Origin: Eutreptiella sp. 'Long Island Sound 2002'
Lineage: Eukaryota; Euglenozoa; Euglenophyceae; Eutreptiales; Eutreptiaceae
DNA length: 64,000 nucleotides
Reading direction: 5' to 3'
NCBI GenBank assembly: GCA_964036045.1
Contig: OZ038378.1
Coordinates: 58,131,408 to 58,195,407, forward strand
In this document: in pieces, positions 1-64,000 of the stretch
Numbering within the stretch: position 1 is the first letter of the stretch
Layout: each line of letters begins with the position of its first letter
Notes under the pieces: generated by a model
What the model was told of the DNA's origin: nothing
Seen by the model: the letters and a program-made list of their open reading frames with translations, nothing else
The model's database searches: none
Position numbers and translations under genes: made by a program

Positions 1-438
1 CACTGTCCTGTGCTGGTGACTCACTGTCCTGTACCCGCCAATCGCGGTTGGTTCGCCCACGGAGTGCCTCCGCCCCAGGGCAGGTGTAGGAAAGCAGGGG
101 CAGGCGGGCACGGTGTCGGTTTGTGATTGCTCAGCATTTTATGGGCCGCTGTGCATTGTGCACTGCGCTCTGCGGCTGTGAGGCCGCCGAGCTGGGCTGA
201 GGGAGTGGTACTGTGATCTATGCAAGCCCCCACCTCTCAGAGAGTCATTAGATATCACACACACACATACACACAAACACATACATGCATACAGCACAGC
301 ATTATCTCTTGCAGACTGCAGTAACCTTGTGTTCAAGGTGTGATGCGCCCTGCAGAGGCTGGACCAATTCCTTCTGCAAAGGGCGGCGCCGCCAACACAC
401 CACAGCTTGTCTTGGCACATACCGCAAGCGCACGCGCG

Positions 439-478
<40 letters not shown>

Positions 479-1366
479 GGCATGCAGGGCGTGCCAGGGG
501 GTTTACCCCTCTCTGTTCCGTTTTGAATGGGAACCATGGTACAGCGTTTTTTCAGGTCACGATTCTCTTCAGAGCTCTGGCCTCTGTTAATCTTTTTGGT
601 CGAGCTCGCACCCCTGCGTAGTGCTTAGCAACAATGCATGCACTGCAGCACGGTTTGGAGACATGGACGCCAATCTGTGGATCCGGCCAGCTTGCGTGAT
701 CCGTCGAACTTATTTGTCGCATGCACCGCAGTGTGAGGAGACTGATAAAACGATCAGGAAATTTGTGGCTTCAGTTTGAGAGGAACCTGATTTAGTTGTG
801 TGTGAAACCAGCCCCCACCCCTCCCAGTTGAAGCACGAAGCTACTAGGGTGCAGCAGGCGCGAGGAGGGCACTCCAAAGGCAGTGCATGAATGGCGCCAT
901 GTTAGTACGCGCATAGTCAGGTATGCTTTGTGTCCTTTGGTGCCTTGGCACTTTTCTCTAGGCTCATTACCCGAACCCTCTCGCCGTGGACGCCTGTCCC
1001 TTTGCAGCTTCGGGCTTGCTACAGGGCGTGACGAGAGCAGGTGCTTTGCCCGATCTCCTCGACCTTTCGCCACAACTCTGCCTGCCCCACGCGTTGTGAT
1101 TGTGGGCCGCAACAGAGTCACTGGGGGTGGCGAGCTGATGCAATACCTAGTGTTTTGTATGTTGCAATACCTAGTGCATTGTATTTTGCGAAAATAAGGA
1201 CCGCAGGGGTTAGATTGGGCAGCAGGGTCTGGGATTGATGGACAAATTAAGTGGACAATTCAGCTCCGCCCTTGAATTCGTCATCTCCGGCATGACACCT
1301 CCGTGGACAAATTGGTCCAGCTGCTGCAGCAGCTGGTAGGATCAGCCCGAGTTTGCGTGTGCGGCA

Positions 1367-1574
1367 TAGCAGGATCGTCTGTCTGTTGGAGCGACAAGAA
1401 GCTCTTGGAGAGTCGATCCTGTCGTACATGCTGAAGGCGCCCCTGGTCCCTCGGGGCACGCCGGTGATCAACGCCCTCATGAAGCAGCAGCGCGCTATCA
1501 CCAATCTGCTGTGCGCGTTGGTGGGCCTGCCGGTGGATGGGGATATGATGCTGGCGCACAGGTTGCGCCTGTAG
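1367..1574 (+). CDS. Possible 3' exon inside each array unit (about 68 aa)
   Basis: In unit 1 an acceptor-like TAGCAG precedes an open frame that ends in TAG at 1574. The peptide looks protein-like: it begins IVCLLERQEALGESILSYML, continues through a segment containing VINALMKQQRAITNLL, and ends EHRLRL or AHRLRL. A 37-nt GTAGG...TAGCAG stretch just upstream could be a very short intron joining it to a frame reading SVDKLVQLLQQL. The same frame is open in the other complete units (for example 3012-3219 and 4657-4864). Conservation between units is not evidence of selection, because the units are nearly identical overall. No family was recognised. This is the best coding candidate in the unit, but it may be only an open stretch of a satellite. 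Confidence 0.3.
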
Positions 1575-2083
1575 ACGCCTCAACAGGCGGTTCTTGGACC
1601 ACCCGTCAGGCTCGTATGGCCATTGGATGGGCGCGGCTGGTTAACCACTGTCCTGTGCTGGTGACTCACTGTCCTGTACCCGCCAATCGCGGTTGGTTCG
1701 CCCACGGAGTGCCTCCGCCCCAGGGCAGGTGTAGGAAAGCAGGGGCAGGCGGGCACGGTGTCGGTTTGTGATTGCTCAGCATTTTATGGGCCGCTGTGCA
1801 TTGTGCACTGCGCTCTGCGGCTGTGAGGCCGCCGAGCTGGGCTGAGGGAGTGGTACTGTGATCTATGCAAGCCCCCACCTCTCAGAGAGTCATTAGATAT
1901 CACACACACACATACACACAAACACATACATGCATACAGCACAGCATTATCTCTTGCAGACTGCAGTAACCTTGTGTTCAAGGTGTGATGCGCCCTGCAG
2001 AGGCTGGACCAATTCCTTCTGCAAAGGGCGGCGCCGCCAACACACCACAGCTTGTCTTGGCACATACCGCAAGCGCACACGCG

Positions 2084-2123
<40 letters not shown>

Positions 2124-3728
2124 GGCATGCAGGGCGTGCCAGGGGGTTTACCCCTCTCTGTTCCGTTTTGAATGGGAACCATGGTACAGCGTTTTTTCAG
2201 GTCGCGATTATCTTCAGAGCTCTGGCCTCTGTTAATCTTTTTGGTCGAGCTCGCACCCCTGCGTAGTGCTTAGCAACAATGCATGCACTGCAGCACGGTT
2301 TGGAGACATGGACGCCAATCTGTGGATCCGGCCAGCTTGCGTGATCCGTCGAACTTATTTGTCGCATGCACCGCAGTGTGAGGAGACTGATAAAACGATC
2401 AGGAAATTTGTGGCTTCAGTTTGAGAGGAACCTGATTTAGTTGTGTGTGAAACCAGCCCCCACCCCTCCCAGTTGAAGCACGAAGCTACTAGGGTGCAGC
2501 AGGCGCGAGGAGGGCACTCCAAAGGCAGTGCATGAATGGCGCCATGTTAGTACGCGCATAGTCAGGTATGCTTTGTGTCCTTTGGTGCCTTGGCACTTTT
2601 CTCTGGGCTCATTACCCGAACCCTCTCGCCGTGGACGCCTGTCCCTTTGCAGCTTCGGGCTTGCTACAGGGCGTGACGAGAGCAGGTGCTTTGCCCGATC
2701 TCCTCGACCTTTCGCCACAACTCTGCCTGCCCCACGCGTTGTGATTGTGGGCCGCAACAGAGTCACTGGGGGTGGCGAGCTGATGCAATACCTAGTGTTT
2801 TGTATGTTGCAATACCTAGTGCATTGTATTTTGCGAAAATAAGGACCGCAGGGGTTAGATTGGGCAGCAGGGTCTGGGATTGATGGACAAATTAAGTGGA
2901 CAATTCAGCTCCGCCCTTGAATTCGTCATCTCCGGCATGACACCTCCGTGGACAAATTGGTCCAGCTGCTGCAGCAGCCGGTAGGATCAGCCCGAGTTTG
3001 CGTGTGCGGCATAGCAGGATCGTCTGTCTGTTGGAGCGACAAGAAGCTCTTGGAGAGTCGATCCTGTCGTACATGCTGAAGGCGCCCCTGGTCCCTCGGG
3101 GCACGCCGGTGATCAACGCCCTCATGAAGCAGCAGCGCGCTATCACCAATCTGCTGTGCGCGTTGGTGGGCCTGCCGGTGGATGGGGATATGATGCTGGA
3201 GCACAGGTTGCGCCTGTAGACGCCTCAACAGGCGGTTCTTGGACCACCCGTCAGGCTGGTATGGCCATTGGATGGGCGCGGCTGGTTAACCACTGTCCTG
3301 TGCTGGTGACTCACTGTCCTGTACCCGCCAATCGCGGTTGGTTCGCCCACGGAGTGCCTCCGCCCCAGGGCAGGTGTAGGAAAGCAGGGGCAGGCGGGCA
3401 CGGTGTCGGTTTGTGATTGCTCAGCATTTTATGGGCCGCTGTGCATTGTGCACTGCGCTCTGCGGCTGTGAGGCCGCCGAGCTGGGCTGAGGGAGTGGTA
3501 CTGTGATCTATGCAAGCCCCCACCTCTCAGAGAGTCATTAGATATCACACACACACATACACACAAACACATACATGCATACAGCACAGCATTATCTCTT
3601 GCAGACTGCAGTAACCTTGTGTTCAAGGTGTGATGCGCCCTGCAGAGGCTGGACCAATTCCTTCTGCAAAGGGCGGCGCCGCCAACACACCACAGCTTGT
3701 CTTGGCACATACCGCAAGCGCACGCGCG

Positions 3729-3768
<40 letters not shown>

Positions 3769-5373
3769 GGCATGCAGGGCGTGCCAGGGGGTTTACCCCT
3801 CTCTGTTCCGTTTTGAATGGGAACCATGGTACAGCGTTTTTTCAGGTCACGATTCTCTTCAGAGCTCTGGCCTCTGTTAATCTTTTTGGTCGAGCTCGCA
3901 CCCCTGCGTAGTGCTTAGCAACAATGCATGCACTGCAGCACGGTTTGGAGACATGGACGCCAATCTGTGGATCCGGCCAGCTTGCGTGATCCGTCGAACT
4001 TATTTGTCGCATGCACCGCAGTGTGAGGAGACTGATAAAACGATCAGGAAATTTGTGGCTTCGGTTTGAGAGGAACCTGATTTAGTTGTGTGTGAAACCA
4101 GCCCCCACCCCTCCCAGTTGAAGCACGAAGCTACTAGGGTGCAGCAGGCGCGAGGAGGGCACTCCAAAGGCAGTGCATGAATGGCGCCATGTTAGTACGC
4201 GCATAGTCAGGTATGCTTTGTGTCCTTTGGTGCCTTGGCACTTTTCTCTGGGCTCATTACCCGAACCCTCTCGCCGTGGACGCCTGTCCCTTTGCAGCTT
4301 CGGGCTTGCTACAGGGCGTGACGAGAGCAGGTGCTTTGCCCGATCTCCTCGACCTTTCGCCACAACTCTGCCTGCCCCACGCGTTGTGATTGTGGGCCGC
4401 AACAGAGTCACTGGGGGTGGCGAGCTGATGCAATACCTAGTGTTTTGTATGTTGCAATACCTAGTGCATTGTATTTTGCGAAAATAAGGACCGCAGGGGT
4501 TAGATTGGGCAGCAGGGTCTGGGATTGATGGACAAATTAAGTGGACAATTCAGCTCCGCCCTTGAATTCGTCATCTCCGGCATGACACCTCCGTGGACAA
4601 ATTGGTCCAGCTGCTGCAGCAGCTTGTAGGATCAGCCCGAGTTTGCGTGTGCGGCATAGCAGGATCGTCTGTCTGTTGGAGCGACAAGAAGCTCTTGGAG
4701 AGTCGATCCTGTCGTACATGCTGAAGGCGCCCATGGTCCCTCGGGGCACGCCGGTGATCAACGCCCTCATGAAGCAGCAGCGCGCTATCACCAATCTGCT
4801 GTGCGCGTTGGTGGGCCTGCCGGTGGATGGGGATATGATGCTGGAGCACAGGTTGCGCCTGTAGACGCCTCAACAGGCGGTTCTTGGACCACCTGTCAGG
4901 CTCGTATGGCCATTGGATGGGCGCGGCTGGTTAACCACTGTCCTGTGCTGGTGACTCACTGTCCTGCACCCGCCAATCGCGGTTGGTTCGCCCACGGAGT
5001 GCCTCCGCCCCAGGGCAGGTGTAGGAAAGCAGGGGCAGGCGGGCACGGTGTCGGTTTGTGATTGCTCAGCATTTTATGGGGCGCTGTGCATTGTGCACTG
5101 CGCTCTGCGGCTGTGAGGCCGCCGAGCTGGGCTGAGGGAGTGGTACTGTGATCTATGCAAGCCCCCACCTCTCAGAGAGTCATTAGATATCACACACACA
5201 CATACACACAAACACATACATGCATACAGCACAGCATTATCTCTTGCAGACTGCAGTAACCTTGTGTTCAAGGTGTGATGCGCCCTGCAGAGGCTGGACC
5301 AATTCCTTCTGCAAAGGGCGGCGCCGCCAACACACCACAGCTTGTCTTGGCACATACCGCAAGCGCACGCGCG

Positions 5374-5423
<50 letters not shown>

Positions 5424-8400
5424 GGCATGCAGGGCGTGCCAGGGGGTTTACCCCTCTCTGTTCCGTTTTGAATGGGAACCATGGTACAGCGTTTTTTCAG
5501 GTCACGATTCTCTTCAGAGCTCTGGCCTCTGTTAATCTTTTTGGTCGAGCTCGCACCCCTGCGTAGTGCTTAGCAACAATGCATGCACTGCAGCACGGTT
5601 TGGAGACATGGACGCCAATCTGTGGATCCGGCCAGCTTGCGTGATCCGTCGAACTTATTTGTCGCATGCACCGCAGTGTGAGGAGACTGATAAAACGATC
5701 AGGAAATTTGTGGCTTCAGTTTGAGAGGAACCTGATTTAGTTGTGTGTGAAACCAGCCCCCACCCCTCCCAGTTGAAGCACGAAGCTACTAGGGTGCAGC
5801 AGGCGCGAGGAGGGCACTCCAAAGGCAGTGCATGAATGGCGCCATGTTAGTACGCGCATAGTCAGGTATGCTTTGTGTCCTTTGGTGCCTTGGCACTTTT
5901 CTCTGGGCTCATTACCCGAACCCTCTCGCCGTGGACGCCTGTCCCTTTGCAGCTTCGGGCTTGCTACAGGGCGTGACGAGAGCAGGTGCTTTGCCCGATC
6001 TCCTCGACCTTTCGCCACAACTCTGCCTGCCCCACGCGTTGTGATTGTGGGCCGCAACAGAGTCACTGGGGGTGGCGAGCTGATGCAATACCTAGTGTTT
6101 TGTATGTTGCAATACCTAGTGCATTGTATTTTGCGAAAATAAGGACCGCAGGGGTTAGATTGGGCAGCAGGGTCTGGGATTGATGGACAAATTAAGTGGA
6201 CAATTCAGCTCCGCCCTTGAATTCGTCATCTCCGGCATGACACCTCCGTGGACAAATTGGTCCAGCTGCTGCAGCAGCCGGTAGGATCAGCCCGAGTTTG
6301 CGTGTGCGGCATAGCAGGATCGTCTGTCTGTTGGAGCGACAAGAAGCTCTTGGAGAGTCGATCCTGTCGTACATGCTGAAGGCGCCCCTGGTCCCTCGGG
6401 GCATGCCGGTGATCAACGCCCTCATGAAGCAGCAGCGCGCTATCACCAATCTGCTGTGCGCGTTGGTGGGCCTGCCGGTGGATGGGGATATGATGCTGGA
6501 GCACAGGTTGCGCCTGTAGACGCCTCAACAGGCGGTTCTTGGACCACCCGTCAGGCTCGTATGGCCATTGGATGGGCGCGGCTGGTTAACCACTGTCCTG
6601 TGCTGGTGACTCACTGTCCTGTACCCGCCAATCGCGGTTGGTTCGCCCACGGAGTGCCTCCGCCCCAGGGCAGGTGTAGGAAAGCAGGGGCAGGCGGGCA
6701 CGGTGTCGGTTTGTGATTGCTCAGCATTTTATGGGCCGCTGTGCATTGTGCACTGCGCTCTGCGGCTGTGAGGCCGCCGAGCTGGGCTGAGGGAGTGGTA
6801 CTGTGATCTATGCAAGCCCCCACCTCTCAGAGAGTCATTAGATATCACACACACACATACACACAAACACATACATGCATACAGCACAGCATTATCTCTT
6901 GCAGACTGCAGTAACCTTGTGTTCAAGGTGTGATGCGCCCTGCAGAGGCTGGACCAATTCCTTCTGCAAAGGGCGGCGCCGCCAACACACCACAGCTTGT
7001 CTTGGCACATACCGCAAGCGCACGCGCGCATACACACACACACACACACACACACATACACACACATACAGGCATGCAGGGCGTGCCAGGGGGTTTACCC
7101 CTCTCTGTTCCGTTTTGAATGGGAACCATGGTACAGCGTTTTTTCAGGTCACGATTCTCTTCAGAGCTCTGGCCTCTGTTAATCTTTTTGGTCGAGCTCG
7201 CACCCCTGCGTAGTGCTTAGCAACAATGCATGCACTGCAGCACGGTTTGGAGACATGGACGCCAATCTGTGGATCCGGCCAGCTTGCGTGATCCGTCGAA
7301 CTTATTTGTCGCATGCACCGCAGTGTGAGGAGACTGATAAAACGATCAGGAAATTTGTGGCTTCAGTTTGAGAGGAACCTGATTTAGTTGTGTGTGAAAC
7401 CAGCCCCCACCCCTCCCAGTTGAAGCACGAAGCTACTAGGGTGCAGCAGGCGCGAGGAGGGCACTCCAAAGGCAGTGCATGAATGGCGCCATGTTAGTAC
7501 GCGCATAGTCAGGTATGCTTTGTGTCCTTTGGTGCCTTGGCACTTTTCTCTGGGCTCATTACCCGAACCCTCTCGCCGTGGACGCCTGTCCCTTTGCAGC
7601 TTCGGGCTTGCTACAGGGCGTGACGAGAGCAGGTGCTTTGCCCGATCTCCTCGACCTTTCGCCACAACTCTGCCTGCCCCACGCGTTGTGATTGTGGGCC
7701 GCAACAGAGTCACTGGGGGTGGCGAGCTGATGCAATACCTAGTGTTTTGTATGTTGCAATACCTAGTGCATTGTATTTTGCGAAAATAAGGACCGCAGGG
7801 GTTAGATTGGGCAGCAGGGTCTGGGATTGATGGACAAATTAAGTGGACAATTCAGCTCCGCCCTTGAATTCGTCATCTCCGGCATGACACCTCCGTGGAC
7901 AAATTGGTCCAGCTGCTGCAGCAGCTGGTAGGATCAGCCCGAGTTTGCGTGTGCGGCATAGCAGGATCGTCTGTCTGTTGGAGCGACAAGAAGCTCTTGG
8001 AGAGTCGATCCTGTCGTACATGCTGAAGGCGCCCATGGTCCCTCGGGGCACGCCGGTGATCAACGCCCTCATGAAGCAGCAGCGCGCTATCACCAATCTG
8101 CTGTGCGCGTTGGTGGGCCTGCCGGTGGATGGGGATATGATGCTGGAGCACAGGTTGCGCCTGTAGACGCCTCAACAGGCGGTTCTTGGACCACCTGTCA
8201 GGCTCGTATGGCCATTGGATGGGCGCGGCTGGTTAACCACTGTCCTGTGCTGGTGACTCACTGTCCTGTACCCGCCAATCGCGGTTGGTTCGCCCACGGA
8301 GTGCCTCCGCCCCAGGGCAGGTGTAGGAAAGCAGGGGCAGGCGGGCACGGTGTCGGTTTGTGATTGCTCAGCATTTTATGGGCCGCTGTGCATTGTGCAC

Positions 8401-8675
8401 TGCGCTCTGCGGCTGTGAGGCCGCCGGGCTGGGCTGAGGGAGTGGTACTGTGATCTATGCAAGCCCCCACCTCTCAGAGAGTCATTAGATATCACACACA
8501 CACATACACACAAACACATACATGCATACAGCACAGCATTATCTCTTGCAGACTGCAGTAACCTTGTGTTCAAGGTGTGATGCGCCCTGCAGAGGCTGGA
8601 CCAATTCCTTCTGCAAAGGGCGGCGCCGCCAACACACCACAGCTTGTCTTGGCACATACCGCAAGCGCACGCGCG

Positions 8676-8729
<54 letters not shown>

Positions 8730-10334
8730 GGCATGCAGGGCGTGCCAGGGGGTTTACCCCTCTCTGTTCCGTTTTGAATGGGAACCATGGTACAGCGTTT
8801 TTTCAGGTCACGATTCTCTTCAGAGCTCTGGCCTCTGTTAATCTTTTTGGTCGAGCTCGCACCCCTGCGTAGTGCTTAGCAACAATGCATGCACTGCAGC
8901 ACGGTTTGGAGACATGGACGCCAATCTGTGGATCCGGCCAGCTTGCGTGATCCGTCGAACTTATTTGTCGCATGCACCGCAGTGTGAGGAGACTGATAAA
9001 ACGATCAGGAAATTTGTGGCTTCAGTTTGAGAGGAACCTGATTTAGTTGTGTGTGAAACCAGCCCCCACCCCTCCCAGTTGAAGCACGAAGCTACTAGGG
9101 TGCAGCAGGCGCGAGGAGGGCACTCCAAAGGCAGTGCATGAAGGGCGCCATGTTAGTACGCGCATAGTCAGGTATGCTTTGTGTCCTTTGGTGCCTTGGC
9201 ACTTTTCTCTGGGCTCATTACCCGAACCCTCTCGCCGTGGACGCCTGTCCCTTTGCAGCTTCGGGCTTGCTACAGGGCGTGACGAGAGCAGGTGCTTTGC
9301 CCGATCTCCTCGACCTTTCGCCACAACTCTGCCTGCCCCACGCGTTGTGATTGTGGGCCGCAACAGAGTCACTGGGGGTGGCGAGCTGATGCAATACCTA
9401 GTGTTTTGTATGTTGCAATACCTAGTGCATTGTATTTTGCGAAAATAAGGACCGCAGGGGTTAGATTGGGCAGCAGGGTCTGGGATTGATGGACAAATTA
9501 AGTGGACAATTCAGCTCCGCCCTTGAATTCGTCATCTCCGGCATGACACCTCCGTGGACAAATTGGTCCAGCTGCTGCAGCAGCCGGTAGGATCAGCCCG
9601 AGTTTGCGTGTGCGGCATAGCAGGATCGTCTGTCTGTTGGAGCGACAAGAAGCTCTTGGAGAGTCGATCCTGTCGTACATGCTGAAGGCGCCCCTGGTCC
9701 CTCGGGGCACGCCGGTGATCAACGCCCTCATGAAGCAGCAGCGCGCTATCACCAATCTGCTGTGCGCGTTGGTGGGCCTGCCGGTGGATGGGGATATGAT
9801 GCTGGAGCACAGGTTGCGCCCGTAGACGCCTCAACAGGCGGTTCTTGGACCACCCGTCAGGCTCGTATGGCCATTGGATGGGCGCGGCTGGTTAACCACT
9901 GTCCTGTGCTGGTGACTCACTGTCCTGTACCCGCCAATCGCGGTTGGTTCGCCCACGGAGTGCCTCCGCCCCAGGGCAGGTGTAGGAAAGCAGGGGCAGG
10001 CGGGCACGGTGTCGGTTTGTGATTGCTCAGCATTTTATGGGCCGCTGTGCATTGTGCACTGCGCTCTGCGGCTGTGAGGCCGCCGAGCTGGGCTGAGGGA
10101 GTGGTACTGTGATCTATGCAAGCCCCCACCTCTCAGAGAGTCATTAGATATCACACACACACATACACACAAACACATACATGCATACAGCACAGCATTA
10201 TCTCTTGCAGACTGCAGTAACCTTGTGTTCAAGGTGTGATGCGCCCTGCAGAGGCTGGACCAATTCCTTCTGCAAAGGGCGGCGCCGCCAACACACCACA
10301 GCTTGTCTTGGCACATACCGCAAGCGCACGCGCG

Positions 10335-10392
<58 letters not shown>

Positions 10393-11997
10393 GGCATGCA
10401 GGGCGTGCCAGGGGGTTTACCCCTCTCTGTTCCGTTTTGAATGGGAACCATGGTACAGCGTTTTTTCAGGTCACGATTCTCTTCAGAGCTCTGGCCTCTG
10501 TTAATCTTTTTGGTCGAGCTCGCACCCCTGCGTAGTGCTTAGCAACAATGCATGCACTGCAGCACGGTTTGGAGACATGGACGCCAATCTGTGGATCCGG
10601 CCAGCTTGCGTGATCCGTCGAACTTATTTGTCGCATGCACCGCAGTGTGAGGAGACTGATAAAACGATCAGGAAATTTGTGGCTTCAGTTTGAGAGGAAC
10701 CTGATTTAGTTGTGTGTGAAACCAGCCCCCACCCCTCCCAGTTGAAGCACGAAGCTACTAGGGTGCAGCAGGCGCGAGGAGGGCACTCCAAAGGCAGTGC
10801 ATGAATGGCGCCATGTTAGTACGCGCATAGTCAGGTATGCTTTGTGTCCTTTGGTGCCTTGGCACTTTTCTCTGGGCTCATTACCCGAACCCTCTCGCCG
10901 TGGACGCCTGTCCCTTTGCAGCTTCGGGCTTGCTACAGGGCGTGACGAGAGCAGGTGCTTTGCCCGATCTCCTCGACCTTTCGCCACAACTCTGCCTGCC
11001 CCACGCGTTGTGATTGTGGGCCGCAACAGAGTCACTGGGGGTGGCGAGCTGATGCAATACCTAGTGTTTTGTATGTTGCAATACCCAGTGCATTGTATTT
11101 TGCGAAAATAAGGACCGCAGGGGTTAGATTGGGCAGCAGGGTCTGGGATTGATGGACAAATTAAGTGGACAATTCAGCTCCGCCCTTGAATTCGTCATCT
11201 CCGGCATGACACCTCCGTGGACAAATTGGTCCAGCTGCTGCAGCAGCCGGTAGGATCAGCCCGAGTTTGCGTGTGCGGCATAGCAGGATCGTCTGTCTGT
11301 TGGAGCGACAAGAAGCTCTTGGAGAGTCGATCCTGTCGTACATGCTGAAGGCGCCCATGGTCCCTCGGGGCACGCCGGTGATCAACGCCCTCATGAAGCA
11401 GCAGCGCGCTATCACCAATCTGCTGTGCGCGTTGGTGGGCCTGCCGGTGGATGGGGATATGATGCTGGAGCACAGGTTGCGCCTGTAGACGCCTCAACAG
11501 GCGGTTCTTGGACCACCCGTCAGGCTCGTATGGCCATTGGATGGGCGCGGCTGGTTAACCACTGTCCTGTGCTGGTGACTCACTGTCCTGTACCCGCCAA
11601 TCGCGGTTGGTTCGCCCACGGAGTGCCTCCGCCCCAGGGCAGGTGTAGGAAAGCAGGGGCAGGCGGGCACGGTGTCGGTTTGTGATTGCTCAGCATTTTA
11701 TGGGCCGCTGTGCATTGTGCACTGCGCTCTGCGGCTGTGAGGCCGCCGAGCTGGGCTGAGGGAGTGGTACTGTGATCTATGCAAGCCCCCACCTCTCAGA
11801 GAGTCATTAGATATCACACACACACATACACACAAACACATACATGCATACAGCACAGCATTATCTCTTGCAGACTGCAGTAACCTTGTGTTCAAGGTGT
11901 GATGCGCCCTGCAGAGGCTGGACCAATTCCTTCTGCAAAGGGCGGCGCCGCCAACACACCACAGCTTGTCTTGGCACATACCGCAAGCGCACGCGCG

Positions 11998-12061
<64 letters not shown>

Positions 12062-13666
12062 GGCATGCAGGGCGTGCCAGGGGGTTTACCCCTCTCTGTT
12101 CCGTTTTGAATGGGAACCATGGTACAGCGTTTTTTCAGGTCACGATTCTCTTCAGAGCTCTGGCCTCTGTTAATCTTTTTGGTCGAGCTCGCACCCCTGC
12201 GTAGTGCTTAGCAACAATGCATGCACTGCAGCACGGTTTGGAGACATGGACGCCAATCTGTGGATCCGGCCAGCTTGCGTGATCCGTCGAACTTATTTGT
12301 CGCATGCACCGCAGTGTGAGGAGACTGATAAAACGATCAGGAAATTTGTGGCTTCAGTTTGAGAGGAACCTGATTTAGTTGTGTGTGAAACCAGCCCCCA
12401 CCCCTCCCAGTTGAAGCACGAAGCTACTAGGGTGCAGCAGGCGCGAGGAGGGCACTCCAAAGGCAGTGCATGAATGGCGCCATGTTAGTACGCGCATAGT
12501 CAGGTATGCTTTGTGTCCTTTGGTGCCTTGGCACTTTTCTCTGGGCTCATTACCCGAACCCTCTCGCCGTGGACGCCTGTCCCTTTGCAGCTTCGGGCTT
12601 GCTACAGGGCGTGACGAGAGCAGGTGCTTTGCCCGATCTCCTCGACCTTTCGCCACAACTCTGCCTGCCCCACGCGTTGTGATTGTGGGCCGCAACAGAG
12701 TCACTGGGGGTGGCGAGCTGATGCAATACCTAGTGTTTTGTATGTTGCAATACCTAGTGCATTGTATTTTGCGAAAATAAGGACCGCAGGGGTTAGATTG
12801 GGCAGCAGGGTCTGGGATTGATGGACAAATTAAGTGGACAATTCAGCTCCGCCCTTGAATTCGTCATCTCCGGCATGACACCTCCGTGGACAAATTGGTC
12901 CAGCTGCTGCAGCAGCCGGTAGGATCAGCCCGAGTTTGCGTGTGCGGCATAGCAGGATCGTCTGTCTGTTGGAGCGACAAGAAGCTCTTGGAGAGTCGAT
13001 CCTGTCGTACATGCTGAAGGCGCCCATGGTCCCTCGGGGCACGCCGGTGATCAACGCCCTCATGAAGCAGCAGCGCGCTATCACCAATCTGCTGTGCGCG
13101 TTGGTGGGCCTGCCGGTGGATGGGGATATGATGCTGGAGCACAGGTTGCGCCTGTAGACGCCTCAACAGGCGGTTCTTGGACCACCCGTCAGGCTCGTAT
13201 GGCCATTGGATGGGCGCGGCTGGTTAACCACTGTCCTGTGCTGGTGACTCACTGTCCTGTACCCGCCAATCGCGGTTGGTTCGCCCACGGAGTGCCTCCG
13301 CCCCAGGGCAGGTGTAGGAAAGCAGGGGCAGGCGGGCACGGTGTCGGTTTGTGATTGCTCAGCATTTTATGGGCCGCTGTGCATTGTGCACTGCGCTCTG
13401 CGGCTGTGAGGCCGCCGAGCTGGGCTGAGGGAGTGGTACTGTGATCTATGCAAGCCCCCACCTCTCAGAGAGTCATTAGATATCACACACACACATACAC
13501 ACAAACACATACATGCATACAGCACAGCATTATCTCTTGCAGACTGCAGTAACCTTGTGTTCAAGGTGTGATGCGCCCTGCAGAGGCTGGACCAATTCCT
13601 TCTGCAAAGGGCGGCGCCGCCAACACACCACAGCTTGTCTTGGCACATACCGCAAGCGCACGCGCG

Positions 13667-13708
<42 letters not shown>

Positions 13709-14875
13709 GGCATGCAGGGCGTGCCAGGGGGTTTACCCCTCTCTGTTCCGTTTTGAATGGGAACCATGGTACAGCGTTTTTTCAGGTCACGATTCTCTTC
13801 AGAGCTCTGGCCTCTGTTAATCTTTTTGGTCGAGCTCGCACCCCTGCGTAGTGCTTAGCAACAATGCATGCACTGCAGCACGGTTTGGAGACATGGACGC
13901 CAATCTGTGGATCCGGCCAGCTTGCGTGATCCGTCGAACTTATTTGTCGCATGCACCGCAGTGAGAGGAGACTGATAAAACGATCAGGAAATTTGTGGCT
14001 TCAGTTTGAGAGGAACCTGATTTAGTTGTGTGTGAAACCAGCCCCCACCCCTCCCAGTTGAAGCACGAAGCTACTAGGGTGCAGCAGGCGCGAGGAGGGC
14101 ACTCCAAAGGCAGTGCATGAATGGCGCCATGTTAGTGCGCGCATAGTCAGGTATGCTTTGTGTCCTTTGGTGCCTTGGCACTTTTCTCTGGGCTCATTAC
14201 CCGAACCCTCTCGCCGTGGACGCCTGTCCCTTTGCAGCTTCGGGCTTGCTACAGGGCGTGACGAGAGCAGGTGCTTTGCCCGATCTCCTCGACCTTTCGC
14301 CACAACTCTGCCTGCCCCACGCGTTGTGATTGTGGGCCGCAACAGAGTCACTGGGGGTGGCGAGCTGATGCAATACCTAGTGTTTTGTATGTTGCAATAC
14401 CTAGTGCATTGTATTTTGCGAAAATAAGGACCGCAGGGGTTAGATTGGGCAGCAGGGTCTGGGATTGATGGACAAATTAAGTGGACAACTCAGCTCCGCC
14501 CTTGAATTCGTCATCTCCGGCATGACACCTCCGTGGACAAATTGGTCCAGCTGCTGCAGCAGCTGGTAGGATCAGCCCGAGTTTGCGTGTGCGGCATAGC
14601 AGGATCGTCTGTCTGTTGGAGCGACAAGAAGCTCTTGGAGAGTCGATCCTGTCGTACATGCTGAAGGCGCCCATGGTCCCTCGGGGCACGCCGGTGATCA
14701 ACGCCCTCATGAAGCAGCAGCGCGCTATCACCAATCTGCTGTGCGCGTTGGTGGGCCTGCCGGTGGATGGGGATATGATGCTGGAGCACAGGTTGCGCCT
14801 GTAGACGCCTCAACAGGCGGTTCTTGGACCACCCGTCAGGCTCGTATGGCCATTGGATGGGCGCGGCTGGTTAAC

Positions 14876-16033
14876 CACTGTCCTGTGCTGGTGACTCACT
14901 GTCCTGTACCCGCCAATCGCGGTTGGTTCGCCCACGGAGTGCCTCCGCCCCAGGGCAGGTGTAGGAAAGCAGGGGCAGGCGGGCACGGTGTCGGTTTGTG
15001 ATTGCTCAGCATTTTATGGGCCGCTGTGCATTGTGCACTGCGCTCTGCGGCTGTGAGGCCGCCGAGCTGGGCTGAGGGAGTGGTACTGTGATCTATGCAA
15101 GCCCCCACCTCTCAGAGAGTCATTAGATATCACACACACACATACACACAAACACATACATGCATACAGCACAGCATTATCTCTTGCAGACTGCAGTAAC
15201 CTTGTGTTCAAGGTGTGATGCGCCCTGCAGAGGCTGGACCAATTCCTTCTGCAAAGGGCGGCGCCGCCAACACACCACAGCTTGTCTTGGCACATACCGC
15301 AAGCGCACGCGCGCATACACACACACAAACACACACAGGCATGCAAGGCGTTCCAGGGGGTTTACCCCTCTCTGTTCCGTGTTGAATGGGAACCATGGTA
15401 CAGCGTTTTTTCAGGTCACGATTCTCTTCAGAGCTCTGGCCTCTGTTAATCTTTTTGGTCGAGCTCGCACCCCTGCGCAGTGCTTAGCAGCAATGCATGC
15501 ACTGCAGCACGGTTTGGAGACATGGACGCCAATCTGTGGATCCGGCCAGCTTGCGTGATCCGTCCTATGCTTTGTGTCCTTTGGTGCCCTTTTTCTGGGC
15601 TCATTACCCGAACCCTCTCGCCGTGGACGCCTGTCCCTTTGCAGCTTCGGGCTTGCTACAGGGCGTGACGAGAGCAGGTGCTTTGCCCGATCTCCTCGAC
15701 CTTTCGCCACAACTCTGCCTGCCCCAGACGTTGTGATTGTGGGCCGCAACAGAGTCACTGGGGGTGGCGAGCTGATGCAATACCTAGTGTTTTGTATGTT
15801 GCAATACCTAGTGCATTGTATTTTGCGAAAATAAGGACCGCAGGGGTTAGATTGGGCAGCAGGGTCTGGGATTGATGGACAAATTAAGTGGACAATTCAG
15901 CTCCGCCCTTGAATTCGTCATCTCCGGCATGACACCTCCGTGGACAAATTGGTCCAGCTGCTGCAGCAGCCGGTAGGATCAGCCCGAGTTTGCGTGTGCG
16001 GCATAGCAGGATCATCTGTCTGTTGGAGCGACA
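14876..16033. repeat. Tenth, terminal array unit with internal deletion
   Basis: This copy has an interrupted, short CA tract (about 15316-15338). It also lacks about 215 bp present in the other units, corresponding to roughly 13936-14151 of the ninth copy; the new junction is near 15565. Homology to the array stops at 16033 after GTTGGAGCGACA, where other units continue AGAAGCTC. It carries more private substitutions than internal copies, as expected for an edge unit that takes less part in homogenisation. Confidence 0.9.
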
Positions 16034-17245
16034 TCTTGTAGAGCATTCTATTTTCTTTTTGCAGCAGCGACGTTGGTAGCAGGATGCGCAGCTTCTCACC
16101 GGATGTTGTTGTTGCCTCCTCGAGAATCCCCACGCCAAGCCCTCCAGATTGTTCACCTTTCTCTTCACAATTCACGTGGCACGGGAGGTTCCCTGCACCC
16201 TGCTGCAAAACTCCCCCGTCCCAAGAACGTCCGGTATTTTTTTGGAGGGGGTGCGGATGTGCCCTTGAGCCGGGGCTTCGGGAGCGTAAAGGGAGGGGAT
16301 GTGGGTGGAGGTGGGTCGCTGGTTGCACTCTCCTCTACCCTGCAGCGCATTGATGTCCCAAGGCTTTTGCTTTGGATCGATTGCGGTCCCCGAGGATGGA
16401 CGGGCGGGAACACAAGCAAGTGGTGAGCTCCATCCTTGTTCACAGGTGGTTCCAGAGGGCGGCACTCATGCCATCTAACAAGTGGTATGAGGAGGTGGAC
16501 AAGCTATGCGCGGCCTTCGTCCAGCAACCCAAAGGGATGGTCCCCTGTCGGATTGGGAACCTGCTGAGTACCCCCATTGCAGAGCGAGGATGCCTGCATC
16601 GTTGCCCGCCACATCTGTTGCGTCGCTCCTTCAGGCGTGGCCCAAATACACTGCGAAGCCAGCAACATTCAAAAAATCATGCATGGGGTCTTGCGGATCC
16701 ATTGCCTGCATGTTTGAGCTGGCAGTGTCACGGTCCAGGCTGCGACCCTCTTACCAACAGAGGCGCGGTTGACGAGTGCGGAGGGGCTTTTTTCCTCTTG
16801 CCTGAACTGTCTGCAACAAAAAACAAGACCCACCGCGTAAGTATCCAGCAGCATTGCCCCAGTGCACGAAAAATGAGAGTAGCCTGTGGAGAATAGGACA
16901 TTGCGATAGGCCATAATCCAGCACAGTGCAGTTTTGTTCTTTAGCAGCCCAAAAAGAGTTTCCCGGCAAATGGCGCCATGCATTGTGATGAAACAATGTC
17001 ATGCGTGCATTCTGTCCCCCCCCCCCATCTGAACAAATACGATGCATCATACACCGGAGCAAGGAAACCGAATGGGTGGCGTGTGGTGTGGTGTGGTGTG
17101 GTTTCCAACATCAATTTACCTTGTTTGCAAGAAATGTTCAAGTAGACAATGCCCTGGTAGTGCCTTGGTTTGGGTGCAGAAGCAAATGGTGGAATGTGCA
17201 GGAGCTGCAGGTGGTACTTATGGATGACAAACCTGAAGGTTTTCA
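16034..17245. other. Unassigned stretch between the array and the retrotransposon
   Basis: No gene was confidently recognised. Short open stretches exist on both strands. One plus-strand frame, 16506-16772, contains ASLPATSVASLLQAWPKYTA; it may be an exon remnant, with an acceptor-like TTCACAG near 16439-16445. A 13-base C run lies at about 17017-17029. A GTGTG-type tract sits near 17084-17101. Confidence 0.4.
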
Positions 17246-18385
17246 TTGGGTGGGTCTACAAGCTCAATCTTTGCTAACTCCAACAACCACAAAGCAGTCA
17301 GGGTCACAGTAATGAACCCATTGGGACCGCGGCCGGCGCCGCCACCGGTCATGGGCAATGTGTCGCACTGGCCCTCCTCGTTATTCCGCAAGTTTTCGCG
17401 CCACATGTCCCAATGGTCCAAAGCGCACTCCACTCACCAAGATCACATCATGCACCCACTAGACAGGGCGGACGCCATCATTGCCGCAGCGTCCGGCTTT
17501 GTACACGCACACCCCCGCCCACAGCCAGTTCAAGACGTGGTCGAACAACAGCTGGCTGACGAGTTGCACCGCGACCCTTCCTCCAAGAGGGCCCAGCAAG
17601 CCTGGGCGCACCACAGGGCGACCAATAATATGAAACGGGCCCAACGACACCTGCGGCGCTTCCGAAAATGCGCGGTACGCGGCCGCTCTACTTTCTTCAA
17701 TGCCCTAAAGTGGTGGCTGATCACCCCCTTCCGCACGACTACCCCACAACCCGACACGACCTCGGCCGCCGAACACCTTCCGCACTTCGCGGGGGACCCA
17801 CCATGGAGACCGGAAGAGGCCAAGGCTCTTCTTTCACAAGTCTTAAAGCCAGGACGACCAGTGAGCCCCGATCCTCCCTCCTGGCAATCTTTCACAAAAG
17901 CGCTACGCCAACCCAAGAACAAGGCGGCAGGCATGGACCACGTGGCACCCCACCTGTACCAGTGGTTACCTAGGGAGCTACAGTGGGACCTATACATAGC
18001 AGTGCGCCATGTGTGGGAAAGCGGCGATGTGCCGCACCACTGGCTGCAGGCGAGAATAGCCATGATCTACAAGTCTAGCCCCCCTGAGGCGGCCCGCAGT
18101 TACCGGCCCATTAGCGTAGCCACGGGGATGTACACCCTTCTAGCCCGGCTCATATTGGACACCCTGCGAGGGCCCATCGACGCGGCGCTCTCCGACCCCC
18201 AAGCAGGATGTAGACGAGGCTATACCACATCACAACAAGCCCTCCGCATGTCGATGCTTTTACACCAATACGGGGACGGTGCGCTGGTATGCCTCCTGGA
18301 CATCGCAAAAGCTTACCCCAGCATGCCCCACCTACGGACTCCAGTTGATTGGAACCCCAGCCCGCATCTACAACATGGTGGCTAG
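17246..18385 (+). pseudogene. Retrotransposon reverse transcriptase, N-terminal part
   Basis: This 379-codon open frame starts without a good ATG and is probably the remainder of a longer ORF. The conserved RT blocks are readable in order: a NKAAGMDHVAPHLY block (about residues 227-240), then SYRPISVATGMYTLLARLI, then GCRRGYTTSQQALR, then CLLDIAKAYPSMP, whose first Asp (codon 18299-18301) is the palm motif A metal ligand. After about 18335 the frame is wrong. The homologous sequence continues one frame over, so the last dozen or so codons are junk. RT copies the element RNA at the target site. A small deletion at the junction is possible, because the spacing between palm A and the next block looks short. 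Confidence 0.9.
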
Positions 18386-19012
18386 CATCTACGCGCACAG
18401 CACGGGGGTGTACGGAGACGTCCGTTTTCCGTTGCGTCGTGGCATCAAGGAGGGGTGCCCCCTGTCCCCAGCCCTTTTTGTTCTAGTGTATGAGGCCTTC
18501 CACCAGACTCTCACTAGAGAATTTCCCAACAGCACCATACTGGCCTATGTCGACGACATCGCCATCATCTCCCCGAGCCAACGGGAGATGCAGCACGTCC
18601 TGGAGCGCGTCAGTCAATTGTCTGCCATACTGGGCCTCAAGACGAACCCTTCAAAGACACAGGTGTACCGTTGGGCCCCACCCTCCCGCCGTCAGGGTGT
18701 GGCACGACGAGAGTCCCCGACCAGGGACACCATCACGTGGGGCGATGCGCGATTGCCGCTGCAACCCCCTATCTTCCACTACCTAGGTCACCTCCTGGCA
18801 CATCCCACCTGGGACTAAAAGGCACGTGATGACTTCGTGGGGACGGCCGCAGCTGATCTGACGCGATACCAATACCTGCCACTGAACGCTTTCGAGCGGG
18901 TGCAGCTGCTGAACACCATCTTGATCCCACGGTGGACGTACCGCACCTTGTTTCTCCCCAACGACTCAATGTTCAAAGCCATGGACTCCATGTGCTTATG
19001 GCGGAGGGCATG
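18336..19012 (+). pseudogene. Retrotransposon reverse transcriptase, C-terminal palm and thumb
   Basis: This is the continuation of the RT in a shifted frame. It contains TPARIYNMVASIYAHSTGV, then GIKEGCPLSPALFVLVYEAF, then AYVDDIAII with the catalytic Asp pair at 18551-18556, then ILGLKTNPSKTQVY. The order matches RT blocks 4-7. The TAA at 18816-18818 follows LAHPTWD, but the same frame resumes as thumb-like sequence (LNAFERVQLLNTILIPRW) to about 19012, where homology moves back to the first frame. Tyr-Val-Asp-Asp at the active site is a normal variant of the YxDD box. Confidence 0.88.
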
Positions 19013-21157
19013 GAACTCAATAAGGTCGACGTTCACAAATCATACAACGTCCTCCATGTCACTTCTCCTCACCGACTGGGCGGAATGGGGTTGCACCAAC
19101 TGTTCTGGGCCCACAGGGCACGCTTCACCACAATGGTACAGAACACGTTACGTTCACGTCCGGGATCCATTGGCTGCAACCTTAGCAAAGAATTGCCCTC
19201 CCGAGCGGTGCCTATTCGCAACTACTTGGCTATACTCACCCAACTAGGTGCTCGCACTGCACTCCACATAGCACTACCGCCGCGGCCGGCCGGGGGACCC
19301 AACCTCATCGACAGTGAAAGCTCCGATGACGGCGTCCTCTTGTCTGCCCGCAAGGAGCAGGTGGGGGATGCCCTCCACACGCGCCACTACATTGCCCCAC
19401 ACCGGTACCACGAAGACCCCTCGGCAGGCACGGTACCTGCGGGATACCACCCTGTCAACATCGCGGGCATAGCGTGCTACTCAAACAAGCAACCGCCAAC
19501 CGGAACGTCCCTATACTCCGATGGCAGCCTTCAAACCGTTCAGATTGCGGGCTCGGAATACCAAGCGGCGGGCGCAGCAGTAACAAAAGGGCCTCTTCGC
19601 ATCCTCGCCCGGGTGGCGGGCCCACAGCAGTCCTACAGGGCTGAAATGTACGGAGCAGCCATCGGCGCGGCCATTGCATCTGACGGTGACACTCAATACA
19701 TCGACAACATGGCCGTCACAAAATGCGCACACCGCCGACCCACGCACGAATGTTCTGACGCTGACATCCGCCACAAAGTGTGTGACCAAGTGCAGCACAA
19801 ACGCGTCGCCGCGGAGTGGATCCCCAGCCACCGCCTTGAGACGGAGGCCCGTAACGCGCAGGAACGCGAACAAATTCGACGCAATGGGGAAGTAGACCTG
19901 CTCGCCAAGATGGCCACGCGCCTACCCGTGCCGGATTACGACCCCCAGCGCCCCGAAGATATTGCAATGTGCGACGGGCCCGCCCCCACTCCGGCGCGGA
20001 AATGGATCCTCCAACGGAGGCGCGTTGTCACTTTCGACGGTGCACACTGGGTATCCTGGCTGCCGATGCGCGGGGACCGACGTATGCTCTGGGTTAAATG
20101 GCTTTGGGGTCAGGTACGATGGGATGGGACGGGCGCGCCGTGGGACCATACCAACCCCAAATGCCCCATATGTCCCCTCCACCACGGTACCACTGTCCAC
20201 AAACGACTCATCCACTGCATGCGTTGGAAAGTCGCATTTCGCAACATGTGGCTTAGCACCTGGGGACCATGGCAAGATACGGTGACGGAATGGTGGAACA
20301 GGGCGTCAGCGGCAGACCTACACCATGTTGCCTGCCTTCGCATACCACAGTCCCTATGGGACCACATCCCCCGAACAATGCGGGTAGACCTCAGGGAGCG
20401 TGTGGCCTGGCACCAGTACCACGCCCTACATGGCGTATGCCAACTGCGCGGCCAACTCACCATGCCCCCCCGTGACCCACAGGTGCCGCCCACGCCCTCC
20501 ACGGCGGTGCCGGCATGGTACACAAAGCTGCGCTCACGAGCTGTACGACCGAACCCCACGGACTCTATCCTCCGCAATCAAGTAGGGTATACAGGGCCCC
20601 GGGAGAGAACACAGCGGCAGGATGGCCGCACCTCTCAAGAGACGTCCCACCGTAGGGCTGCGCGCACATGGGACCGGCCGCAATCGTACTACACCCGGTC
20701 ATGGGCGGTCAAATATCTCGACCAGTGCCTCTGTCCCACTGCCGCGGACCCAGGGGCGCAACACGTAGCTTCGGCAATGCAGTATCTGGCCCAGCCTTGG
20801 TTTCTGCATCAACGTGCCGTTCTCGGGGCCTCACTGATGGTTTCATACCGCGACATGCTAGAGGACCTGGTGCGGCAATCACGGCACTGGCACACCCTCC
20901 TGCGGCGTGCTAGAGTGTGGACCACCTCCGCAGACCAGCACTACCAGCGGCATGACCGAAGGGTCCAACTCTTTTCGGTGATGAGCCAGTTGTGGGCATC
21001 CGAGCGCGCGGCCCACTGGGTGGAGCCCCCTCTACCTAAACGCCACTGCCGCACAAGACCCGGCATCCTGGGCCAACGCCCGCCACCAGACATGGCCCCT
21101 ACAAAGCGACGAAAGCTTGTCACTCTTGAAGACCTGTGGGGAATGGCACACACGTGA
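19013..21157 (+). pseudogene. Retrotransposon RNase H, zinc knuckle and long C-terminal region
   Basis: Open to the terminal TGA. RNase H carboxylates are all visible: SDGS (Asp codon 19520-19522), YRAEMYGAA (Glu 19643-19645), YIDNMA (Asp 19703-19705) and, after WIPSHR, GEVDLLAK (Asp 19895-19897). A Cys/His cluster, CPICPLHHGTTVHKRLIHC, follows near 20161, the usual C-terminal knuckle of plant and algal LINEs. About 300 further residues are Trp/Arg-rich, match nothing I recognise, and end near a basic TKRRK stretch. RNase H would remove the RNA strand after reverse transcription. All four catalytic acids are intact although the RT frame is broken, so the damage looks fairly recent. The open reading starts somewhat upstream of the homologous part. 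Confidence 0.88.
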
Positions 21158-21249
21158 TGCAGCATGTTTAACCCCCTTAAATCTTACGCATTATAGGCTT
21201 GCCATATGGCGTGGCGGTTTTGCCTACCGCAACAGAGAGCCCTCTGTTA

Positions 21250-21375
21250 TACGCATGTGAACTCTAGGTCTTTGCCATGTGCCCCGCTTTGCGGGGATCC
21301 ACTGTATCATATGCTGGAGACGCCCACTTTCCCAAGCACAGTCTTGAGTACTCTTTGAACTTCTGGAGTCAGTCA

Positions 21376-21377
<2 letters not shown>
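21250..21377 (+). repeat. Dispersed repeat R, copy 1, ending in a TA microsatellite
   Basis: About 125 bp containing CCACTGTATCATATGCTGGA and CTTGAGTACTCTT. It is similar (roughly three quarters identical by eye) to 22345-22475. The TA tract 21378-21420 follows directly. No RNA polymerase III box was seen, so SINE identity is unproven. Confidence 0.7.
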
Positions 21378-21415
<38 letters not shown>

Positions 21416-21420
21416 ATATA
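21378..21420. repeat. TA/TATG microsatellite
   Basis: Nearly pure TA dinucleotides with a TATG-repeat segment at the right end. Confidence 0.95.
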
Positions 21421-21557
21421 TTCGGAAATATTCGGAAAGCTCTTGAAAAGGGCTATTTGGAACACCCCAGGTCTGCATGCTGAACTGACGACATGTTTCC
21501 GTATTTCATCCATTTCGGATGGTGCCTATGTTGCTTGCTGCCTCATTTTGTCAACAG

Positions 21558-21979
21558 GCAGCCACCATGTCCGCATACAAATTTACACAACGGGCTGTTG
21601 CTTCCCCCACCTGGACCATCAGCAGAAGCCTGTTTTGATCAGAGATGAGAAAATAAAGTGGTTGGACTTTGGCAAGACACCTAACCCTGAAAACCTGGAG
21701 GCCCACCCCGGTTTTGTCTGGGTGAAATCAGGGTACAGTGAGGCCATTCCATGGCGCAAGGTCCAGCTCACCAAACAGCGAAATGTGGACCTCACAACTG
21801 ACGGCCTGTGGGCCATGCCCCTGAACACAGGGTGGGTACCAGTGAAGCCACGCAGGCTGCAGGATTGGGAAAAACTGAAGAAATATGTTCCCAGTCACAA
21901 GCACGGGGATGTGTGCCCCAATGGAGTCCCGGCCCTTGCAGAAAGGGGCAACGATGACAACGAATCGGATTCGGAATAA
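21558..21979 (+). CDS. 3'-terminal exon of an unidentified protein (about 140 aa)
   Basis: A strong acceptor (CATTTTGTCAACAG) ends at 21557, followed by an open frame to TAA at 21977-21979. The composition is clearly protein-like, with segments [39 protein letters not shown] and [20 protein letters not shown], and an acidic end containing DDNESDSE. No family was recognised. Upstream exons were not found; the retrotransposon or the TA repeats may separate them. It lies between two copies of repeat R and two TA tracts, so it could belong to a larger mobile unit. Start and upstream structure are unknown. Confidence 0.55.
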
Positions 21980-22230
21980 TGAGTGATCCCTGGACCATTG
22001 CCTGTGCCCTGTGTGTCCTCCCTTGTACAGCTCGGTGCGCAAAACTGTGACCACCTACCCCCCCCAACCCATACATTTCTGAAACGGCGTTTTCCCACAG
22101 ATTTCGAAAAGCATACACATACCCCCCCCAAGGTGACGACATTTTGGTGCATTACGCCAAAAGTTGAGAAAAGTCTGAAAAAATGTGAAAACGCTCCGTG
22201 TTGGCATAGAGCGGATGTCCCAGAGAGATA

Positions 22231-22475
<245 letters not shown>

Positions 22476-22660
22476 AAAAAAGCAAAATGTGTGTGTGCAA
22501 GCAAATGGACAAGTGGGTATGTCGAGTTGCAATGGCAATATGAGACATAGTGACTCAAAGAAATGGGGTAGCCAAGGTGGACATTTTGACGCACATGGCA
22601 AAGGTGTAGAACATGGTTGTGAATGCGGAGAATAATGTGATCCGGATTTTAGAAGATGCA

Positions 22661-24000
22661 CAAGCCGGGAAATAAGGGGGGGGGGGGGGCAAAATGCAAT
22701 TTACACTGTGAATTACGTAAATTTTTGTAAATTGCTCAAAAAGTGGCGTACATTTCTGTAAATTTTTGTAAATTCGGTGTTAATTGAGGATCCCAAGTGC
22801 TTTGCATGTTATTAGATGTAGATTTAGGTGTGCAGGATGTCTAGAATTGTGAATGTTGAACAAGAATTTTTTGCATTCTTCTTTGATGTGTCAACTTTTT
22901 CATTGCCGTGTAATGTGGGTGCGCAAGCAGTCGAGTCCGAAGAATTTGGGTGTTAATTCGGGAACCCGACTGCTTTGCATGTTATAAGATGTACATTGAC
23001 ACATCTAGACATCTAGAAATCCACTTGCCTTTGGTGAAGCTGGCCGAGGTGTGCACGTTGTGGGTGAATTGCCTAGAGAGGATATCCTTCATCGTTGGTC
23101 TCGCTAACCAACATGGGGTTGAAGTATGTTCCATTTCTAGACACTTAGAGATTCCTACAATCCATTGCATTGTCGATGCCGAGGCCGTTTGAAGTTTTGC
23201 GCCGCGTATTGATTTTGCACGCCTACTTTGAAGAGCCGGTTGTATTATGTGCAGAAGCCAGTGAATAAACACACGGTGCAGTGGGAGGACAAGTGGAATT
23301 GGGTAAACAAGTCTGGAAGACATTTCGAGGATGAAGCATCGACGCTTAGTCAAGTTGAGGGGGTGGGTGCGAGGGCGGTAACTCCTTAGACGCATGTGCT
23401 GAGCTGTAGACATCATGCTGCGATCCCAATTGCATGGGCTAGAGTTGTACATATAATTGACAGAGGTGTGGGTTTTCTTTAAAATTGCAAGCTGTTTTTG
23501 CTAGGGCACCTCATTCCCTGGGGAAGTTTTTGACAGTGCGCAGACACAAATCACTACTCAATTGAGGTTGCGTTGATCACTGTTGGCTTGAATTCATTGT
23601 GCTCTGGGGCCTGTTTGCCGCAATTTTGAAGTAATTTGATATATTGCGTCCCCGATGCCCAGAATTTATTTTGCCTGGCAGGGTTTGACGGTGCGGTGTA
23701 TGTTTTGTGTGTAGCAGTGATCGCTGTGCATACTTCAAGGCATTTATTGCATTCCTTGCCTGAAAAATTTGTGAAACTTTGGAAGAAACGTCACAAGGCC
23801 CAAGCAACCAATCATCAAAACTTCACAACATTATTTTATGAGTTTTCCTGATGCGTTGAGTTGTTGAGTGACAATGTCTTTTTCTCAAATTTACACTTTT
23901 TTGACGGAAATTTACGCCACTTTTGGGAAAATGTACACCAATTTACACAACCGGGGGGCCGGGGCCGAAAGCATTGTAAACCCCCGTAAATCCCCGGCTT
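22661..24000. mobile_element. TIR element (~1.34 kb) with candidate 9-bp target duplication
   Basis: The left end AAGCCGGGAAATAAGGGGG and the reverse complement of the right end, AAGCCGGGGATTTACGGGGG, match. Similarity continues inward for about 120 bp, including a shared AAAAGTGGCGTA and GTAAATT-rich sequence. Flanks are GAAGATGCA (22652-22660) and GAAGTTGCA (24001-24009), a 9-bp near-match that would suit a Mutator-like element. No transposase was recognised, so it is probably non-autonomous. Inside, a direct repeat (22778-22863 and 22951-23023) shares TGCTTTGCATGTTAT. Family assignment is an inference from TIR length and duplication size. Confidence 0.6.
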
Positions 24001-24009
24001 GAAGTTGCA

Positions 24010-24911
24010 GTAAGAAGGAAACAGCTTTAGCACAGTAGGTAATAGGTAGCCTCTTCCTTCGTGCATCCTTACTGTTTCTGGCTATTTGCCACATGCCATG
24101 GAGGAAGTAGTCATAGGTGCAATGGGACGAGGTGGCGGCGTTCAAATATGTTCATGCAAATGCTCAATCTGGGATCTAGCTTTGAATCACAAGCAGAGTT
24201 GTACCATTTCTTAAGGTAGTTAGTCCTAATAACACATAATACAGGGTTAGGGAAATCACCAAAGACAATTGCAGGCAGGTTTCTATTGCAATGCAATAGC
24301 AAAACAAGGCAGATTCATCTGTTGCACTCAGAGGCCAGAATCTGGTGGTGAGAGCTGAACAGGATCTTCAGGGGAAGGGGAAGGACAATCAGGTGAGGTA
24401 TTGAGCAGGCTAGCCTGATCCTTAAAGCAGCACACAATAGGCGACAGGCGCTTTCAACTGCAGGCAGTCTGCAAGCAAGAAGGATTCAGTCTAATTGTTA
24501 AATGTGAATTTGTGGACTTGCCTCCCTCTGGGCCATTAGACAGCCCATGTGACATTGCGGGGGGGCATTGAAGGGGATCATGCGCCTCTACCCAGTAGGT
24601 AAGCCAAGTGGCAGGACGATACGTTGTAGGTGCTGGTGACTTGGTTGATGTCGGTGTCAAGGGCTTGTTCTGAATACCTCCTTATCAGATGTGGTGCTGG
24701 TGGGGAGGGCTTCTGTTCGGTGTTCAAGTGGCAATGTGAACATGAACAGTCAAATGGACATGGGACACTGAGTAGGAACGATAGTTTCACGACAGAGGAG
24801 TTTACACCTGCCAACTGCCACATGTGCAGAACTGCTAGGGCAGCTCCAACTTGCTTAGGGTAGGGGGGCATCCCATCCCAGACCCCTTACAGGGCGGGGG
24901 TGTCTGATACA
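24010..24911. other. Intergenic stretch without recognised features
   Basis: No convincing coding frame, RNA gene or repeat was seen. A minus-strand frame near 24578-24871 is open but has no recognisable protein. Confidence 0.4.
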
Positions 24912-25403
24912 AGGGGGGGGTCAAATGCAGTGAGATGGAATGGGGATACAAAAAGGTTGCGGCAAAAATTTCTTTGCTTTGTACGCTAAACAGTGATAGA
25001 ATGGTACATTTTGTAGCATATGGTCCTGTGTGCATACAGTCTTCTCTTGTGCTTTGTGTGTTTGCTAATTGCACAACAACCTCCCTTGTAAGTTGTTTAG
25101 GAAAATCAGGAAACGGCAGACGACAAGTTTTTGAATCACCTCGAAGAGAGGTTGTTAGATCAAGCGCAGGCGCGTGCGTCATATACCCCCTTTTTTGGGG
25201 TCATTCGCGTAGCATACCCCAAGGCATGATATTGGATGTCCAACCCCTTGTAAAATCATTATTTTGCCCAATAAGAGCATCCCCCAATGGATTTTTTGAT
25301 TTTGAGGCCTCTACCCCCTAAAACTGGATATCACTTTTTTGAGGGGGGGGGGTCAAAAGTTTTTGCTTAATAGGCTACCAGCAGTGGGGACGCACGGCGC
25401 TGC

Positions 25404-25475
25404 TAACACGGCCAGCGGTCCAATGGTAACGCAGCCGATACCAGCTGCGCAGGCGTCGGTTCGAATCCTGCTCCA
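25404..25475 (+). other. tRNA-like sequence (degenerate), plus strand
   Basis: A perfect B box, GGTTCGAATCC (25458-25468), and an A-box-like segment around 25411-25427 are present. The T stem has a mismatch and the putative anticodon loop is 8 nt, so it should not be a working tRNA. More likely it is the tRNA-derived head of a SINE or a pol III promoter remnant. Confidence 0.5.
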
Positions 25476-25509
25476 AATACTTTTAGCGCCGCGGTCGGCG
25501 GCGGCTTCA

Positions 25510-25588
25510 AAGTGGGCGGACTGGGGTTCGAACCGCCGACCCCACGGCTGCTGGTCGGCCGCGTTGCCGCTCGGCCACTACTTGAACT
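25510..25588 (-). other. tRNA-like sequence (degenerate), minus strand
   Basis: On the minus strand an A box TGGCCGAGCGG (within 25561-25580) is followed about 45 nt later by a B box GGTTCGAACCCC (25524-25535). The spacing fits a tRNA. The anticodon arm does not fold properly and U33 is missing. Frames read through it (GVGGSNPS on the minus strand) are typical false ORFs over tRNA sequence. Confidence 0.55.
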
Positions 25589-27055
25589 GCGGTGAAGGGC
25601 CTCCCTGCTGCTTGGGGCCGCATCTGCCACTGACAAAAAACCCAAACTGTGTGTATCTGTCTGACTGCCTGCTTGCTGGCCCAGGGACTGATTGGCTGAC
25701 TGTCAACCTCTCTTCGAGGTGCACTGCCGAAGGCAATATAATTTTTTTCGGTATTGGATATTGGATGGATTGGCCAAAGGATAGAATTAACAGCTACCAT
25801 CCAGAACGCACTGGGAATCAACAGCACAGAACAAAGCCAAAAAAAAAGGTGAACGAAAGAAGAAAGGGGCAACAAGTTCATTGCACACGCATTTTACCCT
25901 AGAGAAAAACTGTGCACAGGCATTTTTTCCCGATATACTACCCCCTGGTAGTGGGTGGAAAAAGGACCCCTAGCCAGAAATTTTCTTTCCACCCCCCCAC
26001 CCCCCCCTGCCCCAGACAATCCCACACCCTCACAGCCCCTTGTAGCCATCTGAAACCACCCGCAATTAGAAGCAACACCAGCAGCACCATCCACAAGGCA
26101 CAAGGAATTTACAGTAACCATCCAGAAAGCACCATGAATTATCAGCAACCATCCACAAGTCACCAAGAGTTAATAGTAACTATCCTCACGCCACAAGGAA
26201 TCGACAGCAACCTGAAGCCGTCCACCACAAGTGCACAAGCACAAATTCTGTTCTTCGCACATTGTGTGCAAGAAAAAAGTTCAAACCTCAGCCGCTGCTC
26301 TGTAATGCAGCCTATGCGTGTGCGATACAGCCCCCCGTGCCCCAGACAATCCCACACCCTCAAAGCCCCTTGTGGCTTCAGGTTGCTGTCGATTCTTTGT
26401 GGTTTCAGAATAGTTACTATTAACTCTTGGTGACTTGTGGATGGTTGGTGATAATTCATGGTGCTTTCTGGATGGTTACCGTAAATTCCTTGTGCCTTGG
26501 TGGTTTCGCTGTTAATTCCCAGTGCGTTCTGGATGGTTGCTGTTAATTCTATCCTTTGGAACAGACAATACCGAAAAAAATTCAAAAACTTGTCGTCTGC
26601 CGTTTCCTGATTTTCCTAAACAACTTACAAGGGAGGTTGTTGTGCAATTTGCAAACACACAAAGCACAAGAGAAGACTGTATGCACACAGGACCATATGC
26701 TACAAAATGTGATAGACATGGTCCTCTTTCTTATTTACCATTCTATCACTTTTTAGCATACAAAAACAAAGAAATTTTTGCTGTAACCTTTTTGTCTCCC
26801 ATTCCATCTCACTGCATTTGACCCCCCCTGTAGGGTTGGAGCCCGCCCTAGTTCACTCCGGCCCCAGTCTGCGTCAGGACTGTTAAGTCTCATGAATGCA
26901 ATTGGCAATCAGCCCCATGAGCACCAGCAAATTCTTTTTGCACCGGCCGCAATTGTAGGTCGCTGCCTCTCTCCACCGGGGTCTGGTGCTCTGACGTCGG
27001 TTGAATTTAGTGATGGCAGCTGGCGCTGCAGACTGCAGATTGCTGCTTCACTACA

Positions 27056-28067
27056 GGGGGAACGTTAGCGCGCCGGGCATCTTTTTGGACCCGTGCCCCT
27101 CTAGTGGCCTTTTAGGGGGTGCGCTAAGGGGGCGCACTTAGCACAGTGCAGCTATTTGGGCGCCTGGCTGTACTAGAGACCCACACTTTGAGATACTAGG
27201 AGCATCATGGTGACCCCTAGCGTAGGTTTTGACTTCTGATTTTGTCTCCTTTGTTGGGGACCCCCGAGAATGCAGGGGTGACGTAGCATTTCCGCCCTCT
27301 TTTGGGCCCCAACCTTCCGGTGCTATTGAGGATGTTTTGATTTGGGATGGGTACGGACCTTCTCGTACCCGAGGTGATTTCTTTGATTTTGAAGTTGGGG
27401 GCCATGATGGCGCTCATAAAGGCCGGATTCATGTCGTTGTGCCATTCATTGGAAGAAAGAATGGCACTTTGACAGCCCGCCAACAAGGTTACAATGATGT
27501 CCATGGGTGGTACAGGGCACGCATTGAGCAGCTGTTTGCTCGGTTGTGGCATTGGGGTTTGGTTAGGAACATCTGGCGTGGCGGCCCCAATGAGTTGCAC
27601 CAGTCAGTCCGCATTTTGTTGCATTTCACTCAGTTTTGCATCCGGAGGCAAGTCCGTCACCCCCCCTACGGACCATGGGAGCATGTCCCGCCTCAGGTTT
27701 GGACTGACCAAAGCAACTCAGCCGCCACGCAAGATGAGGCAGAGGATGAGGCGGAAGTGTGTGTTTTGTGTTGCCAAAGGCGCTCCACCGTCGCAGTTTG
27801 TGATGAGTGTAAGGAGCACTATTGTAATGAATGTATTGACACCCACACTTGTGGGACCAATGTTGTTTGTTAATTACACTACAAATGACAGTTGGAGTGG
27901 TTGAAGTCACAGATATTGCTTTATTTTGCAACGTGCTTTGTAGGGAAGGTGTGCAGTGCAATGTGGTCTACTTGGGGGGCTTCTCCATGAGGGTAAATCT
28001 GGGGCTGAAGTCGGGATAGTTAATAGAAAAGTAGCGCGCCGGGCGCGCGCCGGGCAAACATTCCCCC
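27056..28067. mobile_element. PIF/Harbinger-like DNA element with 3-bp target duplication
   Basis: Inverted ends GGGGGAACGTT (27056-27066) and AACATTCCCCC (28057-28067) are flanked by ACA on both sides (27053-27055 and 28068-28070). Subterminal palindromic motifs GCGCGCCGGGC occur near both ends. A 3-bp duplication is the rule for PIF/Harbinger elements, although TWA is the usual target. The element is 1012 bp and holds one transposase-like ORF, shorter than autonomous relatives. Confidence 0.7.
27229..27873 (+). CDS. DDE transposase fragment fused to a Cys-rich B-box-like finger
   Basis: This 214-codon frame reads from the first available codon, with no upstream exon visible inside the element. 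IEDVLIWDGYGPSRTRGDF carries a candidate second Asp. QGYNDVHGWYRARIEQLFAR followed by LWHWGLVRNIW fits the catalytic Glu helix of DDE_Tnp_4 (PIF/Harbinger, IS5-like) transposases. The N-terminal third of a normal transposase, including the first catalytic Asp, appears to be missing or too short. The C-terminus is unusual: CVLCCQRRSTVAVCDECKEH then YCNECIDTHTC gives Cys pairs spaced like a B-box or treble-clef zinc site. Such fingers bind protein or nucleic acid, so it might direct target choice. The protein would act in the nucleus. Probably inactive as a full transposase; the fusion could be real or a read-through. Confidence 0.65.
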   Translation: MTSDFVSFVGDPRECRGDVAFPPSFGPQPSGAIEDVLIWDGYGPSRTRGDFFDFEVGGHDGAHKGRIHVVVPFIGRKNGTLTARQQGYNDVHGWYRARIEQLFARLWHWGLVRNIWRGGPNELHQSVRILLHFTQFCIRRQVRHPPYGPWEHVPPQVWTDQSNSAATQDEAEDEAEVCVLCCQRRSTVAVCDECKEHYCNECIDTHTCGTNVVC

Positions 28068-28257
28068 ACAGTTTTGGTGGAGTGGGGTCCAGCAGTTTCA
28101 TTCTCCATTGAATCTGTCTGTTGTTTTCAGGCCCATCGTTATTTCAATGTGGAGCCCTGGGTTGGTATGACGCTGTGGTGATCTGTGAAGACTGGTTGCA
28201 GGGTGTTGCCATCCCTGGTTGTCACGCGCGTTGTGCCCTTGAGCACGGCCTTTGAGC

Positions 28258-28542
28258 ATGAACTCCGATGATGAGCTGGACGACGCAGATTTACAAGCAG
28301 AAATTGAGCTGGACGACGCAGATTTACAGGCAGAAATTGAGCGATTACAGAATGAAGTTGCTGAACCCTATGATGACTTGGATTCTGGGGACAACGGATA
28401 CGAGGACACTCCACTGTCTGTGCTGCAGGTATTAGGGACACTGAAACATCATGCCTTTTGGATGGAGGAGTGCGTCAAGAGATGTGAGATGTGTGGAGGA
28501 GTGTGCAGGAATGTGGGTAGAGATGTCTGTACGGATACGTGA
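28258..28542 (+). CDS. Acidic hypothetical protein or exon with an 11-aa tandem repeat
   Basis: ATG at 28258 opens a 94-codon frame that is strongly acidic. Two tandem copies of ELDDADLQAEI (33 bp each, 28272 onward) run into IERLQNEVAEPYDDLDSGDN, which suggests a short coiled coil followed by a disordered acidic tail. The last third (CVKRCEMCGGVCRN) is Cys-rich and may be outside the true coding part if a splice donor is used earlier. No family was recognised. Confidence 0.4.
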   Translation: MNSDDELDDADLQAEIELDDADLQAEIERLQNEVAEPYDDLDSGDNGYEDTPLSVLQVLGTLKHHAFWMEECVKRCEMCGGVCRNVGRDVCTDT

Positions 28543-28564
28543 AGGATTGTGTGCCGCAATGTGT

Positions 28565-28800
28565 GGATAGGGACAGCCCATGGAGGGGTATGAGGGTTGG
28601 GAGTTGGTCCCTGCCAGCGCCGATTACACCCAAGTCCCAGTGTGTGATGGATAAGGACGGCCCATGGAGGGGTGTGGGGGTTGAGTGTCGGTCCTTTCCA
28701 GCGCCGGCTACACCCGAGTCCACACGTGTGGGGGATAGGGACGGCCCATTCGGAGTTGGTCCCTCCCAGAGCTGGATATGCCCGAGTCTTCATGTGTGGA
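28565..28800. repeat. 84-bp tandem repeat, about 2.8 copies
   Basis: Copies begin at 28565, 28649 and 28733 with GGATAGGGACAGCCCATGG or close variants. The period is a multiple of three, so any frame through it repeats every 28 residues, but no clear protein is seen. Confidence 0.85.
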
Positions 28801-29743
28801 TCACATAGCGAGCACAAATGAAGTATCAGGGGCACATGGACCATGAAGGGTTTTATGATTCTCCTAATGGTGGATCCCAGCATTGCTTTTCCCACACTTT
28901 CACACACATTCATTCGGGCAATCCTCACCATTGTGCAAATGCCCCCGTAGGTTGTGTATTTTGTTATCTCTTCACTCTTGTCATCTTTTTTTTCTTGGCA
29001 GGCAGCTCTGTCGCCAAGGAGCATGTGTTCTGCCCGCAGGTATGAATAAGTCAGAGGGACCATTTTTCCCCTCTGCTTTCTCTTTTTCCGTGCATGTTGT
29101 CATCTTTGCACTCAATGAAACAACTAGTGGAGTAGGCATCTACCTTTATGTAGGCAATCTGCTCAGCACCACCCCACCAAGACAGATGCTCCAAGCAACA
29201 TCATTCGAATTGGATTATGCCATGGCAAGGCTTCTGGGCTTTGGGCAATGTAACCCATGGTTTTGTACGGGATTTCTCCATGGGGGGACAACATGGTGGG
29301 ATAATACCCCATACCTCACGTAGAAACTCTCAAAATTTGTCCCAACAAGGAACCTTGCGAGCGTCATTAACCAATTGTCCATTGGTCAGCACACTTTGGG
29401 CTTGCAGCCAAGTTGTCGGTAGGGCTCCTAAGTGAGCGCTCTAGTCATGGATGTGCTGTTATGAAAATGCACGCTGTTCACCAATAAGTATGGTCAAACA
29501 TATGTTAACACCATTTTCACCAAAAAAGGCTTTCTCAAAGTCAAGCACATGTTCAATGTAGAAGGGCAGGTTTCAAATGCGTTTCTCAAATTGTTGCCGC
29601 CAACCTGGCGTGTTGGTAATTCAAAGGGCACCCAAGGGTAACAAAAGCCACCAGTCAATGACTGGTCGATACCGTTAGTGCAAGGGGGTCCTTTAGGAAC
29701 CACCTTTTTTTTGTTAAGCACCGCCGTTAATGACCACTGTGAG
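28801..29743. other. Unassigned stretch
   Basis: No confident gene. A possible tiny exon lies at 29002-29039: a pyrimidine tract ending in TTGGCAG before it and the donor-like GTATGAATAA after it. A minus-strand frame near 29494-29700 contains GGFCYPWVPFELPTRQVGG, which looks protein-like but is unidentified. Confidence 0.3.
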
Positions 29744-29972
29744 GGACCACTAACCGCCAACCACCAACTGCCACCAACTGCCAACTGCCACGTGCCAGCA
29801 GGAACCAACCACCAACCGCCAACCACTGCCAACCGCTACCAATCACCAATCACCAACCACCAACCACCAACCACCAACCACCAACCACCAACCGCCACCT
29901 ACCGCCACCAACCGCCAACCACCAATCGCCAACCGCCACCAACCGCCTACTGCCAATCGCCACCAACCATGG
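29744..29972. repeat. Minisatellite of CCACCAA-type heptamers
   Basis: About 230 bp of imperfect ACCACCAACC/ACTGCCA repeats, most regular at 29850-29890 where the 7-bp unit CCACCAA is exact. The complementary strand is G-rich (TTGGTGG). Open frames through it are low-complexity artefacts. Confidence 0.9.
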
Positions 29973-30123
29973 TTGAACATATGAGCTACACGCGGTCTTT
30001 TTGCAAATCTGCTGTTTTGGGAACACTTTTTTTTTCTCATTAAGGACCCCCCTGCACTAGTATGGGCCAACGCGTGGGCCAAGTCGGAGTCTTGACCCTC
30101 ATTACACTTTGTCCCAAAGATGC

Positions 30124-30288
30124 CCCAAACCCAAGCTAGATAAAGACATTTGGGCCCTCTTCGGGATGGCCAAGCTGCCCCTGTCTCTGCGGGACCTGGT
30201 CTATCAATTTATCTGGGAAAGGTTGCAAATACAAAGCCAATTCCTTTGGCTCCAAACCAAGCAACGCTTGCTATGGGCAGGACACTAG
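30124..30288 (+). CDS. Short coding-like remnant, possibly a LINE C-terminus
   Basis: This 54-codon frame ending in TAG contains KLDKDIWALFGMAKLPLSLR and VYQFIWERLQIQSQFLWL. Pattern and composition look protein-like and resemble the helical region after RT in some LINE proteins, but no diagnostic residue is present. Upstream homology was not found. Listed as a probable pseudogene fragment. Confidence 0.3.
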   Translation, partial: PKPKLDKDIWALFGMAKLPLSLRDLVYQFIWERLQIQSQFLWLQTKQRLLWAGH

Positions 30289-30392
30289 CCGGCGCAACAA
30301 GCACTTAGTGGTGGTCTCTATTTCAAGCAACTTTAAGCCTCCATACATGCATGTTTTGGCGATTGGCGAGTTTCAGGATTGAAAAGGAACTA

Positions 30393-30985
30393 GATGTGCC
30401 TCCGAATTCGCCTAATGGTCTATGTGGATGAAAATTCGACTATTGTCGCATGTCGCAGAGCGACCACATTTGCAACACATGCCACTAGTGGTGACAGTGC
30501 CATGCATGGCACCGCATTCCAGTGCAATGCTCTTGTGTCCAGTTTGTATATCGCAGTGCAGTGCAGTGCAGTGCAGTATGGCTGTTGTGTGCGAGTGTGT
30601 GCAGTGCAGCGCAGTGCAGTGCAATGCAATGTGTTGTGTACCAATGTGCACAATGTAGTGCAGTGCATGTAACACAGTAGGGCTGTTATGTGCCACACCT
30701 TTTTATTTGTGTTTTCATTTGACGACTATTTGCGTCATTGATCTTCATCACCCTCAGTTTTCGTGTACATAAGAGCAAACCATATTGTGAATGCTAGGGT
30801 TGGGGTCATGGTTAGTGAATACGGTAGTATGCTGCGAGAACGTAGCCTTAGTTTGCGCAGTGTTGTTACCCATGCGAGCCACGCTACGCACTAGCGGACA
30901 CACAACGGTTGATTAGGCAAGGTTTTGCCTATTGTGTAACAATGGACAAGTTTGGACCCCATTACTATAGGAGAATAATCTCCGG
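30393..30985. repeat. Inverted repeat arm A (partner 32047-32645)
   Basis: About 600 bp whose reverse complement matches 32047-32645 with many mismatches. Both arms contain a TGCAGTGCA-rich core, the ATTCGCCTAATG and CTATTGTCGCAT motifs, and a shared GGACCCCATTACTATAG end. Identity is perhaps 65-75% by eye. Confidence 0.8.
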
Positions 30986-31477
30986 CATCTCAATAATTTG
31001 TTCTGTTGCTTCCATCGGTGTCTTCTGTCTCCGTTTCTGTTGGTTTCTTTGTTACCCTCGTGCTTGCTGTGTGCTTGATGTAGCATAGACAGTGCATCCG
31101 GGCGAGGTATTAACAAATATTTCTTCGTTGCGTTCAACATTCAGCACCCTAAAATTCTTTCGTGTCAAAGCTGGCGTCTAAACCTCAGATATGCTCGTAC
31201 CACCATAGTACCATTGTATGTATGAAATTCACCCATGTTCTGTGCACTTTTCTGCTCCGGGTGCGCATTTTTGTGCATGTGATGGCTTTGGCAATTGAAC
31301 GACTTTGATTGAGTGTTCCATTCTATAGTGTTGTTATGTCCATTTTTTGTAAGAAGAATTGTGGGTAAATAGAGGGGTTGTATGCGGAAGATTGAAGGTG
31401 CAACAAACCAGGAGGATGCTGCCCTAAAGAATGGCCCATACAAGGCACCAAACTCGCTCAAATGACTCTTGACAGGT

Positions 31478-31735
31478 TATTCGTATGTAAATGAGCTTTT
31501 GCTCAACAAGCTGGTGTCACAGGGGTACTCCTTGTTTATGGTAGTATCATTTCAAAGCGTTATTTATATGATGCAGTGTTGGAGGGTGCAAGTGGCAGAG
31601 GCACGGGTGATGTATTCTTTACTCCACTATGAAACTTTTTGAACTAAGTAGGCAAAAATTCGCCTACCTAATGATTAGGCCAAAATTCGACGATCCCATA
31701 TCGGCAAAAATTCGCCTAGGTGTTTCATGAAGTTG
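31478..31735. repeat. Inverted repeat arm B (partner 32700-32945)
   Basis: Contains TATGTAAATGAGCTTTTGC, GTGTTGGAGGGTGCAAGTGG and ACTTTTTGAACTAAGTAGG. Reverse-complement counterparts lie at 32700-32945 in the matching order. It is followed by near-palindromes of the form AGGCAAAAATTCGCCT. Confidence 0.8.
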
Positions 31736-32046
31736 CGTGGAAATTTATTCATTTAATTTATTTCTTCAAGAAACCCATTGTCGATCATGTCCAAACATTC
31801 GACGGTTAGACCTATGGTTGAATTTGGGACTGTGGTTGTACAAGCTCCTGTGAGCTTCACATGCAAACTAGCGGACCAAATTGACACAACTGACAGATAG
31901 AATCAAGGACCAAGCGACTGACAAGGTGCATCCTGGGTCTTTGCAAGCTTTACTATGGTTTGGCCGTATGATGGTGCACTGTGTGACATAGGGAGCGGGT
32001 TCCATTCCCGCCGCACGCAAGGTCTGCTACGGTCTGCCCGGCACAT

Positions 32047-32645
32047 CCTGTTGAGATTATTCTATTGTAGTGATGGGGTCCAAACTCGTCCATTGTTACC
32101 CAATAGGCAAATTTTCGCCTGAACAACTGTCGTGTGTCCGCTAGTGTGTAGCGTGACACACATGGGTAACAACGCAGGGCAAACTAAGGCTACTTTCCGG
32201 CAGCATACTACTATATTTAGTAGCCATAACCATAACCCTAACATGCAACATACGGTTTGTTCTTATGTACATGAAAAGTGAGGGTGATGAAGACGAATGA
32301 TGCAAATGGTCCTGACATGTAACTACAAATGGAAAAAGGTGTGGTACACAACAACCGTACTGCACTACACTGCACTACGTTGTGCACAGTGGTACACAAC
32401 AACCACACCGCTTTGCACTGCACCGCATTGCATTGTACACACTGGTACACAGCTGGTACACAGCAGCCACACTGCACTACAGCGCACTGCATTGCACTAT
32501 CCACGCTGGTGCACACTCACACTTCTGTGCAGTGCAGTGCATTGCACTGTGGCCATTAGTTGCATGTGTAGCAACTATTCCTTCACTCCAAACACCCCAT
32601 TATGCGACAGTAGTCCACTTTTTCGTCTATACCCCCCATTAGGCC
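32047..32645. repeat. Inverted repeat arm A' (partner 30393-30985)
   Basis: Reverse complement of arm A. It includes CCAATAGGCAAATTTTCGCC, AGTGAGGGTGATGAAGA and the TGCACTGCA-rich core. One CCCTAA occurs near 32237 but is not tandemly repeated, so it is not telomeric. Confidence 0.8.
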
Positions 32646-32699
32646 AATTTTCACCCATTTGGCGGTAATCACTACATAATTCCTCGTGCTCCACACAAA

Positions 32700-32945
32700 G
32701 TAGGCGAATTTTCACCTAATTTTGGCCATAAGGCAAAATTTTGAATAAATGTGTTGATTGAAATTTCACCTATTTAGTTCAAAAAGTTTTGCAGGGGAGT
32801 AAAGAATGCATTGCCCATACCTCTGCCACCTGCGCCCTCCGACACTACATCATACACACAACACGTTCGGATGTTATTACCATCGGCAAGGGAAAACCCT
32901 CTGACAGCACATTGTTCGCAAAAGCTCATTTACATACCAAGACGT
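32700..32945. repeat. Inverted repeat arm B' (partner 31478-31735)
   Basis: Reverse complement of arm B. Order along the window is A, B, A', B', which is not the order expected from a single inverted duplication. Confidence 0.8.
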
Positions 32946-33226
32946 TGTAAACAGTCATTTCGCCGGTTTTGGTGCCTTGCATGGTCTATTTTTCGAGGCG
33001 GCCTCCTCCATGTTTCCTGCACCTTCGGCTCTCCTTGTGTAACCCCCCCCGTTTTTTGTACATCGGTTGATGGTATGAATATGCTAAATCAACATTTCAC
33101 CAAAAAATTTTTTTTGGTAGGAGACACTTTGGGCCACCTAAGATATTGGGTTTTTTAGCCCGTGCTAAGGGCAGCTTTTGGGCCTCGTTCGCCTACCATT
33201 TTTTGTGCGATTTGGTTCCTCAAGCC

Positions 33227-33401
33227 GGGTCACACAATAGAGGTTCAAGCAGGTTCACACAATGGAGATCCAAGCCGGTTCACACAATGGAGATCCACGG
33301 CGGTTCACACAATGGGGGTTCAAGCCGGTTCCCACAATGGAGATCCAAGCCGTTTCACACAATGGAGATCCAAGCCGGTTCGCACAATGTAGACCCAAGC
33401 G
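33227..33401. repeat. 25-bp minisatellite, seven copies
   Basis: The unit is GGTTCACACAATGGAGATCC plus five bases, starting every 25 bp from 33227 to 33377. Copies differ at 1-4 positions. Confidence 0.95.
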
Positions 33402-33799
33402 GAGCGCTTCATTGTAAATGGGGTGACAAAGACCTTAGTAAAATGAAGCCAAAAGGTAACAATGCACCACAGGCAACAACGACAATGCTTGCACAAAATG
33501 TCAACAACCGGTAAGCCTTTCTTTTCAATGAGAAGTTATGTAGGTTAGAAGCAATGACACTTCCAATGCCGATTTCGGCTATTTACCACCAAGAGATCAT
33601 GTAGGACACTCTTGGAGGTCTGTCCTCTCAAATAAGCTGGGTTACCCGCCCACCGTGCCAGGAGGCCGTTTCGCCTGTCCGCTTTGCACCGAGCGGTAGG
33701 TCCTCCTCCGGTTGGAGGATAATCAAACCTGTGGAGTTGTTCCCCCATTGCCACGGTTTTGCATAAGGGCACGGGGATCTATGGCCCTTCGGCTCATGG

Positions 33800-34018
33800 G
33801 TGAAGTACCTCCTCTTCCCCCCAAAATTGGTGCAAGGGAGCAACTGCTCCTTGCCGTCGACCTTCATTGTCCAGGGGGATGCCTACCTGAGGTTGGAGGC
33901 CATTGGTCCCTGCTCACCATCTCTTTGGCCACTCCGCCTGCTCCCCCCTGCCAACGTGGGAGACGCTTTTGAATACCACCTACCAATTGAGGGGGGCACA
34001 CTGTTCGAATTCCAGACC
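33800..34018 (+). CDS. Coding-like fragment upstream of a CA tract
   Basis: The frame contains STFIVQGDAYLRLEAIGPCS and VGDAFEYHLPIEGGTLFEFQ and stays open into a CA microsatellite (about 34026-34050). It reads like a genuine protein piece but no family, start or splice sites could be assigned. Confidence 0.3.
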
Positions 34019-34159
34019 CCCCCGTCACACACACACACACACACACACACCCTCACGCCCCAGACACCCCAAAGTTTTTTGAACCCGTCTTTCTCCAAAT
34101 TGAGATTTCGGGGGAAAGTGTTGGGGCCGAAGTCACCGAAAAAAATTTTGGCCTCTTGA

Positions 34160-36176
34160 TGGGTTTTTTTGTTTGTACCCGACGTGTCTATACTCACAAA
34201 TACTCAGAATTTGGTGGAGAATTCACAAATGGGTGAAAAAAAAAACCAACAAATTTTTGATCGCCAACCTGACCTCCTGGTTGGACATTGGCTGATGGGA
34301 GCCTGAGCTCAAGGGAAATTTTTTTCCGAAAAATCTTTTACGCCAGTTGTGTATGTTCTTAATGATCAGTGTGTCATGGGGATTATTTGGAGGTATGTAT
34401 GTTGGGGTACCCACGGACCCCGCTTGGGAGCCCGCCGCTTGACGAGCTAACCCCCCCCCCCCCTCCAAACCCCCAAAAGTTTTGGCACCCGTTTGGTGTC
34501 TGCAATTCGAACAGGCCGCCCCCGTTGCTAGCAAGTCATTTTTCCTTGCAGTGTCACCGTTCTAGAAGTGCTATGGTTACCACCGACAAAACGGTTCAAA
34601 GATTCATCTATTGCTGCCTACTCATGTCCATCAAAACATATCCGTGGTTCTGTACCTTTGCAATGGCAAGGTTCAAGGGGGGGTAAGCAATGATGATGCC
34701 ACGGTGATCATCGGCGAGGATCAATTTGGGACAAGACGTGTCATTAGAGTGTTCACAAGTGGGCTCCATGTTCAATGAGGGCATAGGAAACTCCAACAAC
34801 AAGTGAATGCGAGGGCCGCTAACAAATGAGAACCATCTATGGGATTTCCGCGCACTACAATGCCTTCATTCACGGGACCTCCTCTGTATTGCTGGTGGCC
34901 TGCACTATGGCAACACTTGTGCTCATCCCAAGGAATTGTGTGGTCATGTGCATGTTGCACTAACCCATGGCCATGGGGCGCTTGTTGGGGGGTTTGTTGA
35001 AGGGGACACATAGTCGCTCGACACATGCGACCATAGTCACTTGTAAGTCCGCGAAATGCAGTAGTGGTTGGAGTCCCTTGGGAATGATGTCTCTGGATGG
35101 CCCAAGATTTTTTCAAGCACGGCCGTAGATTGGGCTCCGGCAACATGTAGGACCGAACTCATCCAGGCTGGGCCATTGCAAACAATTGGGCCCTGCTACA
35201 ATTCGTTGATCAAACATACCAGCGGGCGGACCCCCCAAGGTTTGCGGAAGTGGCCGGTAAATTGCTGCACGTTTGCACTCAAGGCCCGGCCTCTTAGTAC
35301 CTGTTGAGTGTGGAGAGGCGTATGGATGCAATGGTGGGGGACATTGCACCTCTCAACTAAACCATGTTTTGCAACCATGTTTCTGAGAGCATCAACTGGT
35401 TTCCAAAGTACATGGCCATAATCATAATAGCAACCAGGGCTTGGTGTGTGTGTGTGTTTGTGTGTGTATGTGTGTGTGTGCTGCTCCTCCTCGCGAAGGG
35501 AATGGATGTTTTCTTTGGCCGCAGAGTGATAGTCATGAAGCGGGGGGCAGCAGTTCAAGCCCAGTGGATTTAGCGCTTCACATGTTTTGGCATCCATTGC
35601 CTTCTAATTCATTGCGCACGCGATGTTCACTTTGTGAAGGCTATTGCAAATGCAATTCCAGCTACGTGCACCAGGAAGCGGTATGTATGCATGTTCTGAA
35701 GTGATGTACAAGTGATCTATTGCAGCTGCTTGGTTTTCATCTAGATTTGATTGTGTCCCGCTGGACCCGATTCAACTAGACAGCATGTCCAACACTTCGA
35801 CTAGATTACTTCAAAACCCGGTTCCATCTATGTCCACATGTCGTGAAGATCAATATGGCAGGGGGAAACCCGTGTGGAGTGAGGGTGGTGTGGAGGAACA
35901 ACACTAGGGGAATACACCGGGTGGCACCGGGGGAGCGAGCTGTGTAGCAAAGGAAACCTGCAATTTGGTTGCAAGCACTAGCAATTTTGTAACGGGTGCA
36001 AAATTGGGACCAAAAGCGCACCGTTGCGGGTTTGGACCCAGGCTGTCGTGGCATGTTTAGGCGGAAAACAACAAGAGGAGCAATGGTGTTAGAAGTGCAA
36101 CCGCCCACCCTCCTGATGAGCCCTCAGGGAGAGTCCGGCTTCTAGTTGGACGCCGCCACAGACTGCCATCCTTGAG
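34160..36176. other. Unassigned, probably decayed sequence
   Basis: No confident gene on either strand. There is a C run at about 34450-34462 and a GT microsatellite at about 35440-35480. A minus-strand frame at 35196-35597 is open but partly a translation of the GT tract. Confidence 0.35.
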
Positions 36177-37429
36177 TTGTACCATTGCCTTTGGCAAGTG
36201 CTTCTACCCCCCTCCCTGCACCGCCCAATTGCTATCCATAGCTGCCAACTCCACCAACTCAGTCCAAGCGGCCAAGGATCCGTGGCACTCGTTCCCCGAC
36301 ATCTACAAACCTTCCCTTCCCCTCCACTTTGGACTACCTCCCCACCTTGGTCGGGCCTGGGTATGAGTCCTTGGTGTCCGTCGCGGCCCCTCTGCCCCCC
36401 TTACCCCGTCCATTCGATCAATTTTTTTGCGCAAGCCCACCTAGACGACCCCCGGTGGACCGCTGCCTTTAACATAGCCCCCTCCTCCTCCTTCCCCATC
36501 AAGGGGTACCAAGATTTGCAACACATCATCTCCACCGACACATTGCATGCCGTGATAACCCGCCTATATAGCCGCTAATCACCCGCGCACAAATCTAGGA
36601 GCTAGTGCTCTTCACCAAGCGGCTCTGGCCACGTGCACCACAACGGACCTCGGCTCGTTGCACCTAGGTTCCGCCACTCGCCCGTACGTCCCAACTCCCC
36701 ATGTTCACTAACACTTTTATTGCCCCGGCTACAGTCGCCCCCCCCCCCCCCCCGAGCGCACGGGCCCCCATCCCCTCAACTTGTAGGCCCCACCGCGGTC
36801 CCTATTTCGCTCCCGTTGGGACTCCATCTCCCGCCCTCAAAGTTGGCTGGGTCTCTGGGCATAGGCAGGGCGCCCACCCCTCCGTGGCTCACTCACACAC
36901 CCACAATCTTCCAACGGTTTTCTACGTGACGGATGCCAAAATGCACAGTTGTGGACCCGGTTATGCCCACGTCATGGCAAGGAAGCTGAGTTGCGCTCAC
37001 TGTAGGGGCCGTGCTGCTCCCTTGGGGCACCCTACACAACGCGAAGGCCGTGGCACTCCGCCGAAGAGGGCCACTAGCGCCTAGCAGGAGGGGGACAATC
37101 ATCCGTGCAGGGCTGCGGTCAAGGCCGTAACACGCTCCAAGAGAATGTTGTGGCTGCTTGCCGTCGGTATCTAGACGTGCAACACCACTAAGTCGCGGGC
37201 AAAAGTTGTTGGGGAAACATTTTCAAAATATGCTGGCAGGGTTTTGAGAAAAATGTGTGTGTTCACTAGGCGGCCTGCTTGGTATAGTTGTGGCGAGTTG
37301 AAGAGGTTCTGCGGCCATTGTGCGGCCGCAGGCACTACCCACAATTACCTCGTTTGCGGCAATCTTTTGAGGAGGCAATTTGGGGTCTACCACATTTATT
37401 ACTTTGCAAGGAAGTGGAGAGCCCTGTAA
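36177..37429 (+). pseudogene. Series of short coding-like plus-strand fragments
   Basis: Three frames look protein-like but are broken: SINFFAQAHLDDPRWTAAFN within 36177-36578; VFYVTDAKMHSCGPGYAHVM followed by a Cys-His pair (CAHC) within 36701-37084; and a frame ending at 37427-37429 with GELKRFCGHCAAAG. The last two each carry a CxHC or CxxC pair, so they may be exons of one zinc-binding protein. A 14-base C run near 36741-36754 marks one frame change. No family was recognised. Confidence 0.3.
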
Positions 37430-37654
37430 AAGTTCTCCTACTTCACAATGCTTGGGCGTCACAAGTTGCCCACCCTCTAGGACCCGGTATACGCGCGATG
37501 TGACAATATTCTACATTTCTACTTTGAGTATGCTATTTGACATATGTGACCAAAGTTGTTGGCAGAGCTGTGTGACACCCGTTGAAATACGTGTTGATGT
37601 GTTAGCCTTGTGTATCCACTTCTTCTACTGTGTTGTGTTTGACGTTTTTTTGAA

Positions 37655-37957
37655 GCTGGCCGAAACTGAGGCCAGCTTTTGGGTAATATTGCAAACAACT
37701 ATGTGTATATGCAGTTTTCCACCCTTCTGGCCAAAATTTCGGCCAGCTTTTTGGTTTCCTAGTGAATAGGCATTTTTATTTTCATTTTTCTTAGGGCTGG
37801 CCGAAATTTCGGCCAGCTTTTTGGTCTGTTCACTATTCAAGCACTTCTTTTCCGGTTTTTGGTCGGTCTGGCCAAAATTTCGGCCAGTTTTTCCCATTTT
37901 TGAACATTTAAGCAATTATTTCCCCTTCAAACAGACCTGGCCGAAATTTCGGCCAGC
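37655..37957. repeat. Five palindromes at ~70-bp spacing, upstream of gene 1
   Basis: Copies of CTGGCCGAAATTTCGGCCAG (some with one or a few changes) start at 37656, 37727, 37797, 37868 and 37937. Spacings are 71, 70, 71 and 69 bp. The ~50-bp sequences between them differ from one another, although several begin TTTTGG. Each copy can form a perfect or near-perfect hairpin. Confidence 0.93.
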
Positions 37958-38027
37958 TTGCAATTGTCATTGTTCATGAGTATTACAGCTTACACTCCTA
38001 CATAACTGTTTTCTTGTCTCAGCATTA

Positions 38028-38720
38028 ATGTCTTCTGCTATTTCTGTCAATGTTGTACATGCTGCAGCTACTGGTGCTTTTGCTACTACAGCCAAAGGGC
38101 TGTTGCGAAATGCATTACGTGGTGGGACTCTGCAAAAGCTTTTGCAATTCTGCCTCATGTTGCGGAGGAATCGCAGGAGGCGGCACTCCATGACACAGTT
38201 GAAGGCTGCCGCCACTGAGAAGAAGCCCCCACGATGGTACATGACATTTTTGTCACAGTTCCATGCCCGATACTGCCTGCTGCGTCGTATGGCCCTCCCA
38301 TACTCTAACTGTGGGTCTGGTCACAACTGGGGTATTATGTCCTGCCGCCAACGCCGTAAGGTAGGAGTCCTTGGTCAGTGTAACACGAAACAGGAGTCCA
38401 TTCACCATCGTGCTGGACTAGCAGCACACAACTTGTGGAACACCATGCACCGTAGGCAAGTTTGTATATGGTTTGATAACCTGAGGCGTTACAAGTCGGG
38501 AGCTGATCCCCATTCACCTGACTTAACCCTAAACTGTACAGCTGTTGCTGTTTTGCACACTACTACCCTACCTGCATACCGGGGTCTGCCGGAGCTGGCC
38601 GAAATTGAGGCCAGGGTACCAAAGGTTGGAGATGACATCTATCGGTCACATAGAGCATTGTTTGATCGTATTGATGTTGCCAACCAAGGTATTCAGAGAG
38701 TTTGGGTCGTGCTCGTTTAG
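38028..38720 (+). CDS. Gene 1, 5' part: unknown family with W-[FY]-D-N motif
   Basis: ATG at 38028 opens a 230-codon frame; an acceptor-like TTGTCTCAG lies just upstream, so earlier exons are possible. The N-terminal half is basic (LRRNRRRRHSM). The centre has QVCIWFDNLRRYKSG followed by SPDLTLNCTAVAVL. The WFDN tract, the downstream LN, a P-x-L and a GDDI align in the same order with WYDN, SLNYCVFAIV, YPQL and TGDI in the frame at 62795-63403, so the two are probably relatives. In several transposase families an Asp at the end of such a strand is the first catalytic residue; this is only a suggestion here. After NQ at about 38687 the homologous frame moves (to SLGRARLDIARKKV), so a frameshift or small intron occurs and the last ten codons are not real. 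Confidence 0.6.
   Translation: MSSAISVNVVHAAATGAFATTAKGLLRNALRGGTLQKLLQFCLMLRRNRRRRHSMTQLKAAATEKKPPRWYMTFLSQFHARYCLLRRMALPYSNCGSGHNWGIMSCRQRRKVGVLGQCNTKQESIHHRAGLAAHNLWNTMHRRQVCIWFDNLRRYKSGADPHSPDLTLNCTAVAVLHTTTLPAYRGLPELAEIEARVPKVGDDIYRSHRALFDRIDVANQGIQRVWVVLV
38592..38613 (+). repeat. Exonic, degenerate copy of the locus palindrome
   Basis: GAGCTGGCCGAAATTGAGGC and the following CAG lie inside the gene 1 coding frame and encode ELAEIEA. This matches the palindrome except in the right half (TTGAG instead of TTTCG), as does the copy at 37655. Confidence 0.6.
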
Positions 38721-40231
38721 ATATTGCCAGAAAAAAGGTTCGTTCCCTCAACTGGAGACCCTTTTTCCTGTCCGAGCTCCGCTCCGGCACACACAAAGAG
38801 CTTTTGCAACTCGTGGTTGATTTGTCATGTGTGGAACACCGCACTAGACACTGTGTTCCGCTGCTTGTGGACATGAAAATACACTTTGCCCTACTTAAGC
38901 TGTGTTATGGTGCCGCTTATGTTCCGTGGAATGTACCACAACTACTGTTGGGTTTTCCTTTGGTGTACGGAGTATGGCATAGCTATAAGTAGTGTGTTGA
39001 ATTGATCTACAGGGCGTTCCTGCCGTTCATTAAGTTTTTGGAGCAGGGGAATAGCCTTCAAGTTGGGTCTATCCTCCCTCGCAAGGTCAAGGTCATCCAT
39101 ATGGAGAAGACGTTGCTTGGACTCATGCTAGCCACATCGTCCAATAGAGGCAAGCTAGATGAGCGCGCATCTGCCCTGCTCAGTAGCCAGCGGGACTTGA
39201 CACCCATTCAACGCAAGGGTTTGCGTATGTTATTAGCCCTTAAGGCTTTGCTGTACACATACTGTCGAGCTGCTTTCAGCATTGGGACTTTGGTTCGTGA
39301 GTGCAACTGGGAGGGCCGGGGGGCAGGTTCCGGGATTGTTGCTAAGCAGGCACTTGAGATGTCCCTACTGCTCATGCTGAACATCCTAAAGCCCGAGGAG
39401 CAGTTAGCCACGGAGTATGTGAAAACCACTGCTGTTGCTCTTTTGTTTTGGAGTCAGTGGCATTCTGCCTCCCTAGGGTATATCCAATCCGAGGAGCTGG
39501 GTGAGGCACTTCTGAGTCGGTTCTCAGCCCACTGTCGCCGCAACACAGCCTGTGCCAGTGTCCTACAGTCTTCTGATTTGTTTCTGACGCTTCCCCCTGT
39601 CCAACCGGGAGAGAAAGTTTTGCGTGGTGTGCTGACTGAGAGATCCGTGGCAATGTTTTCTGCCAATCTTAAACAATTCATCTTGACCGCCCATACACAG
39701 AGCCTGCCCATATGTGTTCCCGTTCCGGACTACAAAGTTGAGGTGAGAAGACTAGATGCAGCTGAGGATCTGACTTTCCCCGGTACAATGTCTAGGACAC
39801 GAATCACCACAGACCGGTTACAATCGGTTCTGTTGCATGCAATGCAAAATCTGCTTGCGCGTACCAGGGTTCGTGAGGGTGTTGAGGATTTTTTACAGAC
39901 AAATGCACCCGCTCGCACTGCTGCCCAGCAAGGGGTATTGCGTACTGCACATGCTTCTATCCGCACTGCCAACCGTGCACCGCCTGCTGCTCCTGGTGGG
40001 ATTGCCTTGCCCCCAAAGCCACCCCCGAAGCCCCGAGCCAGAGCCCCCCCAGTACCCCCCCCCAGCCCCCCCCCCCCCGCCCAGTACCCCCACCCCGCCC
40101 CCGATGATTCCGTTGCCATCGACTCTTGTGATAGTGACCGGGATATTGATTGTGATGCAGACAGCGTTGCCTCCTTTGAAGCCCTAGATGAGGCAAAACA
40201 CATCAGTGTGGATACCCAGGACTGGGACTGA
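38690..40231 (+). CDS. Gene 1, 3' part: helical, proline-rich and acidic-tailed
   Basis: Continues gene 1 in another frame: LDIARKKVRSLNWRPFFLSE, then a TAG at 38990-38992, then a 409-codon open frame from 39002 to TGA at 40229-40231. A 24-nt GTAGTG...CTACAG stretch spanning the TAG (38989-39012) is the right length to keep frame, but it would be an extremely short intron; an authentic stop is equally possible. The body is helical without recognised motifs (TPIQRKGLRMLLALKALLY, GSGIVAKQALEMSLLLML). The C-terminus has a proline-rich stretch (about residues 330-360) encoded by C runs, then a Ser/Asp-rich acidic tail ending TQDWD. No family was recognised. Confidence 0.6.
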
Positions 40232-40323
40232 TTTCTGTTTGCAGCTGTGTTTGTCACTGTGGTATGGGTTTTGCCACGCATTGCCAGTGATTTTGGTGTT
40301 TCTATTTGCTGTTTCATGTTTTT

Positions 40324-40483
40324 CTGGCCGAAATTTCGGACACACTTGTTGTTTGGTCATATGGCTACCCCCGGAACACAAATGACATGCGGTTCTGGCC
40401 GAAGTTTCGGCCAGCCCCTCAGAATACTATTTCTGCACAGTGGTTTAGCATGCAGAGCAGTGCTGGCCGAAATTTGGGCCATG
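40324..40483. repeat. Three palindromes at ~70-bp spacing between genes 1 and 2
   Basis: Copies start at 40324, 40395 and 40463 (spacings 71 and 68 bp), in the 370 bp between the stop of gene 1 and the ATG of gene 2. The first and third have a few changes in the right half. Confidence 0.9.
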
Positions 40484-40600
40484 TTATCCGATTTTCCTGT
40501 CAGGCGGTCCGTTTTGGTCCTTTTTTGGTTGATCCGCGCTTGTTATTTGCTATTTGGGAACTCTCCCCTCATGAAATGTTGCCGTGTAGCATCTTATTTG

Positions 40601-43174
40601 ATGACTGAGCCTGGAGAGGTATCACAGGACGTGGCTGCTTCGCCACATGGTGAGCCTGCAGCAGACAATGGGCAATCTCAAGTGCAATCCCAGTCTCGAG
40701 AGGACCAGGCGAGCACAGAGGGACTTCAAAAGAAGCCTAAGGCCGCACCAAAGAAAAATTCAACATCCTCCATCAAGTTATCCAACTGGGTTACGTCAAC
40801 GACGAAAATAAAGGTTCGCTGGGACCCGATTATTATTGACCACGACCGAAAATTTGGGCAGGTCCGTAGGATATCGGATGATCGCGTGCAACGCCGCTAC
40901 GACGATCTGAAGGCAGCCCCGCCTGTGGATTACATCCAGGATCTCCTTTTTTATAAAGTCACTCGTATGTGTGTTGTGGTATTCTTCTCGATGGTACCGT
41001 TTTTGTGCCTGAATTTTCGACCCTGCTGTTTCGAATATTCATGTTGCGCAGCCACTCGCTGGGTTCTGTTGGGGGGTCAGCATGTTTACACTGCTGCCCA
41101 AAAACACAAGACGGAATTTGAGATGAAAAATATGGAGACTCCGGATTGGACCCTGGTATTTGGTGGTTATGAAGTCAAACAGGACTGCCCCCTGCGGACT
41201 AGGCGCCGGCTTGCAGGCTTACATCAAATCCAGACCACTGCTGGCTCAGCATCCACCACATCGGAGCATATGTCCCTACTCCTGGATAGGCTTGAGGATG
41301 AGGATGCCAATGAGTACACCCTTTACCATCACATTACTGTTATGCTTGAAGAGTGTGGTGTTACTGCCGAGGAAGGCACTGTGGTGTGTTTCGTTTATTA
41401 ATTCGGTTTCGTCGATCGACCTAGCCGAAATTTCGGCCAGCTTCTGTGTTCCACACGTTCTCCTGTGCAGACTGCTGTTGCCAAACGGTGGGTTGGCGTT
41501 GGGCGTTTGGTGAAATTTGTGGGTCTTGCTGCAGTAGACGCCATGGCAGCCATGGAGAAGCGTGGATTACATCCCGCACGGGGTACGTTCAAGGAAGTGG
41601 AAGGCATCACGCTTGACCGACTTCGCGACATCGTAGGTTACATGGATGGGACAAAAAGTACCCTACCTGATCTCAAAAAAAATTTTAAAAGATGTTAAAA
41701 GGGCCCAGATGTGGTCCTGGCACATTCTTCATCCCGAGGCGGTTGCCAATGGGCTTGTGAACAACACCAAAGGTATGTTTTGGTCAAACAGGGGTTTGTA
41801 TTCGAATAAATCGACCGACGTGGCCGAAATTTCGGTCAGCTTGTGTGTCGTTCAAGTAATGCACAATAGGAGCCCACCGCGTGATACCACCTGTCTGCAG
41901 CTACACTTGGTACTATCGAGATGGCCAAAAGGCAGTGCGCTATCGCATCACACCTGAAGGTAGCCTATGGCAGCTGGACCTCGACTGAAGAAAACCCCTG
42001 GCCACCGTGGTCTGCAGTAATTAAGGCCCCTCTTTGGAAGGAACCCAAATATGAGGTTTGCGGGGATTGTTGCAGAAGCCTGTTGCTAAGCCTGTTTGTG
42101 AAAAATCTGATACTGGTCTGGTTAGTATCCAGTGTGCTAGGGAGTCCCTCGTGGAGACAAGCACAAGCAAACTCATTGCAGAGTCAGGGCCGTGTGGAAC
42201 TGATGGCAATGCGTTGTGGAGTCCTTGTTCCCAGTATCATTAGTTCACTGCCCTTTGGTGCTTGTGTCATTGAGTTGCCCCGCCTCTATACAGCTAGCTG
42301 GTTTGCATAACCTGGTTGCGCAGGTGCTTCTGTCCGGTGTGCCTGTGTTCATTGCGGGTGCCACTGTTGCTGCTTTGAAGGCCACTGTGGCTGAGGATAT
42401 GTATCAGTGTGATGTTGCAATTTACAATTTGTCAACCAAGACCCCGTTGTATACTTCCACTTCCCATCTGGTTTCCGTTTGTTGTGCCACCGCCTTTGAT
42501 AACAGGATGCCCCGTTACGTGGCTTATACTGAAGGACCCATGTCGTCTGTGATGCCTGTTGAGATATTCTCGATTCTTTTGAGCCTGGTTCCGGTCCCAG
42601 AACGGGCAGGCAATTGGTTTCTGCTGGGGACTCTGTCTGTGTATTTTGCAAGCATGATGTCTACCAGGTTTTCGAAGGACTGTAATGTTGTGTGTGCCCT
42701 TTTGGGTGAGGAGACTGTTGTGCCTGATGAGTTTGTTCTGTCCATAAGAGCGGCTATCACCAACGCTGACACGTGCCCCCCCAAGTCATGGGAGGATGTG
42801 TACCATGATTTGGGGGCAGGTTTTCCTGTGGATTGTTCTGGGGTTAGGTATGTAGATGAGGATCCTGAGGAGCAAGATGGGGAGGCAGAGTCGCAATCAG
42901 AGACACACACTACAAAGAAGAAACCCAAAACTGCCCCTGCCCCCTCACCCAGTGGCACGCAGTGCGCTCAGGCCACCCCAGCTTCCTCCTGAGGCACTGT
43001 GGCCCCTACTGGCAGAGGTATGAATGCTTTTGTGAATCATTTTTTACCATCCCAGGGTGGAAACACACAATCACAGAACTCTGCCACTGCCAAGCCTTGT
43101 GCTGCAGCCCATGCCAAGCCTCCTGCCAACACAGGTGCTAAGAAGCCCCGTGCATCTGGTCAGCGCAAGCGCTA
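40601..43174 (+). CDS. Gene 2: multi-exon unknown protein (span)
   Basis: Follows gene 1 on the same strand after 370 bp. Exon 1 is 40601-40964, starting MTEPGEVSQDV and rich in Gln/Lys, with a donor GTATGTGTG. Intron 1 is 87 nt. Exon 2 is 41052-41380 (ETPDWTLVFGGYEVKQDC, HITVMLEECGVTAEEGT). Intron 2 is 90 nt, in phase 0, and holds a palindrome at 41421. Exon 3 is 41471-41772 (KRWVGVGRLVKFVGLAAVDA), with a frame break at an A/T-rich run near 41680. Intron 3 is 128 nt with a palindrome at 41820. Exon 4 begins at 41901 (TLGTIEMAKRQCAIASHLKV). Coding resumes with GVPVFIAGATVAALKATVAE in a frame to 42992, and a last exon 43056-43174 ends KKPRASGQRKR, a nuclear-signal-like tail. No family was recognised. 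Exon borders around 42055-42330 and 42990 are uncertain. Confidence 0.6.
41381..41470 (+). other. Gene 2 intron carrying one locus palindrome
   Basis: GTGGTGTG donor and CTCCTGTGCAG acceptor; phase 0, and the exon frames join cleanly. The palindrome CTAGCCGAAATTTCGGCCAG starts at 41421. The next palindrome-bearing intron is 41773-41900 (GTATGTTTT...CTGTCTGCAG), with the copy at 41820. Confidence 0.7.
43056..43174 (+). CDS. Gene 2 terminal exon with basic tail
   Basis: A 38-nt intron (43018-43055, GTATGAATG...CATCCCAG) precedes a 39-codon Ala/Pro-rich exon ending KKPRASGQRKR and TAA. It is small but bounded by good splice signals. The upstream frame has an extra TGA at 42990-42992, so either that frame is shifted or another splice is used. 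Confidence 0.5.
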
Positions 43175-43214
43175 ATGCCAGTCCTACTGCTCATATTGAG
43201 TGTCAATATGAAGT

Positions 43215-43540
43215 CTGGCCGAAATTTCGGCCAGCATGCAGTCCTCAGCCTCTTCAGCCTCTTATTATTGTGTCTCCCCATAGGCACTGCAAAAGTCTGA
43301 TTTGATTCGTCAGGTGGCAAGTATTTGCTTGTAATTGAGTATATTATGTTGCACACCCTGTTCAAATGTCACTGCTCCTGTGTTCCTTGCTCATGTCTAC
43401 TGTCATAGGTACCCATTTCAGTGATCATATTCGGAGTTTCGATGGACCTGGCCGAAATTTCGGCGAGCTTAGGCCTGTCTGCCAAATAGGACCATGTGTT
43501 TGGACATTTTTCGAAGAGCTGGCCGAAATTTCGGCCAGGC
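43215..43540. repeat. Three palindromes downstream of gene 2
   Basis: Copies start at 43215, 43448 and 43519; the last two are 71 bp apart. Beyond 43540 the motif disappears for the rest of the window. Confidence 0.9.
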
Positions 43541-45092
43541 TGGTTAAAATAGGAAATAGAAGTACATGCTTTGGGGATAGTTTTCTGTGTCCTTCGATGA
43601 AAGGTATGTTTGGGGTTCCCTTATCTGTGATGTATAGGGGGGTTCTGTGATCACCATGGAACAGAGGGGAGAGAAAAAATAGCCCCCCCCCCCCCCCCCC
43701 CGCACTGGAATGCAGTGGTCTAAATGTAAAACAACACTATATTTTGGTGATTGAATATCTTTATTTTGAAAATCTGTGTGTTTCCAGAAATGCAAATAAT
43801 GGCATATATTTGAAGTACACACCTTGTTTTTGCATGTTGCCACCAGGGGGGTTTGGATACCCGAAAAATAACACCCCTTTTCACATACTTTTCCCCTCAC
43901 TACAACATGGACTTCCGTGGGCCATAGCGCCAGGTGGGGAGTGGGCAACTTGTGACGCCTAAGCAATGAAGGGGAGTCACCAGAGGTTGGAGCACATGTT
44001 GCGCTACAGCCTGGTGCCCAAGCCTCCTGTAGCTGAAGCTAGTTGTGCAAGTGGTGATGTAAAACCACACCATGATGATTCTGTGACACCAAACGGGTGG
44101 GATGTAACGTGGAGGGCGCAATTGGGGAGGGGCCCACGCTTTTAGGAAGCTAGGCCGGGCGTGCCACGGCACGCTTTCTAAGCAAAACGGACCACCGTGG
44201 AACCCTTGAAAGGCGGCTCCGATGTTGCAAGTGAGGAATATGAAGATGGATGGTGAACGATCGCGTTGGTTGCTTGTGGGACAGGGTGCCTATCGCGGAC
44301 TAGGGGGGCGGGCGTTTTGGCGGCGGTGGGTGTGAATGACAACTAAATTGACATGAATGCGTACCTAATTAGTATTTCGTTCACGGGGATCATTTCTACT
44401 ACAATGTTGGCGAGGTAATTTTACCGTTTTGCGCATCATTTGGACATGGTGGGTTCGTTGGAGGTTTGTTCTCTGCTCGATGATGTGGAGCGAAATAATG
44501 GCGAGAGTTGAAGACCTCAACATGCTACGTATCAAGCCAAAAACATTGATTTCTCTTGGTAATTCCCAGTTGCGGCACTCTCACATGAGCTAGAGTTGCC
44601 CATTTCAATGGCCCCTTAACCCCCGTTTAGAAAGGGTACCCGTACGCTACAAGCGGGGAGTGGCCCTTTGCAACCGGGGGCCAGCAAGGCCCTGGGGCGG
44701 GGTGGCGAGGGGTGGGTGCGGGGGGAGTTGCGTTCAGGTATGCGAGGTTCTGGTGTTGGGCGTTGTGGTATGGGAGTTTAGGGCTGTGGGTCAAAATGCC
44801 TCCCATAATCCCCCCCCCCCCCGCACCCCAACCGCACACTTGAGCAAACGCTTAAAGTGCGGGCTCGAGGCTGTTTTCATATGCTTAATTTTTGAAGGGG
44901 TGCAAAAAATATTTCCAGGTTAATATCAAACGTTAATTTTCATATTTGGAACGCCGGTCCAAAAGTTAAATGTCAACCTCCACGTATTAAACCAAGTAGT
45001 CGAAAAATTAACCTTAAAAAATGGGGGTAGTGTGGGCGTTTTGTGTTTGCGCTTGTCCTGTCCGGATGTCTGAGGTGTCATGCAAGGGTGTG
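43541..45092. other. Unassigned stretch
   Basis: Holds a 19-base C run (43683-43701), a T/G-rich stretch and a C run near 44811-44822. No supported gene was found on either strand. Confidence 0.4.
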
Positions 45093-45338
45093 TGCCCTAG
45101 TGGCCTAGATTAAAGTCAATATGTTTAATATTTGGCCAAAAATTAACACGTTAATCTCAAGTTTCAATTTTTGTAGGGGGGGTTAGGGGGTTTGCCGTGA
45201 AAATTATGACCCCCATGGGTTGCCTTATAGGCTTGGGTGTCATTTCCCCCCAAGGGTTGGTCGGGGGGTCCTACCCATATGGTTGTTTCAAAATGTTAAA
45301 ATGGCTCTCGGCTTTAATTTTTGTTTTTAATTTTTTCA

Positions 45339-45481
45339 ACATGTTCTCGCGTCCGTCCATGGGGCAATCCAGATTCACAGGCATGAAGCAGGAGATGGCG
45401 TGCTTCAGCCCAACGGTTTGCAACTCCAGCGGCACATCCCGATGCCAAAGTTGTGGCTGATCCGACGTTGCCCGGACAAAC
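45339..45481 (-). CDS. 2OG/Fe(II) dioxygenase, N-terminal half with HxD motif (copy A, split)
   Basis: Minus-strand reading gives VRATSDQPQLWHRDVPLELQ followed by KHAISCFMPVNLDCPMDGRE. HRD preceded by a hydrophobic strand and followed by a CFxPVNLD strand is the signature of the first iron-binding pair in 2-oxoglutarate/Fe(II) dioxygenases of the double-stranded beta-helix type. The distal His/Arg half is on the opposite strand at 45802 onward. His-to-distal-His spacing after rejoining would be about 70 residues, normal for this superfamily. The enzyme would hydroxylate a nucleic-acid base, protein or small molecule; the substrate cannot be told. Confidence 0.6.
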
Positions 45482-45624
45482 CTCACACCCCCACAAACGA
45501 AGCGTCTAACCCCCCCAACGCAAACCCTACCACCGAACCCACTAACCCAAATAATCCCACCAACCCCACTAACCCCCCATCCGGACCCGCGAAGATGTGG
45601 GACCCCACTACGGGGTCCCATGAG
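45482..45624 (+). CDS. Thr/Pro/Asn-rich linker exon (copy A, inverted)
   Basis: Reads TPTNEASNPPNANPTTEPTN then PSGPAKMWDPTTGSHE and ends at a GTATGAGGG donor. The same exon is on the minus strand in copy B (56215-56360), where it follows exon 4 in frame. Here it is on the plus strand, as is its downstream intron (to about 45800). The sequence is low-complexity, probably a flexible linker between the transposase-like part and the dioxygenase. Confidence 0.6.
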
Positions 45625-45801
45625 GTATGAGGGCCCGGATAGGGACCCAATGGGCTACAATGGCCATGGACAACATACATAAGCACACACATGATGCATT
45701 ACATGTTGCGTTGTGCCATTGTTAGGAGGGTTAATATTTGGGGAAATGAGCTTGTAGTTGTGAGATTAATATCAATGTCGGGGACATTTTAATTTTTAAC
45801 T

Positions 45802-46490
45802 TTTTGTACGGTTCTGGCTCTGGTGTTCCCTATCCATGGCGGAAGGTCTCGATGAGTATGCTGGCGGGCGACTTGTGGGTCCTGAGCAGTTCCGTCATTC
45901 ACCATCGTGGGGCTGTCCTTAGAGATGCGCCGCCTGGATCAACCCGTATCATCGCCTTTGCCGCCATTGCCACACGCCGCGTCGACTACGAGACCACCGT
46001 GCCGATCATCCCGCCACCTTGGGCTGAAGCCCCCGCACAACAACCGTCGCCACCGTCCCCGAAGGACATGCATTGTACAACAGCGCAGTGCAACCGCGTG
46101 GTGCACGCCAACCCGCCAGTGAAGTGTTTCGCCTGTGACGAACGTCCTCTTTGTGCTATACATGTCGGGCAACTCTGTGAAGACTGTCACCGGGATTCTA
46201 GGGATCCTGCTGTGGAGGCCACCCCTAGACCTGCTGTGGAGGCCGTGGCGATGTCAGCTGAGGGAGCAGAGGAAGTCGATGAGGATGTGTGGACGCAAAA
46301 GATTGTGGAGGAGGATCTTTGCGGGTTTGGTGATGACACACACCTTTCCCATTTGTCACCGGAATCATGGAAAAGGCGGTTGCCGCACTGGAGGGTGGCA
46401 TCCCACAGCTCAAGCCATACACGGCCATCAAGGGGAAGGCCCGAGCAGAGCGGCGGCACCACATACAGACCATCACGCGGGAATTTTTAG
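45802..46490 (+). CDS. 2OG/Fe(II) dioxygenase, C-terminal half, plus Cys/His finger (copy A, inverted part)
   Basis: LAGDLWVLSSSVIHHRGAVL followed by PPGSTRIIAFAAIA fits the distal iron-binding His and the 2-oxoglutarate-binding Arg about 16 residues later, at the end of a double-stranded beta-helix. After a Pro-rich linker comes CTTAQCNRVVHANPPVKCFA then CDERPLCAIHVGQLCEDCH. These Cys/His pairs are spaced like a treble-clef or B-box-type zinc module. A dioxygenase plus zinc finger on a transposon recalls TET/JBP-type enzymes carried by KDZ transposons of fungi, but the family here is undetermined. The real exon probably starts near 45802, just after the intron next to the linker; the last ~40 codons (after about 46360) are in the wrong frame. 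Confidence 0.6.
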
Positions 46491-46921
46491 TGGATCCGCA
46501 GGCAGTTGTCGTTGAGGGTGGTGGGGGGTTGTATATATGTTTCGCCGGGCACGACGACGATGAGGACCCTCGTGTAGTGCTCGCAATCGGACTGTGGGCC
46601 GCCGGTAGGAGATTGAAGTTATCAATACGGCAGATGTTGACCCTGCCGCGCGAATGCAAGCGCCGTGATCTTGCCGAAGCGCGCACAAGGATAACACCGT
46701 ACTCCACCACAACCTACGCTATCAATGGCCCCAACATGATCGAGCGGCGGTGCGCAGCGACAGCAACACTAGATGAACTCGTTGGTACGCAGTCGAAAAT
46801 AGCCGAGACCCTAGGGGAGCTTGAAGTGGAAACTGAGAAGATTTGGATTTTCAAATGTCCTGATGCAACGTCATTGTGGCACACATCGGTCACGAAGATT
46901 GATGTTTTTGTAAACTGCTAG
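46355..46921 (+). CDS. Continuation of the dioxygenase-block protein (copy A)
   Basis: Frame shifted by one relative to the preceding ORF at SHLSPESW/VTGIMEKA. It reads EKAVAALEGGIPQLKPYTAI, REFLVDPQAVVVEGGGGLYI, DEDPRVVLAIGLWAAGRRLK and TLDELVGTQSKIAETLGELE, ending in TAG. It looks like a folded beta-rich domain followed by a coiled segment. No family was recognised. It could be the same polypeptide after a frameshift or short intron, or a separate protein starting at the ATG at 46367. Confidence 0.5.
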   Translation, partial: VTGIMEKAVAALEGGIPQLKPYTAIKGKARAERRHHIQTITREFLVDPQAVVVEGGGGLYICFAGHDDDEDPRVVLAIGLWAAGRRLKLSIRQMLTLPRECKRRDLAEARTRITPYSTTTYAINGPNMIERRCAATATLDELVGTQSKIAETLGELEVETEKIWIFKCPDATSLWHTSVTKIDVFVNC

Positions 46922-46943
46922 GCCTCGGGGTTTTCTGCTGCAG

Positions 46944-47283
46944 GGATATCCATAAATGGGTGATGTGGGCGTACATGGATGGGCCCGATGACGCCGCATG
47001 GCTGCAGGCTTTAGACGAGGATGCGGGCCTAAATGCCCAAAGCATCTACCTACATGAAAGTTTTACATTCCGTGTCAAAAATGAAACCAAAAAGTTTTCA
47101 TGTAAATTGACCGGGGATGGGAAACTAATGATGGTGACGAACGGGGGTGGGGAAGTGTTGGTGGGGCTGCCCCAACGCCACCGGGTTGGTGCCGACAGAG
47201 GGCACGGTAAACAAAATTCTATGGGGGGCATTTCTTCGAAGTTTGTGTATTCGCATTGGAGACTATGCACACGCAGGTTGTAG
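46944..47283 (+). CDS. Last exon of the dioxygenase-block gene (copy A)
   Basis: The acceptor TTTTCTGCTGCAG precedes DIHKWVMWAYMDGPDDAAWL, QSIYLHESFTFRVKNETKKF and KLMMVTNGGGEVLVGLPQRH; the stop is TAG at 47281-47283. Protein-like throughout, unknown family. The donor of the previous exon was not pinned down. It ends 74 bp before the inversion boundary, tail-to-tail with exon 4 of the minus-strand gene. Confidence 0.5.
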
Positions 47284-47356
47284 GGTAACGAATGCTTTCA
47301 AGAAGCGCCTAACAGAAACGATTACCACGTTAACAATGGGTGTTGTTGGTGGCATT

Positions 47357-48170
47357 CTTCTTGCCCGCCGCCCGGGCCTCTTCCCGGTGCCGCTCGGCCT
47401 CCTCGGGGCTGGGGAAGAGGAGGGAGCGGCTCACCTCGTAGAGGGTGGTGCCGCCCGGGTATTCCACCCAAACGGCACCGTACTTCCGCCTGTGGATACC
47501 ACGGACGGTGCCCCTCTCTCCCCCGTTGGGGTAGGGTACGTGGACGACCGTCCCGACGATCGGATCCCCGGGACGGTCGTCCTTCTTCTCGGCACCCTTG
47601 GAGGTGTCGGTCTTGGTGGGGGCGGGGAGGTTTGCGGTGGCGGTCTTGGGGGGGTTGGTGGGTTTGGGGGCGGGGACGGCCTTCGTAGGGCGTGCGGTGG
47701 TGGTGGTCGGGGGGGTTTGGGCTTTTTGGGCCGGGGGATCGCCCCGTCGTCGCTTTCGTCCGACGACTTGAAAGAAAACTTTCGTTTCTTGGGGGCGGGT
47801 TTGGGGGGATTGGGCTTCGCTTGGGGGGGGGGGGGGGTGGTGGTGGACGCCTCCCCCCCTCTTCCCCCTCGCTCACCCCGCCCCCTCCCATGCTCCCCCA
47901 CATCTCCTCATCCTCCCCCCCCGCATACCCCACCTCCTGCATGCGAGCCCACTCCCTGGGCCGCAAGTGGCGCGGCGACACCCATACGCCGCTCACCATG
48001 CGCGATGTCACCCAGTCGTGGAGACCGCGCAAGAGAGCAAGGCCCAGGGGTGGATCCCGGGCCACAATGCGATGGAGGGGCCCCAAGCGTACTTCTTGGG
48101 AGGCCTCGGCGTCTCGCCAGGCCACCCGAATGGGCCTTGCATTCGTTGCGTTGACCACGACGTCGATGAC
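47357..48170 (-). CDS. Transposon gene exon 4 (copy A), with SH3/Tudor-like segment
   Basis: The acceptor CATTTTTTTTCAG precedes VIDVVVNATNARPIRVAWRD and GVWVSPRHLRPREWARMQEV. After an acidic piece (EDEEMWGS) the frame crosses a long G run (about 47826-47837) and changes. The coding sense continues in other frames: KPAPKKRKFSFKSSDESDDG (basic/acidic nuclear-type motif), a Pro/Arg region, then RKYGAVWVEYPGGTTLYEVS. The last looks like an SH3 or Tudor-type barrel strand pattern (G..V....YG..V.YP.GT), typical of histone-tail or DNA-binding modules in integrases and transposases. Homology to copy B ends abruptly at GKKNA, about 47357, the inversion boundary. Confidence 0.55.
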
Positions 48171-48346
48171 CTGAAAAAAAATGAAAAAAAAGTATGAATT
48201 TTTTTCCGGCAACTTTTTTAATTTTTCGACCTTAATATTAACTCTTAATTTTTAATATTTCGACCGGCGGTGCAAAAACTAGATATTAATCTCGAACAAT
48301 TAACCGTGGCGACCTAAAAATTAATGCAGGCAGCCAAGCAACATAC

Positions 48347-49414
48347 CTCGAAACTCCCGTTGGTGCCGCCTGCCTGCACTGCCCCCATGGCCTCCCGGCA
48401 GAGAGAGGCGGCACTGGGGGCCTCCACAAGGGCCACAGGGGCTCCCGCGCTGGCCATCGGGGCCGCCTGGGCCGCCGGTTTGGCCACGTTCACGGCCACC
48501 GCGGCCGCCTTGACCGCGCGGGACTGGGAGACCAAGCCCTCGTACGAGGGCAGGCACCCCGGGTCGTAGATGGGGCGGGGTAGGTCCGGGACAGTGGCGC
48601 AGTCCACCCCGAACGACACCACCTTGCCCTGGCGCCACTGCCTGACCCAGCCAAGCTGGGCCCAGTGCTGCAGCAGCACCAAGTAATGCGGCGTCCCATA
48701 ACGGACGCCGCGAGGGTCAAAAAGCAAAATCAGTGCGGGCAAAGCGCCCGCACTGATTGCCTTTGGCATGGGGGCAAGGTGGGCACCAAGGAGGGGTTTC
48801 CAGAACAGACCCCCCCCCTTGGAGGCATCTATACCCCAGGTGCCTCTGTGTTCTCCCTCCTTCCGGCGAATCAAACACCGGACTAACCTCCGAAAATCCA
48901 CATGACTGTCATGTGGCTATGCGGGGGGACGAAAAAACTGGTTGGTCCCCCGCGCACCCCTGCTCCAGCACTTGGGGTGACCGGGGGATCGGCTCCGCCT
49001 TCCGGGTGGTGGCAGACTGGGGGCCCGGGGCTTTGAGAAGCCACTAGGGGAGGGGGGGGGGTGATTGGGGGGGGGTCAACAACCTCAACTCCATCCCCGT
49101 CCCCGTCCCCGTCCACCTCGTCCACCACCACTTCCCCCTCCCCCTCTTCCTTAACCCCCCCCCCCCAGGCTGGCCTGTACCCCCCCTTGCCTCTGGCTCC
49201 TCTCCCTCTCTCTCCTCTCGCTGTTCTCCTTCTTCTTTTTCTTCTTCTCCTTCCTCTCCTTTTTTCGCCTATCCGAGGAGTCTTCGCTTGACTCCTCGGT
49301 TGGCGGTTGTGCGCCCGGTGGAGGAGGAGGTGGTGCTGGCACTGCTGCAGGAGCTGCTGCTGCAGGAGCTGATGGTGCAGCTGCTACTGCCAGTCGCCGC
49401 TCCACTTGCGCCAC
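48347..49414 (-). CDS. Transposon gene exon 3 (copy A): Ala/Pro, Lys/Glu-rich region plus conserved block
   Basis: Starts VAQVERRLAVAAAP after TTTTAG, then a Pro/Ala stretch, TEESSEDSSDRRKKERKEKK and a long Lys/Glu/Arg helix, likely disordered or coiled and nuclear. A G/C-rich part follows where frames are hard to trace, then the conserved block RRLVRCLIRRKEGEHRGTWG, FDPRGVRYGTPHYLVLLQHW, IYDPGCLPSYEGLVSQSRAV and a final NGSFE. It ends at a GTATGTTGC donor. A small upstream exon (minus strand, about 49599-49679) reading SAMQKMLADMLKANDEAL is probably also part of the gene. No recognised fold. Confidence 0.55.
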
Positions 49415-49836
49415 CTAAAAGAGTGAGAGGACAAAGAAAAATCAATTTTTATGCCCCTGAGTTATATTCTTGAAATTAATGTTATCTATCGAAAAATTAA
49501 TTTATATATCGAATATTAATGACCGTGCCTATTAATATTAATCTCGAAATATTAGACAAGTTGCCGCAAATATTAATTCGTATACGCAAGCTAGCCTGCA
49601 CAAGCAAAACACACTAGGGCTTCGTCGTTCGCTTTGAGCATGTCGGCCAACATCTTTTGCATGGCCGAGTCGTCCATGGCAAGGAGAAAACAAACCTAGT
49701 GGTGGGGAAGCAAGGGTGGAGGGCGGGGGGCTATGGGTGGCCATGAGTTTGGCCATGGTTCATGGGGCGGTATGGGTCCCGTAGTTGCGTAGCGGGAGGT
49801 CAAATTTTAAAAACCACCACTCCCACACTTCTGAAA

Positions 49837-50715
49837 CTACCTCCCCCTCCCGCTCCAGTTGGGTTGCCCCCGGCACCCCCCCCCCCCCCGGCCCGAGTGG
49901 TCATTGTATGCGCGCTTAAGGATGGCGTTGAGGCTCTCAACGACATCCGCCCACACGGCACCCAAGCCAACCCCCAAGCGGCGTGCATTGGCCACGGCCT
50001 CGGTGACATCCTCCTCCAAATAGAGGAGGTATTTTGATTGACAGGCCTCCTTGCAACAATGTGCACGGTAGGCGCGTGCCACCTCGGCCGCACGTAGGTC
50101 CCCGCGGGGCGGCTTGTCCGTGTACAACTCCCGGAGGAGGTCACGCATGGCCACGACGGATTGCCATTCACCATCCTCCGGGAGGTAGTCCAACAACGGA
50201 CCAAGTTCCTCCCACGCGAGGGACAACGCACGGGCCTCCTCCCCGTCGGGTGCCCCCGTCGCACCCAACTTCACACCCGTGCGGGCCCGGTAGAGAACAC
50301 GTTGTACGGCGACGGTGTTCTCCTTGGGGGGGTCCACAAGGCGTGTGTCGATGAACACCACTTTCAGCCGGCCAATGGCCATGCAACAATGGAGGATGCA
50401 TAGGAAAGCCATGCACCGGTCAACCACAATTTGTGGATCCCCTATGCATCCCCCATTCCCCAAGCTACGGCCGGTCTCCCTGTAGCGGCGACGGGCCGCC
50501 TCCTCACGGGCCAAGGTGCGCCGGGTCGCCACCTTGACCCATGCTGCCGCAACCTTGTCCCACACCCCCATATTGTAAATTGAGCCCACCAAGGGCGAGG
50601 TGGACACACCGATAAGGCGCCGCACCAACGGTAGGTCTTCCCCGATGACCAACCTGCTTGGCACCCACCGCGACACCCAATGAAACTTCTCGCATTCTTG
50701 TATGGACTGCAATAC
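49837..50715 (-). CDS. Transposon gene exon 2 (copy A), transposase-like C-terminal part
   Basis: The acceptor TTTTTGTAG precedes VLQSIQECEKFHWVSRWVPS in phase with exon 1. Features: CILHCCMAIGRLKVVFIDTR, a Lys/Glu helix region, then ADVVESLNAILKRAYNDHSG. The E-S-L-N-x-x-L-K pattern resembles the catalytic Glu helix found at the end of many DDE transposases. Together with the Asp residues of exon 1 this could complete a D-D-E triad; that is an inference. The frame is lost in a G run near 49880 relative to copy B, where it continues EREGEVVSQVWEWWVLKFDL. This may be decay or a homopolymer error. Confidence 0.6.
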   Translation of the reverse strand, partial: VLQSIQECEKFHWVSRWVPSRLVIGEDLPLVRRLIGVSTSPLVGSIYNMGVWDKVAAAWVKVATRRTLAREEAARRRYRETGRSLGNGGCIGDPQIVVDRCMAFLCILHCCMAIGRLKVVFIDTRLVDPPKENTVAVQRVLYRARTGVKLGATGAPDGEEARALSLAWEELGPLLDYLPEDGEWQSVVAMRDLLRELYTDKPPRGDLRAAEVARAYRAHCCKEACQSKYLLYLEEDVTEAVANARRLGVGLGAVWADVVESLNAILKRAYNDHSGRGGGGCRGQPNWSGRGR

Positions 50716-50873
50716 CTACAAAAAGGACATGGATTAATATTTACATTAATTTCTCGAGATTAATATTAAGTTAATTTTTCAGTCGGCGTTAATATTAACC
50801 GAAAACTAGATATTAATCACGAGAAATTAATGCAAAAACGCAAAAATTAACAAACAACGAATGGGCCACAAAC

Positions 50874-51620
50874 CTTCAAGTTATCGGCCCATATCGTTGC
50901 AAGTGCCGCCATGTCCTTGTCCCCGCACACGGCCATCCGTATCACCCGCAAGTACGCGGGTGTGCGGCCCCGTGCGCCGTGGTTGAGGAGCCCAATGGAG
51001 AGTTGGGTCCAACTACCACCGGCGCACGGGTACGCATCCCCACACACAATGAAGGTGAGGGGCCTTGTCCAATCGATGGTGTCCACTAGGGATGGGCGTG
51101 ATTGGACGTACCGGGCCCATGAGGGTAGCGGCCAAGAGCGCCCACTCGCGGGGGGATCGGGGACGGACACGGGTGGTCGTAGGTCAAGGGGGGTGACCAA
51201 ATCTTTCCATGTGTCCGTGAACGTATCCCGAGTGGGGATGGGGCTGGGGAACGGGAGGCCCGTTGCGGCCGTGAAGCCCGACCCCCGGCGGCTCATGTAC
51301 TCCGACACGTGCCGGAAGCCGAGCTCGGGGACGTTCAAGTCCATGAGGAGGCCGATGAGGTCCGGGGCCGCGAAGAGGTGGGAGGCATATTGCTTCACCG
51401 CCTCCACTTGCCGAGTACGAATAAGGGAGGGGTAGCCAACCTCCATCGCCTCGGACCATCGTGCCCGGGCCAAAGGGAATGAGGTCACCCACTCACCAAG
51501 GAGTTGGGAGACCAAAGGGTCCCGCAAACTCTTGGGCCCACTCAAACGCACGAGCGTCATTGTAAGCTCGGTAAGGGTGTCCCGAGAGAAAGGCATAACA
51601 AGGGCTATACAAGGGAACAT
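50874..51620 (-). CDS. Transposon gene exon 1 (copy A), transposase-like N-terminal part
   Basis: ATG at 51620 gives MFPCIALVMPFSRDTLTEL; exon length is 747 bp, identical in copy B, and the donor is AAG|GTTTGT. The N-terminal half is helical (LRDPLVSQLLGEWVTSFPLA, EAVKQYASHLFAAPDLIGLL). The C-terminal part, FIVCGDAYPCAGGSWTQLSI then MAALATIWADNLK, contains Asp in GDAYP and in ADN, placed like catalytic acids on beta strands of an RNase H-fold DDE transposase. I do not recognise the superfamily. Its position directly inside a TIR and its repetition in three copies make transposase the natural reading. Intact in copy A. Confidence 0.65.
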
Positions 51621-51896
51621 GGTGGTGTGGAGGGGGGGGGGATGCGGGCAACCGGAGGGGGGGTGTCCAACACACCCACCAACACAACATTGGAACCTCT
51701 CTACTATACCGTTGTGCAACAATATACCACGTACCACCCCTTATAGGTCCGCATATGTGAATGGAAAAATGTGTACAAATGGCCCAATTGCAAAAATTTG
51801 ACTTTAACCTCTTAATATTTGCGAGATTAATATATTAACGCCTTCATATATTAAAAATTAAAATTAGTATATTGACTTCAATCTAGGTCACTAGGG

Positions 51897-52450
51897 TGCG
51901 GTTGTGGGGGGGTGGATATATGGTGTCTTGCGCTGTGGTGTGTGGGGCTGCGGTGTAAAAGATTGTGGTGTAGGCAGCTGTGGTGTTTGGGGCAGTGCGC
52001 AGTGTTTTGGGCTGCAGGGTGGTGGGCTGCAAGATGTGAGCTCTTGCGCGCGGTTTGTGATGGTTCGGGCTGTTGGGGGTAGGCTGAGGGCTGTGGTGTT
52101 GTGGCATAAGGGGTCACGCCACACAACCCCGACGGCCCCACCACCCACCGCACCACCTCCCATAGCCGTAAACACCACAGCTTGGCACACCACAACGCCA
52201 TGCCCTGTAGCCCCACACTCTGCGTCTCAACACACCACGGCCGAATACCAACAGGACCACACCCCACACACCACACACCACACACCCCGCACACCGCACA
52301 CGATAGCTGCCCATACCACACGGGCTGTGGGGTGTTGCTCTGCCGGTGCGGGGCTGTGGTGTGTGGGCCTGTGGGGTTTTGGCGTGAGGGGTTTTGGTGT
52401 GTGGGGCAGTGAGGTGTGGGCCTATGGTGTTTTGGCCTCTGGTGTGCAGT
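51897..52450. repeat. Low-complexity GT/CA-rich tract with strand switches
   Basis: G/T-rich on the plus strand at 51900-52110 (TGTGGTGT-type words), C/A-rich at 52110-52315 (CACACCACACACC words), then G/T-rich again to 52450. Opposite blocks can pair imperfectly. Long open frames here are artefacts of composition. Confidence 0.85.
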
Positions 52451-53570
52451 GGTGTGGCCACATCACATGCAACATAAAAACACAACAAACAAAAAAAATT
52501 AAAATTTGGGACCCTGCAATTGATGTTTGCAGGTCAATATCCTGGAGCCAAATATGAATTAACATATTAAATATTAATTGTCGCTGCCGTTAATATTAAC
52601 CTACAAATAAGAATATCACCGATTCAAATATTATCTTTGAAGAAAAATGCATAATACATAGTGACACGCGCCAAGTGGGCATGCATACATTTGGTGCCAC
52701 ACCATTTGGGGGCTTGGGAGGGGTGGGGAATTTTGGGGGCTCTTAGGGGCTCGGGAGGGATTGCACGGGATGTGGACACAACATACACCAACCCGCTGGC
52801 CAAGTTTGATGGATGTTTTTCTTTGGGTGAGCGAGGGGTTGCCGGGGGGGGGGGGGGGTTCTGGAGGCTTTTTGACCCACAGCCCTAAAAACCACACCCC
52901 CACAAACCCCAAGCCTAGAAACCACACACCCTAGACCAAAGCCCCCCACCCCCCACCCCACAGCCCAAAGCGTCACCGCCTCACGAACCACTATACCAGG
53001 GGGGGGGTCAAAAATGAAGCCAAAACTAGCCCCTTTATCTTCTTTTGGGCAATCTGCATGACGTGAACAACAGACACACACACAGACACACACACACACA
53101 TATCTACAACTTTTTCGCTTTTTTCCATCATGAATCTTCATGTCCACCATCCTAAAAAAAACTGCAAACAATGTGGAAACGGAAAAGGGCATACCCTCCC
53201 GAACCTTAACCGGTAGGGCAAGAGGAGGATAGAGGAAGGAGGTCAGAGGGATGTGTGTGTGAGGCGATAGGTGTGTTGGGTTGCCAATATCATTGGCCGT
53301 ATGTGTGTGTGTGTGTGTGTGTGTACCCTTCGTGAACGGGGGTTAAGTGGCCGTTTGAATAATTGCGTGAATTTCACGCGAATTTGACCCATTTTTGGTG
53401 TTTTTTTTTAAAACACTACATTTTAGCTTCAATATGACGTACTAGAGGGGGCGAACCTCAAGTCCTATTTTCAGTCCCCATGATTCAGTGAAAGTCCCAC
53501 CCCAAACGGACCCATCAGGCCCAAACGTCGCCCAAAAAAAATCCTGGAATTATGTCCCGGTACCCTTGGG
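52451..53570. other. Intergenic stretch
   Basis: Contains GTTAATATTAAC-type palindromes (near 52590) like those in introns of the neighbouring transposon, G runs near 52838-52850 and 53000-53007, and CA/GT microsatellites at about 53074-53100 and 53299-53324. No gene was recognised. Confidence 0.5.
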
Positions 53571-53577
53571 CCCATAT

Positions 53578-53790
53578 TTGAGAAATTCGTACGAATTTCG
53601 TACGAATTTCGTACTAATTTGTAGGAAATTCGTACGAAGTTCATACGAAACTCGTGCAAATTCGGCAGATTCGTACAAAATTCAGGCGAATTTCGCGCGT
53701 GCTGTCTGCGAATTTCGTCAGAATATCCAAACTCGTACGAAATTTGCGCCAATTTCGCACGAATTTCGTACGAATTTGCAAAATTTTCAA
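53578..53790. repeat. Degenerate palindromic tandem repeat around TTCGTACGAA
   Basis: The palindrome AATTCGTACGAATT recurs with a ~16-17 bp step and many variants (TTCGTACTAATT, TTCATACGAAAC and others). Frames through it have a periodic Asn/Phe/Arg pattern and are not considered coding. Confidence 0.8.
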
Positions 53791-54129
53791 ATTTCCGAAG
53801 AAAAAAAATCACCCAAATTCACGTGAAATTCACGCAAATTCACGCATGCTCGAATTTGGCAAAGTTGTGTTACGTTCACGGTGATTGAGCCCAACATTCG
53901 CAAGCTACCAACAAGGTTAAACATCAAGTTTCAAGACATTTCTAAGCACAACATTTTGGCAAAGATGGCACAAGAAATGCAAACGATCGCGCCAAGTTAC
54001 GAGCAAAACAAAGCAAAGATTGCTGAAATTCACGGCACCGTGAATCTCGGATTCAAACGGCCGATTCACGAAGGGTACATCTGTGCTTCTTGAAAGGGCG
54101 CACCAGGAAAAGGTGCATAGATGCTATAT

Positions 54130-55194
54130 ATTTCATATGTAGAGCACACCATGGGCACCACCAATGAGGCGGCACAATAGGCGCTCGTAACCCCTGATGA
54201 CCAACTCATCGCGCACACATAGTTGCATAGTAAAATGTCTTGCATCCTTGAATAGCCTGCAACGCGGGGGGAAAAAAGTTAATTTTTGCGTAATTTTTTT
54301 GAGCCTAACATTAGATTACCTTTTCAGTTCTGATTAACATTTGCCAAATACAAAACGTTAACCCCGAGAACTAAAGCAAAAACTAAAGGCAAACGAAACA
54401 ACCGTATACGTGGGGTTTGCAGACCAAGGGCTAGACGCTATTCGATGTAGCGGGCCCACAATTGCAATGGCCAAGAGCAGCCACTTGTGGGGGGATCCGC
54501 CACGGACATGGGTCGATCTAGCGTAAGCGGCGTCACCAACTCCTTCTAATTGTCCCTGAACCGAAGGGGCGGGGAAAGGGGAGGCACGTCGCGGCGGTGT
54601 AAGCGGCCCCCCGGCGGGTCATGAACGCCGACACATGCCAGAAGCCGCCCTTGGGGACATTCAAGGCTATAAGTGACCCGATCAATTCGGGCGCCGGGAA
54701 CAGGATGGAGGCATATTGCCTCACAACTTCTATTTGCTTGTTGCGGTTGATTGGAAGTTGGGCAACTTCGGTGGCCTCGTACCACATCGCCTTGGACAAA
54801 GGGGATGAGGTCACGGACTCACCAAGGAGTTGGGAGACCAAAGGGACCCGCAAACTCTTGGCCCCACTCAAACGTGTGAGTGTCACACTCAGCTCGAGAA
54901 GGGTGTCCCGAGAGAAATGGATAACAAGAGCTATACAAGGGAAAAAGGAGGTTGGGAGTGGGGTGAGTGGGGCTACATAACCACCTACACGACTATACAA
55001 CCCCCGTGGTACCCTGTTAAGCACCCTTTGACCACCCAAACACTTGAAGTGGGCACGGTACACGCACCAGCAAAGCGCTGCAAATGACCCAAAATTGGGT
55101 TATCGTGGTAATATTTGGCAGGTTAATTGTTACCCTCTTTCATGTATCAAAAATCAAAATGAACCATATTGGTTTTAACGTAGGTCTCCAGGGG
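54130..55194 (-). mobile_element. TIR transposon family, copy C (old fragment)
   Basis: The right end (reverse complement CCCCTGGAGACCTACGTTAA) is a diverged TIR. The exon 1 equivalent (minus, about 54944-54545) reads FPCIALVIHFSRDTLLELSV, PLVSQLLGESVTSSPLSKAM and KGGFWHVSAFMTRRGAAYTA, aligning with copies A and B at perhaps 70-75%. The ATG is replaced, the exon stops early (TAG after GTIRRSW), and only traces of exon 2 remain near 54130-54270. No left TIR was found. Confidence 0.7.
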
Positions 55195-55777
55195 CGGCGT
55201 AGAAGGCAACAGTGAACATGCACGTCCGTGCGCACAGAGGAGACCCCTTGACGTAAGACTTCCACCTTTCATGAGCCCAAAACGAGCAACACAATGACCC
55301 CTTGCCTAACCTTCAAACTCCAATGTATGTGCCATTCGTGATGTACACATGTGTGATCTATTTTGTGTGGTCGTTGCTCTACCAGTGTTCCAACAACTTG
55401 TACAAGTGGTGTTTAGGTGCTATTCCGACGAACGCTTTTTTTGAAACCAAACTTTTTTGCGTGGAAATGCACCAAACAACAAACATGAAACTATTCGCGA
55501 AATGCTTATGGGCTGGCAAATAACACCTTCTGCTATCATGTTTGAATGGACTTCGTTCACGGTAAACGGAGGTCGAAGTATTTTACTTGATCGCCGGAAC
55601 AAGACCACCCTAAAGACCGTAGGGTTCGGCTGCTTACTGGGGTCTTGTAAAGATTACGTCAACTTACCCCATCCCTAGTTGAACTACCGGGATCTAGTAG
55701 GGCCTCATGTCCCGCCACTACTTCCGTCACCACCGCCACCACCCGTGCCACCAACACTAGGGGCAACACTCAGAAGG
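55195..55777 (+). other. Unassigned stretch between copies C and B
   Basis: A plus-strand frame within 55457-55678 contains MGWQITPSAIMFEWTSFTVN and RRNKTTLKTVGFGCLLGSCK and may be a coding remnant. No family was recognised. Confidence 0.3.
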
Positions 55778-56214
55778 TACCCTACTCACCTAGATTAAAC
55801 CCAATATATTTAATATTTGGCCAAAAAATAACACGTTAATCTCAAGTTTCAATTTTTTTAGGCGGGGTTAGGGGGTTTGCCGTGAAAATTATGACCCCCA
55901 TGGGTTGCCTTACGGGCTTGGGTGTCATTTCCCCCTAGGGGTTGGTGGGGGGGGTCCTACCCATGTGGTTGTTTCAAAATGTTAAAATGGCTCTCGGCTT
56001 TAATTTTTGTTTTTAATTTTTCCATTAATATTTGAAAAGTTAAAAATTAAAGCCGTCGCGGGCATTAATATTATTTCACAAATATTAACTCATTTTCCCA
56101 AATATTAACACTCCTAACAATGGCACAACGCAACATGTAATGCATCATGTGTGTGTATATGTATGTTGTCCATGGCCATTGTGGCCCATTGGGTCCCTAT
56201 CCGGGCCCTCATAC

Positions 56215-57155
56215 CTCATGGGACCCCGTAGTGGGGTCCCACATCTTCGCGGGTCCGGATGGGGGGTTAGTGGGGTTAGTGGGGTTAGTTGGGTTAGTGG
56301 GTTCGGTGGTAGGGTTTGCGTTGGGGGGGTTAGACGCTTCGTTTGTCGGGGTGGGGGGTTTCGCCTTCTTCTTGCCCTCCGCCCGGGCCTCTTCCTGGTG
56401 CCACTCGACCTCCTCGGGGGTGGGGAAGAGGACGGAGCGGCTCACCTGGTAGAGGGTGGTGCCGCCCGGGTATTCCACCCAAACGGCACCGTACTTCCGC
56501 CCGTGGATACCAGGGACGGTGCCCCTCTCTACCCCGTTGGGGTAATGTACGTGGACGGTTGTCCTTCTTCTCGGCACCCTTGGGGGTGTCGGTCTTGATT
56601 GTGGGGGGGGTTTGCGGTGGCGGTCTCGGGGGGGTTGGTGGGTTTGGTGGCGGGGACGGCCCTCGTAGGCCGTGCAGTGGTGGTGGTCGGGGGGGGTTTG
56701 GGCTTTTTGGGCCGGGGGATCGCCCCGTCGTCGCTTTCGTCCGACGACTCGAAAGAAAACTTTCGTTTCTTGGGGGCGGGTTGGGGGGGGTTGGGCTTCG
56801 CTTGTTGCGGGGGGTTCGGGCGGTGGTGGTGGACGCCCCCCCCCTCCTCCCCCTCGCTCACCCCGCCCCCTCCCATGCTCCCCCACATCTCCTCATCCTC
56901 CCCCCCCCGCATACCCCACCTCCTGCATCCGAGCCCACTCCCTGGGCCGGAAGTGGCGCGACGACACCCATACGCCGCTCACCATGCGCGCAGTCTCCCA
57001 GCCGTGGAGACCGCGCAGGAGAGCAAGGCCCAGGGATGGTCCCCGGGCCACGATGCGATGGAGGGCCCCCAAGGGTACATCCTGGGAGCCCTCGGCGTCT
57101 CGCCAGGCCACCCAAAAGGGCCTTGCATTCGTCGCGTTGACCACGACGTCGATAA
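56215..57155 (-). pseudogene. Transposon exon 4 plus linker, copy B
   Basis: The acceptor is CAAG where copy A has CAGG, so the splice site is damaged or moved by one base. A frame change occurs in the G run near 56905-56912. It then reads the basic/acidic nuclear motif, the SH3/Tudor-like segment (RKYGAVWVEYPGGTTLYQVS, about 56400-56560) and, in frame, ARAEGKKKAKPPTPTNEASN and the Thr/Pro/Asn linker to the GTATGAGGG donor. This shows the original linker orientation. Confidence 0.7.
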
Positions 57156-57334
57156 CTTGAAAAAAATGGAAAAAAAAGTGTGAATTTATTTTTTCTGCGA
57201 CTCTTTTAATTTTTCGACTGTAATATTAACCGTTAACTTTTAATATTTCGACCGGCGGTGCAAAACTTAGATATTCATCTCGAGAAATTATTGCTGGCGA
57301 CCTAAAAATTAATGCAGGCAGGGAAGCAACATAC

Positions 57335-58401
57335 CTCGAAACTCCCGTTGGTGCCGCCTTCCTTCACTGCCCCCATGGCCTCCCGGAAGTGAGAGGCGGC
57401 ACTGGGGGCCTCCACAAGGGCCACAGGGGCTCCCGTGCTGGCCATCAGGGCCGCCCGGGCCGCCGGTTTGGCCACGTTGGCGGCCACCGCGGCCGCCTTG
57501 ACCGCGCTGGACTGGGGGACCAAGCCCTCGTACGAGGGCAGGCACCGCGGGTCGTAGATGGGGCGGGGCATGGCCAGGATAGTGGCCCGGTCCATCCCGT
57601 GCGCCACAACCTTGCCCTGGCGCCACTACCTGACCCAGCCCAGCTGGGCCCAGTGCTGCAGCAGCACCTGGTAATGCGGCGTCCCATAACGGACGCCGCG
57701 GGGGTCAAAAAGCAAATTCAGTGCGGGCAAAGTGCCCGCACTAATTGCCTCGGGCATGGGGGCAAGGGTGGCACCAGGGAGGGGTTTCCAGACCCAGACC
57801 CCCCCCCTAGAGGCATCCTTACCCCAAGTTCCTCTATGTTCCCCCTCCTTCCGGCGAATCAAACACCGGATTAACCTCCGAAAAATCCACATGACTGTCA
57901 TGTGGCTATGCCGGGGGGGGGGGAGGAAAAAACTGGTTGACGCCCCGCGCACCCCTGCTCCAGCACCTGGGCTGACCAGGGGATCGGCCCCCCCTTCCGG
58001 GCGGTGGCAAACTGGGGGCCCAGGGCTTTGAGAAGCCACTAGGGGAGGGGGGGGCTGATTGGGGGGGTCAACAACCTCAACTCCATCCCCGTCCCCGTCC
58101 CCGTCCCCCTCGGCCACCACCACTTCCCCCTCCCCCTCATCCTTAACCCCCCCCCCCAGGCTGGCCTGTACCCCCCCCCCTGCCCCTGGCTCCTCTCCCT
58201 CTCTCTCCTCTCCCTCTTCTCCTTCTTGTTTTTCTTCTTCTCCTTCTTCTCCTTTTCCCGCCTATCCGAGGAGTCTTCGCTTGACTCCTCAGTTGGCGGT
58301 TGTGCGGCGCGAGGAGGAGGAAGAGGCGCTGGTGCAGGAGCTGCTGCTGGAGGAGCTGCTGGTGCAGCTGCTACTGCCAGTCTCCGCTCCACTTGCGCCA
58401 T
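57335..58401 (-). pseudogene. Transposon exon 3, copy B, with nonsense codon
   Basis: Begins MAQVERRLAVAAAP, here with ATG where copy A has GTG. TAG at 57626-57628 replaces the CAG Gln codon of copy A (GWVRQWRQGK). It ends at the conserved NGSFE|GTATGTTGC donor. Confidence 0.75.
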
Positions 58402-58751
58402 CTAAGAGAGTGAGAGGACCAAAAAAAAAAGATTCATTTTTATGCCCCCGAGTTATATTCTTGAAATTAATATTATCTATCGAAAAATTAATCAATATAT
58501 TACATATTAATGACCGCGCCTATTAATATTAATCTCGAAATATTAGACAAATCGCCGCAAATATTAATTCGTATACGCAAGCAAGCGTGCACAAGCAAAA
58601 AACACCAGGGCTTCGTTGTTCGCTTTGAACCTGTCGGCCAACATCTTTTGCATGGCCGATGCGTCCATGGCAAGGAGAAAACAAAGCTAGTGGTGGGGAA
58701 GCAAGGGTGGAGGGCGGGGGGGCTATGGGTGGCCATGAGTTTGGCCATGGT

Positions 58752-59704
58752 TCATGGGGCGGTATGGGTCCCGTAGTTGCGTAGCGGGAGGTCAAATTTT
58801 AAAACCCACCACTCCCACACTTGTGAAACTACCTCCCCCTCCCGCTCTAGTTGGGTTGCCCCCGGCATCCCCCCTCCCCTGCCCGAGTGGTCATTGTATG
58901 CGCGCTTAAGGATGGCGTTGAGGCTCTCAACGACATCCGCGCACACGGCACCCAACCAAACCCCCAAGCGGCGTGCATTGGCCACGGCCTCGGTGACATC
59001 CTCCTCCAAATAGAGGAGGTAGTTTGATTGACAGGCCTCCTTGCAACAATGTGCACGGTAGGCGCGTGCCACCTCGGCCGCACGTAGGTCCCCGCGGGGC
59101 GGCTTGTCCGTGTACAACTCCCGGAGGAGGTCACGCATGGCCACGACGGCTTGCCATTCACCATCCTCCGGGACGTAGTCCAACAACGGACCAAGTTCCT
59201 CCGACGCGAGGAACAACGCACGGGCCTCCTCCTCGTCGGGTGCCCCCGTCGCACCCAACTTCACACCTGTGCGGGCCCGGTAGAGAACCCGTTGTACGGC
59301 GTCGGTGTTCTCCTTGGGGGGGTCCACAAGGCGTGTGTCGATGAACACCACTTTCAGCCGGCCAATGGCCATGCAACAATGGAGGATGCATAGGAAACCA
59401 TGCACCGGTCAACGACAATCTGTTGATCCCCTATGCATCCCCCATTCTCCAAGCTACGGACGGTCTCCTTGTAGCGGCGACGGGCCGCCTCCTCACGGGC
59501 CAAGGTGCGCCGGGTCGCCACCTTGACCCATGCTGCCGCAACCTTGTCCCACACCCCCATATTGTAAATTGAGCCCACCAAGGGCGAGGTGGATACACCG
59601 ATAAGGCGCCGCACAAACGGTTGGTCTCCCCCGATGACCAACCTGCTTGGCACCCAGCGCGACCCCCAATGAAACTTCTCGCAGTCTTGTATGGACTGCC
59701 ATAC
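58752..59704 (-). pseudogene. Transposon exon 2, copy B, frameshifted
   Basis: Aligned throughout with copy A exon 2. One base is missing at about 59398 (AAACCATGC against AAAGCCATGC), shifting the frame in the DRCMAFLCILH segment. Downstream the correct frame is open again through ESLNAILKRAYNDHSG and on to LPLRNYGTHTAP. Confidence 0.75.
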
Positions 59705-59863
59705 CTACAAAAAGGGCATGGATTAATATTTACATTAATTTCTCGAGATTAATATTAAGTTAATTTTTCGGTCAGCGTTAATATTAACCGAAAACTAGAT
59801 ATTAATCACGAGAAATTAATGCAAAAACGCAAAAAACGAACAAACAAGGAATGGGCCACAAAC

Positions 59864-60610
59864 CTTCAAGTTATCGGCCCATATCGTTGCAAGTGCCGCC
59901 GTGTCCTTGTCCCCGCACACGGCCATCCGTATCACCCACAAGTACGCGGGTGTGCGGCCCCGTGCGCCGTGGTTGAGGAGCCCAATGGAGAGTTGGGTCC
60001 AACTACCACCGGCGCACGGGTACGCATCCGCACGCACAATGAAGGTGAGGGGCATTGTCCACTCGATGGTGTCCACTAGCGATGGGCGTCATTGGACGTA
60101 CCGGGCCCTCGGGGGTAGCGGCCAAGAGCGCCCACTCGCGGGGGGATCGGGGACGGACACGGGTGGTCGTAGGTCAAGGGAGGTGACCAAATCCTTCCAT
60201 GTGTCCGTGAACGTATCCCGAGTGGGGATGGGGCGGGGGAACGGGCGGCCCGTTGCGGCCGTGTAGGCCGACCCCCGGCGGCCCATGTACTCCGACACGT
60301 GCCGGAAGCCGAGCTCGGGGACGTTCAAGTCCATGAGGTGGCCGATGAGGTCCAGGGCCGGGAAGAAGTGGGAGGCATATTGCTTCACCGCCTCCACTTG
60401 CTTAGTACGAATAAGGGAGCGGTAGCCAACCTCCATGGCCTCGGACCATTGTGCCCGGGCCAAAGGGGATGAGGCCACCCACTCACCAAGGAGTTGGGAG
60501 ACCAAAGGGTCCCGCAAACTCTTGGCCCCACTCAAACGCACGAGCGTCATGTTAAGCTCGGTAAGGGTGTACCGAGAGAAAGGCATAACAAGGGCTATAC
60601 AAGGGAACAT
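59864..60610 (-). pseudogene. Transposon exon 1, copy B, with nonsense codon
   Basis: Same start, length (747 bp) and donor as copy A. TGA at 60089-60091 replaces the TCA Ser codon of copy A (RYVQSRPSLV in A, RYVQ-stop-RPSLV in B). The GDAYP and ADN motifs remain. Many other differences from copy A are silent or conservative. Confidence 0.8.
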
Positions 60611-60995
60611 GGTGGCCGGGGGGGGGGGGAGAATGCGGGCCACCGGGGGGAGGGTGTCCAAGACACCCAGCAACACAACATTGGAACCTCTTTACTATAC
60701 CGCTGTGCAACAATATACCACGTACCACCCCTTATAGGTCCTCATGTGTGCATGGAAAAATGTGTACAAATGGCCCAATCGCAAAAATTTGACTTTTAAC
60801 CTCTTAATATTTGCGAGATTAATATATTAACGCCTTCATATATTAAAAATTAAGATTAACCATCTTGACTTTAATCTAGGTCACCGGGGTAAAATGATGT
60901 GCCGGCTGCTCATATTGGCTAGCAAGATTAGGAGGGGAGGCTTTTTTTCAACCAAGTGGAGGTAGGGTAGCCTCCTTGATTTGCAGGGCTTGGCC

Positions 60996-61516
60996 TTAGT
61001 CCTTGTGTGTTCCTTCCCCCTGCTTTGCCTCCTTAACCCCTTCTTTCGTCCCCGGCTTGTGTTTCGTAACCCCCACCTTTGTCATCCCGATTGTCCCCGC
61101 GTTCTCCGTCATCCCAGTTGTCGCTGTCAGTGTTTGCACTTTGGCTTCCTGCTTGGCCAGCTTCATCTCCGCTGCCTCCTCACTATTAAGTAGCAAAACC
61201 CGCTCCATCTCATACCACTCTCTAAGAGCGTTCTACCCCTTCCCCTTCTTTTCGTGAAACATGTAGCAACACGTAAAATGGTCCCTTGTTGCTCACCCAC
61301 CTTCGACACCGGGTCGTCCTCTTCTCACGACGCACCACTTGTCCCCCTCCCCCACTTTACCCGCGATGGGGAGGCCGCCACTTGTCCTCCTTCCCTTTCT
61401 CCTTCTCCATCGCCTTTGCCGTCCTCTTTCCTGACTTCATCCTCTTCTCTGCGTCCAGCTTTGGTCTCCTCGTATGTACCACATCGTCGGATTCCCAGTC
61501 CTTCGACTGTTACTGA
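60996..61516 (-). CDS. Small two-exon, Lys-rich gene (3' part)
   Basis: On the minus strand an upstream exon (about 61516-61361) reads KLDAEKRMKSGKRTAKAMEK then a GTAAAGTGG donor. After an intron ending GGGGTAG, the exon 61232-60996 reads NALREWYEMERVLLLNSEEA, a charged helix, then a Thr/Lys-rich tail ending GEGTHKD and TAA. The helix-plus-basic composition resembles C-terminal regions of Myb/SANT-like proteins encoded by plant-type transposons, but no diagnostic motif is visible. The start was not found. Confidence 0.4.
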
Positions 61517-62100
61517 GAAATGAGCCGCGTTAGGGTTGCGGTAGGAAGCTATGGAGTGGAATTCTGGTTGGGCAAAGAATTGGAATGGGGGCTGGGGCTA
61601 GCGAAATAGGTTCTCAAGAGCCGTTCTACATGCCGGCTAATTATAAAACGCGCACTTGCACTTAGATTGTCTGTAGACAAACTATTAGAAAATAGTTGGC
61701 AAGAACGATGAAGCATATACATTCTAGCCGGCGACCGTTCAAACAAGGCGTTAAGTTTCCTATCGCGCGGAGGAACTCGTCCAAGGCACATTGCCGCGGA
61801 TTGAAATGCCCTCTTCTTCCCATGCCGTGTTGGACACCAAGTGACCTTCGACATGGGGCTAATTCGCTACTGAGGATGACGGTGACGGGGGAAGGGCTGG
61901 TGGGGGTTTGTGGGGGGCACGTACCCAAAGCTTCGTTACCCGGTTATGGCATCGCAAAGCTGGCCATGGTAGCTGGGGCACAGTGCGATGGACATATTGT
62001 TACGCATATATTGCATTGGAGCGAATGTCTCAACACATCTCAACAATTTTACATTTAGTGTTCTAATCAAACTGACGTAGACACCTACAAGTATATTTTA
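61517..62100. other. Unassigned stretch
   Basis: Nothing supportable. Plus-strand frame 61696-62058 is open but not recognisably a protein. Confidence 0.35.
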
Positions 62101-62118
62101 ATGCAAAGTTGGCCTGTT

Positions 62119-62608
62119 GCGCTCTGCAGAGCGCTCCAAACCCTGTCTGTACGAGTCGGCCCGTCATTTCTTTCAATTCCTATTCCATTCACTCTGGAGA
62201 ACGCAAATCTGGCCGAAGAACTATTTTGCAATACATTTTTTTGGTTGATGAAATTATGTATGGATTGTCATTGGGTTTTCGACAGTCGTATGGGACAGTA
62301 CATGGCTGGAGGGGACACCAGGAGCTATAAGGTGACAAGGTATGGTACATTTACATTTTGTGACATGTATGTGTGGTTCCCCTAATTGTTAGTACGATTC
62401 AATGTCCTGTACCAAAGAGTAGTACAACCATTCTTCACCAGTTGCCCGTGTTCCGCTCTGCAGAGCGCAAATTCTTACAACGGCATGAAACTTGGTGCTT
62501 TTTCTAAGTTTGCCGACTGGAGCGCTCTGCAGAGCGCATTTAACGTGATATGCTCAATGGAGATCCCTGTTTTTGGTTGTTCCGCATTGTTTGCGCTCTG
62601 CGGAGCGC
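62119..62608. repeat. GCGCTCTGCAGAGCGC palindromes at ~70-bp spacing
   Basis: Clear copies start at 62119, 62453, 62522 and 62593 (the last three spaced 69 and 71 bp). A decayed copy, TCACTCTGGAGAACGC, starts at 62189, 70 bp after the first. The sequence is unrelated to the 37-43 kb palindrome. All copies lie upstream of the frame at 62795-63403. Confidence 0.88.
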
Positions 62609-62777
62609 AAAGTTTCCTACTGTCCTTGTTTTGGTAGCACAAATGTACTTGTTGTTCAACGATTTAACGTGGCATGTATCGCCGCAACGTTACTTGACCG
62701 GTGTCCCTTCATTTAGTTTGTTTTCAGGCTTGTTCGTGCCATGGATGCCTCACTGCTCCGCGCCTTCTTGTAGGAGC

Positions 62778-63403
62778 GAGAATACAGTTCAGGTTTGGAT
62801 GTAATGCAGCATGCTTGTTCCCATGGTGGTTATGCCTTGCAGTTCGTTGAATTTTTTATGGCACTGAGGGCTGATCAACATCATTACCGAACTTTTGGAG
62901 ACGTTCAACAGATGTTGATAGTTATGAAGGTAACGGGTAAAGGTTTGCCTTGGTTTAATCAATTGTGCCAGGTGTCATACAATCTTTATTTGTTATTGCA
63001 TAAGCAATGGAAACCCCGTACCAAGCGTAGTTCTGCTGAGGCTGACGTTCCCATCTCTCGTGCAGCACGCCGTAAATTATCCTATACTGGTTTATGTTTG
63101 TACGGTGCCCCCACTTTTTCACAGCAGGCCGCTGATGTTGCTGCTCAGCGTTCAGACGAGCTTTCTAGTTCACCTTGTGTTGTGTGGTATGACAACCGGT
63201 ACAGGAAACATTGGTTACCCACCTCATCTGGTGCCAATGCATCCTTGAACTACTGTGTATTTGCAATTGTGCCGCTGCGACCCGAACATGATATTTTTCC
63301 ACGATACCCTCAACTGGGTAGTTTGTCTTCCAAAACAGGGGACATAGCGACATCGGTTTTTCAAATCATAACACAATGCTTGCTAACTTGGACAATGCAC
63401 TAA
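62778..63403 (+). CDS. Gene 3: relative of gene 1 with W-Y-D-N motif (exon)
   Basis: An acceptor-like GAGAATACAG precedes an open frame SGLDVMQHACSHGGYALQFV to TAA at 63401-63403. Segments: MALRADQHHYRTFGDVQQML, ISRAARRKLSYTGLCLYGAP, SSSPCVVWYDNRYRKHWLPT, ASLNYCVFAIVPLRPEHDIF and a final TGDIATSVFQIITQCLLTW. The WYDN, SLN, YPQL and TGDI order parallels gene 1 (WFDN, TLN, LPEL, GDDI). Function unknown; a transposase-like nuclease role is possible only by analogy. Upstream exons should lie among the palindromes at 62.1-62.7 kb, but I could not define them. The frame may continue after a splice beyond 63403. Confidence 0.55.
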
Positions 63404-64000
63404 ACGGCTCCCTTGCACTATGAGATGCAAGGTGCCCCTTAGATGTGAAACGCAAAGGGGTTGAGAGTTTGCAGTGGAAACCCCTTCTGCTTTCCCCACT
63501 GCTCACTGGCACCCAATGCGATCGAGCGCGAATTTTGAAGTTTGTGGCCAGTCTGCAACAGAAGTCCAACCGGGTTCTGCCTATGTTGCCCAATACACGG
63601 GGGGGGGGGGATTTCGTGGTGGAAGAAACGGTGTCTGGAAAAATTTACTACGGCCAATTCTAGCGCAATTTTCCCCATCATTTTTAACGATTGTGGCACA
63701 ATTTTCCCATACTTTTTTTTGGACATCAAGTTCAAAATTTGTACCCTGTCCGGGGGGGGGGGGTATGATCGGGGGAGGGGAGTGCAGAATGAAATACGTC
63801 ATGTGGATGTATGGTCTGGTTCGATTCTGTGTCGTCTGCTGTGGATACTGCTGCAATCAACACAGGGTTGTATCCTTCAGGGCACTTCAGGCTGCCTACC
63901 ACATGTAGTTGCCAGTTAATAGTGAGCGCAGTGTCAACTGACACTGTGTTCTCTGTAGGTCGCTGTTCGGCAAAGGCAGCTGCAGCCGAGTACCTGGATG
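63404..64000. other. Right-edge stretch without confident gene
   Basis: Contains G runs at about 63600-63610 and 63752-63762 and a hairpin CAGTGTCA-AC-TGACACTG near 63929-63946. Short open frames only. An acceptor-like TTCTCTGTAG at 63949-63958 may begin an exon that leaves the window. Confidence 0.35.

Follow-up and report, generated by a model that had tools for sequence, protein, structure and literature searches.

A fragment of a transposon family with a dioxygenase-like gene, nested and partly inverted within a second TIR transposon of Eutreptiella

The window, a 64,000-nucleotide stretch of the Eutreptiella sp. 'Long Island Sound 2002' genome, contains at positions 45095-51896 a real TIR DNA transposon of the CCCTAGTG family, as revealed by its terminal inverted repeats and by target duplications across copies. 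The 5' TIR of this element (CCCTAGTGGCCTAGATTAAAGTCAATAT, plus strand, 45095-45122) and its 3' TIR (minus strand, 51869-51896), each 28 nt long, are complementary at 26 of 28 positions, as the initial annotation had it, and the termini of the family are CCCTAGTG..CACTAGGG, i.e., CCC..GGG. A 2-bp TG is present on the left (45093-45094) and on the right (51897-51898). Flanks of 2 bp were identical in all 12 family copies in which both ends were found (two in the window and 10 loci elsewhere). Since the flank sequence varies between copies and is nevertheless paired in every one of them, the TG/TG of the marked copy, previously recorded as identical flanks, is a true target duplication. With up to three mismatches allowed, the TIR word had four matches in the window versus 0.23 expected; with up to two, it was found at 2,493 sites genome-wide (1257 + 1236), and a reversed-pattern control at 107 (55 + 52). 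Four near-complete relatives, each 5.1 kb, were identified, one of them inside the window. This second copy of the family, devoid of the insert described below, occupies 55780-60889 on the minus strand (5,110 bp, TA/TA duplication), and a fragment of the family containing part of exon 1, ca. 73% identical, lies at 54427-54967 on the plus strand. The window contained no Rfam family at the gathering score and no tRNA, and no tandem repeats were found at a score of at least 400 and periods up to 500.

The native body of the family in the marked copy (47352-51896) is read on the minus strand. It contains a two-exon transposase candidate, with exon 1 at 50874-51596 (GDAYP at 51027-51041, ADN at 50877-50888), an A+T-rich GT-AG intron at 50716-50873, and exon 2 at 49840-50715 (GEDLP at 50629-50643, ESLN at 49924-49938), all on the minus strand. 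A multi-exon minus-strand gene with GDAYP, ADN and ESLN, as proposed earlier, is thus present. The near-complete 5.1-kb relatives encode a two-exon candidate with GDAYP, GGDQP and ESLN, the GGDQP corresponding to GEDLP of the marked copy, where the frame of exon 2 is disturbed at a G run near position 49880. In the transposase alignment, the first D is kept in 22 of 25 sequences, the second D in 22 of 25, and the E in 25 of 26, a conservation from which DDE chemistry may be inferred. The dN/dS ratio was 0.20-0.27 in the seven between-subfamily pairs tried; judging by these sequences, the candidate is under purifying selection between subfamilies. Forty-four stretches in viral contigs matched a pattern for relatives of exon 2, and none was confirmed. 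The second gene of the family (47333-49677, minus strand, start at ca. 49677, exon borders approximate) contains introns and codes for a basic/Ser-rich stretch and a VHVPYPNGGERGTVRGIHRRKYGAVWVEYPGG segment; in a Pfam scan nothing exceeded the cut-off for it.

None of the 52 alignment members of the transposase candidate is matched by a Pfam transposase model, and scanning these members with Pfam yielded no KDZ profile match. The view of a separate TIR family, whose transposase-like gene goes unnamed by Pfam, is borne out. Zisupton elements, according to Kojima 2025 (PMC12730594), generate 8-bp target duplications, and the 2-bp duplications of the CCCTAGTG family, together with the lack of a KDZ profile match, set it apart from KDZ transposons. 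The same source describes CMCT elements as having 2-5 bp duplications, mostly CA..TG ends, and C(2)C and H(3-4)H motifs between the second D and the E (PMC12730594). The CCCTAGTG family shares with CMCT (EnSpm/CACTA, Plavaka, ESTA) duplications within this size range, the conserved D-D-E order, and the presence of more than one gene. It may be a divergent, EnSpm/Plavaka/ESTA-like member of CMCT rather than a separate superfamily; we regard this assignment as possible but less likely than not, for the CCC..GGG ends differ from the CA..TG of most CMCT elements (PMC12730594), and no profile match connects the two.

Between the native left segment A (45095-45338, plus strand) and the native body, the marked copy contains material foreign to the family. 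The first half of a 2OG domain, with WHRD at 45436-45447, is located at 45339-45477 on the minus strand, where it was displaced by an inversion. It is followed by the native 327-bp segment B (45478-45804, minus strand), which is inverted relative to the family and, by our reading, appears to contain the second gene's C-terminal tail, cut off from that gene in the marked copy by the insert. On the plus strand there follows a piece of another transposon family, termed R: the second 2OG half with the Cys/His pairs (45805-46338; IHHRG...STRIIAF at 45897-45959, Cys/His at 46071-46187) and a frame-broken internal part of ORF3 of R (46339-47349). The two 2OG halves are thus not collinear, the HRD half being on the minus strand and the H..R half with the Cys/His pairs on the plus strand. 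When the inversion is undone, the halves join in one continuous open frame with HxD...H...R and the zinc pairs; only then are order and spacing normal, HxD and the distal H being 67 residues apart. At another locus, L038, the first 2OG half lies directly upstream of the start of the second, i.e., in the re-inverted order. The dioxygenase signature of the initial annotation is therefore present as to HRD and H...R, but on opposite strands, and the normal spacing ascribed to it is a property of the re-inverted sequence.

Comparison of copies revealed the origin of this arrangement. Segment A was matched in 20 of 21 other CCCTAGTG-family loci examined (in L016 and L018 by ca. 39 bp of TIR only), and none of the 21 contained the 2OG insert. 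At 10 of them the insertion site is empty, segment B and the native body starting within ca. 30 bp of each other. In all 16 loci having both A and B, the orientation of B is opposite to that in the marked copy, although six of these match only ca. 95 bp of it. The ORF3 part of the insert is 88-92% identical to at least 39 further places in the genome (40 of 425 candidates scored). Since the insert is absent from the other loci examined and sites are empty, the dioxygenase is a secondary insert and not part of the CCCTAGTG family: it does lie physically within the same TIRs, as had been noted, but does not belong with them. Copies with these TIRs around both genes, set beforehand as the test by which the initial annotation could be refuted, were found at 0 of the 21 loci examined. 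A family that regularly carries the dioxygenase as cargo acting at its copies would agree with the location of the dioxygenase within the TIRs of the marked copy; the comparison of these 21 loci contradicts this, and with the halves on opposite strands and the second gene of the family interrupted we consider such cargo extremely improbable.

We conclude, with a probability of roughly 0.86, that the marked element is two superimposed transposons, a fragment of R having been nested in a CCCTAGTG element and then inverted, with R carrying an oxygenase of its own. The host element would be a cut-and-paste TIR transposon, whose usual 5.1-kb form encodes the transposase candidate and the second protein. 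A fragment of R of ca. 1.7 kb, which lacks R's termini and also part of its interior, would have entered the last part of the second gene, with fragment capture during break repair as the likely route. A later inversion, one breakpoint of which was within the insert, would have flipped native segment B (327 bp) along with 139 bp of the insert and so left the dioxygenase halves on opposite strands. The oxygenase in the marked copy is a dead fragment.

R is a second, common transposon family with its own TIRs (TGGGGTGCG), different from those of the CCCTAGTG family. Its target duplications were 2 bp long in all three readable copies, L037 (TG), L047 (CA) and L053 (CA/CA). L053, the single R copy read with both TIRs, is ca. 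6.3 kb long and contains the 2OG gene, a middle ORF, and ORF3 pieces between its ends; the 2OG gene is thus located between R TIRs flanked by a target duplication. A stop is present inside the 2OG gene of this copy, and its ORF3 is spread over several frames. ORF3 of R, open in parts, had no Pfam match, and is probably the transposase of R. The 2OG gene had at least 87 matches in the genome (80 of 4265 candidates scored). The first 80 of these 87 matches were paired with 40 of 41 ORF3 matches, the remaining one, of 198 bases, being left out. A 2OG match was located upstream of ORF3, on the same strand and within 12 kb, for 17 of the 40 ORF3 matches, in 10 of these at a distance of 2.2-3.0 kb; another arrangement was seen for one of the 40, and no upstream 2OG match for 23, both lists being partial. 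On this sequence evidence, the description of a transposon with a dioxygenase applies to R and not to the CCCTAGTG family. The earlier idea of a mobile element bearing a dioxygenase thus survives for the R family, which carries a 2OG-type gene, and fails for the marked family.

The predicted product of the R gene comprises a putative, PhyH-like 2OG domain and zinc-binding Cys/His pairs, with extra N-terminal and C-terminal parts. Among the 82 proteins scanned, one, P0162, which stands for 40 member sequences, scored just over the PhyH (PF05721) cut-off (22.5 bits versus 22), P0165 remained below it (16.1 bits), and none matched the Tet_JBP Pfam model at E up to 1. NCBIfam gave no match near a cut-off, and no solved structure in the PDB matched A1 or P0162. 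Two AlphaFold models of the R oxygenase were poor and did not confirm the 2OG fold, with a mean pLDDT of 30 (A1) and 39 (A5); in the A5 model, only the zinc stretch at 291-320 (74-83) and the block 481-490 (70) attained values of 70 or more. In the first two of three protein searches, scoring was confined to the 8000 candidates with the most words in common; all three matched only 'ena' proteins without names. Of these, P0087 has a 100% identical counterpart in this genome and P0086 is 100% identical to locus L049, an identity from which it follows that both stem from this species or a very close one. A single homeodomain match in 2.28 Gb of this genome argues weakly against an animal, the 14 control genomes having provided no positive control. 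The R protein resembles PhyH oxygenases in having HxD...H...R in order, and differs from them in its borderline score, in being encoded by a mobile element, and in its additional parts.

In an alignment of 23 rows, the iron-ligand columns contained H in 20 of 22 letters, D in 20 of 22, the distal H in 17 of 20, and R in 15 of 19, and two 2OG clades that are ca. 34% identical both keep these columns. The dN/dS ratio of the 2OG gene, 0.46-0.74, is a weak sign of selection. The gene could instead be a captured host gene that was amplified as passenger DNA with no role for R. Internal stops in 62 of the 80 main matches of the gene, the dN/dS values, and the ORF3 matches that lack an upstream 2OG match (the lists, again, being partial) would fit such a history, but the retention of iron ligands in two diverged clades and the fixed order and orientation relative to ORF3 where both were found (17 versus 1) speak against it, and we consider it improbable. 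Most likely, the oxygenase of R serves R rather than the host.

What the enzyme would act on is suggested by analogy. Fungal DNA transposons encode TET/JBP dioxygenases, the families listed in Kojima 2025 (PMC12730594) being Kyakuja, Dileera, Zisupton, EnSpm, ESTA, Plavaka, hAT, IS3EU, Harbinger and Helitron, and escape from silencing is the use proposed for these enzymes. Like these transposons, R is a TIR DNA transposon with a 2OG-type gene between its ends and many copies; unlike them, it encodes an oxygenase with no Tet_JBP match, a weak PhyH match, and Cys/His zinc pairs, while the marked CCCTAGTG element has a 2OG gene as a nested fragment only. No PhyH-bearing eukaryotic transposon was found in the literature searched, a body of work outside of which most subscription journals lie. 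The putative oxygenase of R perhaps alters a DNA or chromatin mark involved in silencing. Alternatively, the substrate of the zinc-binding 2OG protein may have nothing to do with silencing and be a small molecule or a protein. PhyH was the sole domain match, Tet_JBP did not match, and the best-known PhyH member acts on a small molecule. However, nucleic acids and proteins are frequent binding partners of zinc-binding domains, and the many copies within a mobile element suggest a role for the element; we treat a silencing-independent substrate as conceivable, but less likely than not. That R is a high-copy family, probably outside fungi, whose own zinc-binding 2OG dioxygenase is of a non-TET, PhyH-like kind and counteracts the silencing of DNA or chromatin by the host is a speculative reading, which we rate as rather unlikely as a whole.

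As the marked element demonstrates, an apparent case of 'one element, two genes' can be an artefact of nesting plus inversion, which is exposed only by comparing copies. R's own dioxygenase-like gene, located between R's ends, is the more interesting find. If the reading of R as a family using its oxygenase against silencing is true, mobile elements would have acquired dioxygenases separately from the TET/JBP enzymes of fungal transposons. With its different 2OG type, many copies, and a diverged clade that keeps the ligands, R would show repeated uptake of such enzymes by mobile elements, and would allow the idea that transposons encode erasers of silencing marks to be tested.

The element at 45095-51896 (the marked copy) has a 5' TIR (45095-45122) and a 3' TIR (51869-51896) that are complementary at 26 of 28 positions. 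In the 2.28-Gb assembly, with up to two mismatches allowed, the TIR word of its family was found at 1257 + 1236 sites, versus 55 + 52 for the reversed word. Twelve copies had both ends located: two lie in the window and ten in fetched genome loci. In every one the 2-bp flanks were identical (TG, TA, TG, AT, CA, TA, TG, TG, CA, CT, TA, and TG). The second window copy (55780-60889; 5,110 bp, TA/TA duplication), which lies ca. 4 kb from the marked copy, and the copies at L010, L011, and L013 are 5.09-5.12 kb long; of the other eight, the marked copy measures 6.8 kb and seven span 1.3 to 6.4 kb. The TIRs, the genome-wide word count, and the 12 duplications thus bear out the initial annotation of a TIR transposon. 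A fragment at 54427-54967 (+) matches the exon-1 region of the family at ca. 73% identity. The 3' TIR is adjoined by a degenerate GTGTGGGGC-rich repeat (51925-52466, mostly in 15-bp steps). Elsewhere in the window, 17237-18815 holds reverse-transcriptase ORFs of a retroelement (Pfam RVT_1) in two frames, and near-identical ORFs at 142, 1787, and 3432 (1,645-bp spacing) and again at 10038 and 11701 suggest a long-unit tandem array with CA repeats at 142-12207.

The transposase candidate of the marked family is encoded on the minus strand by exon 1 (51596-50874), which holds GDAYP and ADN, and exon 2 (50715 to ca. 49840), which holds GGDQP (GEDLP in the marked copy) and ESLN, with a 158-nt GT-AG intron between them. 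Among its relatives, the first and second D are each conserved in 22/25 and the E in 25/26; ADN is no strong motif, its D being retained in just 14/21. No Pfam transposase model matched any of 25 exon-1 and 27 exon-2 rows at E values up to 10. The sole recurrent Pfam match, SPRY (10 of 25 rows; best E 0.012; cut-off 26.3 bits, row shown 15.2), was taken as chance. In hand-picked pairs, dN/dS was 0.20-0.27 between subfamilies (seven pairs) versus 0.66-1.4 within subfamilies (five pairs), a pattern expected if the protein were selected in source elements while copies decay after insertion. The 2-bp duplications fall within the range that PMC12730594 gives for the CMCT group; the CCC..GGG ends, however, differ from the CA..TG ends of most CMCT members. 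A second gene, on the same strand after the transposase candidate, encodes a VHVPYPNGGERGTVRGIHRRKYGAVWVEYPGG segment and a stretch that is basic and rich in Ser, and nothing in Pfam matched it above a cut-off. A diverged transposase relative (ca. 41% identical) was seen at L014:4582-6024, in a stretch next to a CCCTAGTG TIR; its GDGYP and GGDSP (5239-6024, minus strand) and ESVN (4812-4997, plus strand) lie on opposite strands, and it is therefore rearranged or composite. Six loci (L015, L017, L019, L020, L021, and L024) have the left end and exon-1 region with the middle mostly absent, and are perhaps a sister subfamily.

The initial annotation had also assigned a 2OG dioxygenase with zinc-binding Cys/His pairs to this family. 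Both are physically present between the TIRs of the marked copy, but they are absent from all other loci compared. The comparison set five pieces of this copy against 21 loci, 20 of them fetched and one the second window copy; these include copies ca. 70% identical, stretches with one end only, and some that do not span the insertion site; pieces 45339-45477 and 45805-47351 were found in none of them. In ten loci (the second window copy, L010-L013, L022, L023, and L025-L027) the site is empty, segment B (45478-45804) lying no more than ca. 30 bp from where the native body (47352-51896, minus strand) begins. From these 21 loci, we conclude that the dioxygenase is not part of the marked family. 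In 16/16 loci holding both segment A (45095-45338) and segment B, B has the orientation opposite to that in the marked copy, although in six of these the match to B is limited to ca. 95 bp. In the marked copy, WHRD reads from the minus strand, IHHRG...STRIIAF from the plus strand; restoring the 139-bp piece to its expected pre-inversion order yields one continuous frame with WHRD first, the distal H 67 residues later, R 15 further, and then the Cys/His pairs. At L038, an independent locus, the first dioxygenase half runs directly into the second, of which the initial 30 bases are present, in the re-inverted order. The absence from 21 loci, the reversal of B, the restored frame, and the L038 order indicate that a foreign fragment of ca. 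1.7 kb was inserted into the terminal portion of the second gene and later split by an inversion. With its halves on opposite strands and its frame entering foreign sequence, the fragment cannot act as one protein.

The fragment derives from a second family, R. Its downstream 1,011 bp matched at least 39 further places whole or nearly whole at 88-92% identity (40 of 425 candidates scored), and the 2OG gene had at least 87 matches (80 of 4265 scored). Among the matches listed, 17 of the 40 downstream-part matches (the marked copy included) were preceded within 12 kb by a same-strand 2OG match, ten of these at 2.2-3.0 kb; one had a 2OG match arranged otherwise and 22 had none. R TIRs are TGGGGTGCGTCGCTAGAAGGTGTGCGC. 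An R copy with both ends, L053:520-6834 (ca. 6.3 kb; TGGGGTGCG TIRs, CA/CA duplication), contains the 2OG-zinc gene (with an internal stop), a middle coiled-coil-like ORF, and a downstream ORF, ORF3, in pieces. ORF3 had no Pfam match and is probably R's transposase. Target duplications were 2 bp in all three readable copies (TG in L037, CA in L047 and L053). Since R copies elsewhere extend past both ends of the fragment, which thus lacks R's own ends, capture during break repair is more likely than transposition. The interpretation of a dioxygenase-bearing transposon, wrong for the marked family, was right in kind for R, where the 2OG gene lies between R TIRs in L053.

The ligand columns are common to two 2OG clades, one of the P0086 type and one represented by P0162 (40 member sequences), that are ca. 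34% identical; in 23 rows, these columns read H in 20/22 letters, D in 20/22, distal H in 17/20, and R in 15/19. Pfam PhyH matched P0162 (22.5 bits, cut-off 22), scored P0165 below the cut-off (16.1), and did not match the other 80 of 82 scanned proteins; Tet_JBP matched none of the 82. Sequence search of solved structures gave no match to the R oxygenase, and mean pLDDT of its AlphaFold models was 30 and 39. Between R copies, 2OG dN/dS was 0.46-0.74 (8 computable pairs of 10), and 18 of 80 main 2OG matches lack an internal stop, many of these being partial.

A nested, inverted R fragment in the marked copy, with R carrying a PhyH-like 2OG gene, is thus the best combined explanation (probability ca. 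0.86). The TIRs and target duplications of both families imply a staggered 2-bp cut-and-paste insertion, presumably by a DDE enzyme. R would be best filed as a new variety of the already known dioxygenase-bearing DNA transposons. In fungi, TET/JBP genes occur in many DNA transposon lineages, their function, according to the author, not being experimentally validated (PMC12730594). By analogy with this precedent, and given its place within a mobile element, the R oxygenase may undo silencing marks.
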